This document shows positions 1 through 43,942 of a stretch of 43,942 bases of DNA, piece after piece (the stretch's first letter is position 1; every line of letters starts with the position of its first letter). The notes under the pieces were generated by a model that was not told the DNA's origin, made no database searches, and saw only the letters and a program-made list of their open reading frames with translations. The stretch is from Verrucomicrobiota bacterium (GTDB lineage Bacteria; Verrucomicrobiota; Verrucomicrobiae; Limisphaerales; UBA11358): contig JACZKP010000051.1 in NCBI GenBank assembly GCA_014860005.1, positions 1-43,942 of the forward strand, given 5' to 3'. The translations under genes and the position numbers were made by a program.

Positions 1-1
1 C

Positions 2-436
2 AGATCGCAGGGCAGAAACATCGGCGTCTGGCGATCCACATTTACAAAACGTGCAGACATGGCCTTTGGATCCGTACCGCCCCCTTTTTGTTCAAACTAT
101 TTTCAGAAATCTCTTCGCGGTAAGTCCGACAGGCTGCTAGGCGAGGCCAAAATCTATTCGTCGCCCAGCTATCATATCAAAGGCATCAGCCAACTGCTTG
201 GTCGTTACACCACTGGGAACGAAACCCAAGGCTTAATGATCAGCTATGTCAGAAAGAAGGATATCAAGGGAATCACAGCCAAGCTCAAAACCGCCTTAAA
301 CGAGCAGCGCCCTGAGGGGCAAATCGAACCGTGCGGTGACCACACGCTAAAGTGGTCGATCGTCACCAAGCATCAGCATAGCTCCGGCGAGGTGCTGCCA
401 CTCTCCCACATCGGCTGCAATCTCCATGATGCCTAG
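2..436 (+). CDS. 3' part of an unrecognised accessory protein (cut by window edge)
   Basis: An open frame runs in from the left edge and stops at 434-436, giving about 144 residues. An internal ATG at 59 exists, but the frame is open upstream of it, so this is probably the C-terminal part of a longer protein. The segment has ordinary protein composition, with a stretch reading YVRKKDIKGI near the middle and a His-rich end (KHQHSSGEVLPLSHIG). I do not recognise the family. Base composition looks less GC-rich than in the genes from 1010 onward, which would fit acquired DNA. The fragment at 514-669 may belong to the same or a neighbouring broken gene. Confidence 0.5.
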   Translation, partial: RSQGRNIGVWRSTFTKRADMAFGSVPPPFCSNYFQKSLRGKSDRLLGEAKIYSSPSYHIKGISQLLGRYTTGNETQGLMISYVRKKDIKGITAKLKTALNEQRPEGQIEPCGDHTLKWSIVTKHQHSSGEVLPLSHIGCNLHDA

Positions 437-513
437 CTCATATCGCCAGAATAGATGGGAGCGTCGGCAGACTGCGGCCTTTCAGCACCGGCAAGCCTGG
501 ATTTCATCCTGCT

Positions 514-669
514 GAAACATCGCAGGCACTCGGACAATTACTCGAATACGCATATTACCCGGCACGCACCAGCCGTCGTCCAGACCGTCTCGTCATCGTT
601 GGACGCACACCGTTGGGAGTGGAAGACAAAGCATATCTAAATGACCTTTGTGAGCAGACCTGCCGCTAA
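514..669 (+). pseudogene. C-terminal remnant of a nuclease-like or accessory protein
   Basis: The frame that ends with TAA at 667-669 encodes a protein-like tail, ETSQALGQLLEYAYY followed by RPDRLVIVGRTPL and EDKAYLNDL. This resembles the C-terminal helix-strand-helix (ALGQLLEY, then LxVVG) of some restriction-like accessory proteins; that comparison is from memory. No start codon with a credible N-terminus exists. The frame is closed by TGA at 427-429, and it differs from the frame of the fragment that ends at 436. The simplest reading is a decayed gene tail. Confidence 0.4.
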
Positions 670-1009
670 ACTACCGCGTGGTAAACGTCTGAATTCAAAA
701 CGGGCTCGGCAGGGCGGGAGGTCAACAGATAATAAGTCGTCCGTCCCGATTTTTCTTCGTCTTCCTTCGGGTTGCTGCCGATCACCGCTTTGAAGTGACA
801 GATCCGATCCTGTCTTGTTGTCGGCTTGATTTCGATGCGCCTCAAGGTGAGGGATTCGTTCAGTCAGGCGCGACGGGAGTGAGCTGTACAAATTCCACCG
901 GTTCGGAGTCTGTGCCACTTCGCGCAGACAAGCCTTGCATCGCTTGGCGGCCTGCCTAACATCCGGGTCAGGTTGACACGATGCGCCGCTTAATCCCAAC
1001 TCGAAGCTC
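670..1009. other. non-coding stretch upstream of corA
   Basis: These 340 bases hold no ORF that looks like protein. The minus-strand frame through here is low-complexity and continues antisense into corA. A TTGACA hexamer lies at 973-978 but has no well-spaced -10 partner. I see no tRNA, terminator or repeat that I can support. Confidence 0.5.
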
Positions 1010-2008
1010 ATGATCCGCTCGCTGGCGTTTACCACGCAGGGGCGTTTGCACAGCCGGGACATTGAAATGTTCCTGATGCCCACGCTGTTGAGCGACACGA
1101 ATTTGTTCCTCTGGATTGACCTGGAAAGTCCCACGCCGGAGGAAACCAAGTTCGTGCTGGAGGGATTGTTTCACTTCCATCCGCTGTCCATCGAGGATTG
1201 CGTGATGGCGAGTCCGTCGCCCAAGGTGGAGGAGTATTCGCCCAAGGAAGGGGACAATTTCGTGCCTTATCTCTTCATGGTGATTCACGCGGTGGATTAC
1301 AGCCGCAAGGACGGGGTGTTTGCCACCAGCGAGTTGAATTTCTTCCTCGGCAAGAACTTCCTCGTCACCTATCACGAAGGGACGTTGCGCAGTGTGACGC
1401 TCACCGAGGAGCGCGCCATCAAAGGCACGATGCACATCGGCCGCGCACCCGACCGGGTCGCCTACAACCTGCTCGATTTCATCGTGGACAACTACAAGCC
1501 GGCGCTGGAGGAGTTGTCGCTGGAGATCGCGGAAGTGGAGCAGGAAGCATTGCAAGACCCGTCAAAGGCGACGCTGAACAAGATATTGCAGGTGAAGAAG
1601 GAGGTGGTGCATCTGCGGCAGATCATCGGGCCGCAACGGGAGGTGCTGGCGCGGTTTGCCCGCGGGGAATTCAAACTCATCCGGGCGCACCTGGTGCCGT
1701 ATTACCGCGATGTCTATGACTCGCTGTTCCACATCTCCGAGTTGACGCAGGGTTACACCGACTCGCTCACGGGCATCTTGCAGGTCTATTTGAACATGTC
1801 GTCCAACCAGACGGGCGAAGTGATCAAACTGCTCACATTGTTCACCATCATCACCACGCCGATGATGCTGTTCGGCACGTGGTACGGAATGAATTTTGAG
1901 AACATGCCCGAACTCAAATGGCCATTCGCGTACGCCGTGGTAATGGTCGTTACGGTTGCCGCCACGGCCGGCGCGTACCTGTACTTCCGCAAGAAAAAGT
2001 GGTTTTGA
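1010..2008 (+). CDS. corA: CorA-type magnesium/cobalt channel
   Basis: This 332-residue protein is a CorA family divalent cation channel of the inner membrane, which takes up Mg2+ (and Co2+/Ni2+) as a pentamer. A long soluble N-terminal domain with mixed alpha/beta character and long helices (roughly residues 1-265) leads to two C-terminal membrane segments. The signature YGMNFENMPE lies at about residues 292-301, immediately after the first helix, with GMN forming the selectivity loop. The C-terminus ends in the basic stretch YFRKKKWF, as is usual. Length is normal. The ATG at 1010 has only a weak ribosome site. The kinase gene follows 18 bases later on the same strand, so co-transcription is possible but no functional link is evident. 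Confidence 0.93.
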   Translation: MIRSLAFTTQGRLHSRDIEMFLMPTLLSDTNLFLWIDLESPTPEETKFVLEGLFHFHPLSIEDCVMASPSPKVEEYSPKEGDNFVPYLFMVIHAVDYSRKDGVFATSELNFFLGKNFLVTYHEGTLRSVTLTEERAIKGTMHIGRAPDRVAYNLLDFIVDNYKPALEELSLEIAEVEQEALQDPSKATLNKILQVKKEVVHLRQIIGPQREVLARFARGEFKLIRAHLVPYYRDVYDSLFHISELTQGYTDSLTGILQVYLNMSSNQTGEVIKLLTLFTIITTPMMLFGTWYGMNFENMPELKWPFAYAVVMVVTVAATAGAYLYFRKKKWF

Positions 2009-2026
2009 GCAACTGACTTCGCACCC

Positions 2027-3280
2027 TTGGCCTCTCCCAAATCCAGCTTTCTCGACAAGGTGCTCGGCCGCATCGGCCGGCTCGACGCCGAAGGTCTGCA
2101 AACCGTGGTCCAGCGGCTGGCGCGCGAACGCAGCTTTCTGGAAACGCTGTTCAACACCATTGAAGACGGCGTGTTGGTGGTGGATGAAGGGGGCGAGGTC
2201 ATTTATTTCAATCAGGCCGTAACGCGGCTGCTCGGGGTGCAACCCGGCGCCGAGGGGCAGCCGATTCATGACATTTTGCCCGAACTGGACTGGCAACAAC
2301 TCGCCCGGGCCGATGCCGGCGGCGGACAGCATGTCACGCGGCACGAATTCGAGGTGCAGTATCCGCGCCCCCGCTTCCTGCGGCTGTATGCCGCGCCGCT
2401 GGACGGTGAAGCTAACGGCAGTTCCGGCGTGGCGCTGATTTTGCACGATGCCACGGAGGCGCGGCAGAAGACTTTTGAAGCCATTGAGAGCGAACGCGTG
2501 CAAGCGTTGACGTTGCTGGCGGCCAGCGTCGCCCATGAAATTGGCAATCCGCTCAACGCCTTGCACATTCACCTTCAACTCATGGAGCGGGAATTGAAGA
2601 AGCTCAGGAACGCCACGGCCAGCCCAGTGACGGGCCGGCACAGCGGACGGCCCCGGTTAACGGCTATGGCAACGGAGGGCGAACCGGCGGTGATTGGGCG
2701 CAAGCTGGAGCAGTATCTTTCGGTGGCCAAGGGCGAAATTGACCGGCTGGATTACATCGTCACGCAGTTTCTCCAGGCGATCCGGCCCGTGCCGCCGCAA
2801 CTGCAACTGGGTTCGCTCAATGAGGTAATTCACAAGACGCTGACCCTGGTGCAGCCGGAACTGGATAATCGCGCGCTCACGGTCCGAACCAAGCTCGCCC
2901 GCCAGTTGGCCGCCTCGCCGATTGACCCGACGCAAATCCAACAGGTGCTGGTGAATCTAGTCAAAAATGCCATGCAGGCCATGACCAAGGGCGGCACGCT
3001 CACGCTTCAGACGGGCGAGGGCGCCGACGGGGTCTGGGTAAGCGTCACGGACACGGGCGGCGGAATTCCCCAGGAACAAATCAACCGGATTTTTGAACCA
3101 TTCTATACGACCAAGAAGAAAGGCACGGGCTTGGGGCTGATGATTGTGCAACGCATCGTGCGGGCGCATGGCGGCCGCATCGAACTGGAAAGCCACGTGG
3201 GTCGCGGCACCACGTTCCGCATCTGGCTGCCGTTGCACGAACGCAAGCCGCGATTGCTGGAAGCTCCGTCGCACGACTGA
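2027..3280 (+). CDS. PAS-domain sensor histidine kinase (NtrB/ZraS type)
   Basis: A 417-residue cytosolic sensor kinase with no membrane segment. A PAS-like sensor (about residues 40-145) is followed by a HisKA dimerisation domain with the phosphoacceptor at H170 (AASVAHEIGNPLNAL) and a C-terminal HATPase. The ATPase shows the N box (VLVNLVKNAMQAM), G1 (VTDTGGGIP), F box (IFEPFYTTKKKGTGLGL) and a G2-like end. The organisation matches kinases that phosphorylate sigma-54 activators. The next gene, 7 bases downstream, is exactly such a regulator. The start is a TTG at 2027 with no clear Shine-Dalgarno. A loop between the HisKA helices (around residues 195-225) is rich in Gly, Arg and Pro and looks like a lineage-specific insertion. 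The signal sensed is unknown. Confidence 0.9.
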   Translation: MASPKSSFLDKVLGRIGRLDAEGLQTVVQRLARERSFLETLFNTIEDGVLVVDEGGEVIYFNQAVTRLLGVQPGAEGQPIHDILPELDWQQLARADAGGGQHVTRHEFEVQYPRPRFLRLYAAPLDGEANGSSGVALILHDATEARQKTFEAIESERVQALTLLAASVAHEIGNPLNALHIHLQLMERELKKLRNATASPVTGRHSGRPRLTAMATEGEPAVIGRKLEQYLSVAKGEIDRLDYIVTQFLQAIRPVPPQLQLGSLNEVIHKTLTLVQPELDNRALTVRTKLARQLAASPIDPTQIQQVLVNLVKNAMQAMTKGGTLTLQTGEGADGVWVSVTDTGGGIPQEQINRIFEPFYTTKKKGTGLGLMIVQRIVRAHGGRIELESHVGRGTTFRIWLPLHERKPRLLEAPSHD

Positions 3281-3287
3281 ATTTGTA

Positions 3288-4658
3288 ATGAATCCAACCC
3301 TGCTCATAGTGGATGACGAGAAAACCCAGCGTGAAGGTTTGCGCGCGGCGCTGGAGGATCGTTACGACGTTTACCTGGCCGAAGACGCCAAAGCGGCGAT
3401 GGAACTGCTGGAGCGCGAGCATTTCGACGTGTTGCTCACGGATTTCCGCCTGCCGCAGGAGGACGGCATGAAACTGATCACGCGCGCCAAGTCGTTGTCG
3501 CGCCCGCCGGTCTGCATTCTGATGACGGCCTACGGATCGGAGGAAGTGGCGGTGGAAGCCATGAAACGCGGGGCGGATGATTACATCGCCAAAGGGCGGA
3601 TGCAGATTGACGAACTGGAAATGCGCATCGCGCGCTCGTTGCGCCGCCAGAATCTTGAAGTCGAGAATGTCACCTTGCGCCAGCAGCTCGACACAAAGTT
3701 CGGCCTGGAAAAAATCGTGGGCGAATCGGCGGCGATGCACGAGGTGTTCGAGGTGGTCAAACAGGTTGCGCCCACGCCGGCGACCGTGTTGTTGCTGGGC
3801 GAGAGCGGCACGGGCAAGGAGCTTGTCACCAAAGCCATTCACCAGCTCAGTCCGCGTGCGCGAGCACCGCTGGTAACGGTACATTGCGCCGCGCTCGCCG
3901 CGACCCTGCTGGAGAGCGAATTGTTCGGTCACGAGAAAGGCGCGTTCACCGGCGCGCACGAACGTCGCATCGGCCGCTTCGAGCAGGCGCAGGGCGGGAC
4001 GTTGTTTCTCGATGAGATTGGCGAGATTGATGCCACGATCCAGATCAAGTTGCTGCGCTTTCTGGGCGAACGCACCTTCGAGCGGGTAGGCTCAGGCAAG
4101 ACGCTCACGGCGGATGTGCGATTGATCACCGCCACCAACAAAAACCTCGAAGAACTGGTCAAGGCCGGCACGTTCCGCGAAGATTTGTTCTTCCGGTTGC
4201 GGGTGGTGGAAATCCATCTGCCGCCCCTGCGGGAACGGATGGGGGATATTCCGTTGCTGGCGCAAAGTTTTCTGCGGGAGTTCACGCGGGAGAACCAGAA
4301 GGCCGTCACGGATTTCACGCCCGACGCGATGGAATTGTTGACGACCTACCCGTGGCCGGGCAACGTGCGCGAGTTGCGCACCGCAGTGGAGAGCGCGGTG
4401 GTGTTGTGCCGCGGACAGAAAATTTCGGCGCGCGACCTTCCAGCATGGGTGCGTCAAGCTGGAAGCACGTCGGCAGAAGCCGACCCGGCCCGTCTGCTGG
4501 TGAGGAATGACTTGACGGTCAAGGAAGCGGAGAAACAATTGATTATTCGGGCGTTGAAAGAAACCAAGGGCAACCGCACCCTGGCGGCAAAGCGCATCGG
4601 CATGAGCCGGCGCACCTTTCACCGCAAATTGCACACGTATCATTTGGAAGGATTCTGA
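3288..4658 (+). CDS. sigma-54-dependent response regulator (NtrC family)
   Basis: A 456-residue activator of RNA polymerase sigma-54. The receiver domain (1-120) has the acidic pair D9/D10, phosphoacceptor D52, T80 and K102, but K102 is followed by Gly instead of the usual Pro. The AAA+ domain has Walker A (GESGTGKELV), the sigma-54 contact loop GAFTGA and Walker B (GGTLFLDEIGEID). The C-terminus is a Fis-type helix-turn-helix (LAAKRIGMSRRTFHRKL). The ATG at 3288 is chosen because the receiver fold begins right there; earlier starts lie inside the kinase gene. It forms a two-component pair with the kinase just upstream. I found no convincing -24/-12 promoter in the window, so its targets may lie elsewhere. 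Confidence 0.94.
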   Translation: MNPTLLIVDDEKTQREGLRAALEDRYDVYLAEDAKAAMELLEREHFDVLLTDFRLPQEDGMKLITRAKSLSRPPVCILMTAYGSEEVAVEAMKRGADDYIAKGRMQIDELEMRIARSLRRQNLEVENVTLRQQLDTKFGLEKIVGESAAMHEVFEVVKQVAPTPATVLLLGESGTGKELVTKAIHQLSPRARAPLVTVHCAALAATLLESELFGHEKGAFTGAHERRIGRFEQAQGGTLFLDEIGEIDATIQIKLLRFLGERTFERVGSGKTLTADVRLITATNKNLEELVKAGTFREDLFFRLRVVEIHLPPLRERMGDIPLLAQSFLREFTRENQKAVTDFTPDAMELLTTYPWPGNVRELRTAVESAVVLCRGQKISARDLPAWVRQAGSTSAEADPARLLVRNDLTVKEAEKQLIIRALKETKGNRTLAAKRIGMSRRTFHRKLHTYHLEGF

Positions 4659-4661
4659 TTT

Positions 4662-6497
4662 ATGCCGTATTTGCAGGACATGATCCACCGACTGGAAGTT
4701 GGTCCGTGGTTTCGCTATTTACGGATCACCGCCGTGTGTCTGGGCATTCTGCTGCTGGCGGTGGGTTACAACTCGCGATCCTTTCGCAACTTCAGCACGC
4801 AGGAAGCGATGGATTCCGCGCAGGTGGCGCGCAACCTTTCCGAAGGCAAAGGGTACTCTACGCTCTACATCCGCCCGATCAGCGTGCATCTCGTCAAGGA
4901 ACGCAACGAAGCCCGGCAGTTGCCGGTGACGCCGGGGCAAAGCCCGGATCATGCGCGGCTCAAGGAAATGCATCCCGACCTGGCCAACGCGCCGGGCTAT
5001 CCGGTGGTGCTGGCGGGGTTGATGAAAGTGCTGCCGTTCCGCTACACCCATGATTCAAGCTCGCAGTTGTGGAATTCGGAAGGCCGCTTCGCACGCTACC
5101 AGCCGGATTTCCTCATCGCGTTGTTCAACCAATTGCTGTTCCTGGGCGTGATTGTGATGACGTTTCTGGTCGCGCGGCGGTTGTTCGATCCTGGGGTGGC
5201 GTGGCTGTCCGCCGGATTGTTGTTGGGTTGCGAACTGCTTTGGCGCTTCAGCATGTCTGGTCTCTCCACCATGTTACTGCTGCTGATTTTTATGGGCATG
5301 GTTTGGTTCCTGGTGGCGCTGGAAGAAGATGCCCGCGAACCCAAGCATGGCGCCGCCCGATTATTCCTGCTGGCCGGTGCCGTGGGCGTGCTGGTGGGGT
5401 TGGGCACGCTGACGCGGTATTCGTTCGGCTGGATCATCCTCCCGGTGTCGGTGTTCATCCTGCTGTTCGGGGGGGCGCGAAGGGGAGCGTTGTGTCTGAT
5501 CCCGTTGCTCATAATGTTGCTCATGCTGGTGCCGTGGGTTTATCGCAACTGGGCGGTGAGCGGCCTGCCTTTCGGCACCGCGACCTACGCCATTCTGGAG
5601 GGCACGTTCCTGTTCCCGGAGAATCGGCTGGCACGGTCCTTGGAACCCGACTTCAGCGTGGTGTTTCTGCGTCCTTTCATTCACAAACTGCTCGGCAACT
5701 TCCGCGACATCCTCCGGAACGACCTGCCGACAATGGGCGGGACGTGGGTCACGGCTTTCTTCCTGGTGGGATTGCTGCTGGGCTTTCGCAATCCGGCCAT
5801 CCGCCGCCTGCGCTATTTTCTCGTGAGCGCGCTGGGCTTGTTCGTGGTCGTGCAGGCGCTGGGTCGCACGCAGCTCTCGGTGGATTCACCGGAGATCAAC
5901 TCCGAGAATCTGCTCGTGTTGCTGGTGCCGCTGGTCCTGGTCTATGGCGTGAGTTTGTTCTTCTCGTTGCTCGATCAGATCAGTTTCACGCCCCTCAGCC
6001 TGCGTTCCGGGGCGGTGGGCCTGTTTGGCTTCATTGTGTGCCTGCCGATGCTGTTCACGTTTCTGCCGCCAAAGACCTCGCCGGTGGTGTATCCGCCCTA
6101 CTTTCCCCCGCGCATCCAGCAAGTGGGCTCCTGGATGCGCGAGCAGGAGTTGATGATGAGCGACATTCCCTGGGCGGTGGCGTGGTATGGCCAGCGCCAG
6201 TGCATCTGGCTGACGCATAACGCGCAGTCGGAGTTCTTTGCCGTGAATGATTATCTTAAACCGATCCGCGCGCTTTACCTCACGCCGCAAACCATGGACA
6301 ACCGGTTTCTCTCGCAATGGGTGCGTCCCGGCGAACATAGCTGGGGCAGTTTCATCCTCTCGAGCATGGTTCGCCGTGAAATCCCGGCCGGTTTCCCGCT
6401 ACGCAAGGCGCCCAGCGGCTTTCTTCCGGAGCAGTTATTTCTCTCGGATTGGGATCGCTGGAAGTCGCCACCCGAGCCCATCCCCACCACGGAATAA
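4662..6497 (+). CDS. polytopic membrane glycosyltransferase-like protein (GT-C fold)
   Basis: A 611-residue membrane protein with around ten or more hydrophobic segments. After the first membrane helix (about residues 18-40) comes an outer loop with acidic residues (TQEAMDSAQVARNL), placed as in the ArnT/PMT-like GT-C enzymes, which transfer sugars from polyprenyl-phosphate donors at the outer face of the inner membrane. A soluble C-terminal domain of about 130 residues follows the last helix. The start at 4662 has a good ribosome site (GGAAGGA at 4646-4652) and lies 3 bases after the response regulator, so the three genes probably form one transcript. The family assignment rests on topology and the loop motif; the substrate is unknown. 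Confidence 0.7.
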   Translation: MPYLQDMIHRLEVGPWFRYLRITAVCLGILLLAVGYNSRSFRNFSTQEAMDSAQVARNLSEGKGYSTLYIRPISVHLVKERNEARQLPVTPGQSPDHARLKEMHPDLANAPGYPVVLAGLMKVLPFRYTHDSSSQLWNSEGRFARYQPDFLIALFNQLLFLGVIVMTFLVARRLFDPGVAWLSAGLLLGCELLWRFSMSGLSTMLLLLIFMGMVWFLVALEEDAREPKHGAARLFLLAGAVGVLVGLGTLTRYSFGWIILPVSVFILLFGGARRGALCLIPLLIMLLMLVPWVYRNWAVSGLPFGTATYAILEGTFLFPENRLARSLEPDFSVVFLRPFIHKLLGNFRDILRNDLPTMGGTWVTAFFLVGLLLGFRNPAIRRLRYFLVSALGLFVVVQALGRTQLSVDSPEINSENLLVLLVPLVLVYGVSLFFSLLDQISFTPLSLRSGAVGLFGFIVCLPMLFTFLPPKTSPVVYPPYFPPRIQQVGSWMREQELMMSDIPWAVAWYGQRQCIWLTHNAQSEFFAVNDYLKPIRALYLTPQTMDNRFLSQWVRPGEHSWGSFILSSMVRREIPAGFPLRKAPSGFLPEQLFLSDWDRWKSPPEPIPTTE

Positions 6498-6830
6498 TCG
6501 CCGCAGCGCGACAGCTTACTCAGTAACGCAATCGCTTCCTGAACTTGCCGTACTGTACTTCCGGCGGGTTTACCCCGCGCCGCGGATCGCAATCGCAATC
6601 CCGCGGTTCAATGGCGGGCAGCGGGATTTCCGCACGCCACCCAACTGCCTGCTAATCAAGAATTGTTCGTCACCGGATGGTGCATAGCCAGCGCGTTCCA
6701 CGCGGGGATGCAAAAAGCGTTCATCAATTGACAATTTTCGCGGAGTAATTGCATGGGAAGGCGTTAGCGTAATTCACGCGGCTGAAAAATTGTTTTGCGG
6801 GCCGCGAGCAACGACTGGCGGAGACCTGAT
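6498..6830. other. intergenic region upstream of the hox operon
   Basis: A 333-base gap that should contain the hydrogenase promoter. A consensus -35 hexamer TTGACA lies at 6728-6733, but the sequence 17 bases on (GCATGG) is a poor -10. I saw no sigma-54 -24/-12 element. Small GC-rich inverted repeats (GCGGG at 6564-6568 with CCCGC at 6574-6578) could be a weak terminator for the glycosyltransferase gene. Confidence 0.4.
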
Positions 6831-7358
6831 ATGATTGCGACGCCTCTACATTCCAAACGCAACCGATTGCCGGCAATGCTGGAACATGCCAGCGGCGACA
6901 AGCGCTTCAAGATTCTGGAAGTCCACATGAAGAAGCACCAGTTCCGGCACGATGCCTTGATCGAGGTGCTGCACAAGGCGCAGGAACTGTTTGGTTATCT
7001 GGAGGACGACCTGCTGCTCTTCGTTTCCTACAAGCTGAAACTCCCGCCCAGCCGGGTTTATGGCGTCGCCACGTTCTACCATTTCTTCAATCTCAAACCC
7101 CAGGGTGAACACACCTGCGTCGTCTGCATGGGCACGGCGTGCTATGTGAAAGGCGCCGCCGCCGTCATCGCCGCGGTGCAGGAACACGCGAAGATCAAGC
7201 CGGGGGAAACGACGCCGGACAATCGGGTTTCGCTGCTCACCGCGCGGTGCATCGGCGCGTGCGGCATCGCGCCCGCGGTGGTTTATGACGGGACGGTGAC
7301 GCCGCGCGCCACGCCTGAATCGGCGGTGGAACAAATCAAAAAGTGGACGGGAAAATGA
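6831..7358 (+). CDS. hoxE: HoxE, [2Fe-2S] subunit of NAD-linked bidirectional [NiFe] hydrogenase
   Basis: A 175-residue NuoE-like thioredoxin-fold ferredoxin subunit. It helps pass electrons between the hydrogenase module and the diaphorase module of a group 3d cytosolic hydrogenase. The [2Fe-2S] ligands appear as C99 and C104 (CMGTAC) and C140 and C144 (CIGAC). The N-terminal helical region with FGYLEDD and GVATFYHFF is typical of the NuoE/HoxE family. The ATG at 6831 is preferred over an upstream TTG because a GGCGGAG ribosome site precedes it. The stop overlaps the hoxF start as ATGA, showing translational coupling. It is the first gene of hoxEFUYH. Confidence 0.93.
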   Translation: MIATPLHSKRNRLPAMLEHASGDKRFKILEVHMKKHQFRHDALIEVLHKAQELFGYLEDDLLLFVSYKLKLPPSRVYGVATFYHFFNLKPQGEHTCVVCMGTACYVKGAAAVIAAVQEHAKIKPGETTPDNRVSLLTARCIGACGIAPAVVYDGTVTPRATPESAVEQIKKWTGK

Positions 7359-8998
7359 TTCTCAACGATCTGATCCAAATCAAAGACCAGGAACTGGCCG
7401 CCCGCAAAAAAATCACACTGCGCTGTTGCATGGCGGCCGGTTGCATGTCCTCCGATGCCAAGGGCGTCAAGGAACAACTTCAAACTGCGGTTACGGAAGC
7501 CGGCCTGGATGACCAGGTGGAGGTGCGCGGCGTGGGTTGCATGAAATTGTGCTGCGAAGGCCCGTTGGTGCAGGCCGACCCGCAGAAGGCGCTCTACATC
7601 AAGGTCACGCCGGAGAATGCGCCCTCCATTGTGGCGGCGCTCAAAGGCGGCAAGGCCAGCGCGGCGCAAACCGACCCGGACGCCGCTTTCTTCAAGCAGC
7701 AATTATCCATCGTGCTGGCCAACAGCGGCATCGTGGACCCGGATCGCATCGAGAGCTACATTGCACTCGATGGTTATCAGGCGTTGCACGAAGTGTTGCA
7801 CGAGATGACGCCCAAGGATGTCGTGGATGCGATGGTCACCAGCGGATTGCGCGGCCGTGGCGGCGCAGGTTTTCCCACCGGCCTGAAGTGGGGCACGGTC
7901 GCGAAGTCGCCGGGGGCAAAGAAATACGTGATCTGCAATGCCGACGAAGGCGATCCCGGCGCGTTCATGGACCGCAGCGTGTTGGAGAGCGATCCGCACA
8001 GCGTGCTCGAAGGCATGGCCATCGCGGCCTATGCCGTGGGGGCGGACCAGGGCTTCATTTACGTGCGCGCGGAATATCCGCTCGCCATCGCGCGCTTGCA
8101 GACCGCCATCAAGCAGGCCAAGCAACTGGGCGTGCTCGGCAGCGGCATTTTTGAATCGCCATTCAATTTCACCGTGGACATCCGCATCGGTGCGGGGGCG
8201 TTCGTGTGCGGGGAGGAAACCGCCCTGATGGCATCCGTCGAAGGCAAACGGGGCACGCCGCGTCCGCGTCCGCCCTTCCCAGCGGAGAGCGGCCTCTTTG
8301 GTTGTCCCACGCTGATCAACAATGTCGAAACCTTTGCGAATATTGCCCCGATTTATCGCAACGGCGCCGAGTGGTTTGCCGCCATCGGCACGGAGAAAAG
8401 CAAAGGCACCAAAGTTTTCGCGCTGGCCGGCAAAATCAAGAACACCGGCCTTATCGAAGTCCCGATGGGCACGCCGTTACGGAAGATCGTCGAGGAAATG
8501 GGCGGCGGCGCACCCGGCGGCGCAAAGATCAAGGCGGTGCAGACGGGCGGTCCTTCCGGCGGCTGCATCCCGGCCCAACACCTGGACACACCGGTGGATT
8601 ACGAATCGCTCGGCAAGCTTGGGTCCATCATGGGTTCGGGCGGCATGATCGTCATGGACGACAGCACGAAGATGGTGGACGTGGCGCGGTTCTTCATGGA
8701 GTTCTGCATGGACGAATCCTGCGGCAAGTGCATTCCCTGTCGCGCGGGCACCGTGCAGATGCACAACCTGCTGGAGAAAATCCTGGACCGCCGGGCCACG
8801 CAGCGCGACGTGGTGAAACTCGAGGAGCTGTGCGATCTGGTGAAAAACACCAGCCTTTGCGGCCTGGGGCAAACCGCGCCCAATCCCACGTTGAGCACGC
8901 TCCGATTCTTCCGCCATGAATATGAAGAGTTGCTGCAGCCGGACGCGCACGGGCCGAAAGGAAATGGAGAAGCGAAGAAGCAAACACTCCCAACTTGA
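7355..8998 (+). CDS. hoxF: HoxF, FMN/NAD(H)-binding diaphorase subunit
   Basis: A 547-residue NuoF-like diaphorase subunit that exchanges electrons with NAD+/NADH. The N-terminal 100 residues form a thioredoxin-like [2Fe-2S] domain (C25, C30, C62, C66). The NuoF core follows, with the glycine-rich NADH/FMN site GRGGAGFPTG at 167-176 and the stretch CNADEGDPGAF. An SLBB-like segment (GGPSGGCIP) precedes a C-terminal [4Fe-4S] domain with CGKCIPCRAGT and a fourth Cys in SLCGLGQ. The ATG at 7355 overlaps the hoxE stop; a GTG 12 bases earlier is also possible. A 97-base spacer, unusually long for this operon, separates it from hoxU. Confidence 0.94.
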   Translation: MILNDLIQIKDQELAARKKITLRCCMAAGCMSSDAKGVKEQLQTAVTEAGLDDQVEVRGVGCMKLCCEGPLVQADPQKALYIKVTPENAPSIVAALKGGKASAAQTDPDAAFFKQQLSIVLANSGIVDPDRIESYIALDGYQALHEVLHEMTPKDVVDAMVTSGLRGRGGAGFPTGLKWGTVAKSPGAKKYVICNADEGDPGAFMDRSVLESDPHSVLEGMAIAAYAVGADQGFIYVRAEYPLAIARLQTAIKQAKQLGVLGSGIFESPFNFTVDIRIGAGAFVCGEETALMASVEGKRGTPRPRPPFPAESGLFGCPTLINNVETFANIAPIYRNGAEWFAAIGTEKSKGTKVFALAGKIKNTGLIEVPMGTPLRKIVEEMGGGAPGGAKIKAVQTGGPSGGCIPAQHLDTPVDYESLGKLGSIMGSGGMIVMDDSTKMVDVARFFMEFCMDESCGKCIPCRAGTVQMHNLLEKILDRRATQRDVVKLEELCDLVKNTSLCGLGQTAPNPTLSTLRFFRHEYEELLQPDAHGPKGNGEAKKQTLPT

Positions 8999-9026
8999 GA
9001 ATGAACGCAACCAATGAGAACAAGGT

Positions 9027-9063
9027 GACGAATGGCCAAGCCAGCCTGGTCCGGCCATTCGTC
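9027..9063 (+). repeat. 11-bp perfect hairpin in the hoxF-hoxU spacer
   Basis: GACGAATGGCC at 9027-9037 is perfectly complementary to GGCCATTCGTC at 9053-9063, leaving a 15-base loop. It lies inside an operon with no T-tract after it, so it is unlikely to be a full terminator. An RNA-processing or stability element, or a repeat, is more plausible. Confidence 0.6.
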
Positions 9064-9090
9064 CTATTAGTTCCATTCCGTCCCATCTGA
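9061..9090 (+). repeat. degenerate 10-bp tandem repeat before hoxU
   Basis: Three units with a period of about 10 bases: GTCCTATTAG, TTCCATTCCG, TCCCATCTGA. The same kind of unit fills the hoxY-hoxH spacer. The function is unknown. Confidence 0.4.
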
Positions 9091-9095
9091 ATTCT

Positions 9096-9821
9096 ATGGC
9101 CGCAAAAACTCTAACCATTGACGGCAAGCCCATCAGCGCCGAGGAAGGCGCGACGATTTTGCAGGCGGCGGAAGAAGCGGGCGCGAAAATCCCGACGTTG
9201 TGCCACCTCGACGGGGTGTATGACGTGGGCGCGTGCCGCCTTTGTCTCGTGGAAGTCACCGGCGTGCCGAAGCTTCTTCCCGCCTGCACCACCAAAGTCG
9301 CCGAGGGCATGGTGATCAAGACCGACAGCGAACGGCTGCGGAAATATCGCCGCATGACGCTGGAGTTGTTGTTTGCCGAGCGCAATCACGTCTGCGCCGT
9401 GTGCGTCGCCAACGGTCACTGTGAGTTGCAAACCCTCGCCTACAGTCAGGGCATGGACCACGTCCGATACGAATACAACTTCCCAAAGTGGGGCGTGGAC
9501 AACACGCACCGGTTGTTTGGCATGGACCACAACCGCTGCATCCTGTGTACGCGCTGCGTGCGTGTGTGCTGGCACATCGAAGCCGCGGGCACGAAAAACG
9601 TCGCGGGACGCGGTGGGCGGGCGCACATCATCACCGACCTCAACATGCCGTGGGGTGAATCTTATTCCTGCACCCAATGCGGCAAATGCGTGCAGGCGTG
9701 TCCGACGGGCGCGCTGTTCCACAAAGGCTCCACCGCGGCCGAGATGGAACGCGACCGCACCAAGCTGGAGTTCATCGTAACGGCCCGGGAGAAGAAACAA
9801 TGGATCGCAGCGGATGAATGA
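9096..9821 (+). CDS. hoxU: HoxU, iron-sulfur subunit of the diaphorase module
   Basis: A 241-residue NuoG N-terminal-like electron relay. The N-terminal ferredoxin fold has [2Fe-2S] ligands C36, C47, C50 and C64. Next is the His-ligated [4Fe-4S] site (H98, C100, C103, C109), followed by two ferredoxin-type [4Fe-4S] motifs (C148/C151/C154/C158 and C192/C195/C198/C202). The length is right for HoxU. It connects HoxE/HoxF to HoxY in the cytosolic complex. No strong ribosome site precedes the ATG at 9096. The last codons overlap the hoxY start by 8 bases. Confidence 0.94.
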
Positions 9822-10371
9822 AGTTATGAAAGTGCGTTTGGCCACAGTCTGGTTCGGCGGTTGCGCCGGCTGCCACATGTCGTTCCTCGACCTGGACGAG
9901 TTCCTCATTGACCTCGCCGGGAAGGTGGACTTGGTTTACAGCCCGGTGGTGGACATGAAGGAGTATCCGGAGAACGTGGATGTCTGCCTGATCGAGGGTG
10001 CAATCTGCAACGAGGACAACCTGGAACTGCTCCACAAAATCCGTCAGCGAACAAAAGTGCTGGTGTCATTCGGCGATTGTGCGGTGACCGCCAATGTGCC
10101 CGCCATCCGCAACCAACTCGGCTTGGGTAACGCGGAAAGCGTGCTGCAGGTCGCCTACATTGACAACGCCCAGCACAATCCCTGTCTGCCCAAGGAAGAC
10201 GGTATCGTGCCGCTGCTGCTCAAGAAGGTGTTGCCCGTGCATGAAGTCGTGCATGTGGAGTATTTCCTGCCGGGTTGCCCGCCGCCGGCAGATCGCATCA
10301 AGGCGCTGGTTGGCCAGATGCTGGAAGGCGTCGAGCCGAAACTGGAAGGGGCGCAATTGAAATTTGGCTAG
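9814..10371 (+). CDS. hoxY: HoxY, small subunit of bidirectional [NiFe] hydrogenase
   Basis: A 185-residue small hydrogenase subunit carrying the proximal [4Fe-4S] cluster that takes electrons from the NiFe site. The four expected ligands are visible: C17 and C20 (GGCAGCH), C89 (SFGDCA) and C155 (LPGCPP). It has no twin-arginine signal, as expected for cytosolic group 3 enzymes. The start at 9814 overlaps hoxU; an alternative ATG lies four codons later at 9826. A spacer of 26 bases containing decamer-like repeats separates it from hoxH. Confidence 0.94.
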
Positions 10372-10397
10372 GACCCATCGGTCCCATACGTCTTATT
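10372..10397 (+). repeat. decamer-like repeat in the hoxY-hoxH spacer
   Basis: The spacer reads as degenerate units of the type GTCCCATNCG (GACCCATCG, GTCCCATACG, TCTTATTATG). They match in style the units before hoxU. Because the spacer is this repeat, hoxH has no recognisable Shine-Dalgarno. Confidence 0.4.
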
Positions 10398-11822
10398 ATG
10401 TCAAAGCGAATAGTTATTGATCCGGTGACCCGCATTGAGGGCCACGCCAAGATCAGCATTTTCATGGACGACGCCGGCAACGTGTCCGACGCCGAGTTCC
10501 ATGTGGTCGAGTTCCGCGGCTTCGAGAAATTCTGTGAGGGCCGACCCTACCACGAAATGCCCGGTATCACGCCGCGCATTTGTGGTATCTGTCCAGTCAG
10601 CCATCTGCTCGCCTCGGCCAAGGCCGGCGACGCCATCATGGCCGTCAACATCCCACCCGCCGCGGACAAACTTCGCCGCCTGATGAATCTCGGTCAGCTC
10701 GTGCAGAGCCACGCGTTGAGTTTCTTCCATTTGAGCGCGCCGGACTTTCTGCTGGGCTGGGACACACCCCAGCCGCAGCGCAATGTGTTTGGCCTGATCG
10801 CCGCGAACGCCGACCTGGCTCGCGCGGGCATCCGCCTGCGGCAGTTCGGCCAGGAAATCATTGAGATTCTGGGTGGCAAAAAGATTCATCCTGCCTGGGC
10901 AGTGCCCGGCGGCGTGCGCAGCGCCCTCACGGAAGCTGGCCGCGACAAGATTCGCGCGTGGCTGCCCGAAGCGTTCGCCACGACCCAGGTTGCGTTCGAT
11001 CTGTTCAAGAAGACGTTGGAGACACACAAACGCGAGGTTCAGATTTTTGGCAATTTCTCCTCGTTGTTCATGGGCCTCGTGACCGAAGACGGCACGTGGG
11101 AACATCACGGCGGCAACCTTCGCTTTGTGGATAGCAGCGGCAGCATTATTGCCGACCAGTTGGACCCGCAGAAGTATTTCGAGTATATCGGCGAATCGGT
11201 GCAAAGCTCGTCCTACTTGAAATCGCCCTACTACAGCCCGCTCGGCATGCCCGACGGCATGTATCGCGTTGGTCCATTGGCCCGGCTGAATGTCGCCGAA
11301 CAAATGGGCGTGCCCAAGGCGGATGCCGAACTGAAGCTCTTCAAGAAAATGGGCCGGGGCGCCGTTTCCTCCTCGTTCCTTTACCATTACGCGCGGCTCA
11401 TCGAAATCCTGGCGTCGCTCGAATACATCGAACGCTACCTGGATGATCCGGATATGTTCAGCGATTACCTGCGCGCCGATGCCGGCATCAACAGCCTGCG
11501 CGGCGTGGGCGTGAGTGAAGCGCCGCGCGGCACGTTGTTCCATGACTACACCGTGGACCGCAACGGCCTGCTCAAGAAGGTGAATCTGATTGTGGCCACC
11601 GGCCAGAACAACCTGGCCATGAACCAGACCGTGGCGCAGATCGCGCGGCATTACGTGCGCGGCAATGACATTCCCGAACCCATGCTCAACCGCATCGAGC
11701 ACGGCATCCGTTGCTACGATCCCTGTCTGAGTTGCTCCACCCATGCCGTCGGCCAGATGCCGATGCAGGTGCGGTTGATTGGACCGGATGGAGCGGTGGT
11801 AAACGAAGTGACGCGCGGCTGA
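10398..11822 (+). CDS. hoxH: HoxH, catalytic large subunit of bidirectional [NiFe] hydrogenase
   Basis: A 474-residue large subunit that holds the NiFe(CN)2CO centre and interconverts H2 with protons and electrons. The N-terminal ligand pair is C62/C65 ([10 protein letters not shown]) and the C-terminal pair C443/C446 (DPCLSCSTH). Downstream of H449 is a 25-residue tail that a HoxW-type protease should remove after nickel insertion, so the gene encodes a proenzyme. The ATG at 10398 starts the conserved [13 protein letters not shown]; longer frames upstream lie inside hoxY. No hoxW or hyp genes are in this window, so maturation must be encoded elsewhere. It is the last gene of hoxEFUYH. Confidence 0.95.
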
Positions 11823-11916
11823 TCTATTACGGTGTCGGCAGGGCGTTGCGGCGGCGCTTTAGCCTGATGATGATCGACGAGTACGACCGGTATTCCCTTG
11901 TGACAGGACAATCACA

Positions 11917-13011
11917 ATGACCGCCCCTCTTTCTGCTTCACGAGCCGGGCGAAGATACGTCGCCTGCTGGATCGCTCTTGGGGCCGCTGCGCTGGCTGGC
12001 GGGCTGCTCTTCGGATTGCGAGGCTCAAGCCCTGAGATCGTAGAGCTGTCATTCGAGCCGCCCGCTTCCGGCGGGAATGCGGACGAACAAACCCTGCGCA
12101 GCATCCGCAAGGTCGGTGATCTCTACACGGTGACCAGTTACGGCGATTACGAGGCGCGGCTTGAGTGGCTGGACGAGTATCTCGGCGAGAAGGCGGCCGA
12201 ACTCGTTGGACGCCGCAATTGCAGTTTGTTTGTGACGCCCAGACCGTCCGGGCATCTGTTGTTCGGGCGCAACTTTGACCGGCCCGATAGGAATCCGATT
12301 CTCGTCAAATCCCTGCCGCCCGGGAAATACGCCTCGTTTGCATTCTGCCCGGAAGAGGTCACCGAGCATTTGCGCAACCTGCTCGCTGCCGGATCTGCGC
12401 CTTCGGAAGACCTGAAGAACAAGTTCCTGTACTCGCTCCCGTTCTACGCGGCAGATGGCATCAACGAAAAGGGATTGACCCTCGCCATCGCCGCCGCGCC
12501 GCTTCGGAAGGTCAAACAGTCCGACGCCCGCAGACCAACGTTCGTGCTCCTGTTCATCCGGCGCGCGCTCGACACCTGTCAAAATGTCGAAGAAGTCGAA
12601 AAGCTGGCTGAAACAATGAGTCTCTACGACAAGAACCTGGACACGATATCCCATCATTTCCTTGCAGCCGACGCGGCGGGCAACTGGCTGGTGATCGATT
12701 ATCCGGACGGCGCGCCGCGATTCACACGGGGCCGGAACAAGCCCGAAGCGCGGACGAACCATTTCCTCGACGGCGGACCGCAGAGCGCCGAAACCAAAAC
12801 TTCGTTCGCACGATACCAGAAGCTCAGCGAGGGATTGCACGGTTCCCGGCCGCCGCAAACGGATATCGAAGCGATGGCCCTGCTCCGGCGCGTCCGCGAC
12901 ACCACGGTGTGGTCGGTTGTGTACGACCCGCATGGCCGCGGCGGTCTCGTTGCGGTGCGCGAGAAGTACCGGAAGCAATATCGGTTTGGATTCCAGGAAG
13001 AGCTGCGATGA
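11917..13011 (+). CDS. membrane-anchored Ntn-hydrolase (choloylglycine hydrolase / C45 acyltransferase type)
   Basis: A 364-residue protein with a single N-terminal membrane anchor or uncleaved signal (about residues 14-34). The rest resembles the Ntn superfamily of linear-amide hydrolases. The probable nucleophile C102 opens the strand NCSLFVTP and is followed by the conserved LLFGRNFDRP. Later stretches are GINEKGLTLAI, a frequent family feature, and a final strand with an acidic-Gly element. Such enzymes cleave or transfer amide-bonded acyl groups after the Cys is exposed by autoproteolysis. Here about 100 residues precede the Cys, so processing at N101-C102 would be needed. The substrate is not known. 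The gene begins 94 bases after hoxH with no clear link to it. Confidence 0.7.
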   Translation: MTAPLSASRAGRRYVACWIALGAAALAGGLLFGLRGSSPEIVELSFEPPASGGNADEQTLRSIRKVGDLYTVTSYGDYEARLEWLDEYLGEKAAELVGRRNCSLFVTPRPSGHLLFGRNFDRPDRNPILVKSLPPGKYASFAFCPEEVTEHLRNLLAAGSAPSEDLKNKFLYSLPFYAADGINEKGLTLAIAAAPLRKVKQSDARRPTFVLLFIRRALDTCQNVEEVEKLAETMSLYDKNLDTISHHFLAADAAGNWLVIDYPDGAPRFTRGRNKPEARTNHFLDGGPQSAETKTSFARYQKLSEGLHGSRPPQTDIEAMALLRRVRDTTVWSVVYDPHGRGGLVAVREKYRKQYRFGFQEELR

Positions 13012-13077
13012 TTCCGGGCTTTTGGCACGGGCCGAGAAATCTCCGTTGAACACATGAAGAATAGCGAACCATTACCT

Positions 13078-14619
13078 ATGAAAATCCAATCCTTGAGTCT
13101 GCTCTTGTCAGCGTGCCTGCTTGCCGCTTTGCCACAGCGGTCGGGAGCTATTGATCTGCTGGAGCGCTATCCCACTTCGTTGACCGCGGGCGACCTGTCG
13201 GCAGACCGCGCTCGCGAGTGGGAATTCACCGAGGCAGACCTGTTCCACCTGTCGCGGCTTCAATTGGCTTGGGGTAAGAGCATCAAGCTCGACACTGGTC
13301 CCGCCGACTTGGGCGTGGGTCATTGTGCGGACGGCGCGGTGTGGGCGGTGGTGATTCCACGGGAGAGTGGAATGGTGTTCTGGGGAGTAACCAACCGCGA
13401 ATCGGTTACCCGCGTCTGGCTGCGGTTTCATCCCTCCGACATCAACGACCTGTTCCCGCCGGAAACAGTCTCTGCTGCCACTGATGTCTCGACAAATCTG
13501 GCGGCTGAAATCCGTTCCATCGCTGACGCCAAGATAACGAAAAGCTACCGTGTGGGGACTCGCGTGCTCATTCCCGAACCGGGCGAACCCTACATGCTCG
13601 TTAACGAATGGTCCCAGTCTTTCAGTGTGCGTCGCAGCAGGCCACCGCCGGTCTTTACACCTGAACTGGCAGCCGATGCGTTTGACCAGCTCTGGCAGGT
13701 GTTCGACCGCAATTACGCCATGTTTGGGTTGCGACCGGAGGTGGATTGGAACAAGTCCCGCGAACAGTTTCGCCCGCGAGCGCTGGCCAGCAAATCCACC
13801 TCGGAGTTCGCGAACATCTGCGCGGAGATGTTGAAGCCGTTGCGTGACCTGCATGTCTCGCTCAGAGTCGGCGACACCAAAGTGCCGGTTTTCGACCGCC
13901 TTCCCGCCATCAATTCCAATCCTTCGGCGCACCGCGCCCTGCTGGGCCAATTGCGTGGCGAGTTTCCGGTGCAATGGGCGGTGACGCCAGACCGGATCGG
14001 CTTCATTGAAACCCGCAACTGGCTTCCCGGCAAAAAGATTTCCGAACAATGTGATGAGGCGTTGGAAGTCATGCGCGACACGCGGGCGCTGATCGTGGAT
14101 GTGCGCATGAACCTCGGCGGCTACGAAGACCTTGCCGGAGAATTCGCCGGCCGGTTCCTGGCAAAAGAGTTTGCGTACGCCGCCCACCAACTGCGCAACG
14201 GCCCCGCGCACACGGACTTTTCCGAGAAGCTTTGGCGCACGGTCAAACCACGAGGCCCCTGGCGCTACGACCGCCCAGTGTTGCTGCTCATCGGCGAGCG
14301 GTGTATCAGCAGCAGCGAATCGTTCGTCGCCATGATGGCCGGCGCAACGAACGTGACGACGATGGGCGCTCCCACGGCCGGTTCCAGCGGCAATCCAATG
14401 CAGATCAAGCTCCCGCTCGACATGACCGTCAGCGTGCCGGTGTGGATAACCTATTTGCCGGACGGCACCACGCCGCTGGACGAGCGCGGATATCAGCCGC
14501 AGATCAAGTTCGAACCGCAACCGGGCGCATTTGAGGGGAATCGCGATGATCTGCTTGCCGCCGCGCTGGAACGTCTGCGACAAGCGCCGTTGCCGACGAA
14601 GCCGATCGAGGCGAATTGA
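13078..14619 (+). CDS. exported S41-family (C-terminal processing type) peptidase
   Basis: A 513-residue protein with a short signal peptide (MKIQSLSLLLSACLLAALP), so it should act outside the cytoplasm. The ATG at 13078 is preferred because it places the basic n-region next to the hydrophobic stretch; an ATG at 13054 adds eight polar residues. The C-terminal half has the S41 core: a strand with IVDVRMNLGG, the serine region CISSSESFVAMM, and then GAPTAGSSGNP. These features match the tricorn/CtpA-like family that degrades C-terminally exposed substrates. The N-terminal about 200 residues are unassigned. A second S41 gene lies downstream at 15762. Confidence 0.75.
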   Translation: MKIQSLSLLLSACLLAALPQRSGAIDLLERYPTSLTAGDLSADRAREWEFTEADLFHLSRLQLAWGKSIKLDTGPADLGVGHCADGAVWAVVIPRESGMVFWGVTNRESVTRVWLRFHPSDINDLFPPETVSAATDVSTNLAAEIRSIADAKITKSYRVGTRVLIPEPGEPYMLVNEWSQSFSVRRSRPPPVFTPELAADAFDQLWQVFDRNYAMFGLRPEVDWNKSREQFRPRALASKSTSEFANICAEMLKPLRDLHVSLRVGDTKVPVFDRLPAINSNPSAHRALLGQLRGEFPVQWAVTPDRIGFIETRNWLPGKKISEQCDEALEVMRDTRALIVDVRMNLGGYEDLAGEFAGRFLAKEFAYAAHQLRNGPAHTDFSEKLWRTVKPRGPWRYDRPVLLLIGERCISSSESFVAMMAGATNVTTMGAPTAGSSGNPMQIKLPLDMTVSVPVWITYLPDGTTPLDERGYQPQIKFEPQPGAFEGNRDDLLAAALERLRQAPLPTKPIEAN

Positions 14620-14645
14620 AGCTAGACCTCAAAGTTGTTTGAGTT

Positions 14646-14967
14646 TTCAAACAGGCTGTCAGAGCGTTCACGGCGACAGCGGCCCTCCAGCTTGAGCAAC
14701 GCGGGACGCTCTCGGTGCCATCGCCTTTGAGCAGGTACATGCCGGATTATCCCCGCGCTCCTGAGATCACGCTGGAGATGCTTCTGAACCATCGTTCCGG
14801 GATAGTTGATCACACGACGCTGCCTGATTTCATGACCGAGCGACGCCTGAATGTATGCCCTGTCGAGAAAACGATTCAGACGTTCAAAGATCTCCCGCTG
14901 GAGTTTTCACCGGTGCCGGGTTCAAATACAGCAATTCCGGTTACATCCTTCTTGGAGCCGTCATCGT
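14646..14967 (+). pseudogene. remnant of a serine beta-lactamase-like hydrolase (S12)
   Basis: The frame through 14646-14911 encodes part of a class C beta-lactamase/PBP4-like protein: FTATAALQLEQRGTLSV, then PLSRYMPDYPR, then ITLEMLLNHRSGI. At about 14911-14915 a single missing base (CCGGTGCC where CCGGGTGCC is expected) shifts the match to the next frame, which continues as GAGFKYSNSGYILLGAVI with the family's YSN motif. No catalytic SxxK is left upstream and there is no start or C-terminal half, so this is a dead fragment. The family match is from recognition of the motifs, not a search. Confidence 0.7.
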
Positions 14968-15097
14968 CTTTGAACACGGTGATTTCCTTTACGGGCAACC
15001 TGGCGAGCGTCGTCAGCGGCACGGCTGTTTCGGCGGTTGCCTGCGAAGCGAGAGCTGCGATTGCGACCCAAACCGGGAGTTTCCCCAAAATTTTCAT
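14966..15097 (-). pseudogene. 5' fragment of an exported protein gene
   Basis: On the minus strand an ATG at 15097 begins a clear signal peptide (MKILGKLPVWVAIAALASQA, cleavage near TAE). The mature start reads LARLPVKEITVFKDD. This resembles the N-termini of large exported DUF4139-like proteins from PVC bacteria, an assignment made from memory. After about 44 codons protein-like character ends at the border with the beta-lactamase remnant, which lies on the other strand. The frame only stays open by chance. I read it as a gene start cut off by a deletion or rearrangement. Confidence 0.45.
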
Positions 15098-15370
15098 GGT
15101 GCGACAATAACGAATTCCAACGGGGCGCATGTCAGACGTGGGTAAAAGGATTTGTAAAAGATTCGTCAGCGTCTGGATTCCAATTTGTTGAACGAGCAGG
15201 AAGTTTCCTCCACACAAAGAATGTCCCTCGCCGGTCGAGCCGCTGATCGTCGTGCCGATGATGTTCCGTCTGTGCCAAAACAGGGCGTGGTTTTTTTCTC
15301 GTAATGTCTTTACTCGGAAACCGGCGCGGGAATGATAGTCGCAGAAGCCGTTCAACGCAGACGGAGCCGT
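15098..15370. other. non-coding stretch before the VOC gene
   Basis: No protein-like frame on either strand and no clear repeat. It follows the two gene remnants and is probably eroded sequence. Confidence 0.4.
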
Positions 15371-15739
15371 ATGAGAATTCGGGGCACAGATTTTGTAATG
15401 TATCAGGTTTCCGACCTGGCCAACGCGGCAAAGTTTTACCGCGATACACTCGGTCTGCCGCAGGAGACGTACTGCGAGGAATACCAATGGGCGGAATTCA
15501 ACTGCGGCAACGTCACGCTGTCTTTGCACGGGGGCATGAACCTGCCGGCCGTCATTGCTGGTGGCCGCGTTGCGCTTGCCGTGGACGATGTATTTGCAGC
15601 TTTTGCCGAGTTGAAAGCCAAAGGTGTGCGTGTTATCGGCGAGCCGGTTGACTACAAGGTCTGCTGCGCCGTGGAAATCCTCGACCCCGACGGCAACACG
15701 GTGATTTTGCACAAGCGGGCGGACGGGACCTTCGGTTAA
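15371..15739 (+). CDS. VOC-family protein (glyoxalase/bleomycin-resistance fold)
   Basis: A 122-residue single-domain vicinal oxygen chelate protein made of two beta-alpha-beta-beta-beta modules. The first module carries VMYQVSDLANAAKFYRDTLGL, the typical start of the fold; the second ends with the family pattern EILDPDGNTVIL, in which the Glu usually binds metal. The ATG at 15371 is chosen because the fold begins immediately; an upstream in-frame ATG adds 13 basic residues. VOC proteins include isomerases, dioxygenases and drug-binding proteins, so the reaction cannot be named. The neighbours give no hint. Confidence 0.85.
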   Translation: MRIRGTDFVMYQVSDLANAAKFYRDTLGLPQETYCEEYQWAEFNCGNVTLSLHGGMNLPAVIAGGRVALAVDDVFAAFAELKAKGVRVIGEPVDYKVCCAVEILDPDGNTVILHKRADGTFG

Positions 15740-15761
15740 GATTCAAGCGGGTTGGACGGCT

Positions 15762-17222
15762 ATGAGCGATTCAAAACATATCCGTGATCACGGGCGCCAC
15801 GCCCGGCGGCAACCGGCGATGCTTTCGGTGGGATGGTCCACGCGTTGTCCGTGGTTTGCACACCGTCGAGCCGTGACGCTCGCGGCACTTCTCATGATGG
15901 CTCATTCCAGCGCAGTTTCGTCAGAACTCATGGATGATGCACAGCGGGCACAGGCGACGAATGACTTGAACCTGCTAGTCGAAACGGCGCGCACCGCCTG
16001 GGCTTACACCGATGACAAGCGGGAACACTTCGGCGTGAACCTTCAACTGCTGTTGGAACAGGGAAACGCCTCCATCGCGACCAGTCAGACTCGACAGGAG
16101 GCTCTGGGCGTTTTCCGGGAAATCGTGGCCGGGCTGAAGGATGGTCATGCATCATTGAGTCATCCCGAGCTGGATGGAAAAGAGATTCGCCGACCATTGC
16201 CTCAGCGACTCGTGGACACCAGGGACGGCGTTGTCTTTGGAAAAGACCTGGTTCTGCGCTGGGACGGTCTGGACCTGGAGGAACAAATCCGCGCGGCTTC
16301 ACGGCGCGTTTACGCGTCCACTCCAGGGATGCGCCGCATCTCGGCCATCCGCTCGCTGGAAACCGGCGGCGCCGACTCGCGCGTGCGAATCACAGTCAAG
16401 CGACCCGGCGGGCAAATTACCGAGACGAACGTGCATTACAGTGCGGCCCGGCCGAGTGAGCCTTTCATCGAGTTTCGCTGGCTGACCAACGAGGTCGTCT
16501 ATGTTCGGTTGACTTCGTTTCGGGCGGAGTCGGGCGCGCCGCACCTCAAAGATCAAGGACCGCTCGATCCCAGCGGCCACGCCATTGCAGCAGTGGAGGC
16601 GGCGAAGGCAAGAATATCAGAAGCATTCTCCAATGCTGCGAGCGCGCGTTGCCTCATCCTGGACTTGCGAGGCAATGGCGGAGGAACCGATTTGCTCGGT
16701 GCTCATGTCGCGCTGCATCTGGTTCCGGGGACGTTCACCTACTTCAAACTGCAAACGCGCTTCTCACCACAACTGCGCGCTCTCCGGGGATTTGAACACA
16801 ATCCGACCAACGGTTGGTCGCTTCCGTCCGATTGGGGGCCTTCGCGGCCTTTGTCCGTCACGCCATTTCCGGGTTTCATCATTATTCTTCAGGATCAAAG
16901 ATGCTTCAGCACCACCGACAATCTGCTGGCCTGTCTTCGCGATCTCCTGCCGGGCGAACGGGTTCGCTTCATCGGTCGCCCCTCGGGCGGAGGCACCGGC
17001 GCGCCGCGTCCGTTGGTTACACTTCCTTGGTCCGGCGCCACGGTAACTCTGACGGTGATGAAGGTATTCAGCCCGAAGGGAAAATTGATCGAAGGCAGGG
17101 GAACGATTCCCGACCGTCTCATTGAATGGACCTGGAGGGATGTGGTGGAGGGACGGGATGCCGATTTGGAGGCGGCTTTACACGAAGCGAGCGTATTGAT
17201 GAGCGACAGGAAACCACGCTGA
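15762..17222 (+). CDS. exported S41-family peptidase
   Basis: A 486-residue protein. A hydrophobic stretch (about residues 38-52) after an Arg/His-rich N-terminus looks like a signal or membrane anchor. The true start may be the ATG at 15819, which gives a shorter n-region. The N-terminal helical domain contains LKDGHASLSH, a motif seen in tricorn-core-type S41 proteins. A region of about 80 residues then resembles a degenerate PDZ domain. The catalytic region has LDLRGNGGGTD and the serine segment CFSTTDNLLAC, followed by GRPSGGGTG. It shares family but little sequence with the S41 protein at 13078. It lies 22 bases after the VOC gene, and a role in envelope protein turnover is an inference. 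Confidence 0.75.
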   Translation: MSDSKHIRDHGRHARRQPAMLSVGWSTRCPWFAHRRAVTLAALLMMAHSSAVSSELMDDAQRAQATNDLNLLVETARTAWAYTDDKREHFGVNLQLLLEQGNASIATSQTRQEALGVFREIVAGLKDGHASLSHPELDGKEIRRPLPQRLVDTRDGVVFGKDLVLRWDGLDLEEQIRAASRRVYASTPGMRRISAIRSLETGGADSRVRITVKRPGGQITETNVHYSAARPSEPFIEFRWLTNEVVYVRLTSFRAESGAPHLKDQGPLDPSGHAIAAVEAAKARISEAFSNAASARCLILDLRGNGGGTDLLGAHVALHLVPGTFTYFKLQTRFSPQLRALRGFEHNPTNGWSLPSDWGPSRPLSVTPFPGFIIILQDQRCFSTTDNLLACLRDLLPGERVRFIGRPSGGGTGAPRPLVTLPWSGATVTLTVMKVFSPKGKLIEGRGTIPDRLIEWTWRDVVEGRDADLEAALHEASVLMSDRKPR

Positions 17223-17246
17223 TTAACCCGTCAACCAAGCCATAAC

Positions 17247-17645
17247 GTGAATCCCATCATCGCACGCTGCGGCTATCGCTGCGACCTTTGTCCGGCGTAC
17301 CGGGAAAATATCCACGGCCCGGAAGACCAACAGCGCACCAGCGACGGCTGGTTCAAATACTACGGCTTTCGCATTCCGCCGGAACAGATTTGCTGCGACG
17401 GCTGTCTGGACGAACGACCGGAGGCCCGCCGCATTGACTCATCGTGCCCAATCCGTCCATGTGTCATCGCGCGCGGCTTGAGTACGTGCGCGCAATGCCC
17501 CGATTGCGGGTGCGAACGATTCGCGTCGCGAACCGTGACGCGGGAATGGGTGGAGCAACGAATCGGAGCGCCCGTTCCGCCGGAAGATTACCGGTGGTTT
17601 GTCCTGCCATACGAGCGCCGCGATTGCCTGACTCAAACCAAATGA
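17247..17645 (+). CDS. Cys-rich DUF3795-like protein
   Basis: A 132-residue protein with about a dozen cysteines grouped in pairs (CGYRCDLCPAY, CCDGC, CPIRPC, CAQCPDCGCERF). This is typical of DUF3795 proteins, which probably bind zinc or an iron-sulfur cluster; the function is unknown. The start is a GTG at 17247. It lies 24 bases after the S41 peptidase gene and 16 bases before the DUF3788-like gene. Confidence 0.75.
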   Translation: MNPIIARCGYRCDLCPAYRENIHGPEDQQRTSDGWFKYYGFRIPPEQICCDGCLDERPEARRIDSSCPIRPCVIARGLSTCAQCPDCGCERFASRTVTREWVEQRIGAPVPPEDYRWFVLPYERRDCLTQTK

Positions 17646-17661
17646 ACGCCGTGTCGTTGCC

Positions 17662-18081
17662 ATGTCCGCAAATGCATTTATCAACAAACCGAAACAACCG
17701 ACTGATTCGGAACTCGCCGCCGCGCTCGACCCGGCCAAAGCGGTTTGGGATCAGTTCCTGAGTGAGTTATCTCAGGACCACGGAGTCAACGGGCACGAGT
17801 GGAAATGTCATTCGCCCAAATGGGGCTGGTCGTTGCGAGTCAAAAGAAAGGAGCGAACGGTCGTCTGGCTCGCACCGTGCGAGAACTGCTTCACCGTGCT
17901 CTTCATTCTTGGCGAGAAGGCGATGAGAGCCGCACGTCAAACCAAATTTCCGCAGCGCGTCGCCAAAGCGATGGACGAAGCCGTAAAGTGGCCGGAAGGG
18001 ACCGGCGTCCGGCTGCAAGTGAGATCATCGAGGGACGTCGCCGCCTTGATGAAACTTGCCGCCATCAAACTCGCGAACTGA
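17662..18081 (+). CDS. DUF3788-like protein
   Basis: A 139-residue cytosolic protein. The middle part, WKCHSPKWGWSLRVKRKERT followed by the strand CFTVLFILGEKAM, is the pattern of DUF3788, a YdhG/MmcQ-like small fold of unknown function often encoded near transcription regulators in Bacteroidetes and PVC genomes. It ends with a helical region, DVAALMKLAAIKLAN. The start at 17662 is an ATG with no clear ribosome site. The gene precedes the ECF sigma factor by about 80 bases. Confidence 0.7.
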   Translation: MSANAFINKPKQPTDSELAAALDPAKAVWDQFLSELSQDHGVNGHEWKCHSPKWGWSLRVKRKERTVVWLAPCENCFTVLFILGEKAMRAARQTKFPQRVAKAMDEAVKWPEGTGVRLQVRSSRDVAALMKLAAIKLAN

Positions 18082-18162
18082 TTTTCAATACTAAAACGCC
18101 CCGACGGATTGTTGTATGAGTGGAATGAAGGCAATGGGTGCGGGTTGAAACGGAAAGGCTGC

Positions 18163-18735
18163 ATGCTCGAAGAACGCCTATTGGTCTGGCAGTTCAACCG
18201 TGGCCGCACGGAGGCGCTGCGCGAGATTTACGAGCGATACAAGTTGGATCTCGTCACGCTCGCCACCGCGCTGCTGGCGGACAAAGCGGAAGCCGAGGAC
18301 GTGGTACACGACGTGTTCGTCGGTTTCCTCAAATCCTCCGGCAAGTTCCGGCTCACCGGCAGCTTGAAAGGTTTTCTCGCAACGTGCGTGGCAAACCGCG
18401 CTCGGAACTGGAACAAAGTGAGCCGCAGGCGGGTCGTCGAAGGTGGTGAATCCTTTGAAGCAATCGCGCCTGACAGGGAACGGCCGGATTGGGCGACGGT
18501 GTTCGAAGAAGAGCTTCAACACGTCGCCCGGGCAATGGCGGAATTGCCTTACGAGCAACGCGAGGCCGTGCTACTGCACTTGCGCGGCGGCCTGACGTTT
18601 TGCGAAATCGCCGATATGCAGGGGGTTTCAATCAACACCGTGCAGGGCCGCCACCGTTACGGGCTGGAAAAACTGAGATCGCTCCTGAACCGGAAAACAA
18701 ACACATGCAACGAACCGATGACATCAGCCAGTTGA
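18163..18735 (+). CDS. ECF-type RNA polymerase sigma factor
   Basis: A 190-residue sigma-70 family factor with region 2 (about residues 10-85, including EDVVHDVFVGFLKSSGKF) and region 4 (about 125-185, with LPYEQREAVLLHLRGGLTF and a helix-turn-helix VSINTVQGRHRYGLEKLR). The ATG at 18163 has a strong ribosome site (GGAAAGG at 18152-18158), which decides against the upstream TTG at 18109. Its last 31 bases overlap the start of the next gene, which encodes a membrane protein. This is the usual arrangement of an ECF factor with a membrane-bound regulator. Confidence 0.88.
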   Translation: MLEERLLVWQFNRGRTEALREIYERYKLDLVTLATALLADKAEAEDVVHDVFVGFLKSSGKFRLTGSLKGFLATCVANRARNWNKVSRRRVVEGGESFEAIAPDRERPDWATVFEEELQHVARAMAELPYEQREAVLLHLRGGLTFCEIADMQGVSINTVQGRHRYGLEKLRSLLNRKTNTCNEPMTSAS

Positions 18736-19943
18736 TCCGGCGATTGCGCGTGCCGCCCAGCGCAGAACTGGATGAGCGCGTTCACGGCGCAATCCGTCAG
18801 GCGGACCGAACCGCCCCGGTTGCTTCTCATTCCAACGAACTGAGCCTTTGGGCACTACTTGGCATGATTATGAAACACAAAACCATTCGATACACATTTG
18901 GCGGCGCGTTGGGACTTGCAGTCCTGGCCGCGCTCCTGCTGAACCAATCCACAACTTCCGCCTGGGCCATTGAACAGGCGATAGAGGCGCTTGAGAAATA
19001 CAAAGCCGTCCGCATGACGGGCGCCACCACTGCCGGCGGCGCTGCCGCTCCCGCCGAAGTCTGGGCCCGGGCCGACGCCACCGGAGCGCGCTCCGCCGAA
19101 TGTCTCGCGCGATCGGCCAGTTTCACCGCGTGGGTGAAGGACAATAAAACTTACGTTTACGATCACACCCGCAACACGGTCCTGGTTGAGCCTGCCATCA
19201 CGATGGGGCTGAACCCCTGGCTGGGACCGAAGTTCCTGACCACATTGTCGAAGCTGCCCAACTACAAAGCCGTCGAGGGCGCTGATCCGGCCACGGGGCA
19301 GAAGCGGATGCTCGTCACCGCCAGCCTCGAAAGCGCCACCGGGCCGCAGTCGTTTCTCATCGAGTTCGACGCGAAAACGAAACTGCCCGTCAGCATGACG
19401 CACTGGCGCAATCTCGACCGTCGGGGCGCGCCGGATTTCTCGTTCGACAAGATCGTTTATTTCGAGGATCTGCCCGACAGCGCATTCCAATTCGAGCCGC
19501 CCGCCGGCGTGGCGTTTGTCGAGAAGCCATTGACGATTCCAGACGCGAACCTGCCGATGTTGAGCAATCCAAAAAGCGGCATTTCCGCCGAAGGACTGAC
19601 CCGCGAAGAAGCGTGCCGGAAACTGCTCGAGCAATTCTGGGCCGCCGTGTTGAAAGACGACCTCGCGCGCATTCGCCAGCTTTGTCCGCTCACCGAAAGG
19701 TGGCCGGACCGGCTGCTTCGCGACGTGATGGCTGAGGATGAAGCGGTGGAGTTGCTGCAAATCGGAGCGATTGAGAAGGAAGGCCAATCGCGACTGGGCC
19801 CGCTTGCGCTGGTGCCGAGCCGTGTCCGGTGCAAGGACGGCAGGGTGCGGGAAATCAAAATCATTGTGCAATTCCGCCATACCGAACAAGGCACATCGTG
19901 CGTCATTCACGGCAACTATGGACACACGGTCGTGGTGGAGTAA
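18705..19943 (+). CDS. membrane-anchored partner of the ECF sigma factor, LolA-like outer domain
   Basis: A 412-residue protein. A cytoplasmic N-terminus of about 60 residues (QLIRRLRVPPSAELDERV) precedes one membrane helix (about residues 65-84, FGGALGLAVLAALLLN). The outer part (about 100-270) resembles the LolA/LolB-like sheet seen in PVC regulator proteins (AWVKDNKTYVYD, then LLVTASLE-type strands and FEDLPDSAFQFEPPAG). A final region of about 130 residues is unassigned. The 31-base overlap with the sigma gene implies coupling and suggests an anti-sigma-like role, but no canonical anti-sigma zinc motif (HxxxCxxC) is present. The ATG at 18705 is the first start compatible with the membrane topology. 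Confidence 0.6.
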   Translation: MQRTDDISQLIRRLRVPPSAELDERVHGAIRQADRTAPVASHSNELSLWALLGMIMKHKTIRYTFGGALGLAVLAALLLNQSTTSAWAIEQAIEALEKYKAVRMTGATTAGGAAAPAEVWARADATGARSAECLARSASFTAWVKDNKTYVYDHTRNTVLVEPAITMGLNPWLGPKFLTTLSKLPNYKAVEGADPATGQKRMLVTASLESATGPQSFLIEFDAKTKLPVSMTHWRNLDRRGAPDFSFDKIVYFEDLPDSAFQFEPPAGVAFVEKPLTIPDANLPMLSNPKSGISAEGLTREEACRKLLEQFWAAVLKDDLARIRQLCPLTERWPDRLLRDVMAEDEAVELLQIGAIEKEGQSRLGPLALVPSRVRCKDGRVREIKIIVQFRHTEQGTSCVIHGNYGHTVVVE

Positions 19944-20048
19944 CTGCCCTGCGTAAGGTGCGTTTTGGACGGGCATGGTTGAAGGCATTACGAGGGGCCG
20001 AAGATTTCTTGTCACACTTTCCGGTGTCTCGACCACTTAAACGATGAC

Positions 20049-21674
20049 ATGATTGCAGCAGAGACAATGGTCCCATCCAGTGATAGCGATCTGGTTCAGC
20101 AGAGCTTGTCGGGCGACCGTGAAGCCTTCGGGCAGATCGTTGCGCGTTATCAGGCGCTGATTTGTTCGCTGGCTTACAGCGCCACCGGCAGCCTCGGTCA
20201 GAGTGAAGACCTCGCCCAAGAAACCTTCATCACCGCGTGGAAGCGTCTTGGCCATTTGCGTGAACAGCACAGCCTGCGCGCCTGGCTGTGCGGCATCGCG
20301 CGAAACCGGATCAACAACGCCCTCCGTCGCGAAAACCGGGAGGCGCTCCGCGACGCCGAAACGCTGGAGGCGATTCAGGAATCGCCTGCACCCGGGCCGC
20401 TGCCGTACGACCATGCCATCAGCAACGAGGAGGCGGCGATTCTGTGGCGCTCGCTGGAGCGCATGCCGGCGACTTACCGCGAGCCGTTGATTCTATTCTA
20501 TCGCGAGCATCAATCCGTTGAAACCGTCGCTGAACATCTGGAACTGACCGAAGACGCCGTGAGACAACGTCTCGCGCGCGGGCGAAAACTCTTGCAGGAG
20601 CAGGTCCTTGCGTTTGTCGAAGGCGCGCTGGCACGGAGTAATCCGGGCAAGGCGTTCACGGTGGCCGTGCTTGCCTCTTTGCCAGCGCTGGCGCTTTCTG
20701 CCAGCGCCGCAACCGTTGGCGCAACCGCTGCCACGGGCAGCGCGACTGCGAAAGGCACCGGAACGATGGGGCTTCCTGGCTGGATGCTCGGCCCGCTGAT
20801 TGCCGTTATCCCCAATTACATCGCGTATCGCGTCACTCTGGCTGGAGCGCAGTCAGATGAAGAACGCGCCGCCGTGAAGGCTTTTTGGGGCAAAGCCGCC
20901 ACTATCACTCTGGCGTTTTTCATCCCGGTCGCTGCGGGGGTCTTGTGGCTGACTCGGAACCAACCGGATCGTTCATTTTTGTCCGGCCTTCTTGCCACTT
21001 GCCTGGTTCTGATTTTCGTCCCCACGATGGCTGTTCTCACCATCGTTTCATCACGAAAGAGCCGCCAATACTATGCTCGTCTGCTGACGGAGGAATACGC
21101 CGGCGTTCTCCCGGAACCGGCATGGGAGTTCCGCAGCAAGACGGCATTGTTCGGGCTGCCGCTCGTGCATATCAGGATTGGCGATCGGTTTGCCATTTTA
21201 AGAAAGCCGGTGAAAGCGTGGATTGCAGTGGGCCATACGGCGATGGGAGGGCTGTTTGCATTTGGCACAGCAACGATTGCACCGATCAGCATTGGCGGCT
21301 TTTCGTTCGGCCTGCTCTCGCTCGGCGGCCTGGCCGTTGGCGGTGTCGCGCTGGGCGGGATCGCAGCGGGTGTCTGGCCGCTGTTTGGCGGACTTATCAT
21401 CGGTTGGCAGGCATTCAACGGCTGCTTTGCCATTGGATGGAGCGCGGCGGTGGGCATGTTTGCGCTGGCCCATGATTTCGCCCTTGGCCAGTTCGTCCAC
21501 GCGGCACAGGCAAATAACGAAGCCGCCAGGCAGTTCGTTTTCCCCAACCCATTTTTCCGTTGTGCCGAGTTCATCATCCGTCACTGGTATTGGCTGAATC
21601 TGTTTTGGATCGTTCCATTCTTTATCCTGTGGCGGGTGACTCGCAGCCGGTCACCGCAACCGGAGAACACCTGA
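20049..21674 (+). CDS. ECF-type sigma factor fused to a polytopic membrane domain
   Basis: A 541-residue fusion. Residues about 12-190 form a sigma factor: region 2 with SGDREAFGQIVARYQ and EDLAQETFITAWKRL, region 4 with LERMPATYREPLILF and a helix-turn-helix SVETVAEHLELTEDAVRQRL. The remaining 350 residues are membrane-embedded. Hydrophobic segments begin at about residue 205, and a long Gly-rich stretch (about 400-480) has small-residue repeats such as GGLAVGGVALGGIAAG. Such membrane-tethered sigma factors are known in Planctomycetes, Verrucomicrobia and Acidobacteria, but how they are released is not established. An ATG six codons later (20067) is an alternative start. The TPR-like gene follows after 31 bases. 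Confidence 0.85.
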   Translation: MIAAETMVPSSDSDLVQQSLSGDREAFGQIVARYQALICSLAYSATGSLGQSEDLAQETFITAWKRLGHLREQHSLRAWLCGIARNRINNALRRENREALRDAETLEAIQESPAPGPLPYDHAISNEEAAILWRSLERMPATYREPLILFYREHQSVETVAEHLELTEDAVRQRLARGRKLLQEQVLAFVEGALARSNPGKAFTVAVLASLPALALSASAATVGATAATGSATAKGTGTMGLPGWMLGPLIAVIPNYIAYRVTLAGAQSDEERAAVKAFWGKAATITLAFFIPVAAGVLWLTRNQPDRSFLSGLLATCLVLIFVPTMAVLTIVSSRKSRQYYARLLTEEYAGVLPEPAWEFRSKTALFGLPLVHIRIGDRFAILRKPVKAWIAVGHTAMGGLFAFGTATIAPISIGGFSFGLLSLGGLAVGGVALGGIAAGVWPLFGGLIIGWQAFNGCFAIGWSAAVGMFALAHDFALGQFVHAAQANNEAARQFVFPNPFFRCAEFIIRHWYWLNLFWIVPFFILWRVTRSRSPQPENT

Positions 21675-21705
21675 ACTTTGCCGTAGTCGAAATCACCAAG
21701 AGATC

Positions 21706-22545
21706 ATGAAACCGTCATTCTTCATCGTACTAGTAGGCGGCGTCGCCCTCGTCGCCGGAGCCATCGTTTACTTGAACCACCGGCAAGTCCCGCCGCAGGC
21801 ACTCATCATTGAGCCGGCCCCGAGCGAAATGAGCGCTTCGCTTGAAAGCGCGCCTGTCGCGATGGAAGAACCGGGGCGAATCGGTGTTCCGACTGCGGAT
21901 GCACCGGCTCAGGTTGCGAAGCCGGCTCCAGTTTCAGACGCCGCCAAGCCTGAGTCTCAGCCCGAGCCGGAGCCAGCGCCCACTCCATTTACTCTGGCGA
22001 TAGCCACCCTGGTTTCGCCGAAAGCCAGCTTCCATCAGAAGCAGGACGCGTGGAGAGAATTGCGGAAGGCCGGTCAACTGGACCAGGCCATTGAGGCGCT
22101 GAAACGAGGCGCGGCTGAGAACCCGGCCTCCGCGGAGTATCCTGCGGCACTGGGCCAGGCACAACTTCAGAAGTGCGGTGTCCTTGCTCAAAACGGGGCA
22201 GCGATTAACGAGATGGGCATTCTGGGAATGCAGGCGGACCAGAGTCTTGACCAGGCGCTGAAGCTCGATCCTGCGAATTGGGAGGCGCAATTCTTCAAAG
22301 CCGCCGCCATGTCGCATTGGCCGCTGGAACTGAACAAAGGCGATGAGGTCATTCAACGATTCTCCGGCCTCATAGACCAGCAGGATCGGATGTCGCCGGA
22401 GCCGCAGTTCGCGCAGACGTATGTCCTGCTGGGCGATCAGTATCAGAAAATGGGCAAGCCCGATTATGCCGCCGCTACGTGGCAGCTCGGCGCGCGGAAG
22501 TTTCCGGGCGATCGGGCGCTTCAACAAAAAACCAGAGGGAACTGA
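21706..22545 (+). CDS. membrane-anchored TPR-like protein
   Basis: A 279-residue protein with an N-terminal membrane anchor (residues 4-23, FFIVLVGGVALVAGAIVYL). A linker of about 75 residues rich in Pro, Ala and Glu (up to PEPEPAPTPF) follows. A helical C-terminal domain of about 180 residues contains TPR-like pairs (AGQLDQAIEALKRGAAENP, DQALKLDPANWEAQFFKA, GDQYQKMGKPDYAAATW). It would sit in the periplasm as a scaffold. It is the next gene after the sigma/membrane fusion, with a gap of 31 bases, so the two may be one unit. The partner is unknown. Confidence 0.75.
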   Translation: MKPSFFIVLVGGVALVAGAIVYLNHRQVPPQALIIEPAPSEMSASLESAPVAMEEPGRIGVPTADAPAQVAKPAPVSDAAKPESQPEPEPAPTPFTLAIATLVSPKASFHQKQDAWRELRKAGQLDQAIEALKRGAAENPASAEYPAALGQAQLQKCGVLAQNGAAINEMGILGMQADQSLDQALKLDPANWEAQFFKAAAMSHWPLELNKGDEVIQRFSGLIDQQDRMSPEPQFAQTYVLLGDQYQKMGKPDYAAATWQLGARKFPGDRALQQKTRGN

Positions 22546-22548
22546 GCG

Positions 22549-22668
22549 ATGAACCTTCGTGTTTCTCTTTCATTGCTCCTCATCATGACCAGCCTCGCGG
22601 CCGCCGAGCCTGAACGCATCGAGCCGGACCTCGGCGCCCTGGCATCGGGCAAGGTTTCGCCAATCTGA
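22549..22668 (+). CDS. truncated exported ORF (39 residues)
   Basis: Three bases after the TPR-like gene an ATG with an AGAGGGA ribosome site opens a 39-residue frame with a clean signal peptide (VSLSLLLIMTSLAAAEPERI, cleavage after AAA). Only about 20 residues of mature sequence follow before TGA at 22666. This is either a very small secreted peptide or, more likely, the 5' end of a gene whose remainder has been lost. The border to non-coding sequence lies near 22665. Confidence 0.5.
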   Translation: MNLRVSLSLLLIMTSLAAAEPERIEPDLGALASGKVSPI

Positions 22669-22778
22669 AAATCTGTCCGTCAGAATAGAATGAATTCTGC
22701 TTTTTCTGATCTCTCTCGCAAACGGGCGGTTCCGCGCCAAGCCGGCTTCATACTCAGCCTGCAACCGTCCGTCGAACG

Positions 22779-23198
22779 TCAATACTGCTTTTCGTAATCC
22801 GCCGGCGGTTTCACCCGCCGCTCCCGCAGCAGCCAGTAACTCTTCGCCGCACGATCCAATTTCAAACTGAGGAAATCCCTGCCGGTCAGGCGCGCCACCA
22901 ACCCCACGGGCGTAATGACCAGAAAGAACAACAATGTAAGAATCAGGTGGGCCATTACGAAACCCAACACGAAGGCCAGACTCATCCAGACGAGGTAAAC
23001 CCACTTCAAAGCACGGGGCCAGACCGCGCCGAACAAAATCAAAGCAACGCCAGGCCAGAGAAGATACGGATAATAGGGTTTGTGCCACCACAGAAACAGC
23101 AACCCCAGCAAGGTGAACACCCCCCCGACCATCAGGCCGAACTTTCGCAGCCCGCTGGCGTCAGTCTTCAGTTGCCGGATGTCTTCGCGGATATTCAT
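22779..23198 (-). CDS. SxtJ-like small membrane protein
   Basis: A 139-residue membrane protein. A short soluble N-terminus (NIREDIRQLKTDASGLRKFG) leads into three or four hydrophobic segments, with HKPYYPYLLWPGVAL between the first two. The end RDFLSLKLDRAAKSYWLLRE is typical of the SxtJ family, of unknown function, usually encoded next to carbamoyltransferase and small DUF5989 genes in polysaccharide or exosortase loci. None of those partners is visible here. The ATG at 23198 is chosen because the conserved sequence begins there; the longer frame upstream runs through repeat DNA. Confidence 0.7.
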   Translation of the reverse strand: MNIREDIRQLKTDASGLRKFGLMVGGVFTLLGLLFLWWHKPYYPYLLWPGVALILFGAVWPRALKWVYLVWMSLAFVLGFVMAHLILTLLFFLVITPVGLVARLTGRDFLSLKLDRAAKSYWLLRERRVKPPADYEKQY

Positions 23199-23586
23199 GT
23201 CAGTGTCGGCGGCTGATGGTCCAATGTTCAAACCGGGTGGCACAAGCCAATTGTAACCGCAGTCCGTGACTCGGCGGACAATTCCACCTCGCCTCGGATG
23301 GAGAGGCGGTGGGAGGATTCCCTGTATTGATCCGCGAATTGAACCCTGAATCAGTGGTGGCAAAGGAGCGCCAGTCTCCGACCCGGCTCGTCGGACCGTC
23401 GAAACGCGCCGGATCAGAGATCGGCGCTCCGGCTTCATGGCGGAGGCAAGCGACGGAGGTTGCTTTGCTTTGGAAAAGGAAGATTGGGTTGTTAGGTGAG
23501 GTCATTGTGATGTCCGCGGTTCGCATTCACCGCATTCGCCGGATTGACCGCCAACCACCCAAACCCTAGCCTTGACGAGCATTGCC
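23199..23586. other. divergent intergenic region with repeats
   Basis: A 388-base gap between the divergent SxtJ-like and cytochrome genes. It holds a hairpin at 23284-23312 (CCACC and GCCTC pairing with GAGGC and GGTGG) and the palindromic repeat at 23365-23430. Promoters for both genes should lie here, but I cannot place them with confidence. Confidence 0.5.
23365..23430 (+). repeat. palindromic repeat, copy 1 (GGAGCGCC...GGCGCTCC)
   Basis: A 66-base imperfect palindrome. The left end GGAGCGCCAGTCTCCGACC mirrors the right end at 23412-23430, which closes with GGCGCTCC. A second copy of nearly the same length and sequence lies in a coding region at 39591-39658. The arms could fold into a long stem with a loop of about 20 bases. 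Confidence 0.75.
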
Positions 23587-25467
23587 ATGAATTTGATCCG
23601 CGCCCTTGCGCTCACTTTGTTGATGACGACGGCTTCGACGACCTCGCGCGCCGCCGAAGAGCCGACCGGGAAGACTTTCTTTCTTCCCAAAAGCCCCACT
23701 GCGGCCGCCTACGTGCTGGGCCGTTTGTCAAATCAGGAGTTGATCGCCGCGCCGCGCGGTGAGTTCGTCTATGTGGCACAACTTCAACGCAAGGGATTGG
23801 AGCGGAAATATCGCGTGGAGGCGCTGGACGGTCTGGCGAAGCTTCGCAATACCGACCGTCTTACCGAATTGCTCGCCGGCCTGACTGAACTGGATCGAAA
23901 GGGCGAGGCGTCCGAACCGGTGCTCCAAGATCTGTCGCCGATTCTGCTTCAAAGCAAGCCGGAGGATCTGACGGCCAAAAGGTCCGCACTGGTGACACTC
24001 GCCACCGAATCACAACTGGCGTTGACGCGGCAACTCGGCTGGGCCGGCCTCGTCACGGCGGACGCTTCATTCGGGCGGGCTTGGGATCAGGCGCAGCCGA
24101 AGCCGGAGCAGTTCGCTGACTTGCTTTTTGGAATTCCTTTGGTTCGCGACGCCAGCTTGCGCGCCGGGCTTTACTCGAAAGTCGAGCCGTTGCTGCACCT
24201 AACGGATCCGGTTGAAGTCCGCCGGGCCGCCATCAGTGCGATCGCCGCCGTGCCGGGACGTGAATCCGAGGTGTTCAAAACGCTGGCTTTGCTCGTGCAA
24301 GCCGACGTTGAAACATCTGCCGCCCTCGCGAGTCTGCAGCGAATCCCCAAGAAGCATTGGCCGAAGGAAGATGTCGGGCCATTACTCGGCCATCTCATCA
24401 AGGATTTGGAGGACACCCCTGCCACCGAGCGTTCCGAGGCGAATTTCATCAACGCGGTTCAGTTCGCCACAGACCTTGCTTCGCTCTTACCTGCCGGGCA
24501 AGCCGCGGCCATTAACAAGACGCTGCGCGGACTCGGTACCAGTGTGATTCTCATTCGCACCGTCCCGGAGCAAATGCTGTACGACCAGACGCTCATCGTG
24601 GTGGAAGCCGGCAAGCCGGTGGAAATCATCCTGCAAAATGACGACGCGATGCCGCACAATCTGGTCATCACCACGCCGGGTGCGTTGGAGGAAATCGGCA
24701 TGGCCGCGGAGAAAATGCCCCCCACGCCGGATGCGCAAAGCCGATTATATGTGCCGGACTCGCCCAGTGTCCTGCACGCCACCACCATGGCCGATCCCGG
24801 CCAGACGGTGCGAGTGGCTTTCCAGGCACCGGAGACGCCGGGCGATTACCCGTACGTCTGCACGTTTCCCGGTCACTGGCGGCGCATGTTCGGAAACATG
24901 GCCGTGGTGGAGGACGTGGAGGCCTATCTAGCCGCCCGCGCCGCCGCGCCGCCACCCACGGTGACGGAATGGAAAACTGAGGATCTCGCGCCGGACCTTG
25001 CCCAAATGGATTCAGGACGCAACTTCGCGCGCGGGAGAGAACTGTTCACTAAACTCGCCTGCGCGGCCTGCCACAAACTCGGTACGGAGGGTATCGAGTA
25101 CGGACCCGGCCTGAGCGATGTGCTCGCGCGGTTCAACAATGATCGTGCGGAAGTTGTGCGCCAGATTCTCGAACCTTCGCTGGTCATCAGTAATCGCTAT
25201 CGCAACTTCGAGTTCGAGTTGAAAAACGGCGAGCCGGTGTTCGGCATGATCGTTTCGGAGGAAGCGGACAAGTTGACGGTGCAAACCGGCCCCTCTGACG
25301 CACTGATCCAGACGTTACCCAAGGCAGAGATTCAGGCGCAGCATCCGCAGAGTTCCTCCCTGATGCCGCTGGGTTTGCTCGACACGCTCTCCAAGGAGGA
25401 AATCTTTGATCTCCTTGCCTACATGGAGTCCGGCGGAAATTCCACGGCGCACAAGCACGAGCACTGA
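23587..25467 (+). CDS. exported cupredoxin-cytochrome c fusion protein
   Basis: A 626-residue protein with a signal peptide (LIRALALTLLMTTASTTSRA). The first 310 residues are helical and HEAT-like. A blue-copper domain follows (about 345-445): MPHNLVITTPG supplies one His, and YVCTFPGHWRRMFGNM supplies Cys, His and a candidate axial Met. A C-terminal class I cytochrome c domain has the haem site CAACH at 492-496 and a distal Met near 593 (SSLMPLGLL). The combination is typical of PVC-type periplasmic redox proteins that hand electrons from a dehydrogenase to copper or haem carriers. The ATG at 23587 gives the cleanest signal peptide; a TTG lies five codons upstream. The electron donor is unknown. 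Confidence 0.85.
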   Translation: MNLIRALALTLLMTTASTTSRAAEEPTGKTFFLPKSPTAAAYVLGRLSNQELIAAPRGEFVYVAQLQRKGLERKYRVEALDGLAKLRNTDRLTELLAGLTELDRKGEASEPVLQDLSPILLQSKPEDLTAKRSALVTLATESQLALTRQLGWAGLVTADASFGRAWDQAQPKPEQFADLLFGIPLVRDASLRAGLYSKVEPLLHLTDPVEVRRAAISAIAAVPGRESEVFKTLALLVQADVETSAALASLQRIPKKHWPKEDVGPLLGHLIKDLEDTPATERSEANFINAVQFATDLASLLPAGQAAAINKTLRGLGTSVILIRTVPEQMLYDQTLIVVEAGKPVEIILQNDDAMPHNLVITTPGALEEIGMAAEKMPPTPDAQSRLYVPDSPSVLHATTMADPGQTVRVAFQAPETPGDYPYVCTFPGHWRRMFGNMAVVEDVEAYLAARAAAPPPTVTEWKTEDLAPDLAQMDSGRNFARGRELFTKLACAACHKLGTEGIEYGPGLSDVLARFNNDRAEVVRQILEPSLVISNRYRNFEFELKNGEPVFGMIVSEEADKLTVQTGPSDALIQTLPKAEIQAQHPQSSSLMPLGLLDTLSKEEIFDLLAYMESGGNSTAHKHEH

Positions 25468-25473
25468 GCAATT

Positions 25474-25547
25474 CTCGGAGCGCGGACAGCAATGTCCGCG
25501 AGTTTGCCGCACCGAATTCACGCGGACAAAGCTGTCCGCGATCCGAG
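25474..25547 (+). repeat. palindromic repeat between convergent genes (possible two-way terminator)
   Basis: A 74-base inverted repeat. The left arm starts CTCGGAGCGCGGACAGCAAT and ends TGTCCGCG; the right arm CGCGGACAAAGCTGTCCGCG ends in ATCCGAG. Each arm is itself a small hairpin (GCGGACA with TGTCCGC). It fills the gap between the 3' ends of the cytochrome gene and the AbgT gene, so it may stop transcription from both sides. The sequence style is that of an interspersed repeat. Confidence 0.65.
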
Positions 25548-25552
25548 TTTCT

Positions 25553-27118
25553 TCACGGCGTGTAACTTGACTGGAGACCCAAAGGCAATCCGAGTCCCCA
25601 CCACAACATGAGCAGGCAGGTCCACGTAATCACGAACAGAATCGAGTATGGTAGCATCGTGGAAATCAGCGTGCCCATGCCGGTGGTTTTGGCGTGGCGC
25701 TGGCAGTAAACCACGATGAGCGGGAAATACGGCAGCAGCGGTGTGACGATGTTCGTGCTGGAATCGCCGATGCGATAGGAGGCCTGAGTCAGTTCGGGCG
25801 AGAAGCCCAGTTGCATCAGCATCGGCACGAAGATTGGCCCCAACAACGCCCACTTGGCCGAAGCCGACCCAATGAGCATGTTCACCATCATCGTAAGCAG
25901 AATGATGCCCACGATGGTGACCGGGCCCGGCATTTGCAGCGCTTGCAGAAGGTTCGCGCCTTTGATGGCCACGAGCGCGCCCACGTTGGACTCGCGGAAG
26001 ACGTATGTGAATTGCGCCGCGAAGAATGCCATCACGAGGTAGTATCCCATGCCGCCCATCCCCTTGCTCATGCCCTGCACGATGTCGCGATGCGACTTGA
26101 CCGTGCCCGCGACGTAACCATGCACAATCCCGGGTACCAGAAAGAAAATGGCGATCAACGGCACAATCGCTTCCATCAGCGGCGCGCCGTGTGAGGTCAG
26201 GCCGCCATCCTTGGCTCGTAACGGCGAGGTGTCGGGCGCCGCCGCAAGAACCAGCAGTAGAATCAGCAGACCAAACGTACTGATCCCGGCCCAGAATCCG
26301 CGGCGTTCTGCATCGGTCAAGTCGTGCAAATCATGCCCCTCCTTGCCCGTGCCATCCACGGGGAGATGCTTGAGTCGCGGCTCAATAACGCGATCGGTTA
26401 GAAACCAGGCCGCGCCAATGATGAGCAGCGCGGAGGCGCTCATGAAATACCAGTTGCACAAAGGGTTCACCGTGCGGCTGGGATCAATGATCTGCGCGGC
26501 GGATTGCGTGAATCCTTGTAACAGGGGGTCGAGGCTGGAGGGCAAAAACGCGGCGCTGAAGCCGCCCGACACGCCCGCGAACGCCGCGGCAATGCCCGCA
26601 ACCGGGTGCCGCCCGGCCGCGGCAAAAATCATTCCGCCCAAGGGGATCACCAGCACATAGCCCGTGTCGCCCGCCGAGTGGCTGATGATGGCCACAAGCA
26701 CCAGGGCGGGCGTCAGCAATTTGCGCGGTGTGAGGCGCAGGAGATACTTGATCCCGGCGTTGATGAAGCCCGTGCTTTCGGACACCGCCACGCCTAGCAT
26801 CGCCACCAGCACAATGCCCAGCGGTGGAAAATCCGTGAAGGTCTTGACCATCTTCGTGAGGAACACGGTCAGATTCTCCGCGCTGAGCATGTTCTTCACC
26901 CGGATGGGCGCCGATGAAGTGATCTGCCCGGCGGCATCCATCACCACGGAACGCGGATCCACCTCCGTGAATTCCACCCGCGCCAGGAATGCCGACGCCA
27001 CCCAGGTCAACGCCAGCGCGAGGACGAAGATCATCGCGGGATCGGGCAATTTGTTGCCGACGTATTCGAGCTTGTCGAGGAAACGCTGGCCGAGCGTTGA
27101 GTTCTTTGGTTCCTTCAT
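25553..27118 (-). CDS. AbgT-family transporter (p-aminobenzoyl-glutamate type)
   Basis: A 521-residue polytopic transporter. The start region FLDKLEYVGNKLPDPAMIF is the AbgT signature; later segments include ISHSAGDTGYVLVIPLGGMIF and, near the end, SYRIGDSSTNIVTPLLPYFP, also strongly conserved. Family members import p-aminobenzoyl-glutamate or export sulfonamides, driven by the proton gradient. About 12 hydrophobic segments are visible and the length is normal. The ATG at 27118 is preferred; the longer frame begins with TTG at 27175 and adds a non-conserved leader. No folate genes are nearby. Confidence 0.88.
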   Translation of the reverse strand: MKEPKNSTLGQRFLDKLEYVGNKLPDPAMIFVLALALTWVASAFLARVEFTEVDPRSVVMDAAGQITSSAPIRVKNMLSAENLTVFLTKMVKTFTDFPPLGIVLVAMLGVAVSESTGFINAGIKYLLRLTPRKLLTPALVLVAIISHSAGDTGYVLVIPLGGMIFAAAGRHPVAGIAAAFAGVSGGFSAAFLPSSLDPLLQGFTQSAAQIIDPSRTVNPLCNWYFMSASALLIIGAAWFLTDRVIEPRLKHLPVDGTGKEGHDLHDLTDAERRGFWAGISTFGLLILLLVLAAAPDTSPLRAKDGGLTSHGAPLMEAIVPLIAIFFLVPGIVHGYVAGTVKSHRDIVQGMSKGMGGMGYYLVMAFFAAQFTYVFRESNVGALVAIKGANLLQALQMPGPVTIVGIILLTMMVNMLIGSASAKWALLGPIFVPMLMQLGFSPELTQASYRIGDSSTNIVTPLLPYFPLIVVYCQRHAKTTGMGTLISTMLPYSILFVITWTCLLMLWWGLGLPLGLQSSYTP

Positions 27119-27277
27119 GCGCAGTCGTTCAAGAGTTGGCAAATTCGCCGGCATCGTTGCCGCGGAAATCGTCAAAGGGAAGAAAAAATGTGCCTCGGCC
27201 TTCTCTTATCGCCGTTTCGCAATCCAGAGCGGGTAAGCACCCGGGAGTTCGCAACCCATTAACCGCTCAGGCGGACC

Positions 27278-27919
27278 TCAAGCCGCGGGACCTCGACGAC
27301 GTGGCGAACGCTTTAATGGCCGGGCGGCAAATCGGTCAACTTCACGTCGTAGTCGTGCGATTTCGGCGTGGGCGCGCTGCAGATCCGCTTTCGTTTGGTG
27401 CGTATCTTCGCGGGCGCTGGCCAGTTCGCGCGCGTGCCGGCGCAGTTCCAGTTGCGTCATGACGTGATGGGCGAGCACCCGCAACGCGTGTTGCTGGTCG
27501 GCATTCAAGGTGCGGGGCGCTTTGTCCAAAACGCAGAGCGTGCCCAACGCATGACCATCCGGCGTCACCAGCGGCGCGCCGGCGTAAAAGCGAATCTTGG
27601 GTTCGCCGGTAACCAGCGGGTTCTTTCTGAAGCGCTTGTCCTTCGTCGCGTCCGGCACGATGAACAAGCCGTCGCTCGAAATTGCGTGTGCGCAGAAAGA
27701 AATGTCCCGCGAGGTTTCCTGGAGCGTCACCCCAATCCTGGATTTGAACCATTGGCGGTCTTCATCAATGAGCGAAATTAACGCAATCGGCGCTTCGCAA
27801 ATATGCGCGGCCAGATCGGTGAGATCATCAAACACTTCCTCCGGCACCGTATCGAGCACGTCATACTGCCACAGGACTTTGAGGCGTTGCTGATCGTTTT
27901 TGGGCTTGGGCGCGGGCAT
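27278..27919 (-). CDS. GAF-domain protein with C-terminal coiled coil
   Basis: A 213-residue cytosolic protein. The GAF domain covers about residues 12-160 (LKVLWQYDVLDTVPEEVFDD, then ICEAPIALISLIDEDRQWFK, then SFCAHAI and FYAGAPLVTPDGHALGTLCV). This subtype is usually found at the N-terminus of kinases and diguanylate cyclases. Here no output domain follows, only a charged helix (about 165-200) that looks like a coiled coil. It may be a stand-alone sensor or a truncated signalling gene. The ATG at 27919 is the first start with conserved sequence after it. Confidence 0.8.
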   Translation of the reverse strand: MPAPKPKNDQQRLKVLWQYDVLDTVPEEVFDDLTDLAAHICEAPIALISLIDEDRQWFKSRIGVTLQETSRDISFCAHAISSDGLFIVPDATKDKRFRKNPLVTGEPKIRFYAGAPLVTPDGHALGTLCVLDKAPRTLNADQQHALRVLAHHVMTQLELRRHARELASAREDTHQTKADLQRAHAEIARLRREVDRFAARPLKRSPRRRGPAA

Positions 27920-28073
27920 TGGCTTCACGTTCGAGCGGAATAATACTGGCGGGGTTATTGGAATCAACGCCTTTTACCATCCGGAAACAAGGCCAATTTC
28001 GGCGAGTGGTTGTCAGGAGCAAGCCACGGAGTTCCGTGACAACCAGACCCGGTGGATGGCTTTAATTCTCCAC

Positions 28074-28817
28074 TCACATCGGGTCACGGTTCACATCCTC
28101 GAAGTAAATGCAACTGGCCGGCGTCTTGCCCATGGCCACGAACCATTGCGGACAATACGGTGCGGTCCAGATCACGTCGCCCGTCCGCACCGGATGCCAG
28201 TCCGCCCCCAGCCGGCATATCCCCTGTCCCTTCAGCAGCATGGCCCCACGTTCCATGAGTTGCGCCGAGACGAACGCGTGCGCGGCCCCGGGTGGAAACG
28301 TGAGGATATTCACTGCCAGATCGTACGCGGGTTCATTGGGCAGCAACGCCTGCAACCGGACGGCTTCGTCGCCATGAAACGGGCGGCCTTTTACGTCGCG
28401 TTCGTGGGCAATGATGGATTCCAGTTTCGCGGCGCCGGCCAACGACTCATAGCGTTTCTGAAAAATCAACAATCGCAGGTTGTCGCCCCCGCTTTTCACC
28501 TGGATGTCCGTGTCCGGCGGAAGAAAGACATAGCTGCCGGCTTCGAGCCGGTGCCGACGTTCGCCCAGCACAATACTCCCCGCGCCTTCAATCACGTAAA
28601 GGAAGTATTCATTCGGCCCGGTGTTGCCTTCGCCAACGCCGTTTTGGTCGAGTGTGACCAGCAATTGCGTGAAGCGCGCGCCCAACGCGGGCGAGATGTT
28701 CACGACGCACACAGCGCTCTTCCAACCCGGCAGATTGCTCGCCACGAAACTGTCGGGCGTCAGCAAGGCATAACGGCCCTGGACCACGGTGCGGGTGCAG
28801 CCAAACAAATCATTCAT
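28074..28817 (-). CDS. allE: (S)-ureidoglycine aminohydrolase (bicupin)
   Basis: A 247-residue bicupin. In purine (allantoin) breakdown this enzyme releases ammonia from (S)-ureidoglycine in a Mn2+-dependent reaction. Family features seen are GRYALLTPDSFV near the N-terminus, GARFTQLLVTLDQNG, GPNEYFLYVIEGAG in the first cupin, and FPPGAAHAFVSAQLMERGAM in the second with the His/Glu ligands, ending YFEDVNRDP. This closely follows the pattern of E. coli AllE as I recall it. The ATG at 28817 is preferred over a GTG at 28856. No other allantoin genes are in the window, so its role here is not certain. Confidence 0.85.
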   Translation of the reverse strand: MNDLFGCTRTVVQGRYALLTPDSFVASNLPGWKSAVCVVNISPALGARFTQLLVTLDQNGVGEGNTGPNEYFLYVIEGAGSIVLGERRHRLEAGSYVFLPPDTDIQVKSGGDNLRLLIFQKRYESLAGAAKLESIIAHERDVKGRPFHGDEAVRLQALLPNEPAYDLAVNILTFPPGAAHAFVSAQLMERGAMLLKGQGICRLGADWHPVRTGDVIWTAPYCPQWFVAMGKTPASCIYFEDVNRDPM

Positions 28818-29059
28818 CGGTTTACTATGGATAAAGCAAGGCTCTTGAAGCACCAACGCTCCCGCGGCGGCGTCTCACAACCGGGCGGCGGGCAAAAATG
28901 GTGGCCCTGCATTCGTAACATCTCTCGGCGCAGAATGGGGCGCACGGAGCGCCCTGTCAACGCGCAGCCCTGTCGGCGCAGGCAGCGCCGCAACCGTGGT
29001 GGGCCGCACCGAAATGAGGGGCTCTCGGTGCCGGCTCGCGGATTCAGAACCCCGAACGA
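28818..29059. other. GC-rich non-coding stretch, repeat-like
   Basis: About 240 bases between two minus-strand genes with no protein-like frame. The stretch 28935-29045 is very GC-rich with several GCGC and GGCGC blocks, and looks like interspersed repeat DNA, but I found no second copy in the window. Confidence 0.4.
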
Positions 29060-29479
29060 CTATTGACTCCTCGTTTGAAACACCAGCAAGTACGGCACTG
29101 ACGAATGGCCCTCCGTGTCGCGGAAGCTCTGGAATTTCCCGAGGTTGAGCCAGAGCACGTAGGTCCTGCCCGGCTGAAGTTTCACCGGCATGACGCACGT
29201 CCGCTTGTCAGGTTGATAGTGAATCTTGCCGCCGGACTCGGGGAAATTCTCTTTCGAAACCTGGCAGACCGACCAATTGCCGTCCAGCATGTCCTTGCTG
29301 AAGGTGAACTTGAGTTCCTTCAACGCCGGGTCCACGTCCGTCGCTCCGGCCGGTGGCACGGTCTTCACCACCGACGGCGGCATGGCTTTCACCGAATACT
29401 CCTTTGCAGCCTGGGCCAATGCGGCGACTGCCAGCATCGTAGCCGCCATCGCGATTCCACTGATCAGTTTACTTTTCAT
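29060..29479 (-). CDS. small exported protein with one Ig-like (Big_5) domain
   Basis: A 139-residue protein with a signal peptide (LISGIAMAATMLAVAALAQA). One Big_5/SbsA-like Ig domain covers the rest: SVVKTVPPAGATDVDPALKE, then FTFSKDM, then KRTCVMPVKLQPGRTYVLWL and PYLLVFQTR. The same domain occurs at the N-terminus of the protein encoded just upstream and at the C-terminus of the kinase before that. A single base separates its ATG from the preceding stop codon (TAA A ATG), so it is translationally coupled. It is the last gene of the three-gene operon. The function is unknown; binding to an envelope partner is inferred. Confidence 0.8.
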   Translation of the reverse strand: MKSKLISGIAMAATMLAVAALAQAAKEYSVKAMPPSVVKTVPPAGATDVDPALKELKFTFSKDMLDGNWSVCQVSKENFPESGGKIHYQPDKRTCVMPVKLQPGRTYVLWLNLGKFQSFRDTEGHSSVPYLLVFQTRSQ

Positions 29480-29480
29480 T

Positions 29481-31460
29481 TTAGTTTTCTCTTTCCGGTT
29501 GGATTTGTGGCGCACTTGCGGGCGCCGATTCGGGACGGGGGGAAGGCGATTCATCCGTAATGGCTTTGACCTGTGCTTCCATCTTTTTGCCCAGCGCCAG
29601 CATCGGCTGCAAGGCGGTGCGCGCTGCTTCCAGGTTGCCGTTCTCCAGCGCGTCAATCAATGGTCCGAGCGTCTTCAGTGACTCCGCAGTGCCCGCCTCG
29701 AACGGCGTGCCCTTCATGGCGTCGCGAAATTCCTGAATTCGTGGCGCGAGAGTTTGCAAAGAAGCCAGCGCGTTCCGGGCGTCTTCACTCTGAAGCGCTG
29801 CCACCGCCGCCGACCACGCTTCGCGAATGCCTTCCATGACTGGCGTGGCGGCGCGGAGTCGGGCGGCCAGGTCGGGTGAAGAACCCGGCGCCGGTGTAGC
29901 GGCGGATTTACCCCTCAAGCTCTCAAGAAATTTCTGGTCACTTTCGTCCAGACTCCCGGCCAGTTTCTCCGGCTCAGCCTGTCCGTTCCACCAACGAATG
30001 ATTTCGGGTTTGTAGGGCGGCTCGCCTTTCTGGTCGTTCCACCACTTACCCCACGCGGTCCAGTCCTTGCCAAAGTTTTGTCGGGTGATTCGCACGAGCG
30101 AAATCTGCGCCCACCAGCGTGTGTTGACATTGCCGTGATAGACCAAATGGATCAAATCCGGCACGGATTCCTTATCACCGATGATGCCCAACGCGCGGAT
30201 GGCCATCCAACGATCGCGATTGTTCCGGTCCACGCGCTCGGAGGCGATCTCGCGCAAGCGGGGCAGCGCCTTCGCGGAACGCATTGCCGCCAGCGTGTTG
30301 ATGGCCTGATAATACTCCGTCGAGCGCGGGCCGTTGAGCGCGTCAATCAACTTTCTTTCGAGAGCGGCCCGCTCTTCGTCAGACCAGCCGGCGAACGTGC
30401 GCGCATCGAAGAAACTGCGAAACTGCCGGTCCGTCCATGCGAGCACGGCGCGCTGGTCGTCGTTGAGCAGGGACATGAATTCTGCTGAGGCGGCGGCGCT
30501 CGCGTCCGCTTCGCCCGATGCTTTGGCGGAAGGCGGGGCTGGTTTTGCGGTCTTGAGCATGTCCAGCGCCGCCTGGGCATTGTGCCGTACGAGCGGGCTT
30601 TCGTCCTCCAACGCTTCCTTGAGAATCGGCTCCGCCCGCGCATCGCCCAACAACCCGAGCGCGTAGGCCGCGCAACGGCGCGCGTAACCGCTTGAATCCT
30701 CTTTCGTCATCTTGGCGAGCGCGTTGAAGCTCTCGCGCACTTGGTTTCCTCCCAGCGCCAACGCGGCCATCCCGCGCGTGAGGTCTTCCGAGTGCATCAG
30801 CAGTTTTTGGAGCGACGCAGCAGCGGGTGTAATGTTCTCGAACTCGCCCTTCCACAGAATGTAAATCGCGGAGCGACGTTCGGTGTCCTTGACCGCGTCC
30901 AGATGCGGAATCAGCGCCGCGACGACCTGCGCTTGGTCCAGCGGACGCAAGGATTTCAACGCTGCTTCCACCCGCGGATCGCCTTCCGCGCATTGAGAGA
31001 TCGTCGCAACGACTTCGGCAATGATGGCGGCTGGCGCTCGCGTTGCCTGCACACCGTCGCTGGCCGTGGTGAACGTAAGCAGGTACGGCACGGCGGGGCG
31101 ACCGGCAGTGTCTGTGAAGTTTTTGAACTTATCGCTGTTGAGCCACGTCGCGTAAAACTTGCCGGGTTGGAGTTTCACCTTCAGGACACAAGTGCGTCCG
31201 TCCGCAGCATACTTCGGTTGCCCCACCATCTCAGGAAAGTTCTCCTCGCCCCAGGTGGACCAGGACCAACTCCCGTCCTGCATGGGCTTGCTGAATTGGA
31301 CCACGATTTCAGATGTGCGCGGATCAACGTTGGCGGTGCCGGCGACCGGTTCGGTTTTCACCACAACGGGTGGTGCGGATTCAAGGGAAACCTCGGCGGC
31401 GCGACCTGGAATGGCACCGCAAAGCATCGCAGTCAGACATAGAATGATTTTTGTTTTCAT
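29481..31460 (-). CDS. exported Big_5 + HEAT-repeat protein
   Basis: A 659-residue protein. A signal peptide (KIILCLTAMLCGAIPGRAA) is followed by a Big_5 Ig-like domain (about 25-135, VVVKTEPVAGTANVDPRTSE, and later RTCVLKVKLQPGKFYATWL). A long stretch of HEAT repeats follows (about 150-330 and 380-470, for example RRCAAYALGLLGDARAEPIL and SESPLVRHNAQAALDML-type units, with RWMAIRALGIIGDKESV). An Ala/Ser/Pro-rich linker separates the two blocks. The C-terminal 170 residues are helical and end in a Pro/Ala tail. It starts 3 bases after the kinase gene. A periplasmic scaffold role is inferred. Confidence 0.8.
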   Translation of the reverse strand: MKTKIILCLTAMLCGAIPGRAAEVSLESAPPVVVKTEPVAGTANVDPRTSEIVVQFSKPMQDGSWSWSTWGEENFPEMVGQPKYAADGRTCVLKVKLQPGKFYATWLNSDKFKNFTDTAGRPAVPYLLTFTTASDGVQATRAPAAIIAEVVATISQCAEGDPRVEAALKSLRPLDQAQVVAALIPHLDAVKDTERRSAIYILWKGEFENITPAAASLQKLLMHSEDLTRGMAALALGGNQVRESFNALAKMTKEDSSGYARRCAAYALGLLGDARAEPILKEALEDESPLVRHNAQAALDMLKTAKPAPPSAKASGEADASAAASAEFMSLLNDDQRAVLAWTDRQFRSFFDARTFAGWSDEERAALERKLIDALNGPRSTEYYQAINTLAAMRSAKALPRLREIASERVDRNNRDRWMAIRALGIIGDKESVPDLIHLVYHGNVNTRWWAQISLVRITRQNFGKDWTAWGKWWNDQKGEPPYKPEIIRWWNGQAEPEKLAGSLDESDQKFLESLRGKSAATPAPGSSPDLAARLRAATPVMEGIREAWSAAVAALQSEDARNALASLQTLAPRIQEFRDAMKGTPFEAGTAESLKTLGPLIDALENGNLEAARTALQPMLALGKKMEAQVKAITDESPSPRPESAPASAPQIQPEREN

Positions 31461-31463
31461 AAT

Positions 31464-33776
31464 TTATTTCCTCGTTTCAAAGATGAGCAGATAAGGCACG
31501 GCGGATTGTCCCTCGCGGTCTTTGAAATCGTGGTGATGCTCGGAGTTAAGCCAGATGGCGTAGAGTTTGCCCGGCTTTAGTTTTACGGGCAGCACGCACG
31601 TCCGTCCGTCCGCGAGATAGCGCGCGGATCCGGTCGTTTCCGGAAAGTTTTCCTCGCCCCAGATCGTCCACGACCAACTGCCGTCGCGCATCGGCTTGCT
31701 GAACGTCACTTGGAGTACAGTGATTGCGGGATCAACGTTTGCCGTGCCGGACTCGGGAACCGTATTGATTACGACGGGCGGCACTTTAGGTTCAACCATT
31801 CCGCCGGCCAACGACAGAAGCTGAAAGTCCCGGCTCACATTTCTCTCGCCGAGTCCGCGCAGTCCGAGATTGGTGGTCAGCGTGTCGTAACCGGATGCCG
31901 AAAGGGCCACCTCTTTTGTCGCCGCATACCAACCCACGTAAAGCGTGAAGTGCCCGTTCTGATCGGCGCGCGCGTTGGGCAGATCGCCCTTTTCCAAAGC
32001 CCGCAGCGTGCGGGGCAACAACCTCAATTCCACATTGGGCACGGGTTGGCCGGTTTGCGCATCCACGACCGCACCCCGGATGAAGACGCTCGTCGGCACG
32101 AACAGTTGCCCCAGCACGAGCGCAACCGCCAGCGCGACGACTGTGCTCACCACCACGCTCGTTCTTCGCCCCCGCGTTGCCCACCAGCAGAAGCCGTAAA
32201 GCATCGCCACCGGCAACGGCGTCTGAAATAGATTCCATTTGATCCGGCCTTCCGAGATCTGCCACAGCGTCCAACCGCACGCGATGAGCAGCGCCGCCGT
32301 GCCTTCGCGCTTCCAGCCGACTACGAACCCGGCCAGCATCAGGCCAAGCGCGACGAAATTCAGTTGCACGCCTTCCGGTTGCGCGGCGATGGGCGGCAGT
32401 CCCTCTGCCAGAATGAAGAAAGCGTAGAAAGCCAGCAGCAGCGTGCCGAAAATGCGAGCTGTCCAGCGCGCGGCGGTGACCCAGCGCGGAGTAGTCGCCG
32501 GCGTTAGGAGGCTCTGATCCGCCTCGGGTTTGGCGGAAGGGGCGTTGTCTGCTCTGCGTCTGACTTCCCCTTTTTCGATGGCGTGAATCCGGAACTTCCC
32601 GCAACGCGCGCATCGGCCAATGGTGTACTTGGTTCCCACCGCCCATAGCCGAATGCCGTACTTGCCATAGTGTTCGGTAAATCCGCATTTAACGCACCGA
32701 ATCCGCCAACCGGGAGCGCGCGCTTCCCAGTCGGCATGCTCCGCCGCCGAAGTGGTGGCAATCGTTTCCACGTCCGTCTTCACCTCGCTCGCGTGCTGGT
32801 AGCGACGCGCCGGCTCTTTCTCCAACGCGTGCAACACCACTTCGTCCAACCGCACGTCCACTTGCACCTTTTTCGAGGGCGACTGGAATTTGCCGAGGGG
32901 CAGTTCGCCCGTGAGCATTTCGTAGAACACCACACCCAGCGAATAAATGTCCGCCCGATGATCCACCTTCTGCGGCGTCTCCACCTGCTCCGGCGCCATG
33001 TAATGCGGCGTGCCGAGCCGGTCCTTCGCACCAGTGAGATTGCCGCCCGCCGCATCGGCCCCAAGAATCTTCGCGATGCCGAAGTCCGCAATTTTCACGC
33101 GACCTTGCTTGTCGAGCAGGATGTTCTCCGGCTTGATATCGCGGTGAACAATGCCGCGTTCGTGGGCGAATTGGAGCGCCTCACAAATCTTGGGCACGAT
33201 GGAAAGCGCTTCCTCAGGTAACAATTTCCTGGTTTGCAACAACTGCCGCAGCGTCAGCCCGTCCACGTATTCCATCAACAGGTAATGCAGTGGGGCAGGC
33301 GTCTCGCCTGCCAACGTCCCGGCGACCGTCCCGGTTGCCGGATCAGCCTTGCCGGAAGCCGGGATCACTTCACCAAAATCATAAACCGCCACAATATCCG
33401 GGTGATTGAGCCGCGCCAACGCACGGGCTTCCTGCTGAAAGCGCGCGGCAAACTCCGTGTCCGAGATGCCGCTGTCCCGGCTGCGCGTGAGAATTTTCAG
33501 CGCCACGAAACGATCCAGTTTCGGCTGGCGGGCTTTGTAAACCACGCCCATGCCGCCGCGCCCAAGACATTCGAGGATTTCCAGTTGGGGAAAGTGCGGC
33601 GCGATTTCTTCAACCTGAGGCACGGGACGCGCCGGCTTGGCTGTGACGGTGCCATCCGGCCCGACTTCGCCGGTCTCAGCCAGCCCGGCCTGAAGCATGC
33701 ACTCCGGGCAGATCCCCTGAAGCGCCGTCGCCGGCACGGGCTTTCCGCAATGCGGACATTTGTGTTCTGTCGCCAT
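31464..33776 (-). CDS. transmembrane Ser/Thr protein kinase with zinc ribbon and outer Big_5 domain
   Basis: A 770-residue PknB-like kinase. An N-terminal zinc ribbon (CPHC, CPEC; residues 7-26) leads to a complete kinase domain (about 65-345): LGRGGMGVVYKA, Lys94, HRDIKPEN at 211-218, DFG at 231-233 and APE at 261-263. A second four-Cys ribbon (CVKCGF, CARCGK) precedes four or so membrane helices. After them come a carboxypeptidase-regulatory-like domain (about 575-665) and a C-terminal Big_5 domain. An odd Ala/Gly/Pro-rich insert interrupts the kinase N-lobe at about 137-163 (see the repeat at 33294). The ATG at 33776 has a GGGGA ribosome site. It is the first gene of the operon. Confidence 0.9.
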   Translation of the reverse strand: MATEHKCPHCGKPVPATALQGICPECMLQAGLAETGEVGPDGTVTAKPARPVPQVEEIAPHFPQLEILECLGRGGMGVVYKARQPKLDRFVALKILTRSRDSGISDTEFAARFQQEARALARLNHPDIVAVYDFGEVIPASGKADPATGTVAGTLAGETPAPLHYLLMEYVDGLTLRQLLQTRKLLPEEALSIVPKICEALQFAHERGIVHRDIKPENILLDKQGRVKIADFGIAKILGADAAGGNLTGAKDRLGTPHYMAPEQVETPQKVDHRADIYSLGVVFYEMLTGELPLGKFQSPSKKVQVDVRLDEVVLHALEKEPARRYQHASEVKTDVETIATTSAAEHADWEARAPGWRIRCVKCGFTEHYGKYGIRLWAVGTKYTIGRCARCGKFRIHAIEKGEVRRRADNAPSAKPEADQSLLTPATTPRWVTAARWTARIFGTLLLAFYAFFILAEGLPPIAAQPEGVQLNFVALGLMLAGFVVGWKREGTAALLIACGWTLWQISEGRIKWNLFQTPLPVAMLYGFCWWATRGRRTSVVVSTVVALAVALVLGQLFVPTSVFIRGAVVDAQTGQPVPNVELRLLPRTLRALEKGDLPNARADQNGHFTLYVGWYAATKEVALSASGYDTLTTNLGLRGLGERNVSRDFQLLSLAGGMVEPKVPPVVINTVPESGTANVDPAITVLQVTFSKPMRDGSWSWTIWGEENFPETTGSARYLADGRTCVLPVKLKPGKLYAIWLNSEHHHDFKDREGQSAVPYLLIFETRK
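33294..33312 (-). repeat. palindrome inside the kinase gene, part of an in-frame insert
   Basis: GGCAGGCG at 33294-33301 pairs with CGCCTGCC at 33305-33312 around a 3-base loop. It belongs to an in-frame segment of about 78 bases (33293-33370) that encodes an Ala/Gly/Thr/Pro-rich stretch in the kinase N-lobe, where related kinases have a short turn. Confidence 0.55.
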
Positions 33777-34349
33777 ACTGGTCCCCACACCCTTTACAAA
33801 GGATTTCCCGGGGAGAGGTTACACGGGAGGAAGGCGGGAAACCATGAAAAGGGCGGTAGACGCAATCGCTGAAAGTAGAACGCCCTGACCCTGGCGGGAC
33901 CAGAGCCGGACAACGCGCCGTACGGCAAGCTGCTCAACGATGACCGTCCAATCGGATTCGAACCAACAAATCATTCACTTCCGCGCGCGTTTCATCACTT
34001 GGCGATTCCGGCAACTGACTCGCTTCATGCGCGGCCTGCAGTTCTCCGCGCAGCCGCTGGTATTCTGATTCGTGGAAGGCGATATCTGCATCTTCCAATT
34101 TGGATTTTTCCGGGCCGGCGAGTTTTCGTGCAACCAGGTCAGGGATGTAGGGCAGCTTGAACTGCTCATTTAGCGTCACGAGATTCGCTTCGATTTCACC
34201 AGCCCGCATCAGGTGAATGCCGGTGAGTAGCACGCGATAGACATAAAGCAACGGCTTTACCCGGCGCGGCGATTCTTTCAGAAACAACTTCCACTGCGTC
34301 TCCGCAAAGCCGAAGTAATGATGCGAGTGGTGCTTCGTGATGACGCCCG

Positions 34350-34400
34350 TCTGGCCACCCTCTCCGCCTCGACCGGGGAGAGGGGCTGGGGGTGAGGTGT
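34350..34400 (-). repeat. repeat insert in the nucleotidyltransferase gene (CCCTCTCC palindrome)
   Basis: CCCTCTCC at 34358-34365 pairs with GGAGAGGG at 34377-34384. The surrounding segment adds a Pro/Gly/Arg-rich stretch (TSPPAPLPGRGGEGG) between two conserved blocks of the protein. The frame is kept. The sequence style is that of a widespread intergenic repeat. Confidence 0.6.
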
Positions 34401-34564
34401 CGAATCGTCTGGTGCGGCAGATTTCCTTCAACTCCTCATGCTCCGGCGTGGTGTGGACGATGAGGGGCGAGAAAAGCTGTTCCAGCACGTAACCGTTCTT
34501 CTTGAGCAGCAGACCGAAGAACTTCCGCACGTCATGGCTCACAATGTCCATCTCGAGAGCACGG

Positions 34565-34625
34565 CCCTCTGCGCATTGTCCCTCGCCCGCGGGATCGGGA
34601 GAGGGTGACGAAGCCGGGTGAGGGT
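34565..34625 (-). repeat. repeat insert in the nucleotidyltransferase gene (CCCTCGCCCG palindrome)
   Basis: CCCTCGCCCG at 34580-34589 pairs with CGGGAGAGGG at 34596-34605 with one mismatch. It encodes a Pro/Ser-rich segment (PHPASSPSPDPAGEG) where family members have a short loop. The frame is kept. Confidence 0.55.
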
Positions 34626-34773
34626 TGTCGGGAGAAATCATTTCTTTGCGCGGAGGATCAGGCGGCACAATCATTGACTGTTCCACCGTTTCATCGCGGA
34701 CGTCCAACCCGACGACCTTTTCCAGCGGCAACACATGCGCGCCGCGCAGGTCGAAGTCCGAGTCCGGTGACGG

Positions 34774-34839
34774 ACCACGATGCGCGAAGCGCACATCGTG
34801 ACTTAGGGAATCCATCTCGTGGCGGGCTTGGGAAGCCTC
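34774..34839 (-). repeat. frame-breaking repeat insert in the nucleotidyltransferase gene
   Basis: Contains the near-perfect palindrome CACGATGCGCG (34776-34786) with CGCACATCGTG (34790-34800). It separates the two halves of the active-site motif (AHLYG and SPDSDFD), and the flanking coding frames differ by two bases. Exact ends cannot be fixed without an uninterrupted homologue. Confidence 0.6.
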
Positions 34840-34945
34840 AACCCGTAAAGGTGCGCGCCACTTATGGTGGCGAACAACAGCGGGTACGGTTGCGCCGCGA
34901 CGATGCGGTGAAGGCGTGGGTCAATGGTCATGACGAATTCTGCCA

Positions 34946-36670
34946 CTAACCCTGAACATCCAAGTTATTTGCAACGACGGTTTCAAGTTCACCAAACAAG
35001 TCGGTCGTCCGCACCACCCCCTCTTCGTCCCACCATTTCTCCCGCACTTCCGCGAGCACGGTTTTGCGATTCGCGGCGGGGCGTGAACTTCGGACCAAAT
35101 AAACAATGGCCATGCGGGCGTTGTTATCTTTAAACGCGCGCGGCAGCGTGATGATCAGGCGAAGCTCGCACGCGTGAGCCAGTGCCAGACGCAAAGCGGG
35201 CATCCCGCGATTGTCGCGGGTCAACAGACCCTCCGGCACGAGCAGGCAAATGCGGCCTCCATCCGGTTTCGCCAGTTCAATGGCCCGGCGGATGAAGCAA
35301 TGGTGATCCATCAAGCCGCCTTCCGTGTGACCGAACCGCTCCTCCCATTGCCGCGCGATTTCCTTTCGGTTCGTTCCCGAATACTCGTCATTGCCGGGCG
35401 GATTGCCGATGACCAGGTCGTAACGTCCCGGACGCAAGTGCGGTTCGGCTCTTGGGTCTTCGTTGATCTCGCTGGTCTTCGGGGCGCGTTCATACAACGC
35501 GTTGTGCAGAAACACCTGGAGACTTTTGGCGTGCTGCGGATACAAGAACGTCAGCAACTCGCGGGCGCACGAGACGCAGAACGCGTCGTCATCAATTCCC
35601 ACCAATCGTCGAGTCAGGAATTCCTGCGCCCGTCGGTCGCCGTCCGCCTGTGCAACGTGGTTCACGCTCTCGGCGAGAAAGACACCCGTCCCGCACGTCA
35701 TGTCAATCACCCGCTCATGGGCGCGAGGGCGCGCAAGCCTCACCATTTGTTGAGCGATTTCCGTCGGGGTGAAGTAGCGCGCCACATTCCGATAGCGCAC
35801 GACGCCCTTGACGCGATAAGCTCGCGACTGCGACTCGCCGGTGAAATAGCGATACGCACCGCGACCGCCGGGTTGCAGCAGGAACGTTCGGTAGCCCCGC
35901 GCCACCGCCGCGCCTGTGAATTCGTGTGACTCGATCTTGCGCCGATACCACGCAACCGTTTTCAACACTCGCCGGGCGGCCTGCGTTCCCAGCCCAAGTT
36001 GCCGGCACGCCGCCCGGAGGCCCGCTTCACCATCATGCCGGGCATGGTCAATGATGCGGTTGAACAGGATGATTTTCTGATCGTCTTTGTTCCGCAATGC
36101 AGCCACCTGGTCAATCGAACCGAAAAGGTCAGTGAAGAACTGATTAGCGAGGTCCGCGACGAGCACTTGCTGTTGCGGGGAAACGGCAGCCGCCGGTTGC
36201 AGTTGGCCCGCCTCGGCCAGCAACTCGTTCCATTCGAGAAAAGCTGGGAGCCCCTTCTGCCGGATCGGCTCGTATTCAACGTTGAGTCCGCGAACGACGG
36301 CGCGGCACATCTCCGCCCGGCTGCCCGCAGCGGTGATGAGGAACGGCACCGTCCGCTCCTGCATGGGGCAATCACGCTGGCGCGGCTTGAAATTTCGGCT
36401 GTAATTCTTGGCCTGCTTGAAGCCCTGGTCGAACTGCCGCGCCATCGGTTCGCCTTCAATGGTCACCAGCGGCACGTCACCGTGATGAACGAGAAAGTCC
36501 AGACGCAGATTTCCTTTCCCGAATGGATTCTCGATTGGGAATTGCGACCGACAGGCGGAAAGCGGGACGCCAAGGTATTCGAGCAGCGGCCAGACAACTT
36601 TCAGACAATATTCCGAGTCGTTGTAGCAAGGTAAGCTGAGGAGTTCCTTGATCCGGCCATTCGTTCTCAT
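34946..36670 (-). CDS. N6-adenine methylase-like protein with N-terminal nuclease-like domain
   Basis: A 574-residue protein. Residues 1-130 resemble the HSDR_N-type PD-(D/E)xK fold (LRLDFLV with D58, then LVTIEGEP with E72). The usual ExK lysine is Glu (E74), so cleavage activity is doubtful. A helical region (about 150-290) leads to an N6-MTase domain: FTPTEIAQQMV at 300, SAM motif VIDMTCGTGVFL at 321-332, and catalytic motif NPPG at 423-426 where NPP(Y/F) is expected. It lies 18 bases after the specificity subunit gene and 14 before the nucleotidyltransferase remnant. It could be a BcgA-like RM fusion, or an inactive partner of the other methylase. Confidence 0.75.
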   Translation of the reverse strand: MRTNGRIKELLSLPCYNDSEYCLKVVWPLLEYLGVPLSACRSQFPIENPFGKGNLRLDFLVHHGDVPLVTIEGEPMARQFDQGFKQAKNYSRNFKPRQRDCPMQERTVPFLITAAGSRAEMCRAVVRGLNVEYEPIRQKGLPAFLEWNELLAEAGQLQPAAAVSPQQQVLVADLANQFFTDLFGSIDQVAALRNKDDQKIILFNRIIDHARHDGEAGLRAACRQLGLGTQAARRVLKTVAWYRRKIESHEFTGAAVARGYRTFLLQPGGRGAYRYFTGESQSRAYRVKGVVRYRNVARYFTPTEIAQQMVRLARPRAHERVIDMTCGTGVFLAESVNHVAQADGDRRAQEFLTRRLVGIDDDAFCVSCARELLTFLYPQHAKSLQVFLHNALYERAPKTSEINEDPRAEPHLRPGRYDLVIGNPPGNDEYSGTNRKEIARQWEERFGHTEGGLMDHHCFIRRAIELAKPDGGRICLLVPEGLLTRDNRGMPALRLALAHACELRLIITLPRAFKDNNARMAIVYLVRSSRPAANRKTVLAEVREKWWDEEGVVRTTDLFGELETVVANNLDVQG

Positions 36671-36688
36671 ACGGTGGCTCGCCGGTCT

Positions 36689-37567
36689 TCAGCCGGGGAA
36701 GGGCCCGATTTTTTTCTGCTCGCCTTCAAGGACAGCCTCAAGCTCGGCAATTAAATGTCTCAATCGCTCCTGCGCTTCCGCCATCGCCCGTTTGTAACTC
36801 GCGTTCTGGTCAGCGAGTTTGTTGATAGCTTCGCCGTACTGCCCAGATGCAATGCCGCTTTCATCCAGCAATCGCTCTTTGATTGCCATCGCCCGGTCGT
36901 GTTGCTTCGCCATTGCCAGGTACTGGCGATGAACATCGAGTTGCAGATTCACAGGCAATTCTGGGATTTCAATTTTCTTGATTTGGCCGAAGCTGATGGT
37001 CATCGCGTCCACGCCGTGCATTACTCTCTGCACCTGCAATGCCCCGAACCGCGATTTCAAAAAACAGCAAACGTAGAATGGATCAATCCCGTCAACTCGG
37101 ATTCGGTCAATGTGCTGACTGATGTTAACCTTCCCGTAGTCTCGTGTTAATGCGACGCACCGCCCGATCAACGTCTCCGTTCCACGAAAAGCGTTGTTCG
37201 TAAAAAGAATATCCAGCTCGGCGACCCGACTCCGTTCCGAATCATTGTGGCTTCCCTCGGCGATCCGATCTGGCTTTATTGAGAAATCAATTCCGGTGTC
37301 CCGGATGTTAATGACCTGCAAGTAGCGCACGGATCCGCGCGGGCTGAGTTTGCGAGCGCCGACTTGTCCATAGGTGATCCCCTTCGAGCCATCCGGCAAT
37401 TCCTGCGGGATAAAGTTGCCCAGCGGAACGCTTCCGAGTTTCTTGAGTTTCTTTTCGTTTTTGCGGAAACGCTCCTCAAAGTAACCGGCCGTCCAGCGAT
37501 CATGGCGCAGCAACTCAGGCCGGGCAATCCTGACCTCCAGCGTGGGGGCATCGGGAAGTTCGCGCAT
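36689..37567 (-). CDS. HsdS-like DNA specificity subunit (single recognition domain)
   Basis: A 292-residue protein, about two thirds of a usual HsdS. The N-terminal part resembles a target recognition domain (KLGSVPLGNFIPQ, GITYGQVGARKLS, ISQHIDRIRVDGIDPFYVC, then FGQIKKIEIPELP). The C-terminal about 90 residues are a long helix rich in Glu, Gln and Ala that should form the coiled-coil arm contacting methylase subunits. One recognition domain only implies a half-site or a dimeric assembly, as in some type IIB/IIG systems. A single base separates its ATG from the stop of the upstream methylase gene, so the two are coupled. Confidence 0.8.
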   Translation of the reverse strand: MRELPDAPTLEVRIARPELLRHDRWTAGYFEERFRKNEKKLKKLGSVPLGNFIPQELPDGSKGITYGQVGARKLSPRGSVRYLQVINIRDTGIDFSIKPDRIAEGSHNDSERSRVAELDILFTNNAFRGTETLIGRCVALTRDYGKVNISQHIDRIRVDGIDPFYVCCFLKSRFGALQVQRVMHGVDAMTISFGQIKKIEIPELPVNLQLDVHRQYLAMAKQHDRAMAIKERLLDESGIASGQYGEAINKLADQNASYKRAMAEAQERLRHLIAELEAVLEGEQKKIGPFPG

Positions 37568-37568
37568 G

Positions 37569-38807
37569 TTATTGGGGGTTGGGCCAAAACTCCGCCCGTT
37601 GTCGCCGCGCGCTTGCCAGCACGGAGTTCAGGTAATTCTCCAGGCTCCAGTTCGGTGAGTCCAGCAGCGGAGCAGTGAGAAAAATCGGCGTGTCGTCTTC
37701 TGGTAACTGGTCGAGCGTCGCCGGAGAGAACCAACCATCAGGCCGGTCGTGGACCAAGCGTCGGGCAAAGAGGATCGTGGTCCGCGCATTCGCGCCCACA
37801 TCTGTGAAAACCTTTTGTGGAAGGCCGACGGTGGCCAGCAGGTCCATTCGCCCAAGCAACCAGCGGCGGAACGGTCCCAGCCGGTCACTCGCCACAATGC
37901 TCTCCGGCACGATCACGGCAATCAGCCCGCCGGGTTTGGCCAGCCGCACGAACCGCTCGGTGAACATGACTTCGATGGCCGTGCTGGCGAGCCGGCGGAT
38001 CGCATCACGCACATCCGGCTGTGAGGGGTCCAGTGGACGATTTGGTGGCCAGTGGGCGATGAGTTTGGCGGCCCGCACGTAATCGCTGGCGGTGGGCCGG
38101 CGCTTGTCAAAGAGTGCGCCCGCCGCGAAAAGTTCCGTGGGTGCGCCCGCAGATGCCGTTTCGACTTCTTCATCCGGTTCTGGTTCCGTCTCCAGCCGCC
38201 AGCAAGAATACTGGCTAAGGGTTCGCACCAGGCGGTCCAACTCCACGCGTTCCTGACGCGACAATGGCTGGCGCGGTGACGGTGATTCTTCCTTCAGGCT
38301 AGCCGCTTCAAAGAAGTCCTGCTCTTCGTGGCGTGGTGATTCAGATTCGTCAAGCAAGCGCAGCAAATTCCGCAAGCCCGTTCCACTGAATGGGGGATTA
38401 CCTGCCGCGATGCTGAAAGCTCCTTCTTCGATGCCGCTTGCCGGCTCGTCGAGAAGACCATTGACGAGATGAATATGCGCGCTACGCAACAAGGGGTCGC
38501 GCTGCCAGCCGGCAGCCAGGGTTGCGTCTATGTCTGCGCCGAAAAGATTTTTCGCGGGCAGTCCGCCGCGTTCGTGAGCGACGCGCAGAAAAACGCCCTC
38601 GCCACACGCGGGATCAATTAGCCGCGTATTGACGGAGAATCGTTTGCCGTGGATGACTTCCAGCAAATCCCACATGAACCCGGCGACTTCGGGCGAAGTG
38701 AAGAACTGCCCCAATCCACGTCTTCGTTCCAAATCGTCAACCGGCGCTTCCACGACGGCGATAGACTGTCGAGGCGCGGGTTTTGCTTTGTCCGTCGCTA
38801 GATTCAT
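37569..38807 (-). CDS. N6-adenine DNA methylase (HsdM-like)
   Basis: A 412-residue methylase. A conserved GQFFTSPEVAGFM at about 33-45 precedes the SAM-binding motif LIDPACGEGVFL (63-74) and the catalytic NPPF at 137-140, all intact. An insertion of about 100 residues rich in Glu, Ser and Pro (about 155-260) follows the catalytic motif. The C-terminal part contains FVRLAKPGGLIAVIVPES, a standard family block. The ATG at 38807 is preferred because the N-terminal extension from 38921 is not protein-like. It should methylate adenine in the site read by the S subunit encoded next. Confidence 0.85.
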   Translation of the reverse strand: MNLATDKAKPAPRQSIAVVEAPVDDLERRRGLGQFFTSPEVAGFMWDLLEVIHGKRFSVNTRLIDPACGEGVFLRVAHERGGLPAKNLFGADIDATLAAGWQRDPLLRSAHIHLVNGLLDEPASGIEEGAFSIAAGNPPFSGTGLRNLLRLLDESESPRHEEQDFFEAASLKEESPSPRQPLSRQERVELDRLVRTLSQYSCWRLETEPEPDEEVETASAGAPTELFAAGALFDKRRPTASDYVRAAKLIAHWPPNRPLDPSQPDVRDAIRRLASTAIEVMFTERFVRLAKPGGLIAVIVPESIVASDRLGPFRRWLLGRMDLLATVGLPQKVFTDVGANARTTILFARRLVHDRPDGWFSPATLDQLPEDDTPIFLTAPLLDSPNWSLENYLNSVLASARRQRAEFWPNPQ

Positions 38808-38920
38808 TCTTCGGATGTGAGCAGGCTGGCGAAAGCCAGGCGGGTGGTCAACTGCCGAGTCCGAATGCGACACGGCTTGGACGGCTGTCACGCAAACGGA
38901 AGTGCTACAGGGAAGCGGCA

Positions 38921-39883
38921 TTAACCTACTTGGGAGCGCCGCGCTTTGATGAGGAAGCGATTTGCTACTTCATAATCGGGGCGTTCAGGCAGTTTGGTTT
39001 CGGCCAAGGCGCGCTCGAAGTCGCGGTGCAGTTCCTTGCGCCAAGCGTCCACTTCGGCCCACGGCAGTTCGCCGCGTTTGACGGCGAGCAGGCGGTCGCG
39101 GTGCGTCTCGACGCGCACGGGCACGCGGGCGGTGCGCAACGTGGCCGCGCCGGTAAGCAGCAGGCGCAGCAGGTGCATCGCGTGTTTCCATTTGATCTCC
39201 CCGGAATTGCGGATGTCCTGCTCGATCTTCTTGAACTGCGACATGGCGTAACCGTTGAAGGTTTGAAAAATCATTTGCGACAAGAACTGCTTGCGCAGGG
39301 CCAATAATTCTTCCCCGAGCGGCGTGACCTTCTCAACCATCGGTGAGTAGAGGCATTCGAGGATGTTCGGGTTGGCCTTGAGGGCCATGGTGAGGAATTT
39401 CTGCAATTCCCAGTAGCAGCTTTGCGTGGCGTTGTCCTCGAATTGTTCGGGTGCGCCGAAGAGCGACCATTGCAGATCGGCGGGCGCGAGGTAAATGCCG
39501 CGCCGGTCGGTGTCGGATTCGTCGTGGTCCAGCCCATACGCGCGCGAGCCGACGACGCAGCGGTAGATGATGACGGATTCGAGATCGAACGGAGCGCCGC
39601 TCTCCGAGCCGGCGCGGTTTTTCGTTCCTGATCGTGCCGGGTCGGAGACCGGCGCTCCAAGGCGATCCTTGAAATGCTTCAAGACTTCAAGTTGGGCAGA
39701 TTCGAATGAGGCCTCGAAGCCATCGGGGAAACGGACCAGGTATTTTTCTCCGCTCACCGCCGGCGTGCGCGTCACCACCCCCACTGCGCCACGCGGATGC
39801 ACGAGCGAGTCGCCCGGCCCACGCACTTCCATGAGTGCGACAACCTGCGTTCCAGCAAAGATGTTGTCCGGCTGGTGCGACAT
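38921..39883 (-). CDS. COG3541-like nucleotidyltransferase with N-terminal extension
   Basis: A 320-residue protein. Residues 1-72 form a small beta-rich domain (GDSLVHPRGAVGVVTRTP, KYLVRFPDGFEASF). The nucleotidyltransferase core then shows an intact motif, GSRAYGLDHDESDTDRRG, with Gly112-Ser113 and the acidic residues D124 and D126. The rest is helical (NILECLYSPMVE, then FNGYAMSQFKKIEQDIRNSG and KHAMHLLRLLLTG). Residues 76-98 are encoded by the in-frame palindromic repeat at 39591-39658 and fall between the two domains. The substrate is unknown: family members may transfer NMP to proteins or RNA. It lies 113 bases upstream of the first methylase gene on the same strand. Confidence 0.8.
   Translation of the reverse strand: MSHQPDNIFAGTQVVALMEVRGPGDSLVHPRGAVGVVTRTPAVSGEKYLVRFPDGFEASFESAQLEVLKHFKDRLGAPVSDPARSGTKNRAGSESGAPFDLESVIIYRCVVGSRAYGLDHDESDTDRRGIYLAPADLQWSLFGAPEQFEDNATQSCYWELQKFLTMALKANPNILECLYSPMVEKVTPLGEELLALRKQFLSQMIFQTFNGYAMSQFKKIEQDIRNSGEIKWKHAMHLLRLLLTGAATLRTARVPVRVETHRDRLLAVKRGELPWAEVDAWRKELHRDFERALAETKLPERPDYEVANRFLIKARRSQVG
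39591..39658 (-). repeat. palindromic repeat, copy 2, in frame inside the nucleotidyltransferase gene
   Basis: A 68-base palindrome. Read on the minus strand it starts GGAGCGCCGGTCTCCGACC and closes with GGCGCTCC. Copy 1 at 23365-23430 has the same ends and almost the same length. Here it encodes a peptide reading GAPVSDPARSGTKNRAGSE, between two folded domains, and the frame is kept. Confidence 0.75.
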
Positions 39884-39990
39884 TTCGACGGAATGGTAGT
39901 CGGAGGTCAGGAACGAAGGCGAGTCAGGACATCACGACCACCGCAAGCAGGGGCTTCCCGGTTCATCCAGTTCGCCGCGGGTTCTTCCGC

Positions 39991-40716
39991 TCACGTCCCG
40001 GCCAGTACGCGCATTAAATACCGCAATTCCTCCTCGACCTCAGCATCGCTCGCGACCGTTTCGGCAATGCTGTCGCGCAAAATCGCCCGGTAACGCTGCC
40101 GCAACCGATGCACCGCCACTTTCACCGCACCTTCGTTCAAGCCGAGTCTCAATCCCAGTTCCGCATACGGCGCCGAGTTACCCGGACCGGCGAGCGTGGT
40201 TCGCAGCGTGTCGAACAATTCGGCCTTGCCTTGCTGCCGATGCTCCGCTTCCAGCTTGCGATAGACCTGTTCCAGCAAGGTGATCGCCCAGCGCAGTTCA
40301 AAGGCTCGCTCCGGGGTGAGCGTTTCTGCCGGTTGCTGGCGGAGCCACGTCTCGGCGCTTTCCGTGTCGAGGGAAATGACTTTGCCCGCGCCGCGCCTCT
40401 GAGCCCGGGCCTTGTCCCATTCATCCGAGAGAAAATGATTCAGGCTCGCCAGCAGAAAGGATCGGAAACGGCCTTTGTCGGGACTGACTGTGGCCACCGC
40501 CTTGTGCTCCAGCAGATGCGCGAAGAATCCTTGCGTCAAATCTTCCGCGTCCTCGGGCGATCGTCCGCGCCGTCGAATGTAAGCATAGAGCGGATGCCAA
40601 TAAGTCTGGCACAACCTGGCCAGCGCATCCTGCGCACGCGTGGTGTCACTGCGTCCGGCCGTCAAGACGACCGACCATTGCGTCGTAACAAAAGCGGGCC
40701 AGGCTCGTGGCTCCAT
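39991..40716 (-). CDS. ECF-type sigma factor of planctomycete/verrucomicrobial style
   Basis: A 241-residue sigma-70 family factor. The start FVTTQWSVVLTAGRSDT is typical of a lineage-specific ECF group in PVC bacteria. Region 2 contains LCQTYWHPLYAYIRRRG and EDAEDLTQGFFAHLLEH; region 4 ends with LGLRLGLNEGAVKVAVHRLR. The ATG at 40716 is chosen because the conserved part begins there; the upstream extension to 40839 is not conserved in character. In PVC genomes such factors often accompany Ser/Thr kinases, but the only kinase here is about 6 kb away. Confidence 0.85.
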   Translation of the reverse strand: MEPRAWPAFVTTQWSVVLTAGRSDTTRAQDALARLCQTYWHPLYAYIRRRGRSPEDAEDLTQGFFAHLLEHKAVATVSPDKGRFRSFLLASLNHFLSDEWDKARAQRRGAGKVISLDTESAETWLRQQPAETLTPERAFELRWAITLLEQVYRKLEAEHRQQGKAELFDTLRTTLAGPGNSAPYAELGLRLGLNEGAVKVAVHRLRQRYRAILRDSIAETVASDAEVEEELRYLMRVLAGT

Positions 40717-40901
40717 CCCGGTGGAGGTTGTCTCTGGCAACTCAGCGTGTGCGGAAGTGCTCACGCAGGCGAGGCTAACGTCGAGCGCCAGAAAAGCAAG
40801 GGATGCCATCACTCCCTGGTGTGACGCTGCGAATGACATACCCTTGCTTCAGTCATTCTCGGACTTCCCGCTTCGCGCGGATGCCAATCACGGCATGGGC
40901 T

Positions 40902-41153
40902 AATGCCTTTCGGGAATTGGACGGTGCTGTCCCGGAAGGACATTGTGAAAATCGCCCAGCGTTTCAACGCTGGGTTGCGCGATCCAAATCCAGCGAGTCC
41001 CAGCGGGACGAAAGCGCATCGCGTTTCCGAGCCGGTTTGCTGCCGTCCCTTCGGGACTTGTCCCGCTTGGCGGCTCAACCCAGCGTTGAAACGCTGGGCT
41101 ATGGCCGGATGTCCCTCCGGGACAAACGTCGGTCTGAATTCCCGAAAGGCATT
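40902..41153. repeat. 252-bp palindromic element
   Basis: The first 78 bases read again in reverse complement at the other end: AATGCCTTTCGGGAATT at 40902-40918 mirrors 41137-41153. Inside each arm is a small hairpin, CCCAGCGTTTCAACGCTGGG at 40955-40974 and CCCAGCGTTGAAACGCTGGG at 41079-41098. It ends 14 bases from the metX stop and could act as its terminator. The style is that of an interspersed repeat of Verrucomicrobiota, an inference from memory. The gap 40717-40901 beside it holds no gene that I can support. Confidence 0.75.
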
Positions 41154-41167
41154 GGGGCTGGTCCGGC

Positions 41168-42322
41168 TCACCGCCCCAGCGCCTGTTGCAGGTGCGGCGT
41201 GAAGAGCTTCGGTTCGAGCAAGAATGAATCGTGACCTTTGTCTGAGTGGACGGTAATCCACATCACGGATATGTGCGTCCGCTTGAGCGCGTGAACCAGC
41301 TTTGATTGTTCCACCGGCGGAAACGAGAGATCCGCATCCATGCTGAACACAAGCCACTCCTGTCCGCGGCAGCGCTCGAACAAATCGTGCAGGTCCGCCG
41401 CTCCGCCCTCCGCCACCAGGTCAAACCATTGCCACGCGTCGAGAATGCGCAGGTAGGTGTTCGCGTCGAACCGCTTCACGAACTTGTCGCCCTGATGGAG
41501 CATGTAGGACTCGACCGGATGGTTCATTTCGTACCAACCGTGCGGCGGTTTCTGGCTGACCACCTCTTCGCGCGCGCGTTCGCGCAACATTTCCAGGGAG
41601 ACAAATGTCTTGTGCGCAATGCGCCGCGCCAGCGCGAGGCCCGTGTCGGGTTTCGGGCCGCGATAATAATCACCGCCTCTGAAATGCGGATCGCCCTCGA
41701 TGGCCGTCACCTGTTCGAAATTCATAATGCGTTGCTGCATCGTCGTTTCGACGCCCGTGCCGATCGGAACGACGATGCGCACGCGATCGGGATAACGCGT
41801 GGCCAGCAATTGACACAGGAAGCCGCCGGTGGACGCGCCCACAGCGGCGTGCAACTGCCGGACGCCCAATTCATCGAGCAGGCGCATCTGAGAATCCACG
41901 ATGTCGCTCATGCGCAGCACCGGAAACGCCGGCCCCCAGGGTTTGCGCGTCGTGGGATTGAGGGAGGCCGGCCCGGTGGATCCATAACAGCCGCCGAGGT
42001 AATTTACGCAGATCACGCAAAACAAACGCGTGTCCAGCGCCTTGCCCGGCCCGATGAACCCGTCCCACCAACCCTGATGCACTTCCTCCGTCCAACGTCC
42101 GTCCAGACCGGGTACCTCCGGATTCAAGCCGGCAGCGTGCTGGTTGCCCGTCATGGCGTGGAAGAGCAGGATGACGTTCGACTTGTCGGAATTCATCCGG
42201 CCGTAGATTTCGTAACCGAGCGTGAACCGTTCCAGTTCGCCGCCGACGCGCAGTCGCAGCGGTTGCTTGCGGCTCTTGAACTCGAAGAATTTGGTTTGAA
42301 CTTTGCGAATTGTCCGGCTCAT
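41168..42322 (-). CDS. metX: homoserine O-acetyltransferase-like enzyme
   Basis: A 384-residue alpha/beta-hydrolase. MetX acylates homoserine with acetyl-CoA (or succinyl-CoA) for methionine synthesis in the cytoplasm. Visible are the oxyanion region LLFHAMTGNQHA, the family's NYLGGCYGSTGP, and a nucleophile elbow VGASTGGFL in place of the common GGSMGG. The acid is in FSMDADLSFPP and the His in SDKGHDSFLL. An AGGGAAG ribosome site precedes the ATG at 42322. The metY gene is 45 bases upstream on the same strand, so both enzymes of the direct sulfhydrylation route are together. The altered elbow does not remove the Ser. Confidence 0.9.
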   Translation of the reverse strand: MSRTIRKVQTKFFEFKSRKQPLRLRVGGELERFTLGYEIYGRMNSDKSNVILLFHAMTGNQHAAGLNPEVPGLDGRWTEEVHQGWWDGFIGPGKALDTRLFCVICVNYLGGCYGSTGPASLNPTTRKPWGPAFPVLRMSDIVDSQMRLLDELGVRQLHAAVGASTGGFLCQLLATRYPDRVRIVVPIGTGVETTMQQRIMNFEQVTAIEGDPHFRGGDYYRGPKPDTGLALARRIAHKTFVSLEMLRERAREEVVSQKPPHGWYEMNHPVESYMLHQGDKFVKRFDANTYLRILDAWQWFDLVAEGGAADLHDLFERCRGQEWLVFSMDADLSFPPVEQSKLVHALKRTHISVMWITVHSDKGHDSFLLEPKLFTPHLQQALGR

Positions 42323-42367
42323 GGCTTCCCTGTTGAGCTTCCTGGTTATTCCCCTTCAGGCCTCAAC

Positions 42368-43654
42368 TCACGCGGAAGCCTTCAACGCCTGCGCGAGGTC
42401 CGCCAAAATGTCGTCAATATGCTCAAGGCCGATGCTCAATCGCACGAGGTCGGGCGTAATGCCGGCCGCGCGTTGTTGTTCCTCGTTCAATTGCGAGTGC
42501 GTCGTGGAGGCCGGATGAATGGCCAGCGACTTTGCATCGCCCACGTTCGCGAGATGCGAAAGCAGCTTGAGCGAATCAATGAACTTGCGTCCGGCTTCGA
42601 GACCGCCCTTGATGCCGAACACGACCATCGAACCGCCTTTGCCGCGCAGATACTTTTGATTGCGCGCAAACTCCGGATCGTCCGGCAGACCGGGGAATCG
42701 CACCCAGGTGACTTGCGGTTGTTGCTTGAGCCATTGCGCCACGGCAAGGCCGTTCTGGCAATGTCGTTCGACCCGCAGCGGCAACGTTTCGATGCCTTGA
42801 AGAAACATCCACGAATTGTCCGGTGCGATGCACGCGCCGAGATTGCGCAACGGCACAGTCCTCATGCGCAGGATGAACGCCAGCGGGCGCAGCGGCTCGG
42901 GCAGATCAATCCCCCAACGCAAGCCGTGATAACTGTTGTCCGGCGTCGTGTAGAGGGAATGTTTGCCCTCCGCCCAGTTGAATCGGCCACTGTCCACCAC
43001 CACCCCGCCGATGCCGGTGCCGTGGCCGCCAAGCCACTTGGTCAGCGAATGCACCACGATGTCCGCGCCGTGCGCAAGCGGCTGCGTGAGATACGGCGTG
43101 CTAAAGGTGGAATCCACAATGAGCGGAAGGCCGTTGGCGTGCGCGATCTTCGCGATGGCTTCCAGGTCGGCTATCTCCAGTGCCGGGTTCGACACGGTTT
43201 CGCAGAACAACGCGCGCGTTTTCGCATCAATGGCTTTGGCGAAGTTCTGCGGGTCGGTCGAGTCCACCAACTTCACGGTGATGCCGAGCGCGGGCAGGAT
43301 GTCATTGAACTGCGTGTAGGTGCCGCCGTAAAGATTGCGCGCGGAGACGATGTTGTCGCCCGCCTGCGCCACGTTGATGACGGAATAGAAAACGCCGCTG
43401 GTGCCGGAGGCGACGCCCAGTCCGCCCATTTCCGGCGCGCCTTCAAGCAACGCCACGCGTTTTTCCAGCACGTCGGTCGTGGGGTTCATCAGGCGTGTGT
43501 AGATGTTGCCCAGTTCGCGCAACGCAAAGAGGTTCGCGGCGTGTTCGGTATTCTTGAACACGTAGGAACTGGTGCGATAAATCGGCACCGCGCGGGACAA
43601 AGTGACCGGATCCGGCTGCGTGCCGCCGTGCAAACAAAGTGTTTCGAGTTTCAT
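42368..43654 (-). CDS. metY: O-acetylhomoserine sulfhydrylase (PLP enzyme)
   Basis: A 428-residue Cys/Met metabolism PLP enzyme that makes homocysteine from O-acetylhomoserine and sulfide. Family features include [13 protein letters not shown] at the start, [62 protein letters not shown] and the PLP lysine in [13 protein letters not shown]. The length fits MetY. The ATG at 43654 is chosen since conserved sequence begins with it; the frame continues upstream without protein character. It precedes metX in the same transcript. No SAM riboswitch was recognised upstream. Confidence 0.92.
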
Positions 43655-43942
43655 GCTGCGTGAGTGTATGCAAGCCGGCCTGCGGGCTGCAACTGCGCAG
43701 TGGAAGGTCTGGGGCGAACGGCGGGTTGCCGTCCGCGGAAAGGGATCGGAGGCTCCGAGCCAGGCGAAGCCTTGTCCCTTGACGTGCGAATCGGCTAAAG
43801 GATCGAGCCGGGCCGGGAAAGTAATGCCTCTGTCTTGCCCGGCGAGAACGCTCGTAGCGCAGGATTCCATCCTGCCGTATCGCGGATTTCCAATCAGTTG
43901 TGTTTGGCATGTGAGGTTGGAATGCGCGATGGGGCGCGGGGC
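43655..43942. other. upstream region of metY with a repeat fragment
   Basis: This stretch should contain the metY promoter (minus strand). I see no SAM-I/II riboswitch landmarks. A small palindrome, GCAGGATTCCATCCTGC at 43859-43875, is preceded by CTCGTAGC and followed by CGTATCGCGG. This has the form of an interspersed repeat. The rest shows nothing I can support. Confidence 0.4.

Follow-up and report, generated by a model that had tools for sequence, protein, structure and literature searches.

A putative restriction-modification cassette between two RlaP-type nucleotidyltransferase genes in a Verrucomicrobiota genome

Genes and features of the locus

The window analyzed here, 43,942 nucleotides of contig JACZKP010000051.1 from a Verrucomicrobiota bacterium (assembly GCA_014860005.1), carries five minus-strand reading frames at positions 33934 to 39883, in the order and at the positions given by an initial annotation. 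Both outer frames match the RlaP family (PF10127) far over its cut-off (148 and 130 bits versus 23), the second and fourth match N6_Mtase over cut-off, and the middle one matches specificity-subunit models only; we refer to them in this order as NTase1, MT1, S, MTnuc, and NTase2. As the initial annotation had noted, HsdR is missing here: a scan of ten proteins between 29481 and 43870 found none, nor was one found in the five flanking ORFs scanned of the three loci that carry the closest copies of the cassette (L001 to L003, described below).

NTase1 (38921 to 39883, minus strand) is an RlaP/COG3541-type protein with an intact frame and an uninterrupted signature, GSRAYG...DSDTDRRG. MT1 (37569 to 38807, minus strand) is an N6_Mtase-type methylase with motif I DPACGEG and motif IV NPPF and is the predicted active subunit. 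Its longest frame extends to 38921, but the start is most likely at 38807, giving 412 amino acids, because most of the relatives listed are 412 to 414 amino acids long; with this probable start, the 1-base overlap of NTase1 and MT1 disappears and 113 bases follow NTase1. Three MT1 relatives of 706 to 728 amino acids (P0117, P0120, and P0125) add a DprA/Smf-like domain (PF02481), which in P0117 precedes the methylase.

S (36689 to 37567, minus strand; 292 amino acids) scores as Specificity_I in PADLOC and comprises one target-recognition domain (TRD) and one helical hairpin. The structure model shows the single TRD (pLDDT 72.6, with low confidence at residues 1 to 29 and in some loops), and its Foldseek matches are Esub1 (184 residues, the best), part of the PacII S subunit, and part of the BsaXI S subunit. 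MTnuc (34946 to 36670, minus strand) is a fusion whose N-terminal part resembles a nuclease (D58, E72-x-E74) and whose methylase-fold domain has an NPPG motif.

The last gene, NTase2 (33934 to 34931, minus strand), had been listed as a nucleotidyltransferase gene and is frame-broken. The frame from the ATG at 34931 meets a stop after 42 codons, shortly past GAHLYG, and the remaining signature, DSDFDLRG, lies in another frame starting at 34815, the one (34815 to 33934) that gives the 130-bit PF10127 match. The frame shift and stop are caused by an insertion of ∼65 bases containing a palindromic stretch (34839 to 34775, minus strand), between GAHLYG and PSPDSD, that is missing from the three NTase2 relatives aligned, the third of which splits it into 31 and 34 bases. 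The 14-base gap reported in front of this gene comes from ATG 34931, whose frame is the one cut short. Other in-gene insertions relative to the three relatives lie at 34688 to 34563 and 34413 to 34347, with a placement that differs per alignment.

The whole block is flanked by genes for a sigma-70-family factor (39991 to 40839) and a Ser/Thr kinase (31464 to 33788). At L003, DNA matches to these two genes adjoin each other at 15023 to 17425, at 66 to 73% identity and ∼3.3 kb after the cassette of that locus. The kinase and the neighboring HEAT-repeat protein (29481 to 31460) both match the Ig-like Big_5 domain, the kinase just under the cut-off, and their genes have in common a 65-base repeat that is 85% identical (at 31231 in the HEAT-repeat gene and 31639 in the kinase gene). 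An inverted repeat with 30-base arms (40951 to 40980 and 41073 to 41102) shows 93% complementarity and has a 92-base spacer.

The MT1-S-MTnuc module

A pattern scan covering 84,980 species, each represented by a single genome, gave 140 loci, 80 of which were kept. Among these, the close copies of the cassette are L001 to L003, all from Verrucomicrobiota and all with the gene order MT1-S-MTnuc, whose MTnuc proteins are 90%, 81%, and 69% identical to that of the window; more distant cassettes with the order S-MTnuc-MT1 (L004 to L008) come from Chloroflexota (two), Armatimonadetes, Fimbriimonadales, and Acidobacteriota. At L006 and L007, the S frame exceeds that of the window, at 393 and 465 amino acids with uncertain starts. 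The initial observation that two different methylases share one single-TRD S subunit holds, and MT1, S, and MTnuc form a conserved module, with which the 22 contig sizes common to MT1 and MTnuc among the metagenome matches listed agree. At an E value of ≤1e-30, MTnuc occurs in 3 of 320 genomes of the order to which the genome of L001 belongs, the same three that hold the close copies, and in 1 of 387 genomes drawn evenly from the phylum. Plasmids gave two weak methylase matches to MTnuc, and 30 loci on viral contigs match it only from residue 247 on, in the methylase part, at 23 to 31% identity. Open papers in PubMed Central include none on this module, or on the genomic slot described below, among the matches listed.

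For the nuclease-like part of the fusion, proposed in the initial annotation, the HSDR_N match reaches 17.0 bits, under the cut-off of 25.1, but the D and E-x-E/K residues are conserved. Across 20 MTnuc members (the frame of L005, which ends early at 326 amino acids, was excluded), D58 and E72 are invariant, position 74 is E in 18 and K in 2, and the first E of an E...D...E-x-K set is present in 19. The MTnuc model (pLDDT 80.3) was compared as a whole chain and is closest in Foldseek to the BsaXI RM chain (the best match), DrdV, and HsdM; these structural alignments speak to fold similarity only and barely test the residues before 166, so it is chiefly the conserved residues that support a nuclease fold. 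For a PD-(D/E)XK site, E-x-E is an unusual sequence, although BamHI provides a precedent.

The nuclease domain may be dead, as an E-x-E replaces the E-x-K in most members and the profile match stays under its cut-off; the module would then be a modification-only or regulatory, epigenetic complex in which MT1 and S methylate DNA and the nuclease region is inactive. We regard this as possible but on the unlikely side, since D58 and E72 remain invariant even in relatives down to 25% identity, which a dead domain need not maintain, two members have E-x-K, and the entire MTnuc chain aligns with that of BsaXI.

The methylase domains of MT1 and MTnuc have diverged from each other; both carry a SAM-type motif I, and they differ at motif IV. 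All 21 MT1 rows aligned, two of them being the protein of the window itself, have the phenylalanine of NPPF, as do 9 of 9 rows in an alignment that includes distant relatives; in MTnuc, the motif is NPPG or NPPA, with no aromatic residue, in all relatives aligned. Because this replaces the aromatic motif IV, the role of MTnuc is probably to bring the nuclease to a single active methylase as its partner, although NPPG might still support catalysis.

Two characterized enzymes resemble this arrangement in different ways. BsaXI, a type IIB enzyme of composition (RM)2S, likewise combines nuclease and methylase fold in one chain, with a separate S subunit and no translocase, and the type IIB trait of a nuclease and a methylase in one polypeptide plus S is found in MTnuc and its separate S. 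However, type IIB enzymes contain the same RM chain twice for each S, and the window and L001 to L008 have in addition a second, different methylase gene, one without a nuclease; S has one TRD instead of the two of type IIB; and the methylase domain of MTnuc lacks the aromatic motif IV residue. In BsaXI, the cleavage residues are E73, D90, E105, and K107 (PMC11997821), so that E105-x-K107 stands against the E-x-E of MTnuc. PacII, a noncanonical type I enzyme (M1M2S), also places two different M subunits under one S; both are active, one producing m6A (NPPF) and the other m4C (NPPY), and their S has two TRDs (PMC9613975). The window differs from it in having a nuclease fused to one M, a single TRD, and no HsdR found near the cassette, and its family pairs NPPF with NPPG/NPPA and not with NPPY.

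By analogy with PacII, the two diverged domains with their SAM-type motifs could both be active, one per strand and perhaps making m6A and m4C. We consider this unlikely, given that PacII M2 retains NPPY (PMC9613975), the second domain of the window family is nonaromatic at this motif in all rows aligned, and S has one TRD, not two.

Membership in MADS was also considered and rejected: the matches to a MAD2-like methylase and to MAD5-like S domains are weak, all under the curated cut-offs (71 and 57 of 720 bits, and 47 of 400 bits), and no other MAD gene lies within the cluster.

The slot between tandem RlaP-type genes

The initial annotation gave as a plausible reading that the nucleotidyltransferases form part of the restriction-modification (RM) system and named co-occurrence in other genomes as a check; the genomes compared do not support this reading. 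No NTase1 or NTase2 match lies in L001 to L080, so the cassette stands without them at 8 of 8 related loci, with flanks bounded by contig ends. PF10127 is absent from all three close-copy genomes (0/3) and present in one of the eight module-bearing genomes (that of L004), on a separate contig. Conversely, MTnuc (E value of ≤1e-30) is missing from all 35 genomes of the order in which NTase1 occurs. DNA homology to the solo cassettes covers 34972 to 38863 for L001 (83% identity) and 34974 to 38861 for L002 (77% identity), both on the minus strand; that to L001 ends 58 bases short of NTase1 and 41 bases short of NTase2. A repeat search of 28000 to 43942 found no repeats at the cassette edges, and the cassette has no recombinase gene.

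RlaP was reportedly first described in a 2016 paper by Burroughs and Aravind. Its predicted role is to put back, ahead of ligation, nucleotides that RNA ends have lost (PMC7824862), and it is reported across several RNA-repair systems (PMC6514570). Genomes with an NTase1 match number 35 of 320 in the order, 7 of 387 in the phylum draw, and 10 of 150 in a second family. Counted once each, these are 48 genomes, and the locus was read in 45 of them (G449, G481, and G636, with weak or fragmentary matches, were left out). NTase2 follows NTase1 on the same strand at 36 of these 45 loci, and the two genes are each other's usual neighbors. Nine loci have no NTase2 match over 40% identity: L149, L151, L152, L153, L156, L157, L187, and L188 run to the contig end without one, and L154 has none within 16 kb. 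The tandem is without an insert at 21 loci, where the NTase2 match lies −10 to 81 bases away, and holds cargo at 15, with 634 to 5,380 bases between the genes. Matches to MT1, S, and MTnuc are absent from all 45 loci, including the 36 tandems.

The cargo comprises RNA-repair enzymes at 3 of the 15 loci, defence-type genes at 4, and other genes, clearly of neither kind, at 8. Hen1 and PNKP_ligase lie at L158 and L159, and an RNA ligase with an HD/AAA_33 protein lies at L160; at L187, which is not one of the 15, an RNA ligase and Hen1 follow an NTase1 that is 88% identical to that of the window over the part present. In RNA-repair operons of this kind (Hen1, Pnkp, and RNA ligase), the RlaP genes resemble those of the window, as both of the latter match PF10127, but the window slot is without the partner enzymes: a Pfam scan of the ten window proteins found no Hen1, ligase, or kinase of such operons beside the NTases, and NTase2 is broken. 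Elsewhere, the slot holds a methylase with a BsaWI-type restriction enzyme (L155), an AAA_21-DUF4435 protein that scores as AriAB (L147), a SIR2-like protein (L150), and an AAA_14/DUF4143 protein that scores as PDC-S01 (L146). The further contents are two ADP-ribosylglycohydrolases with an R2K ATP-grasp protein, a cREC domain, and a C39-type peptidase (L189, 691 to 5991); ankyrin repeats (L148); small HD-like proteins that are alike by eye (L161, L175, L176, and L199; Pfam HD was matched by L176 alone of the first three); a TPR protein (L200); and one ORF (L179). At L151, a Ppl-like protein follows NTase1. The NTase2 match of L147 (4671 to 6134) comes in two pieces ∼0.7 kb apart, and this copy seems to be interrupted too.

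Enrichment of defence genes in the slot is suggestive at best. At a PADLOC threshold of 1e-15, 21 families were matched among the 24 cargo ORFs of at least 150 amino acids, and the ORFs with a match number 5 to 7; five of these ORFs are named, in four loci, and a PDC-M72A row and an Ankyrin row are the two possible further positives. The control was drawn from downstream flanks only, the 6 kb that follow NTase2. Of its 104 ORFs, 103 were used (a piece of NTase2 was dropped), and with 25 of 40 family rows counted, at least 2 were positive, giving a Fisher P of 0.0001 to 0.07 depending on the counts assumed. The comparison is weak because ORFs were chosen by length and the loci are related.

The RM genes are seen inside an NTase pair in one sequence, that of the window. 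A second case is possible: the JGI contigs that carry an MT1 (P0015) and an NTase1 (P0247) have the same length, 5,868 bases. P0247 shares 94% identity with the window NTase1, and P0015 is 86% identical to the solo MT1 of L001 (P0011) versus 75% to that of the window. The shared size is weak evidence because an MTnuc row and an NTase1 row also share a size, 1,846 bases, which is too short for both genes; there are 7,505 NTase1 metagenome matches, and the comparison with cassette rows was made on the 120 listed. Were P0015 and P0247 on one contig, the cassette would have entered the slot, or been exchanged there, more than once.

That RM genes and RlaP-type NTases make up one functional unit, with the NTases as a toxin, regulator, or repair arm, is very unlikely: the shared strand and short gaps, the possible second contig, and the other defence-type genes in the slot speak for it, but the cassettes free of NTases, the tandems free of the cassette, the broken NTase2, and the closer kinship of P0015 to L001 than to the window all speak against it.

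Interpretation of the locus

The cluster originally noted is real, with the corrections given above, and it consists of two separable things. We consider it likely, from the comparisons above, that a self-contained MT1-S-MTnuc RM cassette was inserted between two RlaP-type NTase genes, in a slot that elsewhere is empty or holds other cargo. The alternative named in the initial annotation, a type IIB-like RM system beside unrelated genes, fits better than a single system, with the qualification that the position is also the cargo slot of an RlaP pair. We infer that the cassette encodes a heteromeric RM enzyme in which a single active methylase is paired with a chain that bears the nuclease. S would bind one recognition element and join MT1 with the methylase-fold domain of MTnuc; MT1 would methylate the target base, probably adenine; the MTnuc methylase-fold domain, without the aromatic motif IV residue, would mainly complete the clamp; and the N-terminal nuclease would cut unmodified foreign DNA near the site, without translocation. 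Restriction need not involve the NTases, which, where intact, would repair damaged RNA ends by adding back nucleotides.

A broader and more speculative reading, which we would not expect to hold, sees in the RlaP tandem a modular conflict locus, a fixed RNA-end-repair shell with exchanged effectors (RM, AriAB-like, SIR2, Ppl-like, and type II RM), of which the window would be the RM version with a nuclease-bearing pseudomethylase chain. If so, the cell would gain a defence weapon and RNA-damage repair in one transcript.

The cassette itself offers a testable RM architecture, in which one active methylase and a single-TRD S work with a nuclease-methylase-fold partner with a conserved nonaromatic motif IV, and which differs from BsaXI and PacII in the residues given above. 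The locus also illustrates that close same-strand spacing need not mean one system, and the gap between tandem RlaP genes is a place to seek defence and RNA-repair genes in Verrucomicrobiota.
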